From assembly GCA_021018995.1 (NCBI GenBank), contig CM037585.1:84916646-84980645 (forward strand): a stretch of 64,000 nucleotides of DNA, read 5' to 3'. The translations under genes and the position numbers were made by a program. The stretch is from Chloranthus sessilifolius (Eukaryota > Streptophyta > Magnoliopsida > Chloranthales > Chloranthaceae). This document shows, piece after piece, positions 1 through 64,000 of the stretch (position 1 is its first letter; every line of letters begins with the position of its first letter). The notes under the pieces were generated by a model. It was not told the DNA's origin. It searched no databases and saw only the letters and a list, made by a program, of their open reading frames with translations.

Positions 1-1
1 G

Positions 2-271
2 ATTCAGGAGCTCACTCAGCATACGAGCTCTATGAGTCGGGAGTTGGAGGATCATGGCGGGGCTTTGATGTACTTGATGCAGCACGCATTTCCCGCCGAC
101 TATGCGACTTACATGGCAGATATCTGGGCGTCTGTTCACCACCCTTCTACATCGGGTGCAGGTCCCAGCGTACCTACAGATGCGGGTGATGACGACACGG
201 ATGATGATGATGCTGATGGTGGGGACGATGACCAGGCTTTGGCTGGTCAGGCTGCTGAGGGAGAGGATTAG
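2..271 (+). CDS. C-terminal end of the 3' accessory ORF of Tekay-like element A (partial)
   Basis: The reading frame is open from the window edge and closes with TAG at 269-271. About 89 residues are visible: a helical stretch with an FPADYATYMADIW segment, then a Ser/Gly linker and a strongly acidic tail with runs of Asp. The same design closes the homologous ORFs near 55.8 kb and 38.45 kb, and a weaker version closes the one near 62.4 kb. It sits about 740 bp upstream of a polypurine tract and an LTR, so it is the last ORF of an LTR retrotransposon, not gag or pol. The function is not known; the acidic tail would fit a nuclear or chromatin-interacting protein, which is inference. No break is seen in the visible part. 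Confidence 0.6.
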   Translation: MQELTQHTSSMSRELEDHGGALMYLMQHAFPADYATYMADIWASVHHPSTSGAGPSVPTDAGDDDTDDDDADGGDDDQALAGQAAEGED

Positions 272-1011
272 ATCAACTTGTGTGCTGTTGTGATTTTTTT
301 TTTTTGTCATTTATTATGGATTGTACTTATTCCATCGATCATCTAGAACCTGGCGGTTCTACTTTTGCTACTTTTTATACCTTTTAGTTTGATATCTTTT
401 GATGGTTCAATCTGTTCTTTTGTATATGCTTTTTGCGATCTATGGATGCTTGGCATAAGGCTATCTGGTTGCCTTTTCTTATGGTTCTTTTGCTTTGCTT
501 ATGCCTTCTTATGATCGGCATATGAATGTCTTGTTACATTGCATAACGTGGTTTTGCTTTGCTAATGATTTTCTTATACTTTGCATTTGGTTATAGCTTC
601 TGGCCTCACATATGATTGTCACTTTAGTTCCTTTGCTTCCTGCTTTGGAATTTCTATAATTTTGTGTTTCGATCTACTCGACCCTATCACCTAGATCACC
701 TATTTTGTGTGCTTTGTGTGTTGATTTGTACACTATGAGTCACGGTGAGGTTGTTTCCCGACACGTGACACTCGGGGTGTAGGCATCCATGTACGAATGC
801 AATCAATTATGGCCCTTTGGGTGCCACATGCAGTATATCCAGGTTACTACGGATCCTATCCCTTTACTTACGTGCCCTATGAGGCCATCACACTGTGACT
901 GTTTGTCTTAGTTTTATGGTTTGCGTTTGCGTTCCGGCTTTGTGCTACGGGTGGGTTTTCTTTTCTAGACCTGTTGGTGTGTCTTTTACATTTTCGAGGA
1001 TGAAAATTTCT
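272..1011 (+). other. Noncoding 3' region of element A
   Basis: A T-rich stretch without a supported ORF between the 3' ORF stop and the polypurine tract. The corresponding segments of the elements near 56 and 62.5 kb are about 620 and 310 bp long and end in similar wording (an A-rich 'gaggatgaaaatt' type box before the purine tract). Confidence 0.5.
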
Positions 1012-1024
1012 AAGGAGGGGAGAA
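1012..1024 (+). other. Polypurine tract of element A
   Basis: AAGGAGGGGAGAA lies directly before the TG of the LTR. This is the usual plus-strand priming site next to a 3' LTR; the wording closely matches Tekay-type chromoviruses. Confidence 0.8.
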
Positions 1025-1790
1025 TGTAATATTCCCTGATATTTTATACCTGATTTCAGTTACCTCGGTAAGCATGCCTGAAGAATTTACTGCACGAGTC
1101 CGAGTTATTTGGGTAGCTTAGGGTATGATGAGAGATGTGGTCAAAGATTTTTTATTTGGACTTGTGGAAGTCATATACACAATAACATATACGCTAAGTA
1201 GTTTGTACGCGCTTAACACCGAAAACTAAAGCAAGATAGTGGATAGAATTGTAACTTTAAAAATCTAGATATTATGTGATTTTCTAATTAGTATTATAAG
1301 AGGGAGGTGTGAAGGAGAAGTTCAAATCTTTCCTCCTTCACGTGAGAATTAGAACTTTGAGCTATTGCAACCCTTTGCCTCCTTGCTGTGATTTTAGATC
1401 CCTTGTGATCGAGAATCCCTCTTCCCATCTAAACCATTGATAGGTCTTGTGTCTTGCTTCTGATCTGTTTAAGATATTAAGAGAGAAGGATAGGGGAGAG
1501 AGGATAATTCTGTGGAAGTTTTGGTCTCTTACTCTTGAAGCAAGATTGTGATGGACTGACTTAGAAGTCCAACTAACTAAACCTTGAGGTTTTGTTTCGA
1601 CGCTTGAATTTAGAGAAACGGGAGCCGAAGGATTAAACTTCAAGAGGTAGGCTTTTAAACACCATGGACTAAGGTTATTTATGTCTTGTTTAGTTTAGAT
1701 AAATGATGTGTATAGAATAGATAACAGGTTTTATTTTTCGAAGATTAAATTGCAAGAAAGGAGACAAAATTGAACAAGCACAGACCTGGA

Positions 1791-1974
1791 GAAATTCGAG
1801 GGTTGAATTTGAATTCGACGGTCGAATTTGAAATTCAACCATCGAATTTAAATTTGAGGGTCAAATTTGGGCTTTTATAGTCTGATGCAATTTTGGGGAA
1901 TTCGAGGGTCGAATTTTAATTCAACCATCGAATTTAAAAATCGACCATCGAATATAAATTCGAGGGTCGAATTT
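1791..1974. repeat. Element A motif array: ATTCGAGGGTCGAAT family
   Basis: About ten copies of ATTCGA / TCGAAT words, often as inverted pairs around GGG or CCATC (for example AAATTCGAGGGTCGAATTT and ATTCAACCATCGAATTT). The palindromic TCGA core parallels the element-specific arrays of the other LTRs in the window. Confidence 0.75.
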
Positions 1975-2815
1975 TGCCCTTTTTTTTTATTTTTGGAAAC
2001 TTTTGGAAAATGTTTGGGGAGTCTTTTGGTTGACTTTTTGGACTTAATTAACACCGTTGGTGTTAATCATTGTAGGTTTTGTGATAGGAGTCCATTGTGA
2101 CAACTGCTTTGCATATTTTTGGACCAAATTGAGTCAAGGTAGGGGAACCCTAAACCTAATTTGCATTCTATTATAAGTTTAGGTTATTTGTTTGCAAGCA
2201 TGAAATCTGAACTTTGATAAACAGTACATGATTAAGAATTTCAAAATTTTGATAAAAGAACTCAAAAATTTGAACTTCTGAACCTCATCTTCGAGTGTGA
2301 ACTTTGAATCAAAACTCCGAAAATCCAAAAATATATTAATTACATATAATATGATATGTTTAGCATTTGCATTTGATTTGAGGCACATACAAACGAAACC
2401 CTAGATCCTACCAACCGTGTTGACGGTGATTCAGCTTGGTGCAAGTTTCTCTCATTACATAGGGGCTTGTTGCACTTTCGAAAAAGGGTTCATGAATGAT
2501 GATGGTCAATAGGGTTTCCCATTGGTGATACTCATGATCTCATGTTAGTATGTAATTTGAGAGATTATTTTTAAGTTATAATTTTAAGATAAGAAGCATG
2601 CTTAATTCAGAATTTAAAAATATCAGAACATCAGATTTATTGAATCATCTTTTGGCTTTCTATTTTAGAACTGGAATTTAGACATCACTGCATCTTTTGA
2701 AAACCATATCTGATCTGATTTTGTCTTTGAAAAACCTTTACTTATGATAAAAATGCAAATGGATAAGTATCTTCTATCGAGCTTCGATGTTAGCTCACCT
2801 CGACTATGCGTCACA

Positions 2816-2917
2816 GGTGCTGAAACTAGTCTGGGATCTGAAGATCTGGATCTGGAGGACTCCGACTATATTCCTGAGGAGGAATTAGAGACCCCAGCAG
2901 AGGAATTTTTTCCTTGA
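2816..2917 (+). other. Conserved acidic micro-ORF in LTR A
   Basis: A 33-codon open stretch begins right after a splice-acceptor-like TCACAG. It encodes an Asp/Glu-rich peptide with LEDSDYIPEEE and ends EEFFP-stop. A similar stretch (LEDTDYVPLEE ... EDFF-stop) sits at the matching place in the LTR at 58349-58447, also after a TCACAG. No ATG starts it, so if translated it would be a second exon. The similarity is at peptide level; its role is unknown. Confidence 0.45.
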
Positions 2918-3241
2918 TCTGGATTCGTTCTTTTGGTTTAGAATTATTTTGAATATTGGCCCCTAGGCCATTGTTTTATCTTTTTGGATATCACTTAAGG
3001 AACCATCATTAGGAACCACTATTTTAGGTTTTGGATTGGCCATCACCGGTGGTTCTTCCTGGTTTCTCAGGGTGATATATTATTTTGTATGAGCTTTAGT
3101 TTTTACTTATTTTATTTTGCTTATGTTCTGACTTATGTTATGCTGCCGGCTTCTGTTAGTTTTATGGCTTATTGAGAAATCAATAAGTTGATGAACTGAT
3201 TTTTCCTATACCTTAAGGATTGGAAAAGTCGGGTCGTCACA

Positions 3242-3440
3242 GAATGAGACCCAAATTTATGCTAAAAATAAAATAGAAACTATTTTCCCTTAGAAAAAGA
3301 CTGCATTTTACAATGTATCATGTTCTCTCAATATGTACTTCGAAAAAGTCTGCATTTTAGAATGTGTGTGTATATATATATATATTGTTGTTCTTTCCCT
3401 TTTGCCACGTATATCAGCATATGAGCTTTAAAGCACTACG
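3242..3440. other. AT-rich flank of LTR A
   Basis: Contains a short (TG)n(TA)n microsatellite near 3366-3386. No gene is visible. Confidence 0.5.
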
Positions 3441-4114
3441 TCAAATTAAGGAAAAAACCACTCTAAGAGCATAAAATAATCCACGACAAATCTCGTGCGA
3501 AACTATTGGGCCGACCTGAAGAAGCCCTAATTTGAAAACTACTTCGCTTTCTCTCTTTTATATCTCTAACAATCCCGCCGCCTCTTCATCTCCCTTACTT
3601 CTTTGTTCTCTCTGAAATCCTAGCTCTTCATCTCCCTCTCTCATCTCTTCGTCCCCTCCCCTCTCTCTTGGTTTCTCACCCTCTTTGAAACCCTAACTAT
3701 CTCTCGTCTTCCCTCCCTCGCCATTGCAGATCGACGAACTATCGCCGATCACCCATTGCAGATCGATGAACTGATTCTCTATCTCAGATCGGTGAACTCC
3801 GAGCTCCAATCTCTAGATCTTCTTCTCCTTCGAAGCTCTGCAAGACGACTCCATTGAAACCCTAGCTCGCCGAAAATCAAGGTTGCTCGATCTTTTCTCC
3901 TTCCTCAAATCTCCGCAAACGCACCATTCCACCCCTCGAACCTTTCTCATTTTTCATCTTTCTCTATGTTTATCTATAAATAGATCTTCCATAAGTTTTT
4001 ATTCCAAATCGATGTTCTGAGATCTGATCTAATCTAATTTTATCCTCAAATGCTTATTATTCTCTCCCCCTCCCTCTCTTCAAAACCCTAACTCGTAAAG
4101 GAAACCCTAGCTGC
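3441..4114 (+). promoter_or_regulatory. CT-rich leader / promoter-like segment with AAACCCTA boxes
   Basis: Strongly pyrimidine-rich on the plus strand, with repeated AAACCCTA/AACCCTAA boxes (telo-box type) and GCAGATCGA repeats near 3727-3770. This composition is typical of 5' untranslated leaders of plant housekeeping genes. No convincing first coding exon follows, so it may be the leader of a decayed gene or a captured fragment. Confidence 0.4.
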
Positions 4115-4160
4115 CACTACAAAATAATAAGGTTTTACCGACGTTCTATTACTTGCGGGT
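4115..4160 (+). mobile_element. CACTA-type left terminus
   Basis: CACTACAAAATAATAAGG followed by an ACCGACG-rich subterminal stretch matches the form of plant CACTA transposon ends. Possible right ends lie at 15422 and 16624, but their subterminal repeats differ (CCACTGCC and AACGGTCC), so the partner is not certain. Confidence 0.5.
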
Positions 4161-5114
4161 CTATAATCACCACCCTATTTCATAAACTCTCGAATATCTA
4201 CTTATGAGTTTCGTTTGTGATCTCTGATTGTGTAGGTTTTTCTATTTGATCATTGTATCTCTCTATGATCGTTGCAGGGTTTTGAAGCCGAAGATGATCA
4301 TCATGTAAGCGGCAATGGCGTGACGAACACTCCGAAGAGCAGTCTTTGTGAATCGCCTAGAATACCTTGGTAATGGTACTTTTGTGGCTTGACTTTTAAA
4401 GTTTTTGTAAAACTCTAATGTTTGATCATCGATTCCAAATGGAAATGGAATCAACAGATACTTACTGGTTAATCTTGTTATGCTACTTTCTGCTGAGATT
4501 TCGTAATATTTGGAAGGTTCGCCTTGATCACCCTGTTATCAATTGTTTGATTGATTGTGTATAGTGATTATTGTTCCTGTATTTTCAATTTTAAGTCCCA
4601 ATCTTTCACCATTTAGATCTTGTGATCATAGGCCACATATCAGACACTAAGATGTTGATTACACGTGGTACACATCCCCAAAGTTACCGTGAACAAGGAG
4701 TACCATGGTACACTATGTTGAAAGATGTGTGCAAATTGGATCACTATGTTGAAGGATGTGCGCAAGGTGGAATCAACATCTAACTGTATATGTGTGAGTA
4801 ATGATCTCAAGATCTAAGTGTGAAAAAGGGGCAATGACCAGATTTCCTTTCCATTCTGATCTCCTAATTTCATTGCCAATCTAGAGATTACAGAATACTT
4901 CTTTTCATTTCCCTCAATTACCTTTCCTTTTCCCTTTACAAAAGAAAATTTAATAAAAGGAGATTTTAGAAATTCTCCCAAAATTTGTTACTTCTAAAAG
5001 AAAAGAGACAAGTTTCCATCATCTGCTACCTGAGACTTGTCTTTTGGAGATCTTACTTCTAAAAGAAATAAAGATAGCATCAATAAATAAAAGTGGTCCT
5101 ACGTATAGAGTTGA
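4161..5114. other. Intergenic or intron-like sequence
   Basis: AT-rich. An exon-like block after a GTTGCAG acceptor near 4277 is open for about 90 bases but matches nothing I recognise. No other feature. Confidence 0.3.
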
Positions 5115-5545
5115 CCACCCAAAATAGCAGTCAACTTGGTATGGGCCTCCTCGGGCCAGGCCTCAGCCAGCTCCAACCTGACCCGATTTGTAATAGGCCA
5201 GGTATGGCTAAGATAAGTAGGTCGATATATAAATGGGCTGGCCCGGCTTGATTAATAAGCCGGGTCGGCTATGTGCTACTTCCAAATGCCCACCAAGAAA
5301 TTTGCCCTTTTAATCTTGGCCCGATTAGATCAATTGAATTCTTTTATATAGAAACACCATGGGCCAGGTATGGGCTAAGGAGGCCCGACTATAATCGGGC
5401 TGCCCCGGCCTGACCGGATTAGTAATTTGGTAGGGTATATATGGCCTAGCTTCTATAAGCCCAATTATAATAGACCCATTCACGGCCCGACCGAAACTCG
5501 GCAGGACCCAGCCCATTAAGACCACTAAAGTTGACTTGTAGTCTG
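5115..5545. mobile_element. Possible small DNA transposon with GGCCCGA-rich body
   Basis: The ends are inverted relatives (GTCAACTTGGTATGGGC near 5131 and GCCCATTAAGACCACTAAAGTTGAC near 5512-5536). The body is full of GGCCCGA / TCGGGCC words that can fold on themselves and is much more GC-rich than its flanks. Family assignment is not possible by eye. Confidence 0.35.
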
Positions 5546-5916
5546 GCATGGAATGTGCAAAAGCTAGATCTTCAAATATTCAAAATCTCTCTCTCACCCA
5601 CAAAATCAGCAGTTAAAATCAAATATTCAATTCTATAATTGATATGTAACTTGTAATTGTAATTGACCCTTGATTGTTGTAGCATAACTCTATAAATTAA
5701 GGTTGATGAAGGAAAGAATATACAACAGAAAAATCAATCAAATATTGTTTGAATCTTTTGTTAATTAGCATATCCATCTCTACTATAAATTAGCAAATTT
5801 GAAGGTACATTGCCCTCATAAGTACTTCTATCTCTTTTTCTCAGTGCGTCTATCTCTTTTTCTCAGTGCTTTGAGTACATAGAAAACCAAAGAGAAGAGA
5901 AGGCCACATACCATTG

Positions 5917-6470
5917 ATGGGTTCAATGGTGAAGATGTCTCCTCCTTTTGAAGGAAGGAGGATTGTTAGAGCAGCACTGAAACTACTACTTGGGTTAGTG
6001 TTTCTTGGGTGGTTGATGCTCTGGATCATGCTCTGGATCATGCTTCCAACTTCAGTGCACAAGGTTCAAATTTCTCCATCTATGTTACAATCCATATTTC
6101 TTGCCTCCAATCGGTATCATCCTATATGAGTTTGTGTCGGTCATTACAGTGTTCAAATGGACTCGTATCGGTATGTATCATACAAACTGGTAACCATTTG
6201 TCTTGCCTAGAAACAATATAAAGACTAATCATATTATACACATCTTGATTACATTTGAGATTTAATCTACATAAAAAAAAAACCGCCCGACATCAATGTC
6301 CATTTCAAATTCCGTTATATTTATATCAAGTCGTTTTTCACCAGAGATATGATTTTCCTTTTGTTGTGTTGTTGCAGGCTCAACCCTTTTGATATTCACA
6401 TTCCCCATTCTTTTCATTGCGGTGTTGAGTTGTTTGTACCTTCATTTGGGAAAGAACAGCGGTGTAAGTG
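5917..6470 (+). pseudogene. Ferric reductase (FRO-like) N-terminal exon fragments
   Basis: Two exon-like pieces. 5917-6063 starts with ATG and encodes a basic start and a transmembrane helix with the FLGWLMLWIM..PTS pattern seen at the N-terminus of plant ferric reduction oxidases; a 12-base tandem duplication repeats LWIM. 6378-6470, after a TTGTTGCAG acceptor, encodes a second helix (TFPILFIAVLSCLYLHLG), matching the next FRO membrane segment. FRO proteins are multi-pass plasma or organelle membrane flavocytochromes that reduce Fe(III). The obvious joining of the two pieces is out of frame, and none of the heme, FAD or NADPH parts is found downstream, so this is a gene fragment, not a working reductase. 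Confidence 0.55.
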
Positions 6471-8687
6471 GTTACATTGACTTGTAAGTGGTGTATCCTA
6501 GTGCTTTTTCCATGGCATAAGTATACAATGGGAGCTCGGGGCTCAACGAGGACTAGTGATTATGTTCACTTACATTCCAGATTTTACCAAATTCTTTTTC
6601 AACTTGGTCTTCTAGCTTAAGGTATTTATCCCTTCCTTTCCCATCTAAAAAATATGTTATAATGTTATGCATCAAAAGAAAAAAAGGAAATGTTGTAGTG
6701 TTAAAGTTTGATTTTCCACGTGCTTGTTGGTTGGTTTAAATTTGTCATATCAAGAGTCCCTTGAGAGATCATTTTGTTTCAGCATTCATGGGTTGGATTT
6801 ATTTATATATTTACGGTAGGGACACAAAGGCACCTAGTATTGTGTTTAATTTGCAGCACTGAAGTTAGATTTAGCTCCTCATAGTGTGATTTGCTTTTAT
6901 CCCCAAGTTTTCAATAACTAATTATCACAAAGTGTAGTAGCTAATTCTTGATGAATGATTGAAGTACTAACTTGAGAGCAGTCATCCTATATTTGGTTCA
7001 GTGGGTTTCATTCCAATATCTTCGCTTTATGGCCTCTAGGTTCTCCCATTCTTATCTTGGATGCTAATATCTCCTTCACACGTTAGAGAATTATTGGCAG
7101 CTTTATTTGGTGATTTCCACTTTCTAAAATTTACACCTCTTTCCTCAGCTTTTTCTAGATCTTTGCAAATAACTGATAGTTAGCATTTATCTTTTACAAC
7201 TACCAAGGCATTAAAAAATTGACACTTTTCCTTTGTCACTTATGTTATGCGTTCAGGTTTCTTTGCTACTTAAAGACAGTTTTACTGATTCGTTACCCAG
7301 TAGGGACCGGCTTTTTATTAAGGTATTTTATATTTGTTAGTTTGTCTTCCTTGGATGTTTCTATATCATTTTTCTTCTTGACTAGTTCGCGATGGTCTTC
7401 CACTATGTAAATGACTGCATGACTTGATAATTTATTAACCACTTGTTTTCTTTGCATATATGCTTATGTAATATTATGTTTCTGTTACTGTGAGGATATC
7501 AACATCCTTAGACTATTTCACCTCTAGATATGGCATTGATGTAAATAAATGGGGGAAAATAGATTTTTAAGTTATTTTGGAAATTTTTGCTTTTTAAAAA
7601 GTTAGTGGAAAGGTGGCAAACATGTAAATAAATGAATAGGATGAGGTTATATGAGGCCAGGGACATTACCTTCAATGGAAGCATCCAATGGTACCTTGGA
7701 AGGTAGCATCCAGCCCTTTGAAACCCTATCATCTAGAGGGTGGCCTCCAGTATACCATGTGTAAATTAATGTTGATGAAGTTGCATACTATGTGTAAATA
7801 TAGTCTTAAAAGGGGAGAAAAATATCCCAATACATGTGTATGATAAGGTCCCTTAATTAGGACTTTATTCATAGGGATAATGGCTCTTGACCGACATTTA
7901 AACACAAAAGTGATATTTGCACCGTCAAAATTATTGTCTTTTTAGCTTAAACCATTGAAGTGGTGTACTAATTTATCATTATATCATGTGGCGCACATTT
8001 ATGACCATTCTAAAATGCCCAAGTGGCAATCAATTATTGGAATATATCTCAGCCCAAAGAAACAGACCTATAAGTGGATGGGAACCATCAGCTTGATGAA
8101 CTTTAATATCAGCCATTAAAATTAAAAAGAACGATTCTTATTACAGTCTATAGATTGAATGATTAATTAATTAACGCTCCCTAAAACACCAGTTCTTGTA
8201 GAAACAAGAAAGATATGCAAATAAATTTTGAGGTGGCCTAACATGGAGAACGTCTTTTGGTGGGTAATCTTATGGGCAGTTTGGTAGCTCATTTGGCTGA
8301 AGAGGAATGAAAGAATTTTTAGACATAACAAGAGTGTCCATCTATCAGGTTATGAAGGTGTGAGTGGTAAATTGCAGTTGAATGGATGATTTTATCATGT
8401 ACCGAACTAGCTGTTTTCTCTATTTTCCAAACACTACTCATTATGTGTTCTAGCTTTACTCAGATTGCTGTTCTTACATTACACACACATAATGATCTAA
8501 TTACCCCAGCTACATACATTAACAATAATCCCCAATGAACATCCTCTCACCTAATGCAATAATAGTCTTGTATTTATTGGAATAAGAAATGGTCAAAATA
8601 AAATTTGCCCTTGGTTGGTTGTGGTAGATGTTGATGAATTTATCAAAATCAAATGTTATTTAACGCATGCTATTTTTCTCGGTATAG
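6471..8687. other. AT-rich sequence without recognisable genes
   Basis: No supported coding region; only short chance ORFs. Intron-like in composition. Confidence 0.4.
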
Positions 8688-8771
8688 GTATGCACTGCTA
8701 AGATGAACTTAAGTGACGAGGTCGACTTGAAAGATTATGTTTCTCGACCAGATAAAATCAGCGCTGCCGAG
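8688..8771 (+). pseudogene. Isolated exon of 26S proteasome AAA-ATPase RPT3
   Basis: An 84-base exon bounded by TATAG and GTTAGT splice sites encodes 28 residues including [20 protein letters not shown], which I recognise as the region near the C-terminal end of the AAA module of RPT3 (regulatory subunit 6B). One change stands out: VDLKDY where the family has VDLEDY. Neither the preceding AAA exons nor the following exon (IAAICQEAGMHAVRK in the family) is found nearby on either strand. It is therefore a lone, well-conserved exon, either the remains of a lost gene or a fragment captured by a transposon. Confidence 0.75.
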
Positions 8772-9107
8772 GTTAGTGAGTCTTTATTTTAAATATATAG
8801 CTTTAAATAAGAAAGACCAGGAGACCCTGATTGTCCTGCAATCAAGCATATAATTATTTTCTATTGTCGATGTTTGCCACATATGTTTTTATTTTATTTT
8901 ATTTTTAAAAATTTCTTACATTTTCGCATTCTGACCTACTAATGTGCTCCAGTACTTCTTAAAGACTCTAAAATGCAAGTTTGGTTTTAGATGCAAGTTC
9001 AACCATCCAAAAAAAAATGCAGAGGCAAGTTGTTGGGCTCCTTTAAGTTTTCACTGATGGACATTTAAGTAATTCCTCTCTCCCATTATGATTATTTTGG
9101 GACTGCA

Positions 9108-9605
9108 GGTTGCTGAAATTGCTGATGTTCTATATTACCTGAGAGGCCATCTGAGCTAATATGTACGGTAAGATTTTCATCTAATCTCTAGTGGTAATCA
9201 TATTATATTTTCATTTATTTTTTGTCATGCTGACTTGATATCTTCATATGCTATAACCTTTAAACGACCCTTTAGTTTTATCTAAAGACTTGAAAATGTA
9301 AGTTTGGTGCAAACTGCAAGTATCATCACCCAAGAGATCTCCAAATTCCATTAGCTAGTCTTGGTTTCTGATTACTCTATAAATAGTGAATGCTAGTCTT
9401 GTTTTCTGATTTTCTTCATAGTCTTCTATTAAGTATTTGAAGGTTCCTTCCTTATACAGGGTCGCTTAGCTGATTCACAAATAAATGCAAAGGGAGCAGA
9501 GGAGGTACCTTATAGAGGCATTTTTCATGGTTACCAGTCTTCTGTATCTGGTTCCTTTTGACAGATCAGCTGCCCTTTCAAACAGAAGTGCTGCCCAAAG
9601 AGGGT
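9108..9605 (+). other. Three small exon-like blocks of unknown origin
   Basis: Blocks after CTGCAG (9111), TATACAG (9460) and TTTGACAG (9566) are open and flanked by splice-like sites. The first reads VAEIADVLYYLRGHLS and stops; the second reads GRLADSQINAKGAEE before GTACC. I do not recognise them. They lie in the same orientation as the RPT3 and FRO fragments. Confidence 0.25.
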
Positions 9606-11700
9606 AATGTATCCCGAGTTTTAGTTTGTTTTTCATTTTGATACTCTGCCATCTTACAAATTACAGTTAATAATTAATTATGCATATTTTATATGATTTT
9701 GGAGGGAATTAGAGGCTTTCGGTTTGGATCGGCATGACATGGCCAACCCGACCTGACCCGATTTGGGTCGTGACTCAAGCAACTTTAGAGGCATTTGTCA
9801 TTTGACCAGAGGTGAGCTTTAACTTACCTCGCCTATGTTTTAACCTGTAAATATTCTTATGTGAAAGTAAAATTAAAAAGCAGCCTCTTATGGAAAAACA
9901 AACAACCCAAATCACAGTTTAGTTAAAGTAAAACCTCCTCCAAAAGTTAAAGTAGTGTTATCTACTTATCTGTCTTTTGGTCTTATAGGTTACTTTGAGA
10001 TTTTTCAAAAGCTGGAGAGCAAAGAGTTTAGTCTGTATCACTATAAAAATAATTCATAGGGTACCTCTGTAAGCCCACAAAAAGTTGTATAAGCCACATC
10101 ACCCTACACTGCCCACTCAAAAAACCAACATGGATCTGGCTAACCACAAGAAAAAAAAAAAAGGAAACCAAGTGGCATTTTGTCCTTATATGTTCTTGAT
10201 GATCCGCTTCTCAAAAATAATTACAGAACTAATTCACAGAATCTTCTCAATTGTAGTTGCATGTTTTTTCAAGTTTCTTTGCCAGTTCATATAAGTTTTA
10301 CCTATATCAAATAAAAATTAGAAGAGGTTCGCTTACTTATGGAGTTCACTGTCAAGATTACTAAAGGTCACCGTGGTCACTCCCTCCATCTTGATTTGAA
10401 CCAAATCTGCATGAACAATGGCAATCAAATCGAGATATCGGAAAATTTTGCGTAAAAAGTAAGCTATACCACTCACCTCATTTTCGTTAATAGTTTCAGA
10501 CTTTATGTTTCTTTATCACGCCTAAATGGAACATGATCGGATGAAGTGACGTGATGCAAATTTGAGACTATAATCTAACATAACGATGATCTTATCCAAA
10601 CATATTCAAAATTCAGCTACGGGTTTTCAAAATTTGTGTAGAATTATCGAGTACCAACCACGATTTTTCAAGATCATATAAATCTAGAGATTGCATTGAG
10701 TTTCATTTCTTTTAACTTCAATCAAGCATGGATTAGCTCATATGTATGCAATAGATCGTATAATTTTCTCTGTCTCGTTAAGATATTGAAGTTTCAAGGA
10801 CGAGAAGTTTTGGAAGAGATTCAACTTGTTTTATATAGTATTCTTTACCACAAAATAATTTCTCAGATTTGTAGTCCCAAAATTAAGGACCATCTTTTCT
10901 TTCATTTTTCCGATTGATGCGGAATACGGTTTTCTTTCTTTGTTTACTTTTACGAATCAAAGTGAAAATTGAAACAATAAAAATAAAAATCAACTAGTTT
11001 GATCCTTTTATTTGCAAATTGAAATATTTTCAATTTCTATTATTTAAATGATTTTGAAAATAAAATCTTAAGTTATCTTCCTATATTTCAGGTCATAAGA
11101 GGACCATTTCTGCCTGTAGTTTTTTAGACCCCACTATAATCTCTTAAACTACTATGATCAAACATGCAACCATGTGCTTCATCAATCATGATTGCTAAAT
11201 CGATCCTCAATGATTTTTGGTTCTAACTTTAATTTTGAAGAAAAACTTGATAAAAGTTACGAACTTCTTTGATTTGATCTCGCAATAATGATTTAATCCA
11301 TAGTTGAAGATCGAGCGTATCATTATGCATCAATAAATCATAATTGTGGTATATCAGTTCAAATCCTTCCTATTACAATGAAATTAGGCATTATATTACA
11401 ATTAGTTCCATTTTTTTATGATGGCTACAACACCCTACTACTTTAAAAATCTGAAATGAATGAGTTAATGGAAAATATGGTTATTTCAAATTACTAGGGG
11501 GCCAAGGTATCATAAAGTAAGGCTGGTGTTACTACTACACCACTTTATGTCTCCACCACCTCACTTAAACAAAGGAAAAATTTGTTGTTGTTTTGAAGCA
11601 GATGGAGATCGTTTTCATCCCAATCTTCACACAAGAGATCTTGAGATCATAGACCTACCACCAGATGCTCAGCTGTTGAGTCCACATGGTATATATGGGA
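9606..11700. other. Noncoding AT-rich tract
   Basis: Holds a short GGGTCGTGACTC-type GC island near 9735-9780 resembling the 5.1-5.5 kb element. No gene is supported. Confidence 0.35.
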
Positions 11701-11705
11701 CCAAG

Positions 11706-11739
11706 GCAGTATTAACCCTACCTAAAGGGTTAATACTGT
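11706..11739. repeat. Short perfect hairpin
   Basis: CAGTATTAACCCT and its exact reverse complement AGGGTTAATACTG are separated by about six bases; a third copy of the word (AGTATTAACCCT) follows near 11743. Confidence 0.7.
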
Positions 11740-12749
11740 CGAGTATTAACCCTTCATATAGGCCGGTATAACCTTACCTCATCTGTTTCTCTGTTGTGTC
11801 TCTTTTTTCGGTCGAAAGTGAAGGCGAAAAAAAGGAATAAACTAAATGCTTATCCTGTTCTTACCAAATTTGTAATAACTTAATAGATTTGATGCATTTC
11901 TAAATTTCTAGGTGATGGAGTCGCATCAAGCAAGCAAATCGGACACATCCTAATGCAAAGGTCATCTCGTGCTTCCAAAAGTTGGGTGTCATTTGAATTG
12001 GATCGGATATACAGATTAATTAATTATTTTTGGTATTAGATTCCATTGTACTTTTGCTATGGCTCTGGTGGGTTCCTTTAACCATGCCACTGCCTATGAA
12101 GAGAGCTGAAATTTGGGTAATTCTAAAAAGTAGGAGTTACCTTTGGGCAATTCTCAAAAGTAGGAGTTACCCTTGTATCTGTTTTTCATGGTGTAATGAT
12201 CGCATCGGTTTGAAGCTCTAATGCTAATATGATTCCGGTGTGATTCATATCCAAGCATTTTGGTAGATATGAGGTGAACCTATTTTAAAGAGTTCGGTAG
12301 AAGTTAGAATAGATATAATTACATGGTTTGTGTTGTATCACTAACATTTTAAATATTACATTATTCTTATTGAATATTTGTATTCGTTACTGATTAGAGC
12401 AGTGATTTTTAGTTTCTCTAGGCTCGACCAAACAAGACTTAAGTGGTGTGCGTAGGGTCTCCATAAATGTAGATACCTTCACCAAATATTTCCACTACTT
12501 AAAATAAAAGAAAGTAAAAATCCATCCCCTGCATTATCATCTCACATCATAGAGATTTCCTAGCAGGTTGCAATTGGAAGCTGGTTAGTTGTAGATTTTT
12601 AATGGCATAATTGTATTTTAATCCTGTTAAATTTTAAAACAGTAGTTAAAGTTGTTCTCTTTTGACTTATAGTGTTAATTGATTAAAAAATTTTGATGCA
12701 AAAAAAAAGTGTACTTTTTATTTTATATAACATGATATGTGTTTCATTT
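11740..12749. other. Noncoding sequence
   Basis: Contains a 19-base direct duplication (AAAAGTAGGAGTTACC type) near 12125-12170. No gene is visible. Confidence 0.35.
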
Positions 12750-12950
12750 TTGAAATGGACTTATAAATTGGTCTAGATTTGCATAACTGGACTTTTATAG
12801 CTGATTTAAGTCTGTGATATGATTCTGTGAACTGAACTTGTATAATTGGGTTAACTTGTATAGTCGTATTATTGTATAACTGAACTTGTATGTCTGTGAT
12901 TTGATTCATTTAACTGAACTTGTTTAACTGGGTTATTCTATAACTAAGCT
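12750..12950. repeat. Degenerate repeats of AACTGAACTTGTATAA
   Basis: About six diverged copies of an AACTGAACTTGTATAA-like word at uneven spacing, mixed with TCTGTGATTTGATTC words. Origin unknown. Confidence 0.45.
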
Positions 12951-13207
12951 AGATAGAGGGTTGAAAAAACATAAGTTTCTTTCAATTTGGTTTCATTTGA
13001 TTGAGGTGGCCGTCGCCAATAGCATAGACCTTGTTTTGTCAGAAGTAGAATTGCCCTCGATCTCTGACTTCAACCTTCTTGCCATGATAATGGGGCATGA
13101 GACCTACAAAAAAATTCATGTTAAAAGTATGATATATTAATAATCTTTTGTCTATAGGTAAGTGTTTGGAACAACTTAAACCAAAAATGGCATTATTTTC
13201 TAAAGTG

Positions 13208-13385
13208 CCCTTACTTCTTGTAGTGTGCTTGGTGCTAAGGTAAAAAGCTTAGGCTGTTCTGCCTGTAAGTTCGAGTTCGGAGAGCGGCCGCTTTGTGGGT
13301 AAGAAGTCAGAGGTTAGGTCTCTATCTTGTCCACCCCTCGAACACCCCCCATCCATACGGGAACGGCAATGGACAATGGCCTTTA
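13208..13385 (+). mobile_element. tRNA-derived SINE
   Basis: A pol III promoter is visible: an A-box-like GCTTGGTGCTAAGG and a B-box-like AAGTTCGAGTTCGG about 35 bases later, followed by GCGGCCGCTTTGTGGG-type SINE body and CCACCCCTCG. The layout and wording match plant Au-like SINEs. The 3' tail and target duplications are not clear. Confidence 0.6.
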
Positions 13386-15182
13386 ATCACAGATGTTTTT
13401 TATAATTATTTTTTGCTTATTATGGACGTTCCCATTTTCTGTTTTGGAATCTCATAATCTCCGCCCAGATTTCAAAACTTCAGGGAAATCCCTCTCCAAA
13501 GGATAAGACCACCTATGCTTATATTTAGACCTTTGTTGTCTCTCTATGTTAATTTTAGCAAGTACGTCTCAGAAATTTTATGGCTCTTTATTTTCATGTT
13601 ACATCAGCAAATTGAATACTGTCATCGATTGCTGCTGATGGGTTTCATTGAGTTTGCGCTTTATTTTAATCTTAAAGCTTGAATTTTGGGGACTGATCTT
13701 TGATGGGTTTTTTATTTCTGGTGTAGAGTTGGTGGGGTTATTTACATCTACCATATATATGGATGGATTCAACATCATTCTGTTGGTATTGAGAGTATTT
13801 TGGGCCGTTGGGGCTTATGTCTAATCACATTTTGAAAGCTGATGGCACTTACTGTCTTTACTTCAGAATGCTTTCTAATATCAGATTGGATGGTGTTTGA
13901 TTCGTTCGTATCTAGCTCAAATATAAATGCTATATAACGTCACTTTACCTTTTCGATGGGCATCTTTATATATCACATGGTCTAAATCTTGTTTGAATTG
14001 GTATATACTGTTTTAATGATTTTTTTCGTTTAAAAATCTGAAATAGGATTGATAATATATTTTATTTATGTTTGCCCATTGTATGGGGCATAAAAAGGGT
14101 CAATTTGACTTTGTTGCTTTATGCATCTCGTTATCAATTTTTGTTTCTTTCTTTTAAAGCGAGATGAGGGGCACTGCATAGCTTAAAAAATCCCGTTGGT
14201 GACTTGGAAATGTGTAGGCCAGCATATTTTTATGTACTCAATGTGAAAATTGTCATATGTGAGATTTATGAACAATTTTTTTTGCCTTATATGCATCTCT
14301 TTATTTTTCTTTAATTGGTTATTGAAGAGAGGTGAATAAAAAATGATCGCAAAGAACAGAGGCTACAATTGAAAGCTGGCTGTAAAAAAAAAAAGATGCA
14401 ACTGTGAGCATGTGGTTCTTGTGTCATTGTTTGTGACACTGAAACATCAGTATCTAAGTTACATCAATTTGTTGATTTTGGTGTTCTAAGATGCTTGCAT
14501 GCTTAATTTATCATACTGACATGAGCTTTTTGCAGGATGATCACTCGACTCACGGGAGAAATGAGGCTCATACTTGTCTCACGGGCATGAAAGGAAAAGG
14601 TGTTCTATAGTTTCTTCCTCTTCTCCACAAACACGCAAGTCTTTGATACCATTTTGTAGTGAGAAGTCATCAATATCTCAATTTAATTGCTTAATATCAT
14701 AAATATTTAATTACGTTCTCCTTTTGATTTCAGGCAAAACTTTTCGATTTGAAGCTCACCTCAAATGGATCACTAGGGGACGGGGATATTTGGCAGGAGA
14801 GGCGAAGCATATATATATATTTTTAATTATGAAACTAGGTCATGGGGTCCTTAGATTGTTAACTCTTTTTTTTTTTTTGGAATAAAAGGATTGAGCATGT
14901 AAAGTTTAAAATATTTGATTGATTTGAAAGGTTGGATCATAGGTTGAAATGCAATATTTTGTTTGAATAAAAGAATTTGGCATCTATTTTATTTATGGAT
15001 GTGCTTGAATATGAGATTAATAGCTTTTTTTCTTTATATAATTTTTTTTAAAGCATTAAAAAAAAGTATTACAAAAAGCATAAAAAATATTGCATTAAAA
15101 AAAAGCATAAAAAAAATATTATTTTAAAAAAATTTGCATAAAAAATTGTCGACGTAATTTTTTTTAAAAAAAAATTTTGTAT
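13386..15182. other. Noncoding tract with a few exon-like blocks
   Basis: Exon-like blocks after TTTGCAG (14537) and GATTTCAG (14734) are short and unrecognised. A-rich runs dominate 15000-15180. Confidence 0.3.
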
Positions 15183-15339
15183 AAAAAAGCCACTGCCCTA
15201 AACAGTTGTAAAAAAAGGAGTGGTTTTATTTTACCACTATACAAGACAGTGGTTTATGAACTTCATAAACCACTGTCTTGTATAGTGGTAAAAAAAAACC
15301 ACTCATTTTTTTACAATTGTTTAGGGCAGTGGTTTTTTG
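15183..15339. repeat. Long near-perfect foldback (arms about 78 bp, one-base loop)
   Basis: The left arm (15183-15260) is the reverse complement of the right arm (15262-15339) with few mismatches; the apex is GGTTTATGAA-C-TTCATAAACC. The arms are built of AAACCACTGCC and CCACTGTCTT words that continue as subterminal repeats to 15410. Transcribed, it would form a stem of nearly 80 bp. Confidence 0.9.
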
Positions 15340-15422
15340 AAAAAAAACCACTGTCAAAGACAGTAGTTTTTTGAAAAAACCACTATTTAAGGCAGTGGTT
15401 TTTTGGGCTTTTTCACGTAGTG
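15340..15422 (+). mobile_element. CACTA-type right terminus with subterminal repeats
   Basis: Further AAACCACTGTC / GGCAGTGGTTTT repeats end in TTTTTCACGTAGTG, the reverse complement of a CACTAC terminus. The adjacent foldback is part of the same subterminal region. Confidence 0.6.
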
Positions 15423-16189
15423 AAGAAACTGTTATCCTAACTCAAGCAGTATTCTTTTTGTAGGTCTCATGAAGCATAATTTTTTTTACTTGATTATGTT
15501 GCTACAAGATGGTATAAGGCTTCGGAGCCCTGTGGATCATTTTTCTCTGTGGGTCATTTTTTACATATTCCTTTTCCAATCTTAAGCTCATAATGTAATT
15601 ATATAAAAATTCTTATGCAAGTTGCTCTAATGCACACTTTTTTTCTTCTTGAACACATATATAAACTTTGAGTATTATTTTATTATGAAATTTGTTGATG
15701 TGACTAAGTTTATTTTTATGGCAAGAAAACTCGTGATATGAGAGTTGCGTTGAAGCTGAAAATACACCTATATCAGAAGTAGGTGGACAAATCATAAAAG
15801 AAAAGTCATTTTGTCAATTTGTTGAAAGGGTGCTCAACCAAAGGTGTCAAGCAATGAGACATTAAAATTCTATGTCATTGGGTTTCTTAGGAATCCGAGT
15901 CATGCTCGAATAGGGCGCTGTTGAATGTATTTATAGGATGTTGAATATATTAATATAATATCTTTAAATATTTTAGTGAGATGGTGTTAAATGTATTAAT
16001 ATGATGTCATAGAATAATTTTATTTTTAACTTATTATTTTTTCATTTAGTTGAATGGATTATGAATTTTTTCCCTTGTAGAGTGATATGTGGTTGATACA
16101 ATATTCGTAGAAGGTAAAATGAGTCTAATGACAGTAAAAAAATGAAAGTTGTGCACTTTTTTAAATATAAAAAAAAAAAACTAAGGTCC
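15423..16189. other. AT-rich sequence
   Basis: No gene or repeat recognised. Confidence 0.4.
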
Positions 16190-16624
16190 ATAACAGTTGT
16201 TTTCATATACCACTGATTTAGGTCGTAGTTTCGGAATAAAAATAGCAACCCTTTTCCCATTAAGAACAACGACTCAACATTGTTGTTATTTTGCAACAGC
16301 CATAAACAACGGTCCATAATCGTTGTCTCTCGAAGGAAATTAACAATGGCTTGTCGACGTTGTTTACACATCCCACTAATTTAGACCATGGTTTCTGAAG
16401 AAAAATAATAACCATTTTTTTCTGTTAAAACAACTGTTTTAAAATATTGTTATTTTGCAACGGATATGGACCGTGGTTTATCTGGTAAATTAACAACGAT
16501 TTTGGACTGTTGTTAATGAAAATCACTGCTCTATAAACAACGGCCCTTACAACGGCTCAAAACTGTTATTTATGACATTTACAACGGTTTTGGACCGTTA
16601 TTTTTTATCGATTTTCATGTAGTG
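16190..16624 (+). mobile_element. Second CACTA-type right end with AACGGTCC subterminal repeats
   Basis: Many copies in both orientations of an AACAACGGTTTTGGACCGTT-like word, then TCGATTTTCATGTAGTG at the end. Subterminal repeats of this kind are where CACTA transposases bind. The repeat word differs from that at 15183-15410, so two different element families end within 1.2 kb. Confidence 0.6.
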
Positions 16625-17159
16625 TATAACTATTAAATTTTCTTTTTTATATAGTTTTATACCAGAAAAAATAGTATAAAATAAAATTATCATTTAGTGG
16701 TTTGATGGGTAGATGATGCAATGTATGTTTAGATCTCTATATAAATATTTGATGATATTATTAGAAATAATTGAGTATATGTATTTCATTATCACAAAAT
16801 AGGCGTCTATGCAACGAATGTTCTTACACGCATAAATTGGAACGAGAACCCAATTTAGCTATCAACAATATATGATGGACCATTTAAAGAATAAGTACGC
16901 ATTAAGAGCATGGTAAGCATATGCTAAAGCTACATGTTAAACTACTTGATACACTGTACGTGTGTTGTGTTGTATTGTTTGTAGAAGATATGTCATAAGT
17001 AAGCCTCTACCCTTTTGTGATTCTACTCACCTTTCCATTAACTTCATATATATGATTTCATTACACAATCCTTTTTCACTGAGATAGTATGGAACCTTAC
17101 AATGTGAAGGTATTACAATGATAAGTTCATAAGTTGCGATAGGACATGATTGAGAGTTT
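16625..17159. other. AT-rich sequence
   Basis: No feature recognised. Confidence 0.4.
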
Positions 17160-18697
17160 AATCAAATAATGGTTCATCCAAATTCAAGATACAAATCAAG
17201 TTTAAGAAAGATTTGTCAAGATACAAAAATAATGATTTGCAGGCAATTAATCGAGACATTTAATGATTTGTATAGAATACCAAGTCCCTTTATTAGGATT
17301 CTTGCATTCGGAGATATAGTAGGAGGACTGCGGCTTTGGGTGATTAGTGGAGGGTTCGGCTCCAGTGATTAGTAGGTGGTTCATATCCAAATATTAGTAA
17401 AAGTTTCGCAGCCTTCAGTGACATAGTAGATTGTTCGTATCCGATGATATGAGTTGGCTAACTATTGACGGTAGGTATTTCGGTCTTATTATATATATTT
17501 TAGGCTATTGTCAATGCACCTAAGTTATTTTAAGTAACCATTTAAGGTAATAATATGATGAATATATTATTTATTAAGAATAAGAGTAATAAGTTAAGTC
17601 AAGTGAAGAAAATGTGAACGGGACCTAAGCCGTTAACCTATAAGAATAAGAAGGTAAATGAGACCTAAGTTGTGAGCCTAAAACTATAACTACGAGACCT
17701 AATCCATAGATAAGCTAAAATAAGATAAATCAAGATAAGTTGTGAGACCTAAGTTGTTGGCGAGATAAGCTAAGATAAGAGAAGTTAACATAAACCACGG
17801 GAATTAAGCCGTAGGCAAAATAAGCTAAGATATAATGTGAGTTGTAAGTTGTGAAAATGAAGAAACTCTACTACGCTATAACTAAATTACAAATTCAACA
17901 AGAAGATTAAGCTATATTATGTTCTACCCATGGTGTAGTTACCATCTCGAGATTTCATAAGACCTAATCGAGTCATCCGATCTGGTAGTTTCCTCTACAT
18001 AGAATGAGATGTATAGAATTACTTCCACATGAAACGATGCAGCTATTTGGTTAAGTTATGCATGTGACTCTTATTGCATTATGGGCTCCTCTTATGCATC
18101 GACTATATAACGAAAATGATTAGTATTAGAACTATGGTCGGCTTAATCCCGATTAGGATACATAGGCAACTTCTAAAGCTCATCCGCAAGTTTTATAAAG
18201 GAAATATGTAAATCACATCTTTATAAAACAATAAGAATATGCTAAGAATAAGTATGATAAGTTGAAATCTCTATGACATGACCATGTTATGATTAAGCTG
18301 AATCTTTTGAGCTCAGTGGTTACCCCTACTCAGCACTGTGGCAAACTGCACATCCCTCTAGTTATGTCGACATATCTTACTGCCATCGAGTTTGGGTGAG
18401 GTATAAACATGGACTACATAGAGTGATCGACAAGCATCATGAGGGCTCACTTTCCTCCTTTTGACTCACTGTGAGTAGTTATTGTGTAGTACTGTTTACT
18501 TTCAATCCTGAAGATAATTATATTATATGTTGCCTTTTTTTGTGCACCTAATTATTATTGCTCAACTTAGTTTTTAAAAAAAAATAGATCACAATTTTCA
18601 GGTAGCATCAAGTTGAATGCTAATTATAACTAAATGATATGTGAGTAGCGACTTGAAATTTCACTTATCTTCTTAAGGGGGATTTTAGGTCGTTACA
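17160..18697 (+). mobile_element. Probable Tekay-like LTR remnant (3' part)
   Basis: Ends GGATTTTAGGTCGTTACA, an LTR-type terminus. Diverged repeats with GTTCATATCC / GTTCGTATCC at 17330-17460 resemble the GGGATATCC repeats of the LTR at 57885-57975, and a stretch near 18450-18480 (GGGCTCACTTTCCTCC) resembles the segment before the acidic micro-ORF in other LTRs. The left end was not found. A series of GAGACCTAAGTTGTG words runs through 17610-17830. Confidence 0.4.
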
Positions 18698-18720
18698 CTT
18701 ATTGTTTCATGATAACCAAA

Positions 18721-19295
18721 TTTTTCTAGAATGTTGAATGAGACATCTCAAAACTATCTAATTTTACGAGAAATTTGAAACAGAGAAGCATATTATTGGA
18801 AAAGTTTATTCTACTCAACTATTTTACATTGACAAAACTATAAGGAAAAACACACTTGTGAGGTGCTTGGGTCAACTGCTTTAGCAATAAGATTAGGTAT
18901 AATGTAGATGAAGGTAATAAAGTTCTTATCAAAGATGAACAATATAAACCTAACTAGGGTCTAATGCTCTTTCTGTTTTGAGGTTGAACATTGTTTCTCG
19001 GAGGACTATTTTTCTATAATGCTGAATGAGACATCTCAAAACTATCTAAGTGTATGAGAAATTTGAAGCAGAGAAGCATATTATTGGAAAAGTTTATTCT
19101 ACTCAACTATTTTACATTGACAAAACTATAAGGAAAAACACACTTGTTAGGTGCTTGGGTCAACTACTTTAGCAATAAGATTAGGTATAATGTAGATGAA
19201 GGTAATAAAGTTCTTATCAAAGACGAACAATATAAACCTAACTAGGGTCTAATGCTCTTTCTGTTTTGAGGTTTAACATTGTTTCTCGGAGGACT
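18721..19295. repeat. 288-bp tandem duplication overlapping the 3' end of the peptide gene
   Basis: 18721-19008 and 19009-19295 are about 96% alike, beginning TTTTTCTA[GT]AATG and ending TTCTCGGAGGACT. The right copy contains the last 18 codons (PPRNN to the stop) and 3' flank of the RGF-like gene; the left copy is a dead duplicate of that piece, starting mid-codon. The few differences suggest a fairly recent event. Confidence 0.9.
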
Positions 19296-20440
19296 GCGAT
19301 GAGGTTTGTCTCCGTAATCCATATGCAACGTGTTCATAACCTCACTATCTGTCTTGATAGAAGCTTGTTTTGCAATTGCCTGAGAGTGAGCATGAGATGC
19401 TTGAGAGACTGATGTTCTGGACCTTGTAGGTGACCCCAATCTTCCATAAGGGAAAGGGGCTTCTTGAATTTGGGTTTGAAGATCTGTTGGGTCATGGTTG
19501 GTATCCATATTTACAGCGTTTAATGTCTCTGGCTTCAATTTGTACCTGAATGTCTGATCAAACTAGAAGAGCAAGTGTTAGGAAGAAAATTAAAAAATGC
19601 ACTAAGTACATGCAATTCTTCACCAATAACAAAATAAGATTTTGTTTTGTATGTAGAGTGGATTCTTTTTCTTTTTTCCAAGTAAGTGGGGGTCACCGGT
19701 GTGGCGGCCCGGGAACAGGCTGAATGGGTCCTCACCCTCTATGAAACTCATAAAAAGGAATTATACAGATATACAAGCTGATGGGAGCAACTTAAATCTT
19801 GCAATTATTTTCATCTAGGTGTGATTATCCACTTATCTCCCGAGTCAAAATCATGCGATGTATGGCTATCATACTGATACTTAATATCATCATAGATTTT
19901 GAAGAGTAGAATTAGGATTGGTGGTGGTTTATGTTTGTTCCAGTGTATTAATGTGTGTTGTACATATATAGGTGCATGATATAAGTATGTTCATGCATGA
20001 ATATGTGTAGTTATGAGGAAGAGTCAAAATCACAGTTTTTTGGTTCGTATCAGCTAACTCCATAATTGGTACCTATCAGACGATACATATAGGTTTTGGA
20101 TGATATATTGGGATGTATCAGCCGATACATATCAGTGCTTGGGCTAATAATTTAACATGTCGACCCAGTGAACTCCGAAACCATACGTATCGGATGTATT
20201 GATTTCGTCCGAAATTTTGAACCCACTACAAACAATAAGACTATTAGCGGCAGCCAATACTTGCTGCTATTAACAAAAGAACTGCCTCTAATACTCTTAA
20301 TAGTTTTTTGGTTAATAGCGGCTGTTTTTTGTAGCAAAAAATTCCCGCTAATACTCTTATATTTTGTAGCGGCCATGCTTATGAGTCCATAAATTCTTTT
20401 ATTGGTGTTTGTGGATGGGCACAAACTGTATGCTTATACT

Positions 20441-20505
<65 letters not shown>

Positions 20506-21591
20506 CCTGGTCATTCACGTTGGGTTGAAAGATTCCAACTGGCTTCTTTGAGGCATTCTTACCCTTTCCTGCATCCAAACAATCAACTATTCAGATGGAA
20601 TCATGAGTTACCCTATGCCCTTTCAATCCACTTTCTTACACAATACCTAGAGATATATTTCGAAATTGCAATAATGCAGAAACATAAAAACATAGATCAT
20701 TGAGTGCGAAACCATAGTTTCTAACCATAGTTTCCAATTTAAACTGCAAGTCAAACTTAAGAAACCGCAAGTCTCATCAGTATAAACAATTCTTTAAACA
20801 TCAAAGTCAATTACATACATTTATATTTCATAAGATTCCTCACTTGTTTCAGTTGAACATAATTAAGACAAAGAAAAATAAAAGCTAGCATAGAGCGCTT
20901 TACAGCTTTTCTTTTCTGTTATTTTTCGGTGGATGTCGTTTTGGCTCATGATAATCTGCACTAAAAGATACAAGACCAACCGCATGGACCCTCATAGGAA
21001 GATTACTTCTATCACCCAATTTACAGTTTGCATTAAACTTCCCCTTCCCCAGATGGGTACATTTTCCAACAGAATGGGTTGCACCTGAAATCTTTGGAGC
21101 ACCACCAACACCACCTTCCTCCTTTACCACTGGCTTCCTTGCGACAAAATCCGCCATCGCTTTTCTCCCTTCTAGAGATTTAGTTATAACGGCATCCATG
21201 GCGATATCGTCATTAAGTTCCTGCTAACATGCTTCATTTCAAAAAATGATTTGTGCACTCGATATTCGTGCTACGAAAAATGCTGCAGTAACCTTACCTG
21301 TTCAACTGATGCAGCACCCTCTCTAGGTGCAGCGAACTTTTGTTCGTTCATCGCCGCTACCATCACCATCACTACAAAGAAGGGTACATTCAATGTATGC
21401 GTCCCAAAAAAAGATTAAAATCCTCGGGTAGGTAATAATCTACTAACATTTAGTAAAACCAAAATTAGTCATTTAGAAATCCTTATAAGAGAAAATTATA
21501 TACCTTGATGGGTATGTGGAATGGAGTCCCATTGTGCAACCAGAGTGATTAAAAGCCCGAGTAGCAACCTTGTGAACCTTGTAGGCACCAT
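19242..21591 (-). CDS. RGF/GOLVEN/CLEL-type secreted peptide precursor, five-exon form
   Basis: Exons (minus strand) 21504-21591, 21298-21371, 21085-21220, 20507-20568 and 19242-19562 join with matching phases and GT..AG borders into a 226-residue product. It opens with a hydrophobic signal peptide (MVPTRFTRLLLGLLITLVAQ), has a variable charged middle and ends with DYGDKPHRSPPRNN plus a basic tail. RGF/GLV/CLEL hormones are 13-15-residue peptides cut from such precursors; the Asp-Tyr pair directs tyrosine sulfation and the PPxNN/PPxHN end is the family mark. They act outside the cell on root meristem growth and gravitropism. The spacing DY-x7-PP is one residue longer than the usual x6. Intron 4 holds a small CACTA-like MITE and a (CT)n run touching its 5' splice site. 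The start is the only ATG giving a signal peptide. Gene model by eye, no transcript support. Confidence 0.65.
20224..20371. mobile_element. CACTA-like MITE in an intron of the peptide gene
   Basis: CACTACAAACAATAAGACTATTAGCGG on one side and the inverted ..CCGCTAATACTCTTATATTTTGTAGCG on the other match over most of 27 bases. The body repeats TTAGCGGC / GCCGCTAA words. The short ORFs here on both strands are by-products of the inverted repeat. Confidence 0.7.
20443..20505. repeat. (AG)n microsatellite
   Basis: About 30 AG units with one interruption. On the gene strand it is a (CT)n run starting directly at the donor of intron 4. Confidence 0.95.
20900..21591 (-). CDS. Alternative read-through form ending in a second RGF-like peptide
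   Basis: If the third exon is not spliced at 21085/21084 (TTTCAG|GTGCAA), the frame continues to TAA-type stop at 20900 and gives 160 residues. This form shares the signal peptide and first three exons and ends SADYHEPKRHPPKNN plus RKEKL, with the canonical DY-x6-PP-x-NN spacing, arguably a better RGF motif than that of the five-exon form. The extra segment also has two cysteines (KCTHLG..NANCK). Either two peptides are made from one gene by intron retention, or one of the two 3' ends is an evolutionary remnant. Splice usage cannot be judged from sequence alone. Confidence 0.6.
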
Positions 21592-22531
21592 GCTTGTGTT
21601 AGCTTTCTTGATATGTTTGTTGTGAAACAACAAAAAGAGGCTAAAGAGGAGCAAGAGGAGCAAGAGGTGGGCTATATAATAAGAATAAGCCCAAGCCCAC
21701 TCTCATGTTAGGTTAAAGTTAGGGTTCCAATATCTCACTTGCATTGATTTTTTTATGGTGTTGAGCATAGAAGAACTCAAACAAGTAGTATTCAAAACTT
21801 TGAAAAGTTGAATGTGGGTTCTTTGAAATATAAAGAGATGCGTATGATGGCGTGGAATGTACGATTAATTGATTTCTGCGCTTGTCTGTCGCCATGCATG
21901 CAAAGAGGAGGGTCAACTTGTTGGCCAAACCTAAGGTTCTGATATTTATATTATTGGGACTTTGGTCCTCTATATAAAGATATGGTAGGGTATGTTGTAG
22001 GGTAGTCCTTTGTTTATATTATATTAACATCATGAATTGTGAAATGGGAATTGCTGTTCCAACTTGTCACAGGGCACGTTTTCTTAGATAGTGGACGCAA
22101 CCCTGGAGACCTTAGCTAAAGTGCCTGAAGACTGAAGGCTGATTGGAAGAGTTTGATATTAGGTCCGCTCGGGTTAATCTGCTTCTGCCCTAAGGGCAAA
22201 CTTAGGAATTGCGCAGCCATTAATGAACATGAAAATCAGTGAAAGGGGACTTTTGACCTTTTCTAGTGGCCCTCTCTGTAGTAGTGATACTGGGCCAGCC
22301 TCTGTGTTGCGCAAAAATCCGGCAATAAATAAGTCACAAAATGCGCTATCTGAACCTTCCGTTCAACTTCTCACGGTTTCACTGATTTAGTGCTACAAAA
22401 TATCAATGCTTTTCAGAAGGTTGGAGGAGGGAGATTGACCCAACTAACGATGGCGGTGCACGGGTCGGGTGCCTTATACAAACTCTGCTAGAACCTCCGA
22501 CAATGACTTGTTAGTTGATAGGGTTGGCTTT
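21592..22531. other. Upstream region of the peptide gene and flank of the solo LTR
   Basis: No gene is supported. A GAGGAGCAAGAGGAGCAAGAG repeat lies near 21646-21667, about 60 bases 5' of the peptide gene ATG on its own strand, and may be part of its leader. Confidence 0.35.
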
Positions 22532-22886
22532 TGTCACGACCCAGAATCCTTACCCGACCTCAAGGGCCTAGAATTCTGTGTTATGACACCGCACGCTTGT
22601 TAAGGCGATAAGCGAAGATACACATAATTCTTATATCGATTTAGCATATGGATCAAGGCATTTAACAGTATCATTTAAAAATAAATGACTCAAGAAAACA
22701 ACAGCGAAAAACGTAGATAACATTGATTAAGTGATAAATCCTAACCATGCATCTATAATCGAAAGCAAGCAGAGGTTTTACGTAAATTAAACAGTCCCAA
22801 CGCAAACCCAAAATTAGTGCTGAAAAATAAAAGTATCTAATAACAAATCTCCCCTGAAAAAATAAAAACTATGACTAAAGAATCTC

Positions 22887-23015
22887 TCAATGCTCAAGGT
22901 AGTCCGCCGGATCTATTCCCTCGTCCAGATGGTAGCCGACGTCTTCACTCTCATGAGCCGCATCAGGAACAGCAGCATCCCCATCCTCAGTGATGGAAAA
23001 ATCAGAGTTCTCACC
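22887..23015 (-). other. Acidic micro-ORF in the solo LTR
   Basis: After a TTGCAG acceptor-like site a 42-codon open stretch encodes a Glu/Asp-rich peptide (GENSDFSITEDGD ... ESEDVGYHLDEG) and stops. It sits about 350 bp from the LTR end, like the acidic stretches at 2816-2917 and 58349-58447, and follows the same kind of GAGTTTACTCACCCCC segment. Confidence 0.4.
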
Positions 23016-25172
23016 TGCAACTGTTAGTTTTGGGGAGGGGGTGAGTTTACTCAGTCACGTAAACTCCTGGCTGCACAATCGATCTACCATAAAATACCCA
23101 GGTGATCGTGTGCAATCACTTGAGTTGCGGTACATTTTGAAATAAACCAAACAGCTATAAATGATTATAAAAATATTTAAGATCTTATATCTATCATAAC
23201 AAAACTGAAAAATATAGCATAAAAAGAAAAGAAGTAACATAAAATGAAAAGACCTGACATAACATGAAATGAATATGATGCATCAAGTTCTGATCTCTTT
23301 TTGTGTCTGCTTTGTCGACTTTTCCTATGTGGCATACCTGAAAACTTAATATTGCTCTATACGCCTACACAATGTACTTCACATCTTACTTAATTTATGT
23401 ATACGACCTGTGCCAGGGCTGCTGCTCGAGCCTATCACGCGAGGTCCACGTGTAGATAACCACCTAACCTCCATATCATATCGTATACCACCATCCAGCC
23501 CGATGAGGTTGCATGCATTTAAATCAGTGTCCCTTACGCGTTGGATCGTCGATCGTCAATGCCCTTAAAACCCGTCTTGGCTGTAGACGTTGGATCTTGC
23601 GGTGGCACGCAAGACATGGCACGTGTAGAAACTCAATTTGTATTTTGCTGGCCTTCACAGCGTACTTATCCGTATTCGTATCTTACCTTATCTTACATAT
23701 AATTCCTTATCGTTTGCTTAAAACTTAATTTGAAGTGAGCCATGGTGCGATAAGATTCACAAAATCACGCTTTCCAAGGGACGGGTTCCGTAATTACCTG
23801 GATGTACTTCGTGTGGCATCCCATACTCCCATAGAGGTGTTGCATCCGTACATAGATGCCTACATTCCAAGTTCCACGTGACCGTGACGGGAACCCCACC
23901 ATGACGAAGGCTTAAAAGTCGTGTGATATAGCTTATTCCTTTTTAATTATGGTATATCCTATCGTGATTTTTCTATATGGTGCATGCCATATGATGAAAG
24001 GACTAACTTGACCAAAAGAAACTATTTCATACGCCTTACATACTTGTGAATATAAAATAATAATTAAAATTTGAAAAGAACAGATATTTCATACAAAATT
24101 TTTGGAGAAACCTTCATGGGCCATTAGATTGCTTAGAGATTGATCGGGCCTATGGTTCTTGAACTTTTCTAAGTGGTCTGGGTGTCGAGACCTTTTTCTA
24201 CGGGTCAAATAATCTCCTTAGTTATACACGGGTTCATATCCCTTATCAAATCTTCCAAACTTGCGGGTCTCAAAACACGTCCTCAAAATTTTAGTGGCAC
24301 TTATCTGATCCATTAGATTATATTGTGTTACTGTCGAGATCGTTTTAAAGTTGGTCCTATGGGCCACTTGCGCCTTGATTCTCAAAAATTAAGGGTCAAA
24401 GGTAACCCATGTATTATTCCATGTGGCACCTAAGGCTAAAATAAGAAGGCACGAACTTTGAGTCATCTATCCTCTAATCTGAACCATTTGATGGTTAGAC
24501 AATAAAATTTTACCTAAGGTTGGTTCTTTCGTCCCGATCCCGATTCGATCTCTAGCACACTAGATCTTTCAGTCAACGTTTTACAAGATCTAGCAGTCAA
24601 GTGCACACTTAGTGTACCTACCATGTGGCGATCAGATTGAACAGATTTGAACCATAAGATATTTAAGAAAGATGATTCTAAGGTATTAGGTCTTTGGGCC
24701 CAATTTATTTTGACCTCTAAGGTCTCAAATCTAAGGGTCAAATCCTTCATGTTCACTGATATCTAAATAGCCTTTTAATTTTCTTGATTTGTGAGCCAAA
24801 TTCTCGAGTTCTGAACCGTTAGATGTCTCGAGGATTTCAATTAGTAGCGATGATCCATCTTAGCTCTATTTCTTGGGTTGGGCCCATAAGGTCCAACCTT
24901 GAATCTATTTCGTTTGACATCAATGGTGCAAAAGGGATGGTTGCACCAAAATATTGATATTAGGTAAAATTCTTCAAAGCGCCTAACTACAATGGTTGGC
25001 ACGGGCAAGTTACCACCGGCATCGTCGGTGTTTGGTTGGGCCGATCCCCGAAATTTATTTTTACTAATCGGAGAAATCATATATATAAAACTATATATAT
25101 GTATGTATACAAATTTAACCAAACAGGGAGGGCTCTGGTAAGTTTCTTACTCTTAACTTATCATTCCCTCTC

Positions 25173-25402
25173 CCTAGAACCATGAGTCTCTCTATTACAG
25201 ACGTGGGTTTCTTTTTTTTCTTTTTTTTTACAAACCATGGGTCTTCTCACTAACCTATGGTTTCTCTCTCTAGAACCATGGGCCTCTCTACTAAAACTTT
25301 AAACTTCTCTCTATAAACCATGGGTCTATCTATTAAAAGCCATGGATTTTTCTCTATAGAACTATGAGTCTCCCTCTTAAAACCTTGGGTTTCTCACTCA
25401 AA
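25173..25402. repeat. AACCATGGGTCTCTCT array in the solo LTR
   Basis: Eight or so copies of A[AG]CCATGGGTCTCTCT (variants ACCTATGGTTTCTC, GAACTATGAGTCTC) at 20-35-base spacing, centred on the palindrome CCATGG. Confidence 0.75.
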
Positions 25403-26752
25403 AATTTCTATTGGGATTTCTCTCTCTAACTTTCTCTGTGTGAGGTTGGGTACGGTTCTGGTCCAGATCATAGGATTTACAGCCAATCGAGATTAAATTT
25501 AGATAATGATTGAAGGTTGACGAGCCCGGTCTTAATTATGCCAAGAACATTGGTTAATATAGATTGTTGTTTTGAATCTTTATGATGGGCATCAAGTAGG
25601 GAAAACTATCAAAACTCACATGGTGAGACACAGTTGAAGCTAGAGCTGAGAGGGTCCTCAAATAAGCACATTTTTCGAGAGGATCAAGTATGCTCTTGCC
25701 CACATCTCTTCCTCCCTCTACAACCAATCTCTTGTTGGTGTTTTCTGCTATAGAGTTATAAAACAAGGAAGGACCATGTTCTCAATCTAATTATATGGTC
25801 TTCACAGTAACTGTGAACTGGGGAAGAACGACCTCATATGTAGAATATTATTTAATAAAAAAAAGAACCATAGAGTACTTTTCTCTCCACATTCTCACCA
25901 CAAACCTATATATATATATATACTACGTTATTCGATTTAGAGTACTCAGGTAAAAAAAAAAAAATACATAGGTGCTTATTAAATCTTTTCTTCTTCTTCA
26001 ACAAAATCGGAGCTCCATTAATGGAGTTTTTTTTTTTTTTTTTGCTATATATAAAAAAAATATATAAACCGAGTATTTTAAGATTGATCGAGGGGCACCC
26101 ACCTGTTGGAGCGTGCACGTGGGAGTTGATTTCAAGTGCTAGATCGGCGATGCGGCTCCTACGCATCGATTCGGCAATGTGCTTTCGGCAGTGGATCGAC
26201 GGTTTCACGCTGATGCAAATCAGATTCAAGGCAGCACTTTGGCTCAGGTGTGGTATTTGTGCGCCACCCTGTGGGCCGGTCGGCAGAGGGCCTGCTAGGC
26301 GTTTTGGAAGGGAGCGTGGCTGTTGGGTTCAGTTCAAAAGTGAGAGAGGGAGGAAAAGGAAGACGGCTGTTTGGTTTAGTGGGTTAAAATATATGTATAT
26401 TTATAAACAAGTCTATCTATATATAGAGAGGGAGGGTAAGGTTTGAAGTTAAAAGCCTTTGGTGGCTCTTATTTATAGAGAGAGGAAGAGACGGACGTGG
26501 GTGACTTGAATTGGTAAGTTCCCAAACCTAAAAGGGGCAAGAGTTCCAAGAGAGTAGGAGTCCTTTTTGGGACTCTTCTTATTTGGTAAAAAAATAATTT
26601 AGTTGCCCTATAGAGTCTAAACGTAATAAAATAAAAATTCCTAAAATTAGCATTTGTGTGGGTCAGGATAGAGTGTGCGTACACGTACCCCCTCTTGATG
26701 CATCCTAGATCTATCACCATTCATTTGTGCCAAAGATACCCGGGTCATAACA

Positions 26753-27129
26753 GCTTTAGAAGGATTAGACATTTTGACTTAATGACTAATCTTTTTTTTT
26801 GGTTAAGTACATAAAATTTATATAAATAAAAAAGATAATGGGTCATCACTGCCCATATTATAAGTGACTCTCTTATTACCAACCAATTCTCTCAAAAGAT
26901 AACTTCTACAAATGTCTGCGATAATAGGTTTTTAAGGCTAGAAGTGTATCCATAAGCTTGGATATCACTCTAGACTACAAGAAAATAGACTACATAAGAA
27001 AGAAGCATTCTCCATTAAGTTGAATTTGTCTACACTCTCTAATGTGCCAATAGCACATTTTTGTTTTTTGAAAATTGTGTTTGTATTAATATAAAATAGC
27101 TAAACATGAGCCTTGGAAACTTTGATAAA
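26753..27129. other. Spacer between solo LTR and LINE
   Basis: AT-rich, no gene. A T-run (27057-27068) near the end may be the remains of the LINE poly(A) tail, which would read as poly(T) on this strand. Confidence 0.35.
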
Positions 27130-29745
27130 AACTCATGCTAGCACCACAGGCATTGCTATCTGAAAAACCGAACCTCCAAGAGAAAACCAGAATAGGTACC
27201 TAGGCGGACGAATGAAACCCAAAGGAAAAGGGAAAAAACCTACATCGGGCGGAAACTGAAATGTCCGGGAATTAACTTCCAAAATGTCCAAGAAAAATCC
27301 CCCTAGGGAATGGGAAAACCCCATTACAGTACATTAATGGAGGAAAGAAGTTGTTCAACTTCGAATATTTTGATACTGAAAATGGAATGCTGATCGACGC
27401 TGGCAGCCATAGCCCAAGTGCAGATAGTGTATATGCAGTTTCAAATGAGTTTATCTTTCTCGAAAACACCATGATTGCATCTGATGTTATTCCTCATAAG
27501 CCACAGATTCCACAAAATAGAAGCATGAATGTGTGCCCATAGCCACTTTTTCAGCCCCACAAAGATCTTTTTCTCCCAACTGTAAATCAACTTGGCTATT
27601 CCTTTGTGGATGCAGCAATCAACTTGTCTATTCCTTTGTGGATGCAGCGGGATACTCCGACAGCTTTAAGACATTTCCCCCAAATAGGTCATACTTTGTG
27701 ACAATGAAGAAAGAAGTGAGTTGCATCTTCCTATGCAGGTTACATAAGTAACACTTTTGATCGATGGTCATGCCTCCGCTGTTAAGATTGAAGACAGTGA
27801 TTGTTTTGTCCAAAATTAGTGTCCATAGAAAAAAGATGACCATAGAAGGGGGTTGAAAGTCGCATATGAAGCTCCATTCAACCACATGGAGATGGGAATC
27901 CAACACTTTGAAGACTGACTTAACTGAGAATGTTTTATTGTTGTTATATCCCCAGAAACGATAGTCTTTTTGCGCATGGCAGAGGCAAATACTATCAAGG
28001 ATCGCAGTCAGCATTATACTCCGAAATTTCTTCATTATTTAGTCTTCTTTTAAAATTGATGAACCACTAATTACTGGAGTTTTGAAAGGTATCAACGAAG
28101 CTAGCAGATGGTTTAACAGATATGGCAAAGAGATTTGGAAATTTAGAGCAAAGAGGATGATCAAGGGTATCCCTTTTGTCGGTCCAAAGATGGATATGGT
28201 CTCCTTTACCGAATTTGAAGTTAATGTTCTTTGTAAATTCCGGTTGAGAGGAAAGAATTCCTTTCCACCACCAAGAAGAAATGTGATATTTGGTATTTTA
28301 TATCACGCAACCATTTTCGCAAACACAGTATTTATTAATAATGATGTCTTTCTACCAACCTTCAGTAGACTCTCTAAATCGCCACCACCATTTCATTAGC
28401 AAGGCTTGATTCATTTGACCTATTTGTCTAAAACCGAGAACACCCACCCATTTGGGTTTCACAATATTGTCCCAACCAATCAGATGGATTTTTCAAGTGT
28501 CTCCGAGATCATCCCACGGAAAGTTGCGCTCGAGCCTTTCTATTTCTTCACAAAGCTTGGTTGGGCATTTGAAAATGGATAAGTAATAAGTTGGCAAAGC
28601 ACTCACAACCGATTACACAAGAGTTGATCTACCACCCTTGGATAGAATGTTACTCTTCCATCCGTTGAGTTTGTTGTGAACGTTAGAGATGATCGGGTCC
28701 CAACCAGATACTTGAGTTTGCCAGTTGCAATGGGGACGCCAAGATAACTAAAAGGGAGTTTGGCCACCACTAGATTGGAGGATTGGGCCCACATTGATAA
28801 AGACTGATTTTCAGTGTTAACGCCATGGATATTAGACCTCTCATAGTTCACACTTTGACCAGAAGCTTCTTAATAAGATTTGAGGATGCTTAAGACTTAT
28901 TGAATTTGTTGGAGCTCACCACCACAGAATGTAAGAGAGTCATCAGCATATTCTAATAAATTAACATTAAAGCTACATCTAGGATTGGAATATCCCATTA
29001 TAGTCAGCTTCGGAAGAGAAGAGCAAGGCCTTCGCTGACAATATTAAACAGATAGGGAGGCAAAGGGCATCCTTGTCTCAACCCACTTCAAGATTTAAAA
29101 AATCCGCACTTTCCCATCTATTATAATAGAGAAGTGAGCACTTTCCAGGCATCCGTGAATTCAAGATCTCAACATTTCCCCAAAACCCATCTTTTTCATC
29201 ATCCAGAGAAGATAATCCCAGCTAATTCTGTTGTATGCCTTCTACATATCTACTTTAGTAAGAACCCCTTTCTTATTGGAAGAGTCTGTAGAGTGTATGC
29301 TCTCTTGAGCAATTACAACAAGATCAGTAATACTTTTGCCTTCTATTAATGGCCCTTGAGATTTGGAAATGACCGATCCTATGACTTTCTTTAGATGATT
29401 GGCAAAATTTTTGGCAATGATCTTGTAGAGACTGGAGACAAGAGAGATCGACCTAAACTTTTTCATATCTGAAGCACGTCTTTCTTTAGGAATTAGGACG
29501 ATGAAAGTGACATTGATGGATTTATGAATATGCCCATCTTCTCAAAACTTCTGGAGCATGCAAATCAGATCATATTTGATGATAAGCCAAAATTTATAGA
29601 AAAAAATAAGTGTAAACCCATCATGTCCGGGGGAACACTGGGAATTGAAATCTTTAATAGTTGTCAAGTTGCTCGACTTCGACTTGAGAGATCGATTTCA
29701 GATGGACATTGTGCAACCGAGAGATTTTTGACGATCCCATCGTGG
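27130..29745 (-). pseudogene. Degenerate LINE (L1-like) reverse transcriptase
   Basis: In minus-strand order are an RT start like FRSISLVSSLYKIIAK (29460 down), a KGVLTKVDMQKAYNRISWDYLL-type fingers/palm segment, the catalytic YADD at 28939-28950, a PFSYLGVPIATGKL segment near 28760, and a reverse-transcriptase zinc-binding end with CYLC (27742-27753). At least ten stops and several frameshifts break the frame. The endonuclease half is missing, as is usual for 5'-truncated LINEs. The plus-strand ORFs over this stretch are shadows. Confidence 0.85.
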
Positions 29746-31327
29746 CAATGCGCTCCCTTGCAAAAAATATAGAGTCGCCACCCGGAGCTTTTGCTGTCCC
29801 GAGAAACCTAGTTCATTTTTATGAGCACCGAAGTGCTAAAAATATGACTCTGAATCCGGTCAACACCAAAGGCTGTTGGGTAGGGGCTTCGATTATTGAT
29901 CGGGAAGGTGTTAGGCACCCGATCAACCCACTTAACGCGGTCTCTACTAATGGCTAAAACAAAAATAAAGTAAAAGAAAAGAAAACGGCTTCCTCTTGCC
30001 TAAATGGGCCTTAAATCCTATTTGTGCCCCTCCGTTCCTACTGAAAATTTGACGGTGTAACGGCACAAATGAGAGGATGGGAAGAGCTAAAGAAGAGATA
30101 GGAGAAGAAAGGGGAGAGCCGGACCCCTCAGGCCCTTGTAGCACCGTAGGAGAGTCTTACGTTGGCTTGTTTTGATGAGCTTTTGAAGGCTTGAATGGTA
30201 AAAAAGGGGGTTCTAACTCCTAAGGCTTGAAGCTAAGAGGTAGAGAGGAAAGGGTAAGGGGTTACACACACCTAACCTAAAGGCTTTTAGTGAAATGCTA
30301 AGGTCTAAGGGAGCTTTTTCAAATCTGGAATTTGTATGGGAAGTGTGCACCAAAGGGAGAAAGATCTTCTTACTTTAAGCTCTTTCTCACTGACGCCAAA
30401 ATTCTCAACCTCTAATCCAAGGGGAGGCGGGGCTCTATTTATAGGAAATGGGTGGATTAGGAGGCTACTTAAGAGCTAATTGGAGTTAGCAATTAGGTAA
30501 TCTTGAATCTAAGATTTCTTAGAGTTTTTGGAGTCTTGAAATGTGTGAGAAGGCCCTCCAATAGTGGATGATGGGGTGAGGCTTTAAGCAGCCTAAGGAG
30601 TTGCAAATAGGTAGTGAATGGGTGCAACATAACTATCAAAACATACCCCAAAGGTCAAGGTTGTTAACAAGTCAAACCCCAATCACGAATTTTAGGGCAA
30701 AAAGACATAATTACTATTCATATGCCTGATGCAACTATACAGTAAAATAGTACTGAACAGTGCCTGAAAGTTGGCTCGCGAGGGTGGGGTCCACTTTTAA
30801 AACTGGCGCAACTATTAGTTACGCCAAGCTTAAATCCTAGGAGAAGCGGCCTAGCGCAACTAATAGTTGTGTCAGGCAAAAGTATAACTGGCGCAACTAT
30901 TAGTTGCACTAAATCCCTAGGGGGCCCACATGAAATTACTTTTTTGCCCTCCGAGTTTGGACTGCCATATCTTTTTATGTATAACTCCGATTAGGGTAAT
31001 TCTTAGGCTGTTGGAAAGCTGACGACTTCTACTTTTCGATGGTATGAGATTTGATTATAGTAAAAGGCCATAGCTAGTCCTGGTGTACCACTCCTTTTCC
31101 AAAGCTTGGAAGGTTAGGTTTAGGTTCAGAACTAAGGATTGAGATTGATGTTTTAAAGGTTCAGGGCAGGTTCCTAAGGGATCTAGGGTGATTCCTAAGG
31201 GTTTGGAAGGGTTCTTAGGGTTTCTAAGGTGGTTCTTAAAGGTTTCATGCATGCCATCAAAAGCTTGGAAGTGCACCTCTCTCAAAATGTGTTTCGATCG
31301 GGCCTTAGGCCAAATTTGGGTGTCTAC
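29746..31327 (-). mobile_element. 3' LTR of a Tat-like gypsy element
   Basis: On the minus strand it begins TGTAGACACCCAAATTTGG immediately after a polypurine tract and runs to a GGTGGCGACTCTATATTTTT region, wording typical of plant Tat/Ogre-type LTR ends. A TATA box (CTATAAATAG) lies at 30434-30443. The far end is uncertain, cut or overlapped by the LINE. The segment GGTGCCTAACACCTTCCCGA is another stock phrase of this group. Confidence 0.6.
30803..30910. repeat. Palindromic GCGCAACTATTAGTTGCGC array
   Basis: Three copies at about 45-base spacing (30803, 30851, 30888), each a near-perfect palindrome of some 19-23 bases, upstream of the TATA box when read on the minus strand. Confidence 0.85.
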
Positions 31328-31342
31328 AGATGCCCCTCTTTG
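31328..31342 (-). other. Polypurine tract of the Tat-like element
   Basis: On the minus strand CAAAGAGGGGCATC ends directly at the TG of the LTR. Confidence 0.65.
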
Positions 31343-33909
31343 ATATCCGATCACTAATGATCGTATGCCAAAGAAAAGAGACATCCGAAGAGGCCCAAGG
31401 CATTACTGATGGATCCGCTGCATTCAGAATAAACTTCCAACATCAAATAAGTGACACGGTGAGAAAATGAAAGCCCTGGATGCTAGGCTAAACATTCATT
31501 TCTCAAGGTAATCGGTCCCCAAGCGCTTAGCGACATTATTGGGCATAATTGAGGTGGAACGAGTTACGAAAGCCCTGTATCCCAGGCCAAACATTCACTT
31601 CTCGAGATGATTTCAAAGATATTTGATGCTTAAGATTCATTCTGGATGCAACAACTTTGTAAGTGAGAGGGTGATCGACCCATGTTCAAAGATAGACGCG
31701 AAGTAAATATACGCAAGGCTCCACAGTTTGCGTCCAATCCTACAAGGCATTTGATGGCCCCATTTGACTGTTCACAGGTGCCCCTGCTGAAAGCACGGTT
31801 CAAGGTCTTTGGGTGAACCCATTGATCCCAAAGTTTATTTAGCGTAACTGCCCAAGCGAAGTGAATAGATGTCACAACGCTTTTTGAGGAGGACATGCCA
31901 CTTTCGAAAGCTTGCTCTAAATCAACATGACCTAGAGTATCCAGCTTCAACTACCTTGAATAGATCTAACCAAACATTGGGGTGTCTCCCTAAAGGGACA
32001 TCCAATCCTTGTCTTTGCTCACAATAATAATAAACATCAATTAACTATGTATAATCATGCACCCATCAGTGGCAATAAGCAACAATAATGGCAATGGAAG
32101 CCCCGACCTAGACCCACCCGAGTATAATTTACGGGGATAAATGACCATCATACGGATACCCAGACGAGTAGCATACACTTTACAGGGATACCGCTGCCCA
32201 TATTGGTCTTTTGAATGCATGGTTGTACATAGTTTGATTAATACGTAATCTCATTCTCAACAGGTTGGTCTCAACCAATGATTACCCTTTTTCAACGGAG
32301 AATCTGAAGCTTAAGACACTTAAGTTCATGTGAATCCAAAACCAAGCGCTCATCGCAAAGACTTAGCAGTGGCGTCAACCTGATCAAAACATTGATAGTT
32401 TGATCGGGATTGGCATCGTTGCTCCTGCCTTGAAGTAGGATCCAAAATCCAAGGCATGCCTTAGACTTAGGACTTTAATATGGCACAGCTGCATTGCTGA
32501 TAAAATATTAATATTTTACCGTCTTATGCTTGTGCGTAGCTCTGTGGGGAAGCACAGATTTATTATTTCTTTTTCAAAATAATTTTCTCTCTTTTTTTTT
32601 AATAGACCTGACGCTAGTGGTGAGATGCTTCATCTAATTTGTCCATCGCTGAGAAGTTGCCCGCTTCGAGGCTTTGGACCGTGTGATGTTCTTGCATATT
32701 CTCGAGAAAAGGTCAATCCCTTTTTTGTTTATACATATAAAAAAAATGCATTCTAAACAATAGAAGGAAAAGTAGATTTCTACCTACATTTTTTTATTTT
32801 CAAGATATTTTTTTGGATTTTTGTTTTCGGAGATTTTTTATTATTTTTCTTCATTTTTGAGATTGAAATATGATGCTAGAAATATGAGTAAAAATATATG
32901 CACATTTTTTGTTATTTGGATTTTTCTTGAGTTTTTTTTTTTGGCTTTCTCTCTTTTTTTTTTTATGCCTTGACAGTGAGGAGTAGCGGGTCCTATTTTG
33001 AGCATAGTCGAACTCTTTCATGTAGTTGGACCTGAGTAAGTTTTCGGATTTTGCTAAGGTCGGAATGTTGATCCCTTTGGATTGAGTCAAACCTTTCTCC
33101 TTTCCTCGGGTCATACGTTTGACGGTGCGATTTCACAAAGACAATTCTGGTTGGGACCTGATTCGAACTAGCATGAGCGGCCCAACTGAAAAAAGGGTAT
33201 CAAAGAGAGTAACCAAGAGGGCTCCTCAAGCATCAATCTTCTCAATCAGTGCAAACCTTTCTTTTCTTTTTCCTTTTTTTTTTTTCCTTTATCTCCTTTT
33301 TTACTCGTGGCGCCCTTTCGGGTTTTTACCACGTCCATTGGTTTAGCTCTCTTACCCTAAGCACCCTTTCGGGTTTTCACCTAGTCCGCACAAACTCACT
33401 GTTTTTACCTGTAGCGCCCTTTCGGGTTTTCACTGCATCCATCTTGTTTTGAGCTTGTATTTTTATTTTATTTATTTATTTATTTTTATTTTTCTTTCAT
33501 ATTTTTTTTTCAAAAGCCACCAGATAGACGTCGATTCCGTCATAGCCGACTGGATAGGGTCCCGCTGTCATCTCACAACTCGGCTTGTGTTTACTTAACA
33601 GATATAATGATTGCTTGTGAACCTAAAAGAAGGCTTTCTTTAGGGTGTAGCTTGGGCATGAGTTAGGTTAGGATTTGAAGGTATGCTGGGCTAAAAGGGT
33701 TTCCTTGATACGACTCAGTTTTATCAAAATACTTTCTTCCTTGGGGGTTTTACAATACATGCCCCGTGATTCTTCTACATATTTCCTTTTTGCTCCATTT
33801 CAGGCAATCTCTTTTTGAGGTTTTGCTTTTCCGATTTTTTTAGATTTTGATGGTAACTTTACTTCCTCTTTTTTGTATATGTACACACACTTTTTTTTTT
33901 TGGGGAGGG
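31343..33909 (-). mobile_element. Noncoding 3' internal region of the Tat-like element
   Basis: No ORF is supported. Two copies of a GAAAGCCCTG...AAACATTCA[CT]TTCTC segment (31469-31510 and 31568-31609) lie 99 bases apart. GC[GA]CCCTTTCGGGTTTT recurs at about 33310, 33361 and 33414. Long T-rich runs follow (32560-32950, 33255-33500). The right edge is the LTR of the Athila element, which therefore appears to have inserted here. Confidence 0.5.
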
Positions 33910-35250
33910 TGATCGGTTTTAAAATGTACCCTTGCAAGTGCACAAGATCAGTTGTAGCACGGTAAAATCAAGGGTGTCGAACCCACAGGGAAACGTGAAA
34001 TTTAAGTAATCCTTAAAGATATTTAAAACACCCAAGGAAGTACCAAGGGAGAAAGTTCAATTTGCTAAATAATTACCACACTATTCTAGATGCAAGAAAA
34101 ATAACTAATCTGAACAAGGCAATTTCTGATAAATAAAATGACAATTCTATGAATGAACAAGGAATTTGCTATCCCAGATTTATAACCTTTCTACCATTAA
34201 ACCCATAATTCCATAACACATTAATCACACCATCATTTATCTAGAAAAATGAATAGTAAGAAAACATGAAGATCGATCCGGCATACCCTATCTAAAAACG
34301 ATGACTCTGTCTATCATTGCGATATGAATCATGTACAAAGTATAGCGTATCTCAAGATTCTTAAATCAAGACCATGAACATATAATCACTCTACAGCTTA
34401 GATCGGCCTGCAGCTACAGATCTAGCGATTATGGTTGTTGACAACGTAGATCGATGGTCATAATAAAGTATTTAAAAGATATTCAATTTAAGCACACTTT
34501 TTAACAAAATGATTTTATGATAAAATTAAGAGACTGTAGAGTTAATCATAAAAATGTTACTTATTTGAGGATCGCATCCTCCTTGAACAAATGATTTAGC
34601 CGCTCATCCTTGGTGTGTGATCTCGTTGTAAACTCGAAGTATTTCTCTTAAATATGTACTTTCTATTTATCACCAAAGATCTTTTTACAATACTTTTCCT
34701 AAATACAATCTATGATTCCACAAACTGTAAAAGAAAAGAAAATGCAAAAGCCTAAGTACAATCTACCCAGAGAAAACCCTAAAAAGAAAAGGAAGGAATG
34801 TGAGCCCAAGAGAGAGAAAAGATAGAGAATCGACCCCCAAAATAAAGCCGTAGCTTTCTTTATATAGGGCAAGCAAAATATTTCCCTAATTACCTCAATC
34901 GATTGAGAATTCTTTCTCAATCGATTGACCTCAAATTCGAAAAAGAGGGCAAAACTATCTCTCTTGTCAATCGATTGACACTTGGTTCTCAATCGATTGA
35001 CATATATGGGTAGAGTCTCCATTCTCCCGACGGATGTTGAGCTACTTCAAGGATTTCGATGCTTCTTTGGACCTTTTTGATCCATAGTTCTTGCGTAACC
35101 CTTAATTATTCTCTTTTGTGTTCTTTAACGATCCAATAGTCAGAAACACCTGTAAACATTGAAACTCCATAACAACCATCAGATGCTTTCATTGGCAAGC
35201 TAAATGTAGGAATTAAGGTATAAAATATAGTCACATTTTTGCACCGATCA
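33910..35250 (-). mobile_element. 3' LTR of the minus-strand Athila element (1341 bp)
   Basis: It has inverted ends TGATCGGT / ACCGATCA and, on the minus strand, follows a polypurine tract. Near its end is the phrase GTGTCGAACCCACAGGGAA (plus strand) common in Athila-type LTRs. A TATA box (TATATAAA, minus strand) lies at 34859-34866, some 30 bases downstream of a four-copy TCAATCGATTGAC array. Confidence 0.8.
34895..35004. repeat. TCAATCGATTGAC array in the Athila LTR
   Basis: Four copies of the palindrome TCAATCGATTGA (two as abutting inverted pairs) lie just upstream of the TATA box. The same word is scattered through the internal region of this element. Confidence 0.9.
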
Positions 35251-35265
35251 CACCCCCAAACCTAT
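35251..35265 (-). other. Polypurine tract of the minus-strand Athila element
   Basis: TAGGTTTGGGGGTG on the minus strand, directly before TGATCGGT. The neighbouring CTCGAGGACTAGTAAAG is the usual Athila wording. Confidence 0.75.
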
Positions 35266-38200
35266 ACTTTACTAGTCCTCGAGCAGAGAGAATGAAAAAT
35301 AACTAATAATTTAGCAAATAAAATGAATGCCACTTTCGTAGGGAACACGATTGCTTTTAGCCTATGCAACAAGCCTTTAAATCACTAGGTAATCCCTAGT
35401 GGAGGAGTTATGTCTCCTGAAGGTTTTCAGTGAAGGTACCTACAAACTTCAAAAACTTATAAATTTCAGAATTGTAGTCATGCCCTTTAATGGTTAATTA
35501 TCCGTGAAAACTTATAAGATGCTACTGACCATGCTTATTTTATTAATACTCATTCAACTCAACTCATTGTTTTTCCAATGCTCATGATTCATGCCCAAAG
35601 TGTCATGTGCTATTATCACTACTAAAATTCTTTCATTTGAGAATAAGTTTAAACTAGAAGTCTCTAGATTCCATATCTGGACTCAATCCTCACCATAGGT
35701 GTGCACTCACAATAAAGTCGCTCCGATAAATAGTTTTACTTTTTACCCATATGTGAGATGAAATTACAACACAAATTAGAAGAATCTCACATGTTTTAAG
35801 AAAGACGGTACATCAAAGAATTTTTTTAAAATAAATCTCATTAGGAAAGATATTTGTATCTTAAGCATGCATATACAAAGCACCATAGACATTGTATAAT
35901 CACTCTCCACAAGGCATTTACCACTCATGATTGAATCAAGAAGGTCTTTTCTAAGGTTGTGATGGGACTCGGGTAAAGGTTAAGAAAGAAAGGGGAAATT
36001 GGATTCAACTTTCTCTAAGAAATCGGAAAAGGAAGCACATTTGATTTTATGATTTTTCACACTTTCTTTTTCGAACCTTTAAGAAGATTTTTCCTTTTTA
36101 TCACTTTTCTCCTTCTTTCTTTTTTCTTTATAACACCAATTTTACATATTTCTCTATCTCTTGCACAAAGATATATTTTCTTCTTTACTATCTTTTTTAT
36201 TTTTCTGCAATATACTCCTTGCAACTACTATTGCCATAACTTTCTATTTCCTTTCTTGCTCTCCTCCCTAATTTCTCATAAATTAAAGGGTAAGGTCTTT
36301 TCAAATCGGTGTGGGGTATGATTAATATAGCTCACAATGAATATTTAAGACAAAATCTTTCAATTGAGGCTCAAAAGGGGTGCAACAAGATAAATTAATA
36401 TAAGATGGGATATTTTAGGCACAAACGAGCCAAAGATGGCCTTGATCATCTCCTCTCATGATGGTAATGATGCCTATTTGCCTTGAGTTGTCACACAATG
36501 ATTTCTAGCATAATAATATAGCACATGCAAAACCAACAAATTGAGATAAAATATATGAGATTTTAACAATTTAAGAATGAAGTCCAAAGATACTTCGAAA
36601 ATTTTCAGCACTCATAAAAAATGAGGACAAAGTTTCAAAGCTCACTAGGTTTTAGTCTTTTCTTGGAATCTTAGGATTTCAAGTTCTATACTTAATTCTC
36701 AGATTTTGGAATTAAAACAATGTGATGGTACATAATTTTTAGTCATAGATCATGAACATCATTATTCATCATTAAAATTTATAAGCATTTGTAAAACAAT
36801 CATGGCATGATGACAATCTCTAAATGAATTTCCGGTCATCTACAATTTAAGAATATGAAGAAAATTCAAAATTCATAGGTCTAATTGTCATCAGTCAATC
36901 GATTGAATCCAATTCCTCAACTGATTGATTGACGCAGGCTTTCGATAGGTCTGATGATTATCAGTCGATCGATTGAGACAATTGGTCTTAATCGATTGAC
37001 TGATGCACTTTTAAGATCCGAGAACAACCTTTTTTTTCTGTTTTTTTTTTTTTAAATATAAAAATCTACACATCGAAAGATATAAAAATCTACACATCGA
37101 AAGAATTAACCCCCCAAACCTGAATCGTCCAATGTCCTCATTGGCGTGATTTTTGGAAAGTGAATGAGACCCCCAAACCTGTTTAAATGCAATCGAGGAC
37201 CAAAAGGCTGACCAGGTGAAAGGCATTGTGACCAAAATATAAAACACAAATAATAAACTAAATTAAACTTCTATTAAACTTCAGAAATTTATTACATTTA
37301 TTGAAAATTTAATAAAAATAACCTAATTCTAAAACATAATCTCAAAATAACCTACTCTAAAATATGAAAATAAAATAAAAATTAAAGGACTCCTAAAACT
37401 AAACCTTAAACTGACAGTCCTAATCCCTTAATCATTATTGGAAGCACTCCCTTGCTTTGGCTGTGGGAATGCATTGCGCCACATATCCTCAGTGATTCCA
37501 ACCTCGCCAGGAGGAGGGACTGGTGCACGAGGTGGTGATGATGGCGTCGAAGATGGTAATTCTAAATCAATAACTTAATGATTCGCCAAATCGAGCGGTG
37601 GTCGAGGTGAGTGGTATCGTGCACGTTTCGAGCCGGTTCCATCAATTTCTTGATGGTAGATCGGGTACGATACTTGATGGGCGCCATAGCCAAAATTTGG
37701 GGAAGATTAATGAATTTCTGACTAAGGTAATTGAAAAGACAACTCTAAAAGGGGTTTAAATAGAGAAAACTTTCTAAAACACGGACTCTAATGGGACTCA
37801 AAGAAACCTCCTAAACTACGAACTCTAAGGGGAGTCAAATCTCTCTAATTTCGGAGTGGAAGAGGCAATTTTTCAGAAATATGTATCATGAATCAATTGA
37901 CCCTGGAGTGTCAGTTGATTGACATAGGATGCCAAGGGTGCCTTCTGGCGCATGACCTAAAATTTGTCCTTTTTAGAACGAGATTTTGGAAAATTTTCTG
38001 TTCCTGACAGAAAGATAGTTCTGTCCATGCTATTGTCAGTCGATCGATTGACTCGATTTCCTCAATCGATTGACCATACACAATGTGTATTAACAGAGAT
38101 AAACTGAATAGCCAGGACTGTCACAGTTGATCGATTGAAAGAGGCTTTTTCAATCGATTGACTGTTTTGAAATTCTTTTGTTTCAAAAATATGGGAATTG

Positions 38201-38454
38201 AAATTCTCAATCGATTGATTGATGAACTTAAGCACCAATCCGAAAATACACAGAGAGATAAACACATAAAACACACCCTTTTTCATTCATTCAACCTGAT
38301 TTGATTACAAATCGTGTACCCATCAAACAAATTGACTTAAACAAAAATAAATCCTACTCCTAACACAAACTACGATTCACCAACAATAAAACAAACATGA
38401 TCATAACCAAATAAACCAAACTAGAAACAAACACTAACACAAACACAAAACACA
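35266..38454 (-). mobile_element. Long noncoding 3' region of the minus-strand Athila element
   Basis: About 3.2 kb between the 3' ORF and the polypurine tract, as in other Athila elements. Near 37430-37570 a minus-strand open stretch encodes a Pro-rich segment ending NAFPQPKQGSASNND-stop, perhaps a displaced piece of an ORF. TCAATCGATTGA words occur at 36894-37006, 37891-37924 and 38036-38223. Confidence 0.6.
36894..38223. repeat. Dispersed TCAATCGATTGAC motifs, 3' region
   Basis: At least ten copies or one-mismatch variants in three clumps. Same word as in this element's LTR and upstream of its 3' ORF. Confidence 0.85.
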
Positions 38455-39120
38455 CTAAGCATCATCATCATCATCATTTTTTGGATCTCCCTCTCCATCC
38501 ATCGCCGCTCTCGCTCCTGCGATGAAGTCCTCGGCATGCCCAGGGAATGACTCACAGGCAATCCGCACGAGAAGGGAACTCTGAAATCGTGAACGTCGAT
38601 CAATACCTCCCACAGTGGCACTCAACCCATCCATTCACACCTCGAGGTGAGCTACTGCTACCTCGACATTAAAATCTGAGACCTCTTCAGGATGAGGTCA
38701 TCGGATGCTGCCACGTTGGCATTGTGCGGGGTTTGGTTGGGGAGGAGGAGGAGGTACATTATCGACGTCAATAGGTGGTGGCGTAACACGCAGAATAGCC
38801 TTAATGCTCTTGTCCCAAACATTCGTGCCATAGTGATAAAATTACATATCACCCATCTCTTCATCATCGTAAATCGAGCACCCAACCTGGTTCAAAAGAT
38901 GCATCACGTAGTGCGGGAAATGTAAAAGAATGGTTTCTCACTTTTTCAGTGCGGTGGTGATCGTGATGTCGCTGTGACACCGATACATTCTTCAAGCATC
39001 AATCCCGGAGCATCAAACCAAGTATTCGTGTGTGCTGCATAAAGCGCCAACACCCTATTCTTCATCCTCTCGCTCTTCGTGCCATGCGATAAGAGATTGT
39101 TTGACATATAACAATGTCCC
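38455..39120 (-). pseudogene. C-terminal half of the 3' accessory ORF, minus-strand Athila element
   Basis: Read on the minus strand, an N-terminal piece gives RVLALYAAHTNTWFDAPGL, matching ALYAAYHGRWFDATKL of the ORF at 61.6 kb and AIHVAFHDRWFSAPIL of that at 55.1 kb. It then runs through a Pro-rich linker (VTPPPIDVDNVPPPPQPNP) to an acidic end, EGDPKNDDDDDA-stop at 38455. In-frame stops and frame jumps break it, and the YPRL..FY half is absent. It lies downstream of integrase, in the position called env-like in Athila elements. Confidence 0.6.
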
Positions 39121-39162
39121 AAAATAAGATGTCCATTGGTAGGACGGCTCGTTTAGGTACTG

Positions 39163-39342
39163 TCAATTGATTAAAATTTGAGTCTCAATTGATTGACATA
39201 ACAGTTGTGCTGATTGGTCAGGCACACGCGGGCAGGGATGAGATGATGATGATTGAAGGTTCAATCGATTGATAGTGAAATTACCAATCGATTGATCCTT
39301 GTAAAGGGTCAATCAATTGACTTGTCTCCAATCAATCGATTG
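39163..39342. repeat. TCAATCGATTGAC array between pol and the 3' ORF
   Basis: Six or seven copies of TCAATYGATTGA in 180 bases, immediately downstream of the pol stop (minus strand) and upstream of the 3' ORF remnant. Confidence 0.9.
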
Positions 39343-39376
39343 ACAAAAACTCCCTCTTTCTACCATCAAAAGAAAC

Positions 39377-40617
39377 TTAAAACACACTGGGTTGCCCCGT
39401 AGGAAGCGCTGAGTTTATGTGTCGACAACTTGACCACTTCATTGTTAACTTTTCCAGGTCAGTGAGGTACATCACTTCAATCTTGAACTGGGTCATTGGC
39501 TCAACCATTGGTTTAAGTTGTTGCCCATTTACTTTGAAAGTTTGATTGTCCTTAAGACTTTTAATCTCAATCGCACCAAGCACAGTAGTGGATACAACCT
39601 GAAATGGTCCTTCCCACCTTCATTTCAATTTTCCTGGATGGAGCTTAAGTTTGGAGTTGAACAACCAAACCTTTTCTCCGATGTGGAACTCCTTCCGCGA
39701 AATTGATTGATCGTGCAACTTTTTATACCGCTCCTTGTACATCTTCGAATTCTCATACGCATCATAGTGTAGCTCTTCTAATTCGTTCAGCTGTAACCTG
39801 CGATTGGACCCTGCCTCTTGCATGTCAAAATTAAATCTTTTTATAGCCCAAAATGCCTTATGCTCCAATTCGACTAGGAGATGACATGCTTTCCCATATA
39901 CAATCCTGAATGGTGACATTCCAATCAGTGTCTTGAATGCAGTACGATATGCCCACAGAGCATCAGATAGCTGGTTCGACAAATCTCTTCTATCCGGTCG
40001 TACCATCTTTTTTAAAACTCGTTTGATCTCCCGATTCGACACTTCCACTTGACCACTAGTCTATGGGTGATACGTCGTTGCTACCTTGTGGGTGACACCA
40101 TATTTTTTCATTAAAGTGGCAAAGTGGATGTTGCAGAAGTGTGAACTGCCATCACTAATGATTGCTCTTGGGATCCCAAATCTGTTAAACACATTTTGTT
40201 TCAAGAATTTGACCACGACTTTGTTGTCATTCGATCGGGTTGCCACAGCTTCTATCTATTTTTAGACGTAATCAACGGCCACCTGAATGTTTAAATAACC
40301 GAATGATGGGGAAAAGGACCCATGAAGTCGATCCCCCAAACATCGAAAATCTCAACAATCCAAATCGGGTTCAGTGGCATCATATTTTGTCTTGAAATAT
40401 TTCCAAGCTGTTGACATCGTTGGCACTCTTTGCAAAATTTTGCAGTGTCCTGAAAGATGGAGGGCCAGTAGAATCCGCTTTGAAAAAAATTTTGTGCGGT
40501 CTTTTGTCTTCTGAAATGGCCTCCACATGCTCCAGCATGATAAAAATTTATGATGCTTAGTTGCTCTTCTTCAGGCACACATCTTCTGATGGCTTGATCT
40601 GAACAGAATTTGAACAA
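39377..40617 (-). pseudogene. Athila integrase and pol C-terminus (minus copy)
   Basis: The zinc-binding HHCC segment (YHAGACGGHF ... CKECQRCQ) is at 40560-40400, followed by WGIDFMGPFP with the first catalytic Asp, AIISDGSSHFC with the second, and [11 protein letters not shown] with the catalytic Glu at about 40040. The C-terminal part includes [14 protein letters not shown] and the closing KVNGQQLKPM. Integrase inserts the cDNA into the genome. The frame is broken several times (around 40050, 40250, 39620), so the copy is dead although the catalytic triad is still readable. Confidence 0.85.
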
Positions 40618-42205
40618 CTGTGGTTCATCCCAAAAATAGTATTTAATTTAGGAGAAAATTAGATTTTTATCATTCTTACCCCATTGCGTAGGGATTCTGC
40701 TAGTGACCAGATAATTCACAATATTGGCAGACCAAGGAACTTTTGTACCTGTTGTATCAATGGCCATTAACTGCTCATCAGGAAAGGTGTCACGGATAGC
40801 CTCAAATACATATGATTCTTTAGACAATTCTTAACAAACGATCAGCTTCAACATTTTCAACCCCCTTTTTATCTTTGATCTCGAAGATAAATTCTTGGAG
40901 GAGCAAGATCCATCGGATCAACCTTATTTTTGTGTCTTTTTTTGTCAACAGATATTTCAATGCAGAGTAGTTTGAAAAGACCACTATTTTTTATCCAAGC
41001 AAATAGAAACAGAATTTATCCAATGCATACACCACAGCTAGCAATTCCTTCTCGGTGGTGGTGTAATTTAGTTTTGCATCAATCAGTGTCTTATTGGCGT
41101 AGTAGATCACATGAGGTAATTTGTTTACCCTTTGTCCTAAGACTGCTCCAATAGCATAGTCGGATGCATCGCACATGAGTTCAAAAAGTAGAGAATAATT
41201 CGGTGGTTGGATTATCGATGCATTTGATAACAACTCACGCAATTTCAGGAAGGCCTTCATGCATTTCTCATCAAATTCAAACAGAACATCTTTTCCAAGC
41301 AAGGTACACAATGGTTTAGCCACCTTGCTAAAATCTTTGATGAATCATTTGTAAAATCTAGCATGACCCAAAAATGATCAGATTTGACGAACACTTTTTG
41401 GTGGAGGCAGATTAGCAATTAAGTCAACTTTTCCCTTGTCGACTTCAATCCCTTTTTTAGAAATGATATGCCCCAAAACTATTCCTTGTCAAACCATGAA
41501 ATGGCTCTTCTCCCAGCTGAGAACAAGTTTGGATTCTACACAACGTTGCAACACTTATGAAAGGTTATTCAAACATGATTGAAGCGTCTTCCCAAAAATA
41601 GAGAAATCGCCAATGAATACCTCGATGAATTTATCAATCATATCCAAAAATATAGCTAACATACATCGTTGATAAGTGGCGGGAGCATTACATAGGCCGA
41701 ATGGCATTCTGCGATATGCAAAAGTACCATAAGGACATGTGAATGTTGTCTTCTCTTGATCAGCAGGAAATACGGGCACTTAGTTGTATCTCGAATATCC
41801 ATCGAGAAAATAGTAAAACTCCTGCCCTGCTAACTTCTCAAGAATTTGATCAATGAATGGAAGGAAAAAATGATCTTTTCTGGTAGCTGTGTTCAATTTT
41901 CGATAATCGATACACACACACCACCCTGTAGTTTCTCGATTAGGTACCAATTCTCCTTCAGTAGTCTCTTTCACTGTTATCCCAGACTTTTTGGGAACAA
42001 TTTGAACTGGACTTACCCATTCACTATCAGAGATCGCATAGATTATTCCAGCATCAAGTAACATGATGATTTCCTTTAAAACGACTTCTTTCATGTTTGG
42101 ATTAAGTCGCCTCTGTGGTTCTCTCGATGGTGTACTATCATCTTCCAGATGTATTTTATGCATATATACTGACGAATCAATCCCTTTAAAATCAGCTAAG
42201 GTCAA
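40618..42205 (-). pseudogene. Athila reverse transcriptase and RNase H (minus copy)
   Basis: In order: WCVCIDYRKLN near 41950, FPADQEKTTFTCPYGTFAYRRMPFGLCNAPATYQ near 41700, then the catalytic box read as VFIGDFS near 41605-41625, where the family has FIDD; the first metal-binding Asp is changed to Gly. RNase H follows (LMCDASDYAIGAVLGQ; YTTTEKELLAVVYALDKF) to about 40990, and the connection to integrase is full of stops. Copying of RNA to DNA would not be possible with this copy. Confidence 0.85.
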
Positions 42206-43290
42206 ACAGATGTATTTTGTGCATATATACTTTTAACAATTCATGCTCTTGCTTTTCTGATAATATTGATGAGATAATTACCGGAAGCATTTCTTGAGGT
42301 CCTAGAAAAGCATATTTGAGTGACTCAGATAGTTGCTTTAATTCAACGGTTGGTGGCTTCTCGATTGATGGAGTCAGCTCATCTTTACCTCAATAGGTAA
42401 TGGTTCCACCTTAGTCTCAATTTCACATAACTTATCGCCTTCACTTGATGAATTCGTCTTCTTCTCTTCTGGTTGTTTCCTTTCAGATCCTTTCTCCTCA
42501 TAGATGGCTAACAAAGCAGTTTCAAATTCTTCTTTGGTAAGCATTGATGGTAAAGCTTTGTCCACTACTTTGTCCATCTGATCGATGTAGAAACAATCAA
42601 CCTCATCCTCATTAGGAAAATGGTTCATCGCATGAAATATATTGAGTCTGACTTTCATATTTCCAAGAGAAACATCCATGACTCCTGTTCGACAATTGAT
42701 GCAGGCATTAGCAATTGTGAGAAACAGACGTCCAATAATGATTGGGACTTGATTGATGGATTTAACTGGTGGTTCCATGTCCAACACAACAAAGTCCACT
42801 AGGAAGATAAATTTGTCTATTCCAACCAAAACATCCCCAATGATACCCCTAGGTCTTCTTTCTGACCTATTAGCAAGTTGGAGTGTAACTGTCATGGGTT
42901 TCAATTCGCACAATCCTAATTTCTCATACACTGAGTATGGGATCAGATTGACACTTTCTCCTAAATCCAGCAATGGCTTACCAATTGGTTGCCCACCAAT
43001 GACACATGGAACAGTTGGGACTCCAGGATCCTTAAGTTTTTGAGGGGCATCCAATTGCAATATCGAACTGACTTGATTAGTCAGAAATAATTTCTTTGAA
43101 ACTTGCGTGCGTGCTTTTCTCTTACGAGTGCATAGATCTTTAAAAAATTTTGTGTACTCAGGAACTTGCTTGATTGTTTCAAATAATGAAAGATTTATCT
43201 TTACCTGCTAGAATGTTTCAAAGATTTCATCCATTTTTTACGCTCCTTTCCTCATTCTAGATGGAGATGTTAAGCACTCAGGGAATGGTG
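42206..43290 (-). pseudogene. Athila gag C-terminus and aspartic protease (minus copy)
   Basis: A long clean frame from about 43060 to 42374 carries the protease, with LLDLGESVNLIPYSVYEKLGL (DLGES where DLGAS is usual), RRPRGIIGDVLV and DFVVLDMEPP, then a Lys/Glu-rich spacer toward RT. Upstream, in another frame, PFPECL and VPEYTKFFKDLC are gag C-terminal wording. The element stops abruptly near 43290 against the plus-strand copy, so most of gag, the primer binding site and the 5' LTR are missing. Confidence 0.8.
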
Positions 43291-43298
43291 CCTTCACA

Positions 43299-44893
43299 GT
43301 GATAACTACTGAGTTTGAAGAGTTGAGACCAGCCAGAGAGACCACTGGCTGGAGAGTTTGCATCGATTACAGAAAACTCAACTCCAAGACCAGAAAAAAC
43401 CACTTCCCTCTTCCTTTTAATGATCAAATTTTGGATAAGTTGGCTGGAAAAGCTTTTTACTGTTTTCTTGATGGGTACTCAGGGTACAACCAGATCCCTG
43501 TGTACCCCCTTGATCAAGAGAAAACTACTTTTACTCCTTTCGGCACCTTTGCTTACAGAAGGATGCCTTTTGGACTGTGTAATGCCCCAGCCACCTTTCA
43601 GAGGTGTATGTATGCCATCTTTTCTGATATGATTGATAAATTCTTGAAAATCTTCATAGATGATTTCTCGGTATATGGGGATAGCTTTGACCAATGTCTA
43701 CAACACCTCCATCAAGTCTTACAAAGATGTGAAGAGACCAATTTGCTCTTAAGTTGGGAAAATAGCCACTTCATGGTAACACAAGGAATTGTGTTGGGCC
43801 ATGTGGTCTCTAAAGATAGAATTGAGGTAGACAAGGCCAAAGTTGACCTCATTGCAAATTTGCCCCCTCCAAGAACAGTTAAGCAAATCAGATCCTTCCT
43901 TGGACATGCTGGATTCTACAGGTGGTTTATCAAAGACTTCAGCAAAATTGCTAAGCCATTGTGCCACCTGCTCTGCCAGGATGTGCCCTTTGACTTCTCT
44001 GCTGAATGTTTGAAGGCTTTTGAAACTCTAAAAATCTACCTCACCTCTGCCCCTGTACTCTAAACACCTTACTATACCTTACCCTTTGAATTGATGTGTG
44101 ATGCATCTAACTTGGCAATAGGTGTTGTCCTGGGCCAAAAAAAGATAAGCTGCCTGTGGTCATTGCATATCTCAGCAAATCACTTACTAAAGCTCAGCTG
44201 AATTATACAACCACTGAGAAAGAGCTTTTGGCAGTGGTTTTTGCTGTGGACAAGTTTAGACCTTACCTACTTGGGTCTAAAACTGTCATCTTCACTGACC
44301 ACTCAGCATTAAAGTACCTACTGTCCAAGAAGGATGCAAAGCCCAGATTGATTAGATGGATACTCCTGTTGCAGGAGTTTGACATCAAAATCAAGGGCAA
44401 GAAGGGTATAGAAAATGTGGTGGCTGACCACTTGTCCATAATTATGTTAGAAAAAGGTGTTGATGACCTTGCTACAAATGATGTCTTTTCGGATGAGCAA
44501 CAGTTTGCCATCCAATCTTTAGTTCCTTTGTATGCACATATTGTCAACTATCTAGTAATAGGCAAGATTCCTGCCCAGTGGACAAAAATGGACAAAGACC
44601 TGTTTTTCTCACAGGTCAAATTCTTTTTCTGGGAGGAACCTTGCTTGTACAAGTATTATGTAGACCAAATCATTCAGAAATGTATTCTCGAAAGTGATAT
44701 CCCCAGTATTCTGGCCATGTGTCATGAAAATGCCTGTGGGGGTCACTTTAGTGGTAGAAAAATAGCTGACAAAGTGTTACAGTGTGGTTTCTATTGGCCT
44801 TCTCTTTTCAGAGATGCCCATACACACTGCAAGGCCTGTGAAAGATGTCAGAAACTAGGAGGGTTGTCTAAACAAAATTCAATGCCTTTATAG
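43299..44893 (+). pseudogene. Athila RT-RNase H and integrase zinc region (plus copy B)
   Basis: RT begins at the junction with GWRVCIDYRKLN, has an intact FIDDFSVYG catalytic box (about 43653-43677), and reaches FLGHAGFYRWFIKDF. A stop ends this frame at 44061-44063, and a frameshift near 44145 separates it from RNase H (MCDASNLAIG; YTTTEKELLAVVFAVDKF; FTDHSALKYLL). The integrase zinc segment (CHENACGGHFSGRK ... CKACERCQKLGG) follows, ending in TAG near 44891. It is the better preserved of the two Athila pol copies. Confidence 0.85.
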
Positions 44894-45819
44894 CCCATCC
44901 TTATTGTAGAACTGTTTGATGTGTGGGGTATTAATTATATGGGCCCCTTTCCTCCTTCAAATGGTTTTCATTTCATCTTAGTGGCAGTGGACTATGTTTC
45001 TAAATGGGTAGAAGCCATTGCCATAATAACTAATGATAATCAGGTTGTCCTTAAGTTCATAAAGCAGAATCTCTTCTCCAGATTTGGTACCCCTAGAGCC
45101 ATTATCAGTGATGGAGGGAGCCATTTCTGCAACAAAAATTTTGAGAGGTTGCTCAAGAAATATTCTGTCACCCATAGGATTGCTACTCCCTACAACCCAC
45201 AAACCAGTGGGCAAGTTAAAATTTCAAATAGGGAGATCAAGCATATCCTTGAGAAGACTATGAGAACTGATATGAAGGATTGGGCTGACAAGCTTAATGA
45301 TGCACTATGGGCTTATAGGACTGCCTATAAGACTCCCATTGGTATGTCCCCATTCAGACTGGTCTATGGTAAGGCCTGTCATCTCCCAGTGGAGTTAGAA
45401 CACAGGGCCTATTAGGCCATCAAACATTTAAATCTAGATCTAACTTCTACTGGTCTTCACAGGTTGCTGCAGCTGTCTGAATTGGAAGAACTAAGGATGG
45501 ATGCGTATGCCAATGCCAGGATCTACAAGGAAAGGTCCAAAGCTTTCTTTGACAAAGGGCTGTTGAGAAAGAGTTTCATAGCTGGTGATAAGGTTTGGTT
45601 GTTTAACTCCAAACTTAAATTTTTACGGGTAAATTGAAATCCAGGTGGGAAGGTCCTTACATTGTCATGCACGTTTCCCCATCTGGTGCTGTCAAAATCA
45701 AGGATCCTAAGTCTGGGAGAATCTTGAAGGTGAATGGTCAGAGGCTTAAGCCATGTTTTGAAAAACCTGCTGAACTCATGGACACCATTCATTTTCAAGG
45801 AGATCCTTCTTCAAACTGA
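44894..45819 (+). pseudogene. Athila integrase core and pol end (plus copy B)
   Basis: The core reads [11 protein letters not shown] where the family has WGIDFMGPF, so the first catalytic Asp is Asn. [11 protein letters not shown] keeps the second Asp. [11 protein letters not shown] has Lys where the catalytic Glu belongs. Two of the three catalytic residues are therefore lost. A TAG at about 45413 and a frameshift near 45630 follow; the last frame ends KVNGQRLKPCFEKPAE ... and stops at 45819. Confidence 0.85.
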
Positions 45820-46145
45820 TCCATAGGTGTGTCATTACTGTATCATATGTATTTAGTTTTGGTTGATTTATCTTGCTCTCTTTTGTTTCTATTCTTTGCG
45901 ATTTGTTCGTGGTCTTATCTGAATCTGGACCAATATGTTTTAAACTTTTGATGCATGGTTTGATTCTTACTATTTTTCAATTGATAGCTTCTGTTGCATG
46001 CCTAATGTGGGAGGTCATTTTTGATTGAATGATTGAGTTTACATGTGTCTAGAGGTAGCCATAGGAGAGATTCATACCAAGGATCCAACCACAGTAAACA
46101 TGCTCTCTGATTTATACCTTACTGTCACTGGGTCCAAAAAGGGGA
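45820..46145 (+). other. Spacer after Athila B pol
   Basis: T-rich noncoding sequence between pol and the motif array. No gene is visible. Confidence 0.5.
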
Positions 46146-46690
46146 GCCTGGGTGACTATCGTTAGATTCAAGAGCTCTCGTGAGGTTAAAAAGGAAGTCT
46201 GGGAGAATTTCGCGCAGTTCACATGGAAACATTCTATAGCTGTCGCGAGATTCATTTGTACCTGAGAACCTCTCGCGCGATTCACATAGGGCCATCCATC
46301 AGCTATCGTGCAATTCATTTACACCAGCGAACCTCTCGCGCCATCCCCATAGAGATATATATATTTGTTGTCCGCAAGATTCAAAAGTTATCGCGAGGTT
46401 CAATAGAAACCTAGGAGCCGCTCGCGCAATTCAACAGAAATACTACACTTTCTGTCGCGAGGTTCTAAGTCGGTCGCGAGATTCAAAATGAACCTCAGAC
46501 CTTTTTGCGCAATCCAATTAGAGACCTTGGCGCCGCTCGTGCAATTCACAGAAATTCATCTCACTCTGTCGTGCGCTCCAAGGACAACCTGGGAGATTGT
46601 CGCGCAATCCAGATTGAATCAACACTTTCGCTAGGTTCATTTCTAACCACGCGACCAGATGTTCCAAAGCGTGCCAAGCTTCGCGATAAG
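46146..46690. repeat. TCGCGNNATTCA array upstream of the B 3' ORF
   Basis: About 17 copies of a [TC]CGCG[AC][AG][AG]TTCA word (for example GTCGCGAGATTCA, CTCGCGCAATTCAA, GTCGCGAGGTTC) at roughly 30-base spacing, in one orientation. It is dense in CpG, in contrast to its flanks. Confidence 0.9.
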
Positions 46691-46953
46691 TATTTTAACC
46701 ACGCGCTTGGTCCCTTTTCCATTATTTCCTTCCTTCTTCCCTCTGCAAAACCCTAGATTTTGGCGCTCTTTCACTTCTCTCCTCCAGCAACACTCCTACA
46801 GCTCATCATTCACTCCACAAATTTATACAAGTGTTCCTAGCATCACCCTCATCTATTGCCCTCTGCTAAGAGATCTTGAGGTGCCCTGTGCGTCAAACCA
46901 AATTAAACCCTAGATCTCGACCTCCTTTCTCAAACAAGAAGACAGAGTTAGAA
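46691..46953 (+). promoter_or_regulatory. Promoter-like leader of the B 3' ORF
   Basis: After the array come an AT-rich TATA-like AGTATTTTAACC, pyrimidine-rich sequence, and AAAACCCTAGATTTT near 46749, then a second CCCTAGATC near 46908. The same order (array, TATA, AAACCCTA leader, ATG) is seen upstream of the ORFs at 54580 and 60930. Confidence 0.5.
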
Positions 46954-48742
46954 ATGGCTCCAAAAACTACACAGAAGAGAAAAGGGGAGGACAAGGACCC
47001 TACAGAGACCACCCCTAAAAAGGCCAAGACTTCAAAGTTTCCTAAAAAAGGAAAGGAAGTGGTTGAGGAGGCGGCGGTACCAACCACTAAGTTCTCTTCT
47101 CCTTTTGAGCTCCTGGAGTCAATTCCATTGGAGCCTGAATCAGCCTTTGATGTACCATTTTTTGAGAAACAACCTCTCTCTGCCCCTGCAGTACAATTTA
47201 TGAGTAAAGCGGGCCTGCTACCATTGATGAGAGGAATTCCAGCACTAGCCTACCCTAGGCTAGGGCAGCTGTTCTATCAGCACATCAGGGTCAAGAAGGA
47301 CAACGATGGACAATTGTGCTTGTTGGTGCTGATTGACAACTTTGATATGTTGTGAGCCCTAAGGTGATTGCTAAAGTTTTGGGCATCCCAGCAGCATTCG
47401 ATCCTAGCTGTGGATATGGCCCCCCTCTGAGTGCATCGATTGATACAATTACACGGGCCCTTACTAGAGGATTAAAAGCCATTGGGGACTCAATCAGAAG
47501 GAGGGAACTAGAACCTGAACTGCTGTTCATTGACCAAGTCCTGCGGAAGAACATATATTGCTCAGGACATCAACAAGAGAGGAGAACCCCACTCCCCCCT
47601 CCACCTTTTATTCCTGCATCCACTACTCCTCTTGCATCCATCCCTCACCCCCCTCTGTTTCCATTCTCCATGCCCACTCCCCCTTCCCCTGTGCTTGGTA
47701 CCTGGGAGGACTCACCATCCCCTACCCTACCTCAGTACAAAACCACAATTCCCCCATCAACCACACATACACCTGCCAGCCCCCCACTCATCTCCTATAA
47801 AAAGTGAAAGACCATCCCAACCATCTCCCAGACACCACCCTCAATCCCTTCTATCCCCATTGATACACCCCACCTTCAAGACACCACCACCTCAGCCATA
47901 CCTCCTACATCCCCCCTCACAGACATTGACTTAACCCTTAACACCTCCATAGGCTTCCAAGCCTTTCTTTCTACCTTCCTTGAAATAATACCCACCCACT
48001 ACACCCCTCTCCCAGACTCCCCAACTACCTCCCAACATCACTCCCCAAAACCCCCCTCTTCCCCTCCCTCCACTTTCCATCATGCACCTTCCTCACCTTT
48101 CCAACTCGTACCCTCTTCTTCACAAACCCAACCTCCTATCCCTAACACACTACCCCTTATCCAAGACATTCAAACCCAGCTATCCACCAATACCCAAAAA
48201 TAGGATCAGATGCAAACTGAACTAACCTCCATCCAATCCACCCTACACACCTTAACCAACCCACCCATCCCTCCACCACCCACTTCACCCCCCTGGTCCT
48301 GTTCACTAACAAAGACACCCAAACTGACTTTCCTCCTGACTCACAACCCCCCCCCACCATCCACATTCCCTCTTACACCCCCATTTCCTTTTATTCTTTT
48401 CACCATTCCCATTTTGCCCCTCCTCCCTCACCTCCTACAGAGCAGCCTCCACCTCCCAAGGCCTCTGCTGCACCTCCACAAGAGCAAACTTATCCTAAGC
48501 AGAGGAAAGTCACTGCTAAGAGGTATGCTCCCAAAGCTGCTCCTTTAAAAATTGGCAAAGAGCCTGCTGCCTAGACTGAGGAGGCACAATCCCCTGCCCC
48601 ACCTGAGTCCACTGGAAAAGGGAAATCCCCAGTGGTCCCCACTGAGGAAGCCACAGCTAAAGGCAAAGGAAAATCCCTTTCTTTCCTGCAATGCTTTATG
48701 CTTAATACTAAGCCATCATTTCAATATTACCAGCTGTCCTGA
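46954..48742 (+). pseudogene. 3' accessory ORF of Athila copy B
   Basis: The product starts MAPKTTQKRKGEDKD, a Lys-rich, probably nuclear N-terminus. The core contains ALAYPRLGQLFYQHIRVKK, matching YYYPRLIRIFYQNL of the 60.9 kb ORF, then DMLSPKVIAKVLGIP and LEPELLFIDQVLRKNIY. A frameshift near 47350 and another near 47810 break it. The second half is an unusually long Pro/Ser/Thr-rich region (47580-48480), and the C-terminus, in the third frame, is Ala/Lys/Pro-rich and ends at 48740-48742. It resembles what databases call a putative plant transposon protein domain; the biochemical function is unknown. It is downstream of integrase, in the env-like position. Confidence 0.6.
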
Positions 48743-48849
48743 GATAATGGGAGCTTGGCCACAAGGGAAACAAACTATAGAGCAGCACAGCAGCCGAGAT
48801 TTCTGAGTGCTGAAACTGAGAGTGCCCAGAAACGCACCCTTATTTGGTT

Positions 48850-49100
48850 TTTGGGAGCTTTCAATAGGTCAAGATTCACTTTTCGTTAGGTCACACAATA
48901 ATTTTGACAGGATAATTGATGGTTTCGATAGGCACTGAGGCCTGTTGGAAGGATGGTTCCACCTATCGAAATCCTATCGAATCATCCCTTTTGGGAGCCT
49001 TGTCAGCTAGGATTTCGACAGGACACATAAACCTATCGAAACCATCCATTGCATCCTATCAAAATCATATTTCACCACTTCTATACCTGTCGATAGGTCA
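48850..49100. repeat. ACCTATCGAAA / TTTCGATAGG array (left copy)
   Basis: About ten copies of ACCTATCGAAA or its reverse complement, some as inverted pairs (ACCTGTCGATAGGT). The same word recurs at 52495-52645. Confidence 0.85.
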
Positions 49101-49330
49101 TTTGTGCCTCACTCCCTACCCTCTGCAAAACCCTAGCTCTCTTTGATTTATTCTAAATTTTAAAAAAAATGATACCTAGATATAATTAGTCTGCAAATTT
49201 AATTCCCATTCCATGTCAAAATAGTTACTGATTCTAGTTATGAGAAATGTTAAAACATGTCATGCATGTCAGATCTATTAGTCACACAATGTAGGTACAC
49301 TACGATTATACCAACAAAAGGAAATATGTT
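49101..49330 (+). other. Leader-like end of a truncated module and junction to the Tekay element
   Basis: ACCCTCTGCAAAACCCTAGCTC (49117-49138) nearly repeats the leader of the B 3' ORF (46737-46758), but no ATG and ORF follow. After an A-run near 49160 the sequence leads into the Tekay protease. The gag gene of that element is missing. Confidence 0.45.
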
Positions 49331-50778
49331 GGCATGGGGCACAGGTATTAATTGACTCTGGATCTACTCATTCGTTTGTGACCTCACAATTTGCGACCGA
49401 ATTGAGTGTTACTCCAGAACCTTTGGATTTTATCATGCATGTTTCAATTCCAGTGGGGGATGCGGTACAAATGGGCATGTGTTGTTGATCGATCGTGGTT
49501 TTAGTGGGAGATCACGAAATGACTGCAGACCTTATATTATTGGATATGCAAGGATTCGATGCAATCCTTGGCATGGATTGGTTGTCCCCGTATCATGCAC
49601 ACGTCGACTGTCTGCGAAAGATCATCACTTTCCGGCCACCGAATAAGAAGTCATTTGAGTTTATCAGCGACAAGGCTAATGTTATACCAATCATATCCGC
49701 GATACGAGCCGCACGTCTGATAAGGAACGGCGACAATGCGTGCCTTGCATTCCTCAAAGAGCAGAAAGAGGAGAAGCACGTGATAGCCAATATCCTGGTT
49801 GCTTGTGAGTTTGAAGATGTGTTCCTAGATGAGTTACCGGGATTACCACCTAACCAGGAAGTGGAGTATTCTATTAACTTAGCTTCAATCACAGAGCCGG
49901 TATCCAAGGCGCCTTACAGGATGGCTCTGGCGGAGTTAGTGGAATTGAAAGCACAGTTGCAGGAACTGCTGGACAAGGGGTTCGTGAGGCCTAGTGTGTC
50001 TCCTTGGGGGGCACCGGTCTTGTTCATAAAGAAGGACGGTTTGATGAGGCTATGCATCGATTACCGTCAACTAAACAAACTCACAATCAAGAATCGCTAT
50101 CCACTTCCATGAATTGATTATTTGTTTGATCAATTACAAGGAGCGAAATTCTTTTCAAAGATTGATTTGAGATCCGATTATTACCAATTAAAGGTTAAAG
50201 TCGATGATATTTTGAAGATGGCATTTAGGACCAAATATGGGCATTATGAATTCTTAGTAATGCCTTTCGGCTTGACTAATGCGTTGGCATCGTTCATGGA
50301 TCTCATGAATAGGGTGTTCAAATCTCATTTCGACACATGTGTCGTAGTTTTTGTTGACGACATCCTGATGTACTCAAAAATAGAGGATCATGAACAGCAT
50401 TTGAGGATCGCGTTGCAAACATTACGAGTGCATCAGCTATACGCTAAACTAAACAAATGTGAATTTTGGTTAGAACAAGTAAGCTTCTTCGAGCATGTAG
50501 TTTCTGAAGAAGGAATCAAGGTAGATCCGGCTAAGATTGAAGCAGTGGTTCAATGGGAACAAACTAAAATGGTTACCAAAGTGAGAAGCTTCCTAGGCTT
50601 GGTGGGCTACTACCGAAGATTTGTAGAAGGATTTTCTAAACTTTCCAGTCCGATCACACAACTAACCAGGAAGAATACAAAGTTTCAATGGATAGAGGCA
50701 TGCGAGAAAAGCTTCCAAGAGTTAAAGAAGAGATTGACGTCAGCACTGGTACTTGCAATTCCAGATGGCACTAGGTGA
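49331..50778 (+). pseudogene. Tekay-like protease and reverse transcriptase (element C)
   Basis: Protease LIDSGSTHSFV has its catalytic Asp at 49354-49356, and [16 protein letters not shown] follows. RT contains [54 protein letters not shown] and an intact [10 protein letters not shown] box (VDD at 50353-50361), then [15 protein letters not shown]. Single-base stops at about 49485, 50110 and 50776 interrupt an otherwise readable frame, so decay is moderate. Clade assignment rests on these motifs and the chromodomain found downstream. Confidence 0.85.
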
Positions 50779-52478
50779 TTTGTTGTATTTAGCGATGCGT
50801 CACACAACGGCTTGGGTTGTGTACTGAATCAGCACCAGAAGGTCATCGCATATGGATCCAGACAACTTAAGGATCATGAGAAGAGCTACCCAAAACATGA
50901 CCTAGTGCTAGCCGTGGTGATCTTTGCGTTAAAAATATGGAGACATTACCTCTATGGTGAAGCCTTTGAAATCTTTACAGACCACAAAAGTCTCAAGTAT
51001 TTATTTATGCAGAAAGATTTAAACATGAGACAAAGGAGGTGGATTGAATTTCTTAACGATTATGATTGCTCCATACAGTATCAGCCGAGAAAAGCAAACA
51101 TAGTTGCTGATGCATTAAGCCGCAAGAACTCAGCAAAATTGTCAAACTTGGTTTTGGGACTTCACAAATGGAAGTTACTGGAAGATATAGCTTTGTGCGA
51201 TGCAAGAATTGAGGTGAAAGTTTCAAGAGCCTTCTTAGCAAACATCATCATCAGACCAGTCATTTTTGATAAGGTCTATGAGCTACAATTGAAAGACACA
51301 ATTGATGAAGATCCGCCAACAAGTGACAGAGGGTACTCAGCAGGACTTTTCAGTGAAGAGTGATGGATCACTATTATTTAAAGGGAGATTATGCATCCCA
51401 GTAGATGCCAATCTGCGACAAGTCATCTTAGATGAATCTCATAAATCATCTTATGCCATCCATCCTAAGAGCACTAAAATGTATTAAGACTTAAAGAAAG
51501 GCTTCTGGTGGAGAGGGTTGAAAAGGGATATTGCCGAGTATGTTTCAAGGTGCTTGGTATGCCAACAGGTGAAGGTAGATCACCGACATCCAGCAGGATT
51601 ATTACAGCCATTGCCCATACCAGAGTGGAAGTGGGAATCCATTTCGATGGATTTCATTTTGGGGCTGCCAAGAACAGCAAGGAGGCACAATGCTATATGG
51701 GTGATTGTTGATAGACTCACAAAGTCTGCTCATTTCTTGCCATATAACACAACCTATACAGCAAGTAGGTTGGCGGACCTGTATATGAAGGAGATCGTCA
51801 GATTGCACGACATTCTCGTAAGTATAGTCTCCGATAGAGACCCGTTATACACTTCCCAATTGTGAAAGAAATTTCAAGAAGGAATGGGCACTCGACTTGA
51901 CTTCAGTTAGGCTTTTCACCCTTAAACAGATGGCCAAACGGAGAGAGTCAACCAAATTATCGAAGATATGCTACGAGCATGTATGCTCGATTTTCAGGGA
52001 GTATGGGATCAACACTTGCCATTGGTCGAGTTTGCCTATAATAATAGTTTCCAGACAAGTATTGGCATGGCACCATATGAGGATCTATATGGGTGGAGAT
52101 GTCGGTTCCCAATCAGTTGGGAAGAGACGGGAGAAATGTCTATTTTGGGGCCCGAGATTCTAGAAAGCAATATCGAGAAAGTGCGCTTGATTAGAGAGCG
52201 GATAAGGGCCACACAAAGCAGGCAGAAAAGCTATGCGGACCTAAAGTGAACGAGCGTCGACTTTCAGAAAGGAGAGAAAGTTTTTGTGAAGATCTCGCCA
52301 ACAAAGGGTGTAATGCGTTTTGGCAAGCGTGGCAAATTAAGCCCATGGTACGTTGGACCGTTCGAGATATTGGGATGTGATGGAGAGGTTGCTTACAGAC
52401 TTGCACTACTGCCACACCTCTCTGGCATGCATGACATTTTTCATGTCTTGATGTTGCGATAGTACATCAGGCCAAACC
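50779..52478 (+). pseudogene. Tekay-like RNase H and integrase (element C)
   Basis: RNase H ([36 protein letters not shown]) runs to about 51120. The integrase has DLKKGFWWRGLKRDIAEYVSRC..C, SMDFILGLPR with the first Asp, VSDRDPLYTSQ with the second, and a DGQTERVNQIIEDMLRACM-type segment with the Glu. It then has FAYNNSFQTSIGMAPYEDLYG and the GPFEILG/VAYRLAL C-terminal part, reaching FHVLMLR before a stop and an insertion. Frame changes occur near 51365, 51490, 51870 and 52250. Confidence 0.85.
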
Positions 52479-53897
52479 TGTTGAAATGAGCCACCAACCT
52501 ATCGAACACACCAGATGAAGGCTGCGGATGCTGGAACTTTATTCTCAACCCAACCTATCAGAACCTATCGAAAGGATCCTGAATCCTAGCGAAAGGAATA
52601 GAAGGCCTATTTGGAACCTGTCGAAAGCCTCAGGAACCTATCAAAATCGACTGAAGGACTTCTGAGAAAAGCTACTGTGCACATGCTATCAGTTGGTGAC
52701 CTGCTGCACGCAATCTGAGGCACTCTGGTGACCGGCACGAAGTCTCTAGAAGTGCCCTGGGAAACCCTAACTGACCTACGTGCTCTCCCCTTCTAAAAGG
52801 GGAATAAAGGAGGGAATAATAGGATTATTCTAGAAGCTATAATTGGCAAGAAAAATGGATCTGAGGTAGAGGAGGAAAGCTATAAAAGGAAGGGAAGCTG
52901 CCAGAAAAAGGGGATCAATTCTAGAGATCATAGCTTGCATCGAAATTCTCTATTCTTCCTTTTAGCCCAACCATGGTTGGCTAATTTCTTTGGAGCAGCA
53001 AAGAGGAAGGTTTAGTCTGTAATTGGGGAAAGCTGAGAGTGTTATTGAGGGTTGGATGTTGCATAGACTGCAAATCTGAGGGCATTTCATTATATGGTTA
53101 GTTTAATTCAATATAATGTTGGTTTAACTGCTGCAATTAGATCTATAGTTCCTCTGGTTTCATTTGGTGCTCGATCGGCTTTGTGTAGATGGGAATAGCT
53201 CACCCACTTAACTGGTAAACCTCTTGGATGCCATTTGATCTCCCTAGATCTGATATTCCTGTAATTGCCTGTGTCTATGGCCTGGCGATTGCAGCATTTA
53301 TAGTGGTTATAATGTTCTGATGGAAGCATGAGAATGGAGTGAATCTATTGGATGATCTGTGACCATTGAAGTGGACAGATCATAGCCTTAGGATCAAGCC
53401 AAATCTCTAGCCTAGATCAAATTCTTCTACCCTGCAGCTGTGCCTATGGCTAGATGAAGGATTAATGCACTCTAAACTCTCTGTAACCCTGGCAGCTCAA
53501 CCTAATTGTAGTAAGACCAAACTCCAAGCTGCTTCTTCCCATTTTTTGTTTTAAATTTCCCTTGACTGCAAGATTTGTACTCTTGATCCATTTCTGCAAT
53601 TTTAATTATTTTTTGTAGTTTAGTTTAAAAGCGAAAAACCCTTAGACCTCTCCTCTTTCTTTTGTTGTTTTAGCATTACGAAAGGGTGCCAGATCTGCTT
53701 TAGATCTAGAGATTTGTCTAATTTTCAGTCACATTTCCCTATGGACATACCCTTACTTACTTTCTTTTAAAACTTGCAACAACAGGCCCTGAATACTTGC
53801 AGGACTGTGTGCGAGCCTGCCTTGGTGTGTGCTAACCACAGACCCTTTTACTGGTTGAATTTAAACCCCTTTTTAGACAGAAGGCAAGATCCCAACA
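52479..53897 (+). mobile_element. Probable solo LTR inserted in the chromodomain region of element C
   Basis: The segment splits the Tekay pol between MLR-x-YI and PTVLVKWQN. It has TGTTG..CAACA ends, an ACCTATCGAAA array at 52495-52645, AAACCCTAACTG near 52763 and a TATA box (CTATAAAAGG) at about 52880, so it looks like an LTR. A 5-bp duplication directly outside the TGTTG/CAACA ends is not seen (AAACC versus GTACT). An AGTAC word does flank the segment slightly wider (52461-52465 and 53897-53901), so the exact borders are open. Confidence 0.5.
52495..52645. repeat. ACCTATCGAAA array (right copy)
   Basis: Six or seven copies with single-base variants (ACCTATCGAACA, ACCTATCAGAACC, CCTAGCGAAAGG, ACCTGTCGAAAG). 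Same word as at 48850-49100. Confidence 0.85.
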
Positions 53898-53992
53898 GTA
53901 CTCGTCAAGTGGCAAAATCATTCCCAAGAGGAAGCGACATGGGAGCGTGAGTCCAATGTGCGACAAGCCTATCTGGATCTATTTGCATAAGG
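53898..53992 (+). pseudogene. Chromodomain end of element C pol
   Basis: VLVKWQNHSQEEATWERESN then LDLFA-stop. This is the terminal chromodomain typical of chromovirus integrases, a module thought to bias insertion toward marked chromatin. It closely matches VLVRWKNHPAEEATWECEAD ... LDLFAES of the second element at 60.1 kb. Roughly 45 residues between MLRxYI and this point are missing. Confidence 0.85.
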
Positions 53993-54224
53993 TAATTCAC
54001 GTCTTCTAAAGTTTCAATGCAAGTATAAATTTAAGGACATATTTTTTTAATTATTCATGTGTTAATTTATGGATCGACATTGTCATATATGGTCGATTGA
54101 TTGCATAAATATATTGGGAAGTGGCCATATGGCATATCCTAATAGATGAGAGATGAAAGATTTAGGTGGAGACAGAAGGAATGAACAAATGAAGCAGAAA
54201 TAATTCATTAACTGTATCTGTACC
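53993..54224 (+). other. Spacer between chromodomain and motif array, element C
   Basis: T-rich noncoding sequence, no gene. Confidence 0.5.
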
Positions 54225-54376
54225 TCTCTCGAGCGAGAACTTAAAGCTCGCTCGAGCGAGCTTCTCAAACAGGATAGGAAGAAAAGGGGCCAGAGGCCTT
54301 TTCACCCATTTAAAATAGCTGCTGCTCACTCGCGCGAGCCACTATACCTTGCTCACGCGAGGAAGAGAATATAAAC
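54225..54376 (+). promoter_or_regulatory. CTCGCTCGAGCGAG array with TATA box upstream of the C 3' ORF
   Basis: Four copies: CTCTCGAGCGAG (54225), GCTCGCTCGAGCGAGC (54246), CTCACTCGCGCGAGCC (54325) and GCTCACGCGAGG (54350). Just after the last is ATATAAACA (54369-54377), a plausible TATA box about 210 bases upstream of the ATG at 54580. The LTR of this element has the same motif at 57071-57325. Confidence 0.7.
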
Positions 54377-54579
54377 AGGGGCGAAAAGCCTTCCCTGGCC
54401 ATTTCATTCAAAACAGAGAGAGGAGGAGAGTTGGGGTTTTGGGCGTTCGAGGAGAAAACCTTCAAACCCATCCGATTGAGGGTTTCTTTGCACCATTTTC
54501 GACGGATTTTCGCGCACAAAGGTAATTTTTACCTAAATCTACCTTTATTTTCCTCATTTTCGTCAATTTGAACCCTAGA

Positions 54580-55804
54580 ATGAGTACATCCGACCCACAC
54601 CCTAGGCAATGGAAGAAATTAGCAGTCAAGCTGCCATCTTCGAAGAAAAGGGTGACGCCTCCACCACCACCTTTAACCCAGCCCGCCCCATGGTGGGAAG
54701 CCAAAAATTTTACACCCGAGTGGAGTATCCACAAAAGTTTTTTTGAGGACCCGTCCACCACCAAGTGGCCCTAGACTACTTGACCGTTAATGAATTAAAG
54801 CCTCTCTTAACCCTGATTAGCGCACACTACTATCCTCGATTGGTAAAACTCTTTTACCAAACCCTAAAAACCAATCCTACCAAGACCAAATTGATTTGCG
54901 AAACTGATGGTAAAGAATTCATTTTTGAAGCCAAGGACATTGGCCAGGCCATGGGATGCCCTTTAACCTATATAGAAGATGAAATTTCTAAGACCCCGCT
55001 TCCCTGCGACTTTGAATTTTTGGAAATTACGGCCGACATAATGGGCGGTGTAGTGGCCACGGGAAAATCCATCCCCTTCGACACGAACAAGAGAGGCGGG
55101 TACTGTTTTTGAATGCCATTCATGTGGCATTCCACGATAGGTGGTTTAGTGCCCCTATCCTTGTGAGGTAGGCTATTTTGCATGCCCTTGGGTGAAATAA
55201 GTCGGGTGCCGTCCCCAAACTGGTTAAGAAACTAGCTTACGCCCGTTTAATCTCCAAACTCTTTGAACTCCGAGACAGGAGCGACGACTTCCAAATTCAA
55301 GCCCATGAACCTACTCTCATCGATAACATCATCTCCTACCGTATGAAGGACTTGCAACAAAGTCTTCGGAGCTTACACGATAGTGTTAAAAATAAGTGGG
55401 CCACTCAGATGACCCAGCAAACTACATCTCCTATAGGGTCAGTCCCACCCACGAGGCCTTAGTCTACAACATCACCATCATCACGGCCCATGCCTGCCAA
55501 TCAAGAAAGCATGCTCAACGAGATACTAAACCATACGTGACAGATGAGGTTGCAGCTACGATACATCAAAGCTATTGGTACCGACTTGATGTCCCACACG
55601 TATCTGGAGACCTTTGAGCAGTGCCTCACACGATTGAGGAGTGCCGCCTATGGTGCTTCCACCTCTGGGCCAGCTACTGACGCCAGGACTGCGAAAGAGG
55701 GCGATGACGAGGATTTCGACACTGATGGGGGTGAGGATGATGATGACGATGACGATTGAGATGAGGCATCGGGTTCCGAGTATGCCGAGGGTGATGACGA
55801 TTAG
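54580..55804 (+). pseudogene. 3' accessory ORF of Tekay-like element C
   Basis: The start is ATG at 54580, just after AACCCTAGA. A basic, Pro-rich N-terminus is followed by WWEAKNFTPEWSIHKSFFEDP, then AHYYPRLVKLFYQTLK, and after a break AIHVAFHDRWFSAPIL, AYARLISKLFEL and a C-terminal helix (RLQLRYIKAIGTDLMSHTYL). The end is acidic, with GGEDDDDDDD and EYAEGDDD-stop (55802-55804). Frameshifts lie near 54766 and 55105, with further stops at about 55170, 55460, 55537 and 55759. Family members at 60930 and 46954 share the YPRL..FY core. It lies between the chromodomain and the polypurine tract, where standard Tekay elements have almost no sequence. Function unknown. Confidence 0.65.
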
Positions 55805-56420
55805 GGCTGGCTGCCGAGGAGATTTACAGGGATTTTTCCAAATTTTGAAAGCAACTTTTATAAATTGATGTCATTTTGAAGCAAATTGCTGAACTAATGT
55901 GACATGAATGTCACTTTTGATTATATGGATGTAAATTTCAAGTCAAATGGTGGAACTATGGTGACTTAGCTGGCACGCTTAGTTTTACTAAATACTTGTT
56001 TTGGTGAATGGATCATTTTGATGAATCGTTTATTTTGTGAATGTCATATCTGCATAAATGAGTTATTTTGTGAATCCATTTAATTTTGGACAATGGTTGA
56101 ACTTAGCAAATGAAATATATTCTTTTCTGCATGCATCATTTTGGCAATATGATTTACCTTACTCAATGGATTATTTTTCTTTTGGTGATTGGAGCATTTA
56201 CTCCCTAAATTTCTTTAGTGTGCATGGACTCTTTATGAATGATTACCTGTGGAAAAGGAATAGGTCACATTTAGATGGACAAGTAAGTTATCTAATTGCC
56301 TACTCTAATGTCTGTGGTGTGTTATACGCGAGTACCTTGTGTTCTTTTGACAGGATATGTAAATGATTACCAAACGTGTGCAGCGTGACTTACGACAATT
56401 TTCAAGGATAAAAATTTTAT
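55805..56420 (+). other. Noncoding 3' region of element C
   Basis: T-rich, with repeated words of the type TTTTGTGAAT...ATGG. An ORF of 102 codons (56058-56366) has no recognisable motif and is probably chance. Confidence 0.45.
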
Positions 56421-56433
56421 AAGGTGGGGTGAA
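56421..56433 (+). other. Polypurine tract of element C
   Basis: AAGGTGGGGTGAA directly before TGTAATAACC. Confidence 0.75.
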
Positions 56434-57070
56434 TGTAATAACCTCCAATTTTTGTTAACCGTGCAGGTCAGGTGTGCGTGCGAATGTGTATATGTGTATG
56501 TGGTTCACAAGGGAATCCATGCACAAATTCACACCTTAGGTATATGCGTCTAAAACATTAGAGTGTTAGAGACATCTAACACCTATTTGGGGTGTTGGTG
56601 TTTTACAAGTTGACAAACTCAACTACTTGAAATAAGGGAGAGGGGTCTCACACGTGGGCTTCATTTTGAGCTCATTTGAGTTTGTTGAGAAATAGAGAGA
56701 GAGAGAGAGGAGAAAGAAGAAGGGGTTTGTAGAGAAAGATGAAAAGGTTGTGAGATCAAGGTGAGTAGATCTAATATAAGGTGGGTGAAGTAATGTGATT
56801 GTGCATAGAGATTCTAGCTACACGATTCAGATGATCTCATGTGGATCCGTGAGCAAAAAGGGGAAGCCGTGAAGTGGATCTAGGTCGTTGAGACCTTCCT
56901 TGATTTCTTCAAGAAAGAAAGACCCAATCCAAAGAGCCTTCAAGGCATTAAAGGTCTGGATTTAATGCTACTAATCTTGTAAATATAGCATTTAATGTTT
57001 CTTAAGGAGAAGGGTTTAAAATAGTTAAGATTTGGTGAGGATCGAGTTTGGGGAAAACTCAGATCTGGAA

Positions 57071-57325
57071 TGTCTCTGCTCCTCGCGTGCACGAGATTAA
57101 AGGCTCGCTCGCGCGAGCCTCAGAGACATGACTTGAACAGCCTCACGAGAGAGTAAGAAAAGCAGTGAGAATGTTGCGTCTTGCTCAGGCGAGGACTTGA
57201 AGGTAAAAGGTCTCGCTCGAGCGAGGCCTCGCACGACACCCATCAGACAACTGAATGTCAGTTCGGTCGCGCGAGGTTTTGACCAAGTTTTGCTCGCGCG
57301 CCCAAGCATTGAGGCTCGCTTGCAC
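57071..57325. repeat. CTCGCTCGAGCGAG array in LTR C
   Basis: About nine copies, for example GGCTCGCTCGCGCGAGCC (57102), TCTCGCTCGAGCGAGG (57211), CGGTCGCGCGAGG and TGCTCGCGCG. Same word as upstream of the 3' ORF at 54225. Confidence 0.9.
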
Positions 57326-58348
57326 TAGAAACAGGGTACTTCACCTTGTTCGTTTCTTCTGAATTCTTCAGTAGTTTATGTCCTTTGTTCTTCTAGGCAT
57401 TCTTAGAGGTTGTATGAATAATTTGATTATAGGAACGACATGGGAAGAGATATGAGCACGTGCTTGATGCAATTTAGTTTAATCTCCATGTGACTCCGTT
57501 TGAGTTAGGGAAACTCAATAGCATGTGTATTCTACTTTCAACTAGTATGTGCGTAATGATATGATAATGATATACGTGTTGTTTTTTCTGTAAGTACTTA
57601 GTATTTGCATGAGTTCAGTCATAGCTTTGATTACACGATTTTCATAAGTATAATCACTCAGAAAGAGAATCTTGTGTGCGTGTGTGAAAATTTTGGATAT
57701 GTTACGTGTGTGGCATCAAGAAGATGTAAGGCATGTTGTGTGTGGTTGCAAAGAAATGTGAAGTAGTGTGTGAGAACCCTATGTGAAACTTGAACTAATA
57801 ATAATTACCACAACTCACGATGATAAACTATATGTAACATGCACATTTGATTTAAGGTTTAAATTATGAATACCCAACCGACATGACGGGATATCCGTGA
57901 CTGACACGATGGGATATCCATGACCGGTACGGCAGAATATCTTTACAAATTGTGTACCAGTTCGACAGGATATCTGTTCTTTGATTTCCAATAGTGAAAA
58001 TACTTCATTCGACACAAGTCATCTCTTGCAAAGGGACTTGGGCATTGTGAAATGGTTCATATGAACGACGATGGTGGGTACTTCCATCAGGGGCTCGATG
58101 CTATATTGCTCGAGCAATTACTTAAGTGATTCTTTTAAGTGTGTGTATAAGGGTGTGTTCCATTCGACTAGTAAGAATGTGATTTGAAACCATGCATCAG
58201 ATAGCCTCTTCGGTCAAGAAATTGTTTAAACTTCGTTTCCATGCTTAGAAATGTATCATGAAATATATGTGTAATGTCAGAAAATATACATGCTATTTGT
58301 TCTTCTTATTGAGCTATGATGTAGCTCACCCTTCGACTATATGTCACA

Positions 58349-58447
58349 GGTTCAGGGATAGCTGAGGACACCGAGGACTAGGAATTAGAGGACACGGACT
58401 ACGTGCCTTTGGAGGAGTCGAAGCCTCCTCCTGAGGATTTCTTTTAG
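58349..58447 (+). other. Acidic micro-ORF in LTR C
   Basis: After TGTCACAG a short frame reads GSGIAEDTED, a TAG, then ELEDTDYVPLEESKPPPEDFF and stop. The second part aligns with LEDSDYIPEEELETPAEEFF of LTR A. The internal TAG makes this copy broken. Confidence 0.45.
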
Positions 58448-58844
58448 TAGACGTTCGCTATGGCACTTTGATCATTTTGTGAGAATCATTGTAAGGCTTG
58501 GTATGTCTGGCCACTTATATTTTGTAAGATGTCAAATTACCTAGAGATAGGTTATTATTTTTGCAAACCATCCCATGGTGACTTTTGTTTTGTCACCAAT
58601 GGTTCGGTTCAGTTCTTTGTTTCATGTGATGGGCATGAGGATTGAACCGTCTTTTTGTAGTTAGAATTACCTTATATAGAAATAAAAGTTTAAATTGCAT
58701 TATTCGGATTCATTTGATTTGTTAGACGTGCTTTGTTTCCACATAGGCGTAGATGTACCAAGTGTTCTATGTGATGTTAGGATGCGACTTAAAGGGTCTG
58801 TATCGATGGCGCGGGTTTCAGGGTGCCAAAATTCGGGGCTGTCA

Positions 58845-59336
58845 TAAGAATATTTTGTTCCAAAATGTAAGAAAAATATTACAGGGCAATGACACTTCTC
58901 ACCTCTTAGGGCAAAACAACGGGCTAACAGGCCCAAGAGTCAATGATATATTTTTACCTCTGCAATCATTGCAATCACATCATTGAGCTTGCCCACTGAT
59001 CAACCAACAACCTGCATTTTAAAAAAACCCAATCAGTGAATCCATTTAGCTTTGGATTGATTAAGATACTCAAACTAAGTGGTAAGGATTTGTGTTACAT
59101 AGCTAAGTGTGTGATTGCTGACGACTGTCCAAGTAGCACAAGCCGTATCAGTCGGGATCATCCATGTTTTTTTTTATTTTTATCGGTAGAGACTATCCAT
59201 GTTGATGGATCGCAGTCAGCATTGATCAAATAATAGATGATGTTGGCTGCTAATTGGAGCCCTAAAATGGATGGATAAAATATGTTGTGGACCATCGACA
59301 TGGCCGGAAGCCAATTTTTTAGAGACAATTTTGCAA
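58845..59336. other. Sequence between element C and the foldback
   Basis: No gene recognised. It separates the LTR end from the second Tekay remnant. Confidence 0.4.
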
Positions 59337-59420
59337 GCAGCTTATGTGACGTGATATGACTGGCTGCGTACATAGTTGGGCAAAGCACTGCAGCCAGTCA
59401 CATTGCGTCACATCAGCTGC
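59337..59420. repeat. Inverted repeat with 31-bp arms
   Basis: GCAGCTTATGTGACGTGATA... (59337-59367) and ...GCGTCACATCAGCTGC (59390-59420) pair at about 27 of 31 positions around a 22-base loop. It could be a small foldback element or a transposon end. Confidence 0.75.
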
Positions 59421-59654
59421 CTACACTTTGTCTCAACACATCTATCCTACGTTTATAATTTTCCATTTATTTATGTAAAAATTATTGAGAAGGAATAATG
59501 TAGGTTTGAAATTTTTGGCATAATCTCACTTTAAATCTACAACTTTTCAAAACGTAGTGCTAAACTAGATAAAATTTTCCAAACTAAACCATGAAACATA
59601 GTCAAACCAGAGTCGAAGTAAAACATATTAATTCAAAGTACACAAGATACCTTT

Positions 59655-60154
59655 AGGGAGAGACTTAAGTCGGTGCAGAGCAGACAAAAGAGCTATGCCG
59701 ATATCAAAAGAACGAGTGTCGACTACACAGTTGGCAAGCATGTTTTTGTGAAGGTATCGCCCATGAAAGGCGTCATGAGATTTAGAAAGAGAGGCAAGTT
59801 GAGTCCCCATTATCTTGGACCTTTTGAGGTTTTGGGTCGAGTCGATGAGGTCGCATATCGCGTTGGATTACCACCATTGTTTGATCAGGTACACAACGTC
59901 TTCTATGTCTCTATGCTCCGAAAGTATGTGAATGACCCTACTCATATCTTGGGAAGTCAGCCGCTTGAAATGCACAAAGATATGAACATGATAGAAGAAG
60001 CAACTCAGATACTAGATAGAAAAGAGTAAGTGTTACGCACGAAGGTGATTCCTTTAGTGCTTGTTAGATGGAAGAATCATCCGGCTGAAGAAGCTACTTG
60101 GGAATGCGAGGCGGATGTGAGGGAACAGTATCTGGACTTGTTTGCGGAGAGCTG
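59655..60154 (+). pseudogene. Integrase C-terminus and chromodomain of Tekay-like element D
   Basis: Starts inside integrase with SRQKSYADIKRTSVDYTVG, continues GKLSPHYLGPFEVLG, VFYVSMLRKYVNDPTHIL and the chromodomain VLVRWKNHPAEEATWECEAD, and ends LDLFAES-stop at 60154. One in-frame TAA at about 60028 replaces a Glu-type codon between DRKE and VLRTK; otherwise it is intact. The rest of pol is missing, so the element is truncated at 59655. Residue by residue it is closer to element C than to the Athila copies. Confidence 0.85.
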
Positions 60155-60427
60155 AGAGCAAAAATTGTATCATTGCATGTATTTTTGTACATTTGACTCG
60201 TCTATGTAAGCGAAAGTTCACACGTTTATCTCAACTTATGCAAGAAATGAAATGAACGAATGTGGGTTGTAGATGGACCTTTTGTGAAATAAAAAAAATA
60301 TATGGCTTGATGGTAATTGCATCATGAAAAGGAGGGCCAATATGTACTCCACAAAACCATAAAAAATCTGACAAAGAAACCGAAGGAAGTGAAGGAAAAT
60401 AACAAGTAAAATTTTTTCCAGTTCTGT
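60155..60427 (+). other. Spacer between chromodomain and motif array, element D
   Basis: Noncoding. Its length and position equal the spacer of element C. Confidence 0.5.
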
Positions 60428-60686
60428 CAAAATCGATTAATAGATTTTGGATTTCAATTAATCGAAATTGTTCGATTGAACGACTGGCACACACCAGTGC
60501 GCTGAGAAACCTGGAAAATTATTAATAGTCAATTTCGATTAATCAATTTAAATTTGATTAATCAATTTTTAAAATCAATCAATCGACTTTTGAAATTGAT
60601 CAATCGATTTCGAGCAGCAAAGTTTAAGTGATGAAAACCGATTAATCGATTTTTGAAATCTATTAATTGATTTTTGCCTATATATA
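60428..60686 (+). promoter_or_regulatory. ATTAATCGATTT array with TATA box upstream of the D 3' ORF
   Basis: Eight to ten copies of ATTAATCGATTT or variants (AATCGATTAATAGATTTT, CCGATTAATCGATTTT, ATTAATTGATTTT), then CTATATATAAC at 60678-60687. AAACCCTAA boxes follow near 60820 and 60850 before the ATG at 60930. The LTR of this element carries the same words. Confidence 0.75.
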
Positions 60687-60929
60687 ACAATTTTGGGAAA
60701 TTTTTCCCATTTCGAAATTCAAACTCATATTTCTCTTTTGAGCGCCCTTTTTCTTCTTCCTTGGGCTAACGAAACTTGCGAAGATTTGAGGGATTTGGGG
60801 ATTGAGTTCGAATCAAAACCCTAACCATTCAAATCGAACGCAATCGGTAAACCCTAAATCTTCAATTTTATTTCATTTTGAGTAATTCTAGCCCTAGGTT
60901 TTGAAATTCTTTCACTTTTAAAACCTAAA

Positions 60930-62380
60930 ATGCCGCCTATGACTCGACTAGCTTCGAAGCAAGCGGCTTCCAAGTTGCCCGTATAGCGTAAGAACGCCAC
61001 GCCACCACCACCTTCACCTTCATCATCATCATCATCATCTTCATCCTATTCGACAGACATGTCATCACATGAATCGTCACCACCACCACCTCAACCAGGC
61101 CATTTACCCCAACCTAATGAATGGTGGTTTGTCAAAGAATTTGAATACAAATATATCATTGACCAAGCTCTCTTTGAGGACCCCGAGGTTGAGGGCAAAA
61201 CCAAGTGGGCCCGACAATACCTCGTTAATGCAGGCCTAAAAAATCTTTTGAAACCATTGCATGGATATTACTACCCTAGGCTCATTAGGATATTTTACTA
61301 AAATCTAAAAGCGGGTCGAGTGACTGACACCGTTAGGACAGAGATAGATGGTCGTAACTACTTTTTTACCCTACGCCACATTCATGAATCTTTAGAGTGC
61401 TTTCTGACATATGTACCAGAGACTAATCTTTTACCCCCATTCCCACAACCCATTAGTTTCGAGGAAATAAGAACTGAGATGACAAAGGGGAATAAGGGAT
61501 CCGGAAAATCCATACGGAGGGTTGATTTACCCCCTCATTTATGGATGCTTGACTTAATTATAAAATATAACCTTATCCCATGTTCCATGATACCGAGAGG
61601 GTAGAGTTGGTCCAACAGGCATTGTACGCGGCATACCACGGCCGTTGGTTCGACGCTACCAAATTAGTGATAGAAGGTATGATATACATTAAAGGGAAAA
61701 TGTTGAAGGGACCCTTGAGACCCAAGGAGCATATGCCTTATGCTCGACTCATTTCCAGCATGTTAGAGTGCTACTTTGCCGCCGTAGAGTACATGATTTC
61801 TTCTACTGAGCTAAGGGCCATTAATCATGTGAAACAATATTCTTTTGCTTCGTGGAGCCGAAGCTACAAGCTTTTGAAGAAGGCTCTACCACTAGAGGAA
61901 CAAACACCTGTCCAGGCTGGTGATTCCCCACCACCACAGCAAGACCTACCAGCAGCGGGGGAGCAGCCTCCTGACCCAGTACCACCTGAGAAGCAGCCTA
62001 TTGACCCTGTGCAGCCAGAGGAGCATCCTTTAGTACCACCTCCTGCTCCTACACAGTCCACTCCTACTACTCCAATGCATTCTCACAGGAGACGGGCATC
62101 TCAGGCCCCTACACCTAGTACTATTAATGATGTTCTTGCCCTCATGGTGGAGAACAATCGCCAGATGTTGGAACACCACAGAAGGATGGAGGAGAGCAAC
62201 ACTCGGATGGACTACAGACTGAATTTTCATGAGGCCCTACTCCATCAGACCATGTAGTTCATGTATCCCAGCGACTACCATCAGTGCATCGCGGTGGCGC
62301 TGGCATGGGCTCTTGATACATCGAGCTCTGGGACTTGCGACCATGACGAGGAGGATCAGCCCGGGGGCGGGACTACGTGA
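60930..62380 (+). pseudogene. 3' accessory ORF of Tekay-like element D (best preserved copy)
   Basis: Starts ATG at 60930. The N-terminal region is basic then Pro/Ser-rich. The core has NEWWFVKEFEYKYIIDQALF-EDP, KTKWARQYLVNAGLKNLLKP, YYYPRLIRIFY, a GRNYFFTLRHIHESL segment, ALYAAYHGRWFDATKLVIEG and YARLISSMLECYFAAVEY. A long Pro/Gln linker leads to a C-terminal helix (LMVENNRQMLEHHRRMEESN) of coiled-coil appearance, and a weakly acidic end that stops at 62378-62380. Only three stops (near 60985, 61300 and 62255, each one base from a sense codon) and one frameshift (near 61590) break about 480 codons. The family resembles the putative plant transposon protein domain; whether it binds DNA, RNA or protein is unknown. 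Confidence 0.7.
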
Positions 62381-62693
62381 TTACCTTTTGGCATTTGTTT
62401 TTCAATTGTAATTAGTTTTTGGGTTGTAACTATTTAACTCTTTATGTACTAAACTATGTGGCATGGACACCATTTCTTTTGGGTTGTAATTATTTTTGGG
62501 TGTGGGTAAACGATGTATAGAACATTAATCCAATTTCAATCGTGGTTGTTTGCAATTCCATTTACTCATCATATCTGCAAATGTAGTTGGATGTGCTATG
62601 ATTGATGTTGTATGGATCTTCATGTGTCTGCGTGTGTGGGTATCCCAAGAGGGGAGAGCCCTTGGGTACATTTTTGAGGACAGAAATTCCCAA
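62381..62693 (+). other. Noncoding 3' region of element D
   Basis: T-rich, ending in TTTTTGAGGACAGAAATTCC before the purine tract, wording shared with element A. Confidence 0.5.
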
Positions 62694-62704
62694 TGTGGGG
62701 ATAA
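62694..62704 (+). other. Polypurine tract of element D
   Basis: TGTGGGGATAA before TATAACATCCCC. Confidence 0.6.
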
Positions 62705-64000
62705 TATAACATCCCCAAAATTTAGGCTTTAAGCAGTATCCTCAGGATGCGTGCTCGACTGGTCATAAGTTTGACCAAGTGGAAGTCAACATGAGGACTT
62801 AGGTTAAAGTAGGTTTGATATGAATGAGCACGTGTGCGTAGTGTTGGATCTTATTTAGAGATCATATACACATGTCTTGGGTGTATGTGCTTTACACCAA
62901 AACATAAAATGGGTTAAAGGGCTTGGATAACTTAAGAGAATTTATTTCTCTTTGGTTTGGTTGGTGTGTAGAGATTTATGAAGAGAGAGAGAGAGAGAGT
63001 AAGAGAGTAAATGTTAGGGAGTCTTGTGGAATTGTGAATTGATGGAGCACGAGAACCATTAATCGCGACGGTATCGCATGGGGATTCATGGAATTGGAGC
63101 AAAGAACCCTAGACTTGAACCAAGCCATTGAATCAACCATAAGATTGATTTGAGGTGAGATTTCTTTAAATTATGATTTGTATGTTGTTGTGCATTGATT
63201 TATTGATTAAATGTTGAATGAAAGAAGTAGAAAAGAAAGAAAAGTTGAAGGAAAGAAAGTTGGAAGAAAGGCCCGAAGAGGGCAGAGTTCCTGTCAAAAT
63301 CGATCGATTTTGACTTGAAAGTAAAACTGGGCACTAATGCCCAAAACCGATTAATCAAAATTAATTTGATTAATCGATTTTTGAATTTTGATTAATTGAT
63401 TTGAAATTGATTAATCATCTGTGCACTCCCACTGGCTGGAAAATAAGAAGCCTGGGAAAATCGATTGATCGATTGGTAAATGATCAATCAATTTTGGATT
63501 TGTGATTAATCGATTTGGGATCGATTAATCAATTTGGTAAATCAATCAATCGATATTGGGATCGATTAATCGATTTTGGCAATTTCTGCTAAAGTTTTAT
63601 TTTTGACTTTGGGGTTCTGGAAGGGCCTTGTACCTTCTTTTATGCATCGTTCTTGATGCTTTACTTATGATATGATGTAATTTAGGTTAAACCTTTGAAT
63701 GCGAGCATGGGGAAACACAATGGACCTTGATGCTCGGGAATCCATAAGCGTGAGGTAGGGAACTCTTTGAACATCTACTTTAATTGCAAGAGCATGTATA
63801 TAGTGATATGAAAATGAATAGTTATATGTTGAACATGTAAAACTTAAGTGTGTGTGAACACTAAGTAAGGAAATATGTTTACGATATGAGTATGTGACGT
63901 CCCCAGGGGATGTGAATGTTATAAGGGCATCTGAGTGATGCATTGAGCTGGTTACATCCCAGGGATGTATAGAAAATTATGAAGATAATTAAATGAATAT
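62705..64000 (+). mobile_element. 3' LTR of element D (partial, runs off the window)
   Basis: Starts TATAACATCCCC (TG decayed to TA) at the polypurine tract. A TATA-like/GA-rich stretch lies about 260-300 bp in (62960-63005), as in LTR A, followed by an ATTAATCGATTT array (63295-63585) and GGGGATGT/ACGTCCCC words near the window end. Confidence 0.7.
63295..63585. repeat. ATTAATCGATTT array in LTR D
   Basis: About eleven copies (AAAATCGATCGATTTT, TTGATTAATCGATTTT, GGGATCGATTAATCGATT and others). Same word as upstream of the D 3' ORF. Confidence 0.9.

Follow-up and report, generated by a model that had tools for sequence, protein, structure and literature searches.

The 64,000-nucleotide stretch of Chloranthus sessilifolius DNA analyzed here (the window) holds four truncated gypsy copies, two Athila-like (A and B) and two Tekay-like (C and D), and in each of them pol is followed by an array of near-palindromic words and then by an open reading frame (ORF), all four ORFs belonging to one family. 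The words reappear in the element's own 3′ LTR in A, C, and D. We propose, at a probability of just under one half, that the arrays are phased operators for a dimeric regulator encoded by the element itself, for which its own PF20167-type protein is the candidate.

The window was scanned with 1016 palindromic 10-mers (low-complexity words excluded; at least four copies per 300 bp, one mismatch allowed), giving 14 positives among 638 scan windows, compared with 0 of 1914 shuffled ones. Eleven positives are places that the original prediction had named, two are AT-rich DNA (1701–2100), and the remaining one (38001–38300) is an additional array of element A. This strict four-site scan misses arrays A2b, B1, and C2, all three of which are revealed by motif models. 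Motifs were learned de novo from the array before each ORF and then tested on held-out arrays, where matches to the own-element motif numbered 4 in A2a, 4 in A2b, 7 in A2c, 9 in C2, and 11 in D2. Their density is 20 to 37 per kb, whereas the rest shows a threshold-set background of ~1 per kb, and none of 200 shuffles and none of 1000 placements gave as many. A cruder tally, of near-palindromic 12-mers in 300-bp bins, missed the arrays; none of the bins flagged by near-palindrome counts (3301, 15001, and 25801) is an array described here.

For the Tekay-like elements, both on the plus strand, the predicted array ahead of an ORF behind pol was confirmed by the scan and the motifs alike. Element C, gypsy-type by its RT, RNase H, and integrase domains, runs from protease to the integrase C-terminal domain (49282–52459) in broken frames, with its 5′ end missing. 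Its array C1 (54215–54370) comprises four sites of the de novo motif gCTCGCGCGAGc in two pairs 23 bp apart, with TATAAA following at ~54370, and stands before a broken 3′ ORF (54580–55756) of the same family as that in D. Element D is gypsy-type by the SH3_Tf2-1 end of pol (59622–60026). Nine sites of its de novo motif TCGATTAATCGA make up array D1 (60425–60690), with gaps of 18–21 bp, or 42 and 63 bp, and TATATATAA follows at ~60679; the 3′ ORF (60930–62254) is likewise broken. LTR starts were read by eye, as a polypurine tract followed by TG or TA, and place A2a, C2, and D2 within LTRs; self-BLAST (matches of at least 80 bp) found no LTR pair in the window. The 3′ LTR of C (56434–58844, by eye, the end approximate) is marked by GGTGGGGTGAA, then TGTAATAACCTCC ... 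GGCTGTCA; that of D is marked by GTGGGGATAA, then TATAACATCCCC (start by eye), and is presumed to reach the window end (62705–64000). The expected recurrence of the motif in the LTRs of both elements was found as C2 (nine sites, 57070–57335) and D2 (11 sites, 63290–63585).

The minus-strand Athila-like copy, A, shows the same pairing, as had also been predicted. Its RT is 74% identical to that of B, which makes it gypsy-type, and its de novo motif is TCAATCGATTGA. Six such sites, in three pairs 22–23 bp apart, form array A1 (39150–39350) between the end of pol and an ORF fragment (38949–39152) that covers the later half of the domain. Two further arrays follow, A2c (seven sites, 37880–38230) and A2b (four sites, 36885–37010), and the fourth, A2a (34880–35010), holds four perfect sites in two pairs 22 bp apart inside the 3′ LTR (33910–35250, by eye), which reads TGATCGGT...ACCGATCA and is preceded by a TTTGGGGGTG tract; TATATAAA begins ~28 bp beyond A2a. 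Element B lies on the plus strand, with pol from RT onwards at 43212–45816 and gypsy-type RT, RNase H, and integrase domains; no LTR was found for it. Array B1 (46170–46660) has 16 sites with the core TCGCGA/TCGCGCGA, 11 of 15 gaps measuring 30–33 bp, and consists partly of 63-bp tandem units. The ORF behind it (46954–48800, end approximate) has a broken frame and a proline-rich tail; it was considered as a 5′ ORF of C and rejected because it directly follows the pol of B, to which the whole of 46170–48800 belongs.

The ORFs had been taken to form one family, a view to which B adds a fourth member. Judged by sequence, this family is related to Transposase_32 (PF20167), being homologous to its accepted members, with the window ORFs all below the curated cut-off of 45 bits; the best reported score is that of the D core (21 bits, E = 3.3e-4). 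The C piece alone gave E = 0.15, and the joined pieces of C and B gave no match to PF20167 up to E = 1. At least 150 other places in the genome, that of copy L037 included, exceed the cut-off. In this genome PF20167 likewise accounts for the 3′ ORF of copia elements, in 55 of 150 copies among the matches listed, and at least one such copy has a CGGACGTCCG array. Five ORF copies were obtained regardless of arrays, among them L036, which is Ty1/copia (RVT_2), and L038, which is copia by position (copia RT ~2 kb upstream). An array stands in front in four of the five (L031, L037, L038, and L039), against a base rate of 0.169 per 1.2 kb, in keeping with the expectation that most copies of the ORF have one; in L036 the array is absent from the 1.15 kb before the PF20167 domain. 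Similar arrays of other words adjoin DNA-transposon-like ORFs, so arrays by themselves do not require a PF20167-type ORF. The ORF yielded no DNA-binding domain, and searches of the protein database, viral contigs, and PDB sequences returned no homologues; a single structure model of its product was unusable (mean pLDDT 42.6, pTM 0.26).

Within an element the word is constant: neighboring exact sites carry an identical word in 106 of 106 cases (0.53 expected), and motifs from the pre-ORF arrays placed 32 of 34 held-out sites in the correct element. The original prediction, that the word is constant within an element and differs between elements, thus stands in its first part and is qualified in its second, as at a loose threshold the A and D motifs match each other's arrays, and those of B and C do likewise; the C motif, at low threshold, also matches A2a three times. 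Motif class in the window does not track pol lineage. Across ten ORF–array pairs, ORF similarity tracks motif similarity (rho = 0.66; 5 of 5000 permutations), and with A, L022, and L031 dropped rho is 0.57 (100 of 5000; seven left, with the related pairs B–L037 and L038–L039 retained). The anticipated co-variation of motif and ORF is therefore present, with the reservation that common descent of whole elements accounts for part of it and could produce such a correlation without binding.

The sites are spaced by about two helical turns, in 23 of 28 cases in the window (null 3.8). In preset stretches fetched regardless of arrays, 48 of 71 sites lie 19–23 bp apart (null 10.9), and in pair-led stretches with non-A words the figure is 70 of 97 (null 13.4); the spacing is weaker in PF20167-led copies (5 of 16, null 2.3), and B deviates from it. 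It is tightest in A, where 20 of 21 sites have a neighbor at 22–23 bp (null 1.3; 0 of 5000). For exact A words with neighbors within 60 bp (window and L016–L035), 38 of 65 are separated by exactly 22 bp, and the 32 distinct spacers of the 22-bp pairs have 0.319 of their bases in common, compared with 0.256 expected. The spacing is thus more constrained than the spacer, and the spacers are nearly random.

The palindromic words suggest a reader with two-fold symmetry, and from the arrangement as a whole we infer dimeric DNA binding, a reader encoded by the element, and an effect on transcription or silencing. Dyad-symmetric sites every ~two helical turns would let several protein dimers bind in a row along the same face of the DNA. 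As arrays stand both ahead of the accessory ORF and inside the LTR, sometimes just before a TATA box, both promoters could respond to a single factor. The likeliest such factor would be the element's own PF20167-type (Transposase_32) protein, acting as a dimer whose specificity varies by family, and its effect would be to activate its own element specifically or to shield it from silencing. The original interpretation, in which the ORF product acts on its own element's motif, is partly supported.

It is also conceivable, but unlikely, that host transcription factors, for instance stress factors, use the arrays as ordinary promoter or enhancer sites, and that the ORF has an unrelated job, as in the old envelope-like idea. 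LTRs commonly rely on host factors, and some arrays do precede TATA boxes: TATAWA occurs within 60 bp after three of the nine window arrays (background 0.035; six of nine are without it), an association that was spotted before being tested, and it also follows arrays in L031, L022, and L037. Stress-factor sites were proposed for the Sirevirus motifs by Bousios et al. (2010, PMC2829016). However, one genome contains many distinct array words, exact neighboring sites are unmixed, the spacing is mostly the same from word to word, and the word tracks ORF lineage. A different word for each family is not readily reconciled with a host factor.

A function at the RNA level, with palindrome pairs forming a hairpin for RNA dimerization, packaging, or small-RNA production, is less probable still. 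The paired palindromes of A and C automatically allow stems of ~12 bp with loops of ~10 nt, the self-complementarity of the spacers is slightly above expectation (0.344 versus 0.249), and the 3′ LTR brings a U3 array into the genomic RNA, so the array's position is compatible with such a role; palindromes reportedly matter in yeast Ty3 RNA and are said to do so in maize Sirevirus LTRs. Yet D and L024 present runs of sites at 18–21 bp rather than pairs, and a hairpin needs neither palindromic arms nor a near-fixed loop length.

There is only a small chance that the arrays are functionless products of tandem duplication, linked to the ORF by hitch-hiking in the element. B does contain 63-bp tandem units, and many arrays have words in common through descent, but the A pairs keep word and distance even though their spacers have almost no relationship to one another, and the upstream DNA of L038 and L039 aligns only in short motif-bearing pieces (longest 94 bp, 73%). 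When D is compared with its relative L031, the sites show fewer transversions (4 of 112, versus 46 of 388 elsewhere; p = 0.007, with eight of nine sites used) but not fewer transitions (18 of 112 versus 50 of 388). Least probable of all, CpG-centered sites might serve as methylation platforms and draw in host silencing instead of evading it; CpG observed/expected exceeds that of the 600-bp flanks in eight of nine window arrays, but this enrichment results from the words, and CpG decay at sites does not clearly depart from that in other positions (D-family alignments, small numbers).

The arrays match the published palindromic motifs of Sireviruses (Ty1/copia) and extend these to gypsy elements. 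Sirevirus repeated motifs are element-specific palindromes clustered in the LTR, with a TATA box shortly afterwards, and upstream of the ENV-like 3′ ORF; all nine of the elements listed with ENV have the linker copies and the four without it lack them, and the motif was termed Sirevirus-specific against classic copia elements (PMC2829016). In A, C, and D, too, a palindromic motif is clustered both within the LTR and ahead of the 3′ ORF, the words of L038 and L039 (CGGACGTCCG, with a CGG-CCG core) resemble Sirevirus motifs, and the published Tnd-1 word ACAATCGATTGT contains the CAATCGATTG core of element A. In contrast, the window elements are Ty3/gypsy (Athila-like and Tekay-like), their words lack the CGG-CCG core, and here the ORF is related to PF20167 and a spacing rule is common to the words. 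Somewhat more tentatively than the operator reading, a module of a PF20167-type protein and phased palindromes read only by that protein may have spread through copia (Sirevirus-like), Athila, and Tekay-like retrotransposons, the word changing per family and the helical spacing being kept.

In the available text on VANC and VANDAL, short family-specific motifs are dense in non-coding parts and the element encodes their reader (Hosaka et al. 2017, PMC5735166). The elements described here share a short family-specific motif dense in their own non-coding DNA and an encoded candidate reader, with the A/D and B/C cross-matches; unlike VANDAL, a Mutator-like DNA transposon, they are LTR retrotransposons with a gypsy pol, and palindromic motifs, helical spacing, and variable spacers replace the one-orientation tandem repeats that the same text gives for VANDAL (B has tandem units). 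Accessory ORFs between pol and the 3′ LTR of plant retrotransposons, with a proposed regulatory role, appear in the accessible portions of two reports, on a sunflower Athila ORF with partial Transposase_32 similarity (PMC11728184) and on Retand, whose TRP28 ORFs occur with tandem arrays (PMC11963269), and the accessible portion of a 2026 paper cites VANC as an example when discussing additional ORFs (PMC12844716). In those portions of the three papers, neither palindromic arrays nor the copia 3′ ORF is connected with the ORF. Among the matches listed from the open-access literature (titles and abstract openings; subscription papers mostly outside), none described palindromic arrays beside a gypsy 3′ ORF, and none of the titles and abstract openings described PF20167 as the copia 3′ ORF.

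A word that varies by family, together with a constant ORF family and a common spacing, turns the function of the accessory 3′ ORF into a simple binding question, and the elements offer a natural series in which one protein family has, possibly, many DNA specificities. If the operator reading is true, it would give the VANC systems of DNA transposons a counterpart among retrotransposons and connect a named protein family with the Sirevirus motifs. On the more tentative reading of a single spreading module, the long-debated envelope-like ORF of plants would be a self-recognition regulator that binds DNA, possibly counteracts silencing, and prevents cross-activation between families.

Four broken gypsy copies occupy 34–64 kb of the window: two Athila-like (A, on the minus strand, with pol running from 43207 to 39380; B, on the plus strand, with pol at 43212–45816) and two Tekay-like (both plus strand; C, pol 49282–52459; D, end of pol only, 59622–60026), the lineage names being based on domain content and sequence look rather than on a tree. 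Behind pol, all four carry an array built from a short near-palindromic word and, after it, an ORF; in A, C and D an LTR with the element's own array word is present behind the ORF. The pairing of an array before the 3′ ORF with the same word in the element's own LTR, which the original prediction had described for C, D and the Athila-like minus-strand copy, was thereby recovered in each. Within the coordinates given there (46146–63585), 46170–48800 lies downstream of the B pol with the same feature order and so constitutes a fourth case. A and B, which are different Athila-like copies, lie head to head and are both truncated at their junction (43207–43212). Elsewhere in the window, a 173-bp inverted repeat (15175–15347, self-match 91%) is perhaps a MITE, and 18720–19295 holds two 288-bp copies in direct tandem that share 96.5% identity.

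A blind scan, which tried 1016 palindromic 10-mers and required four or more occurrences per 300 bp with 1 mismatch allowed, marked 14 of 638 scan windows and 0 of 1914 in shuffled DNA; 11 marked windows fell at named places, one on a further A array and two in AT-rich DNA. AT-rich palindromic repeats at 1701–2100 (AATTTAAATT) pass the array scan and are likely of low complexity. Motifs were derived de novo solely from the pre-ORF arrays and then scored on the remaining arrays. Held-out arrays of the same element contained 20–37 motif sites per kb, compared with ~1 per kb in other DNA, a background that the threshold itself fixes, and, with the four motifs competing, the element's own motif was chosen at 32 of 34 held-out sites (A 15/15, D 10/10, C 7/9), the B motif being preferred at two C sites. 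At a loose threshold, the A and D motifs matched each other's arrays, as did those of B and C, and the words therefore form two classes, AT-rich and GC-rich, that cut across lineages; the C motif also matched the LTR array A2a three times. The words, described in the original prediction as constant within an element and different between elements, are hence not entirely distinct.

The wider survey covered one genome (G000, 2.17 Gb), in which a pattern of two TCAATCGATTGA separated by 1–30 bases gave 22,664 forward matches and the reversed control 0. We sampled 13 stretches around such pairs (L016–L028), seven at preset positions (L029–L035) and four short pieces upstream of ORFs of PF20167 (Transposase_32, the family related to the 3′ ORF; L036–L039). 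With AT-only words included, arrays were found in 36 of 686 scan windows in the preset stretches and, when the 20 long stretches were taken together, in 158 of 1960, whereas shuffled DNA gave 0/1960. An array alone is no marker of the PF20167-ORF module, because ORFs resembling those of DNA transposons also have arrays of this kind nearby, made of other words (next to DUF659 in L021 and a plant mobile domain in L025). Arrays resembling TATCGNNCGATA (L021 2651–3100, L025 1951–2450, L028 9151–9650, L029 3751–4250) have many gaps of 20–21 and 30 bp, with the DUF659 ORF in the same L021 stretch and the plant mobile domain ORF nearby in L025, and may represent similarly spaced subterminal repeats of DNA transposons; in the GATACGTATC arrays (L029 6401–6900, L030 7801–8200), sites are separated by 14, 21 and 26 bp or by longer gaps.

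A neighbour lies 22–23 bp away for 20 of the 21 A sites (1.3 under random placement; 0/5000), and in the pre-ORF array D1 all nine have one at 18–22 bp (null 2.0; 2/5000); B has gaps of 30–33 bp in 11 of 15 cases, C1 has pairs spaced by 23 bp, and C2, in the LTR, has gaps of 16 to 42. Two turns of the DNA helix span ~21 bp and three turns ~31 bp. Over 49 arrays whose word is not A/T only, the nearest neighbour lies at 19–23 bp for 275 of 364 sites (null 53.0) and at 10–13 bp for only 4 (null 77.5). Neighbours at 19–23 bp were counted for 23/28 sites in the window (null 3.8), 48/71 in the preset stretches (null 10.9), 5/16 in the PF20167-led pieces (null 2.3) and 199/249 in the pair-led stretches (null 37.6), the last partly selected, as these were chosen for a distance of 13–42 bp; words other than A's gave 70/97 there (null 13.4). 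For the A word, 38 of 65 exact pairs within 60 bp are spaced by exactly 22 bp, and the 32 distinct spacers of 22-bp pairs share 0.319 of their bases (expected 0.256), favour G or C at both ends and have a self-complementarity of 0.344 (expected 0.249); distance is conserved much better than spacer content. Neighbouring exact sites showed no mixing of words (106/106 same word; six words tested, with pairs from four).

Ten ORFs with an array were compared, the array word being TCAATCGATTGA for A, L019 and L022 (the latter two found via the A word and so not independent of it), aTnTCGCGAnAt and CCTCGCGAGG for B and L037, gCTCGCGCGAGc for C, TCGATTAATCGA for D and L031, and ACGGACGTCCGT, together with a looser variant, for L038 and L039. 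As predicted, motif similarity was correlated with ORF similarity over the ten pairs, in one genome and few copies (Mantel test, rho 0.66, 5/5000); values were 0.65 (22/5000) without the short A fragment and 0.57 (100/5000) for seven ORFs (A, L022 and L031 dropped; related pairs B–L037 and L038–L039 kept). Close relatives share words by descent; stronger hints come from L038 versus L039, whose upstream DNA aligned only in short motif-holding pieces (longest 94 bp at 73%), and from D versus L031, where transversions affected 4 of 112 positions in eight sites and 46 of 388 in the rest (p 0.007), transitions being no rarer in the sites (18/112) than in the rest (50/388). For L039, the strict scan names a different word, CGAAATTTCG, with four exact CGGACGTCCG also present; a short CGAAATTTCG-rich block within its copia-type array (470–640) is perhaps another small insertion. 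Of the five ORF copies obtained regardless of arrays (L031, L036–L039), all but L036 have one in front, the base rate being 0.169 of 1.2-kb intervals in preset stretches. L036 has the top PF20167 score among the places listed in the genome, but is probably an internally deleted copy, as its PF20167 ORF (213–1600, sense) and the final part of a copia RT frame overlap.

TATAWA occurs within 60 bp downstream of three of the nine window arrays (A2a, in the LTR; C1 and D1, both before the ORF), against a background of 0.035 on the sense strand, although the idea arose from inspection and its test is thus not independent. It also lies behind the arrays of L031, L022 and L037, and was not found within 60 bp downstream of A1, A2b, A2c, B1, C2, D2, L038 or L039; the L019 stretch examined stops at the last site.

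The copia arrangement was described in 2010 by Bousios et al. (PMC2829016) for 13 elements; their palindromic motifs occur in the LTR and, where an ENV-like gene exists (nine elements), upstream of that gene too; here, in contrast, the arrays are in Athila-like and Tekay-like gypsy elements. A 2026 discussion of LTR-element ORFs (PMC12844716) cites VANC, the anti-silencing proteins of VANDAL DNA transposons, as an example, and another paper assigns a sunflower Athila ORF to Transposase_32 (PMC11728184). Within the literature searched, the arrays in these gypsy elements, the grouping of ORFs of both superfamilies (copia and gypsy) with PF20167, the one spacing rule across different words and the ORF–motif correlation seem to be new.

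The dyad symmetry of the sites, their helical spacing, the freely varying spacers and the use of a single word in each array together look like an operator row for a dimeric protein, and each array would be a row of such putative operators. A role of the arrays at the RNA level is less probable but conceivable, because a U3 array is also contained in the genomic RNA. Each family has a word of its own, which recurs before and behind the ORF, and this points to a reader of the word that travels with the element; the PF20167-type ORF, common to the copies studied, is the candidate. Such a putative reader could switch on both the LTR and the promoter of the ORF itself or, alternatively, could keep silencing off.
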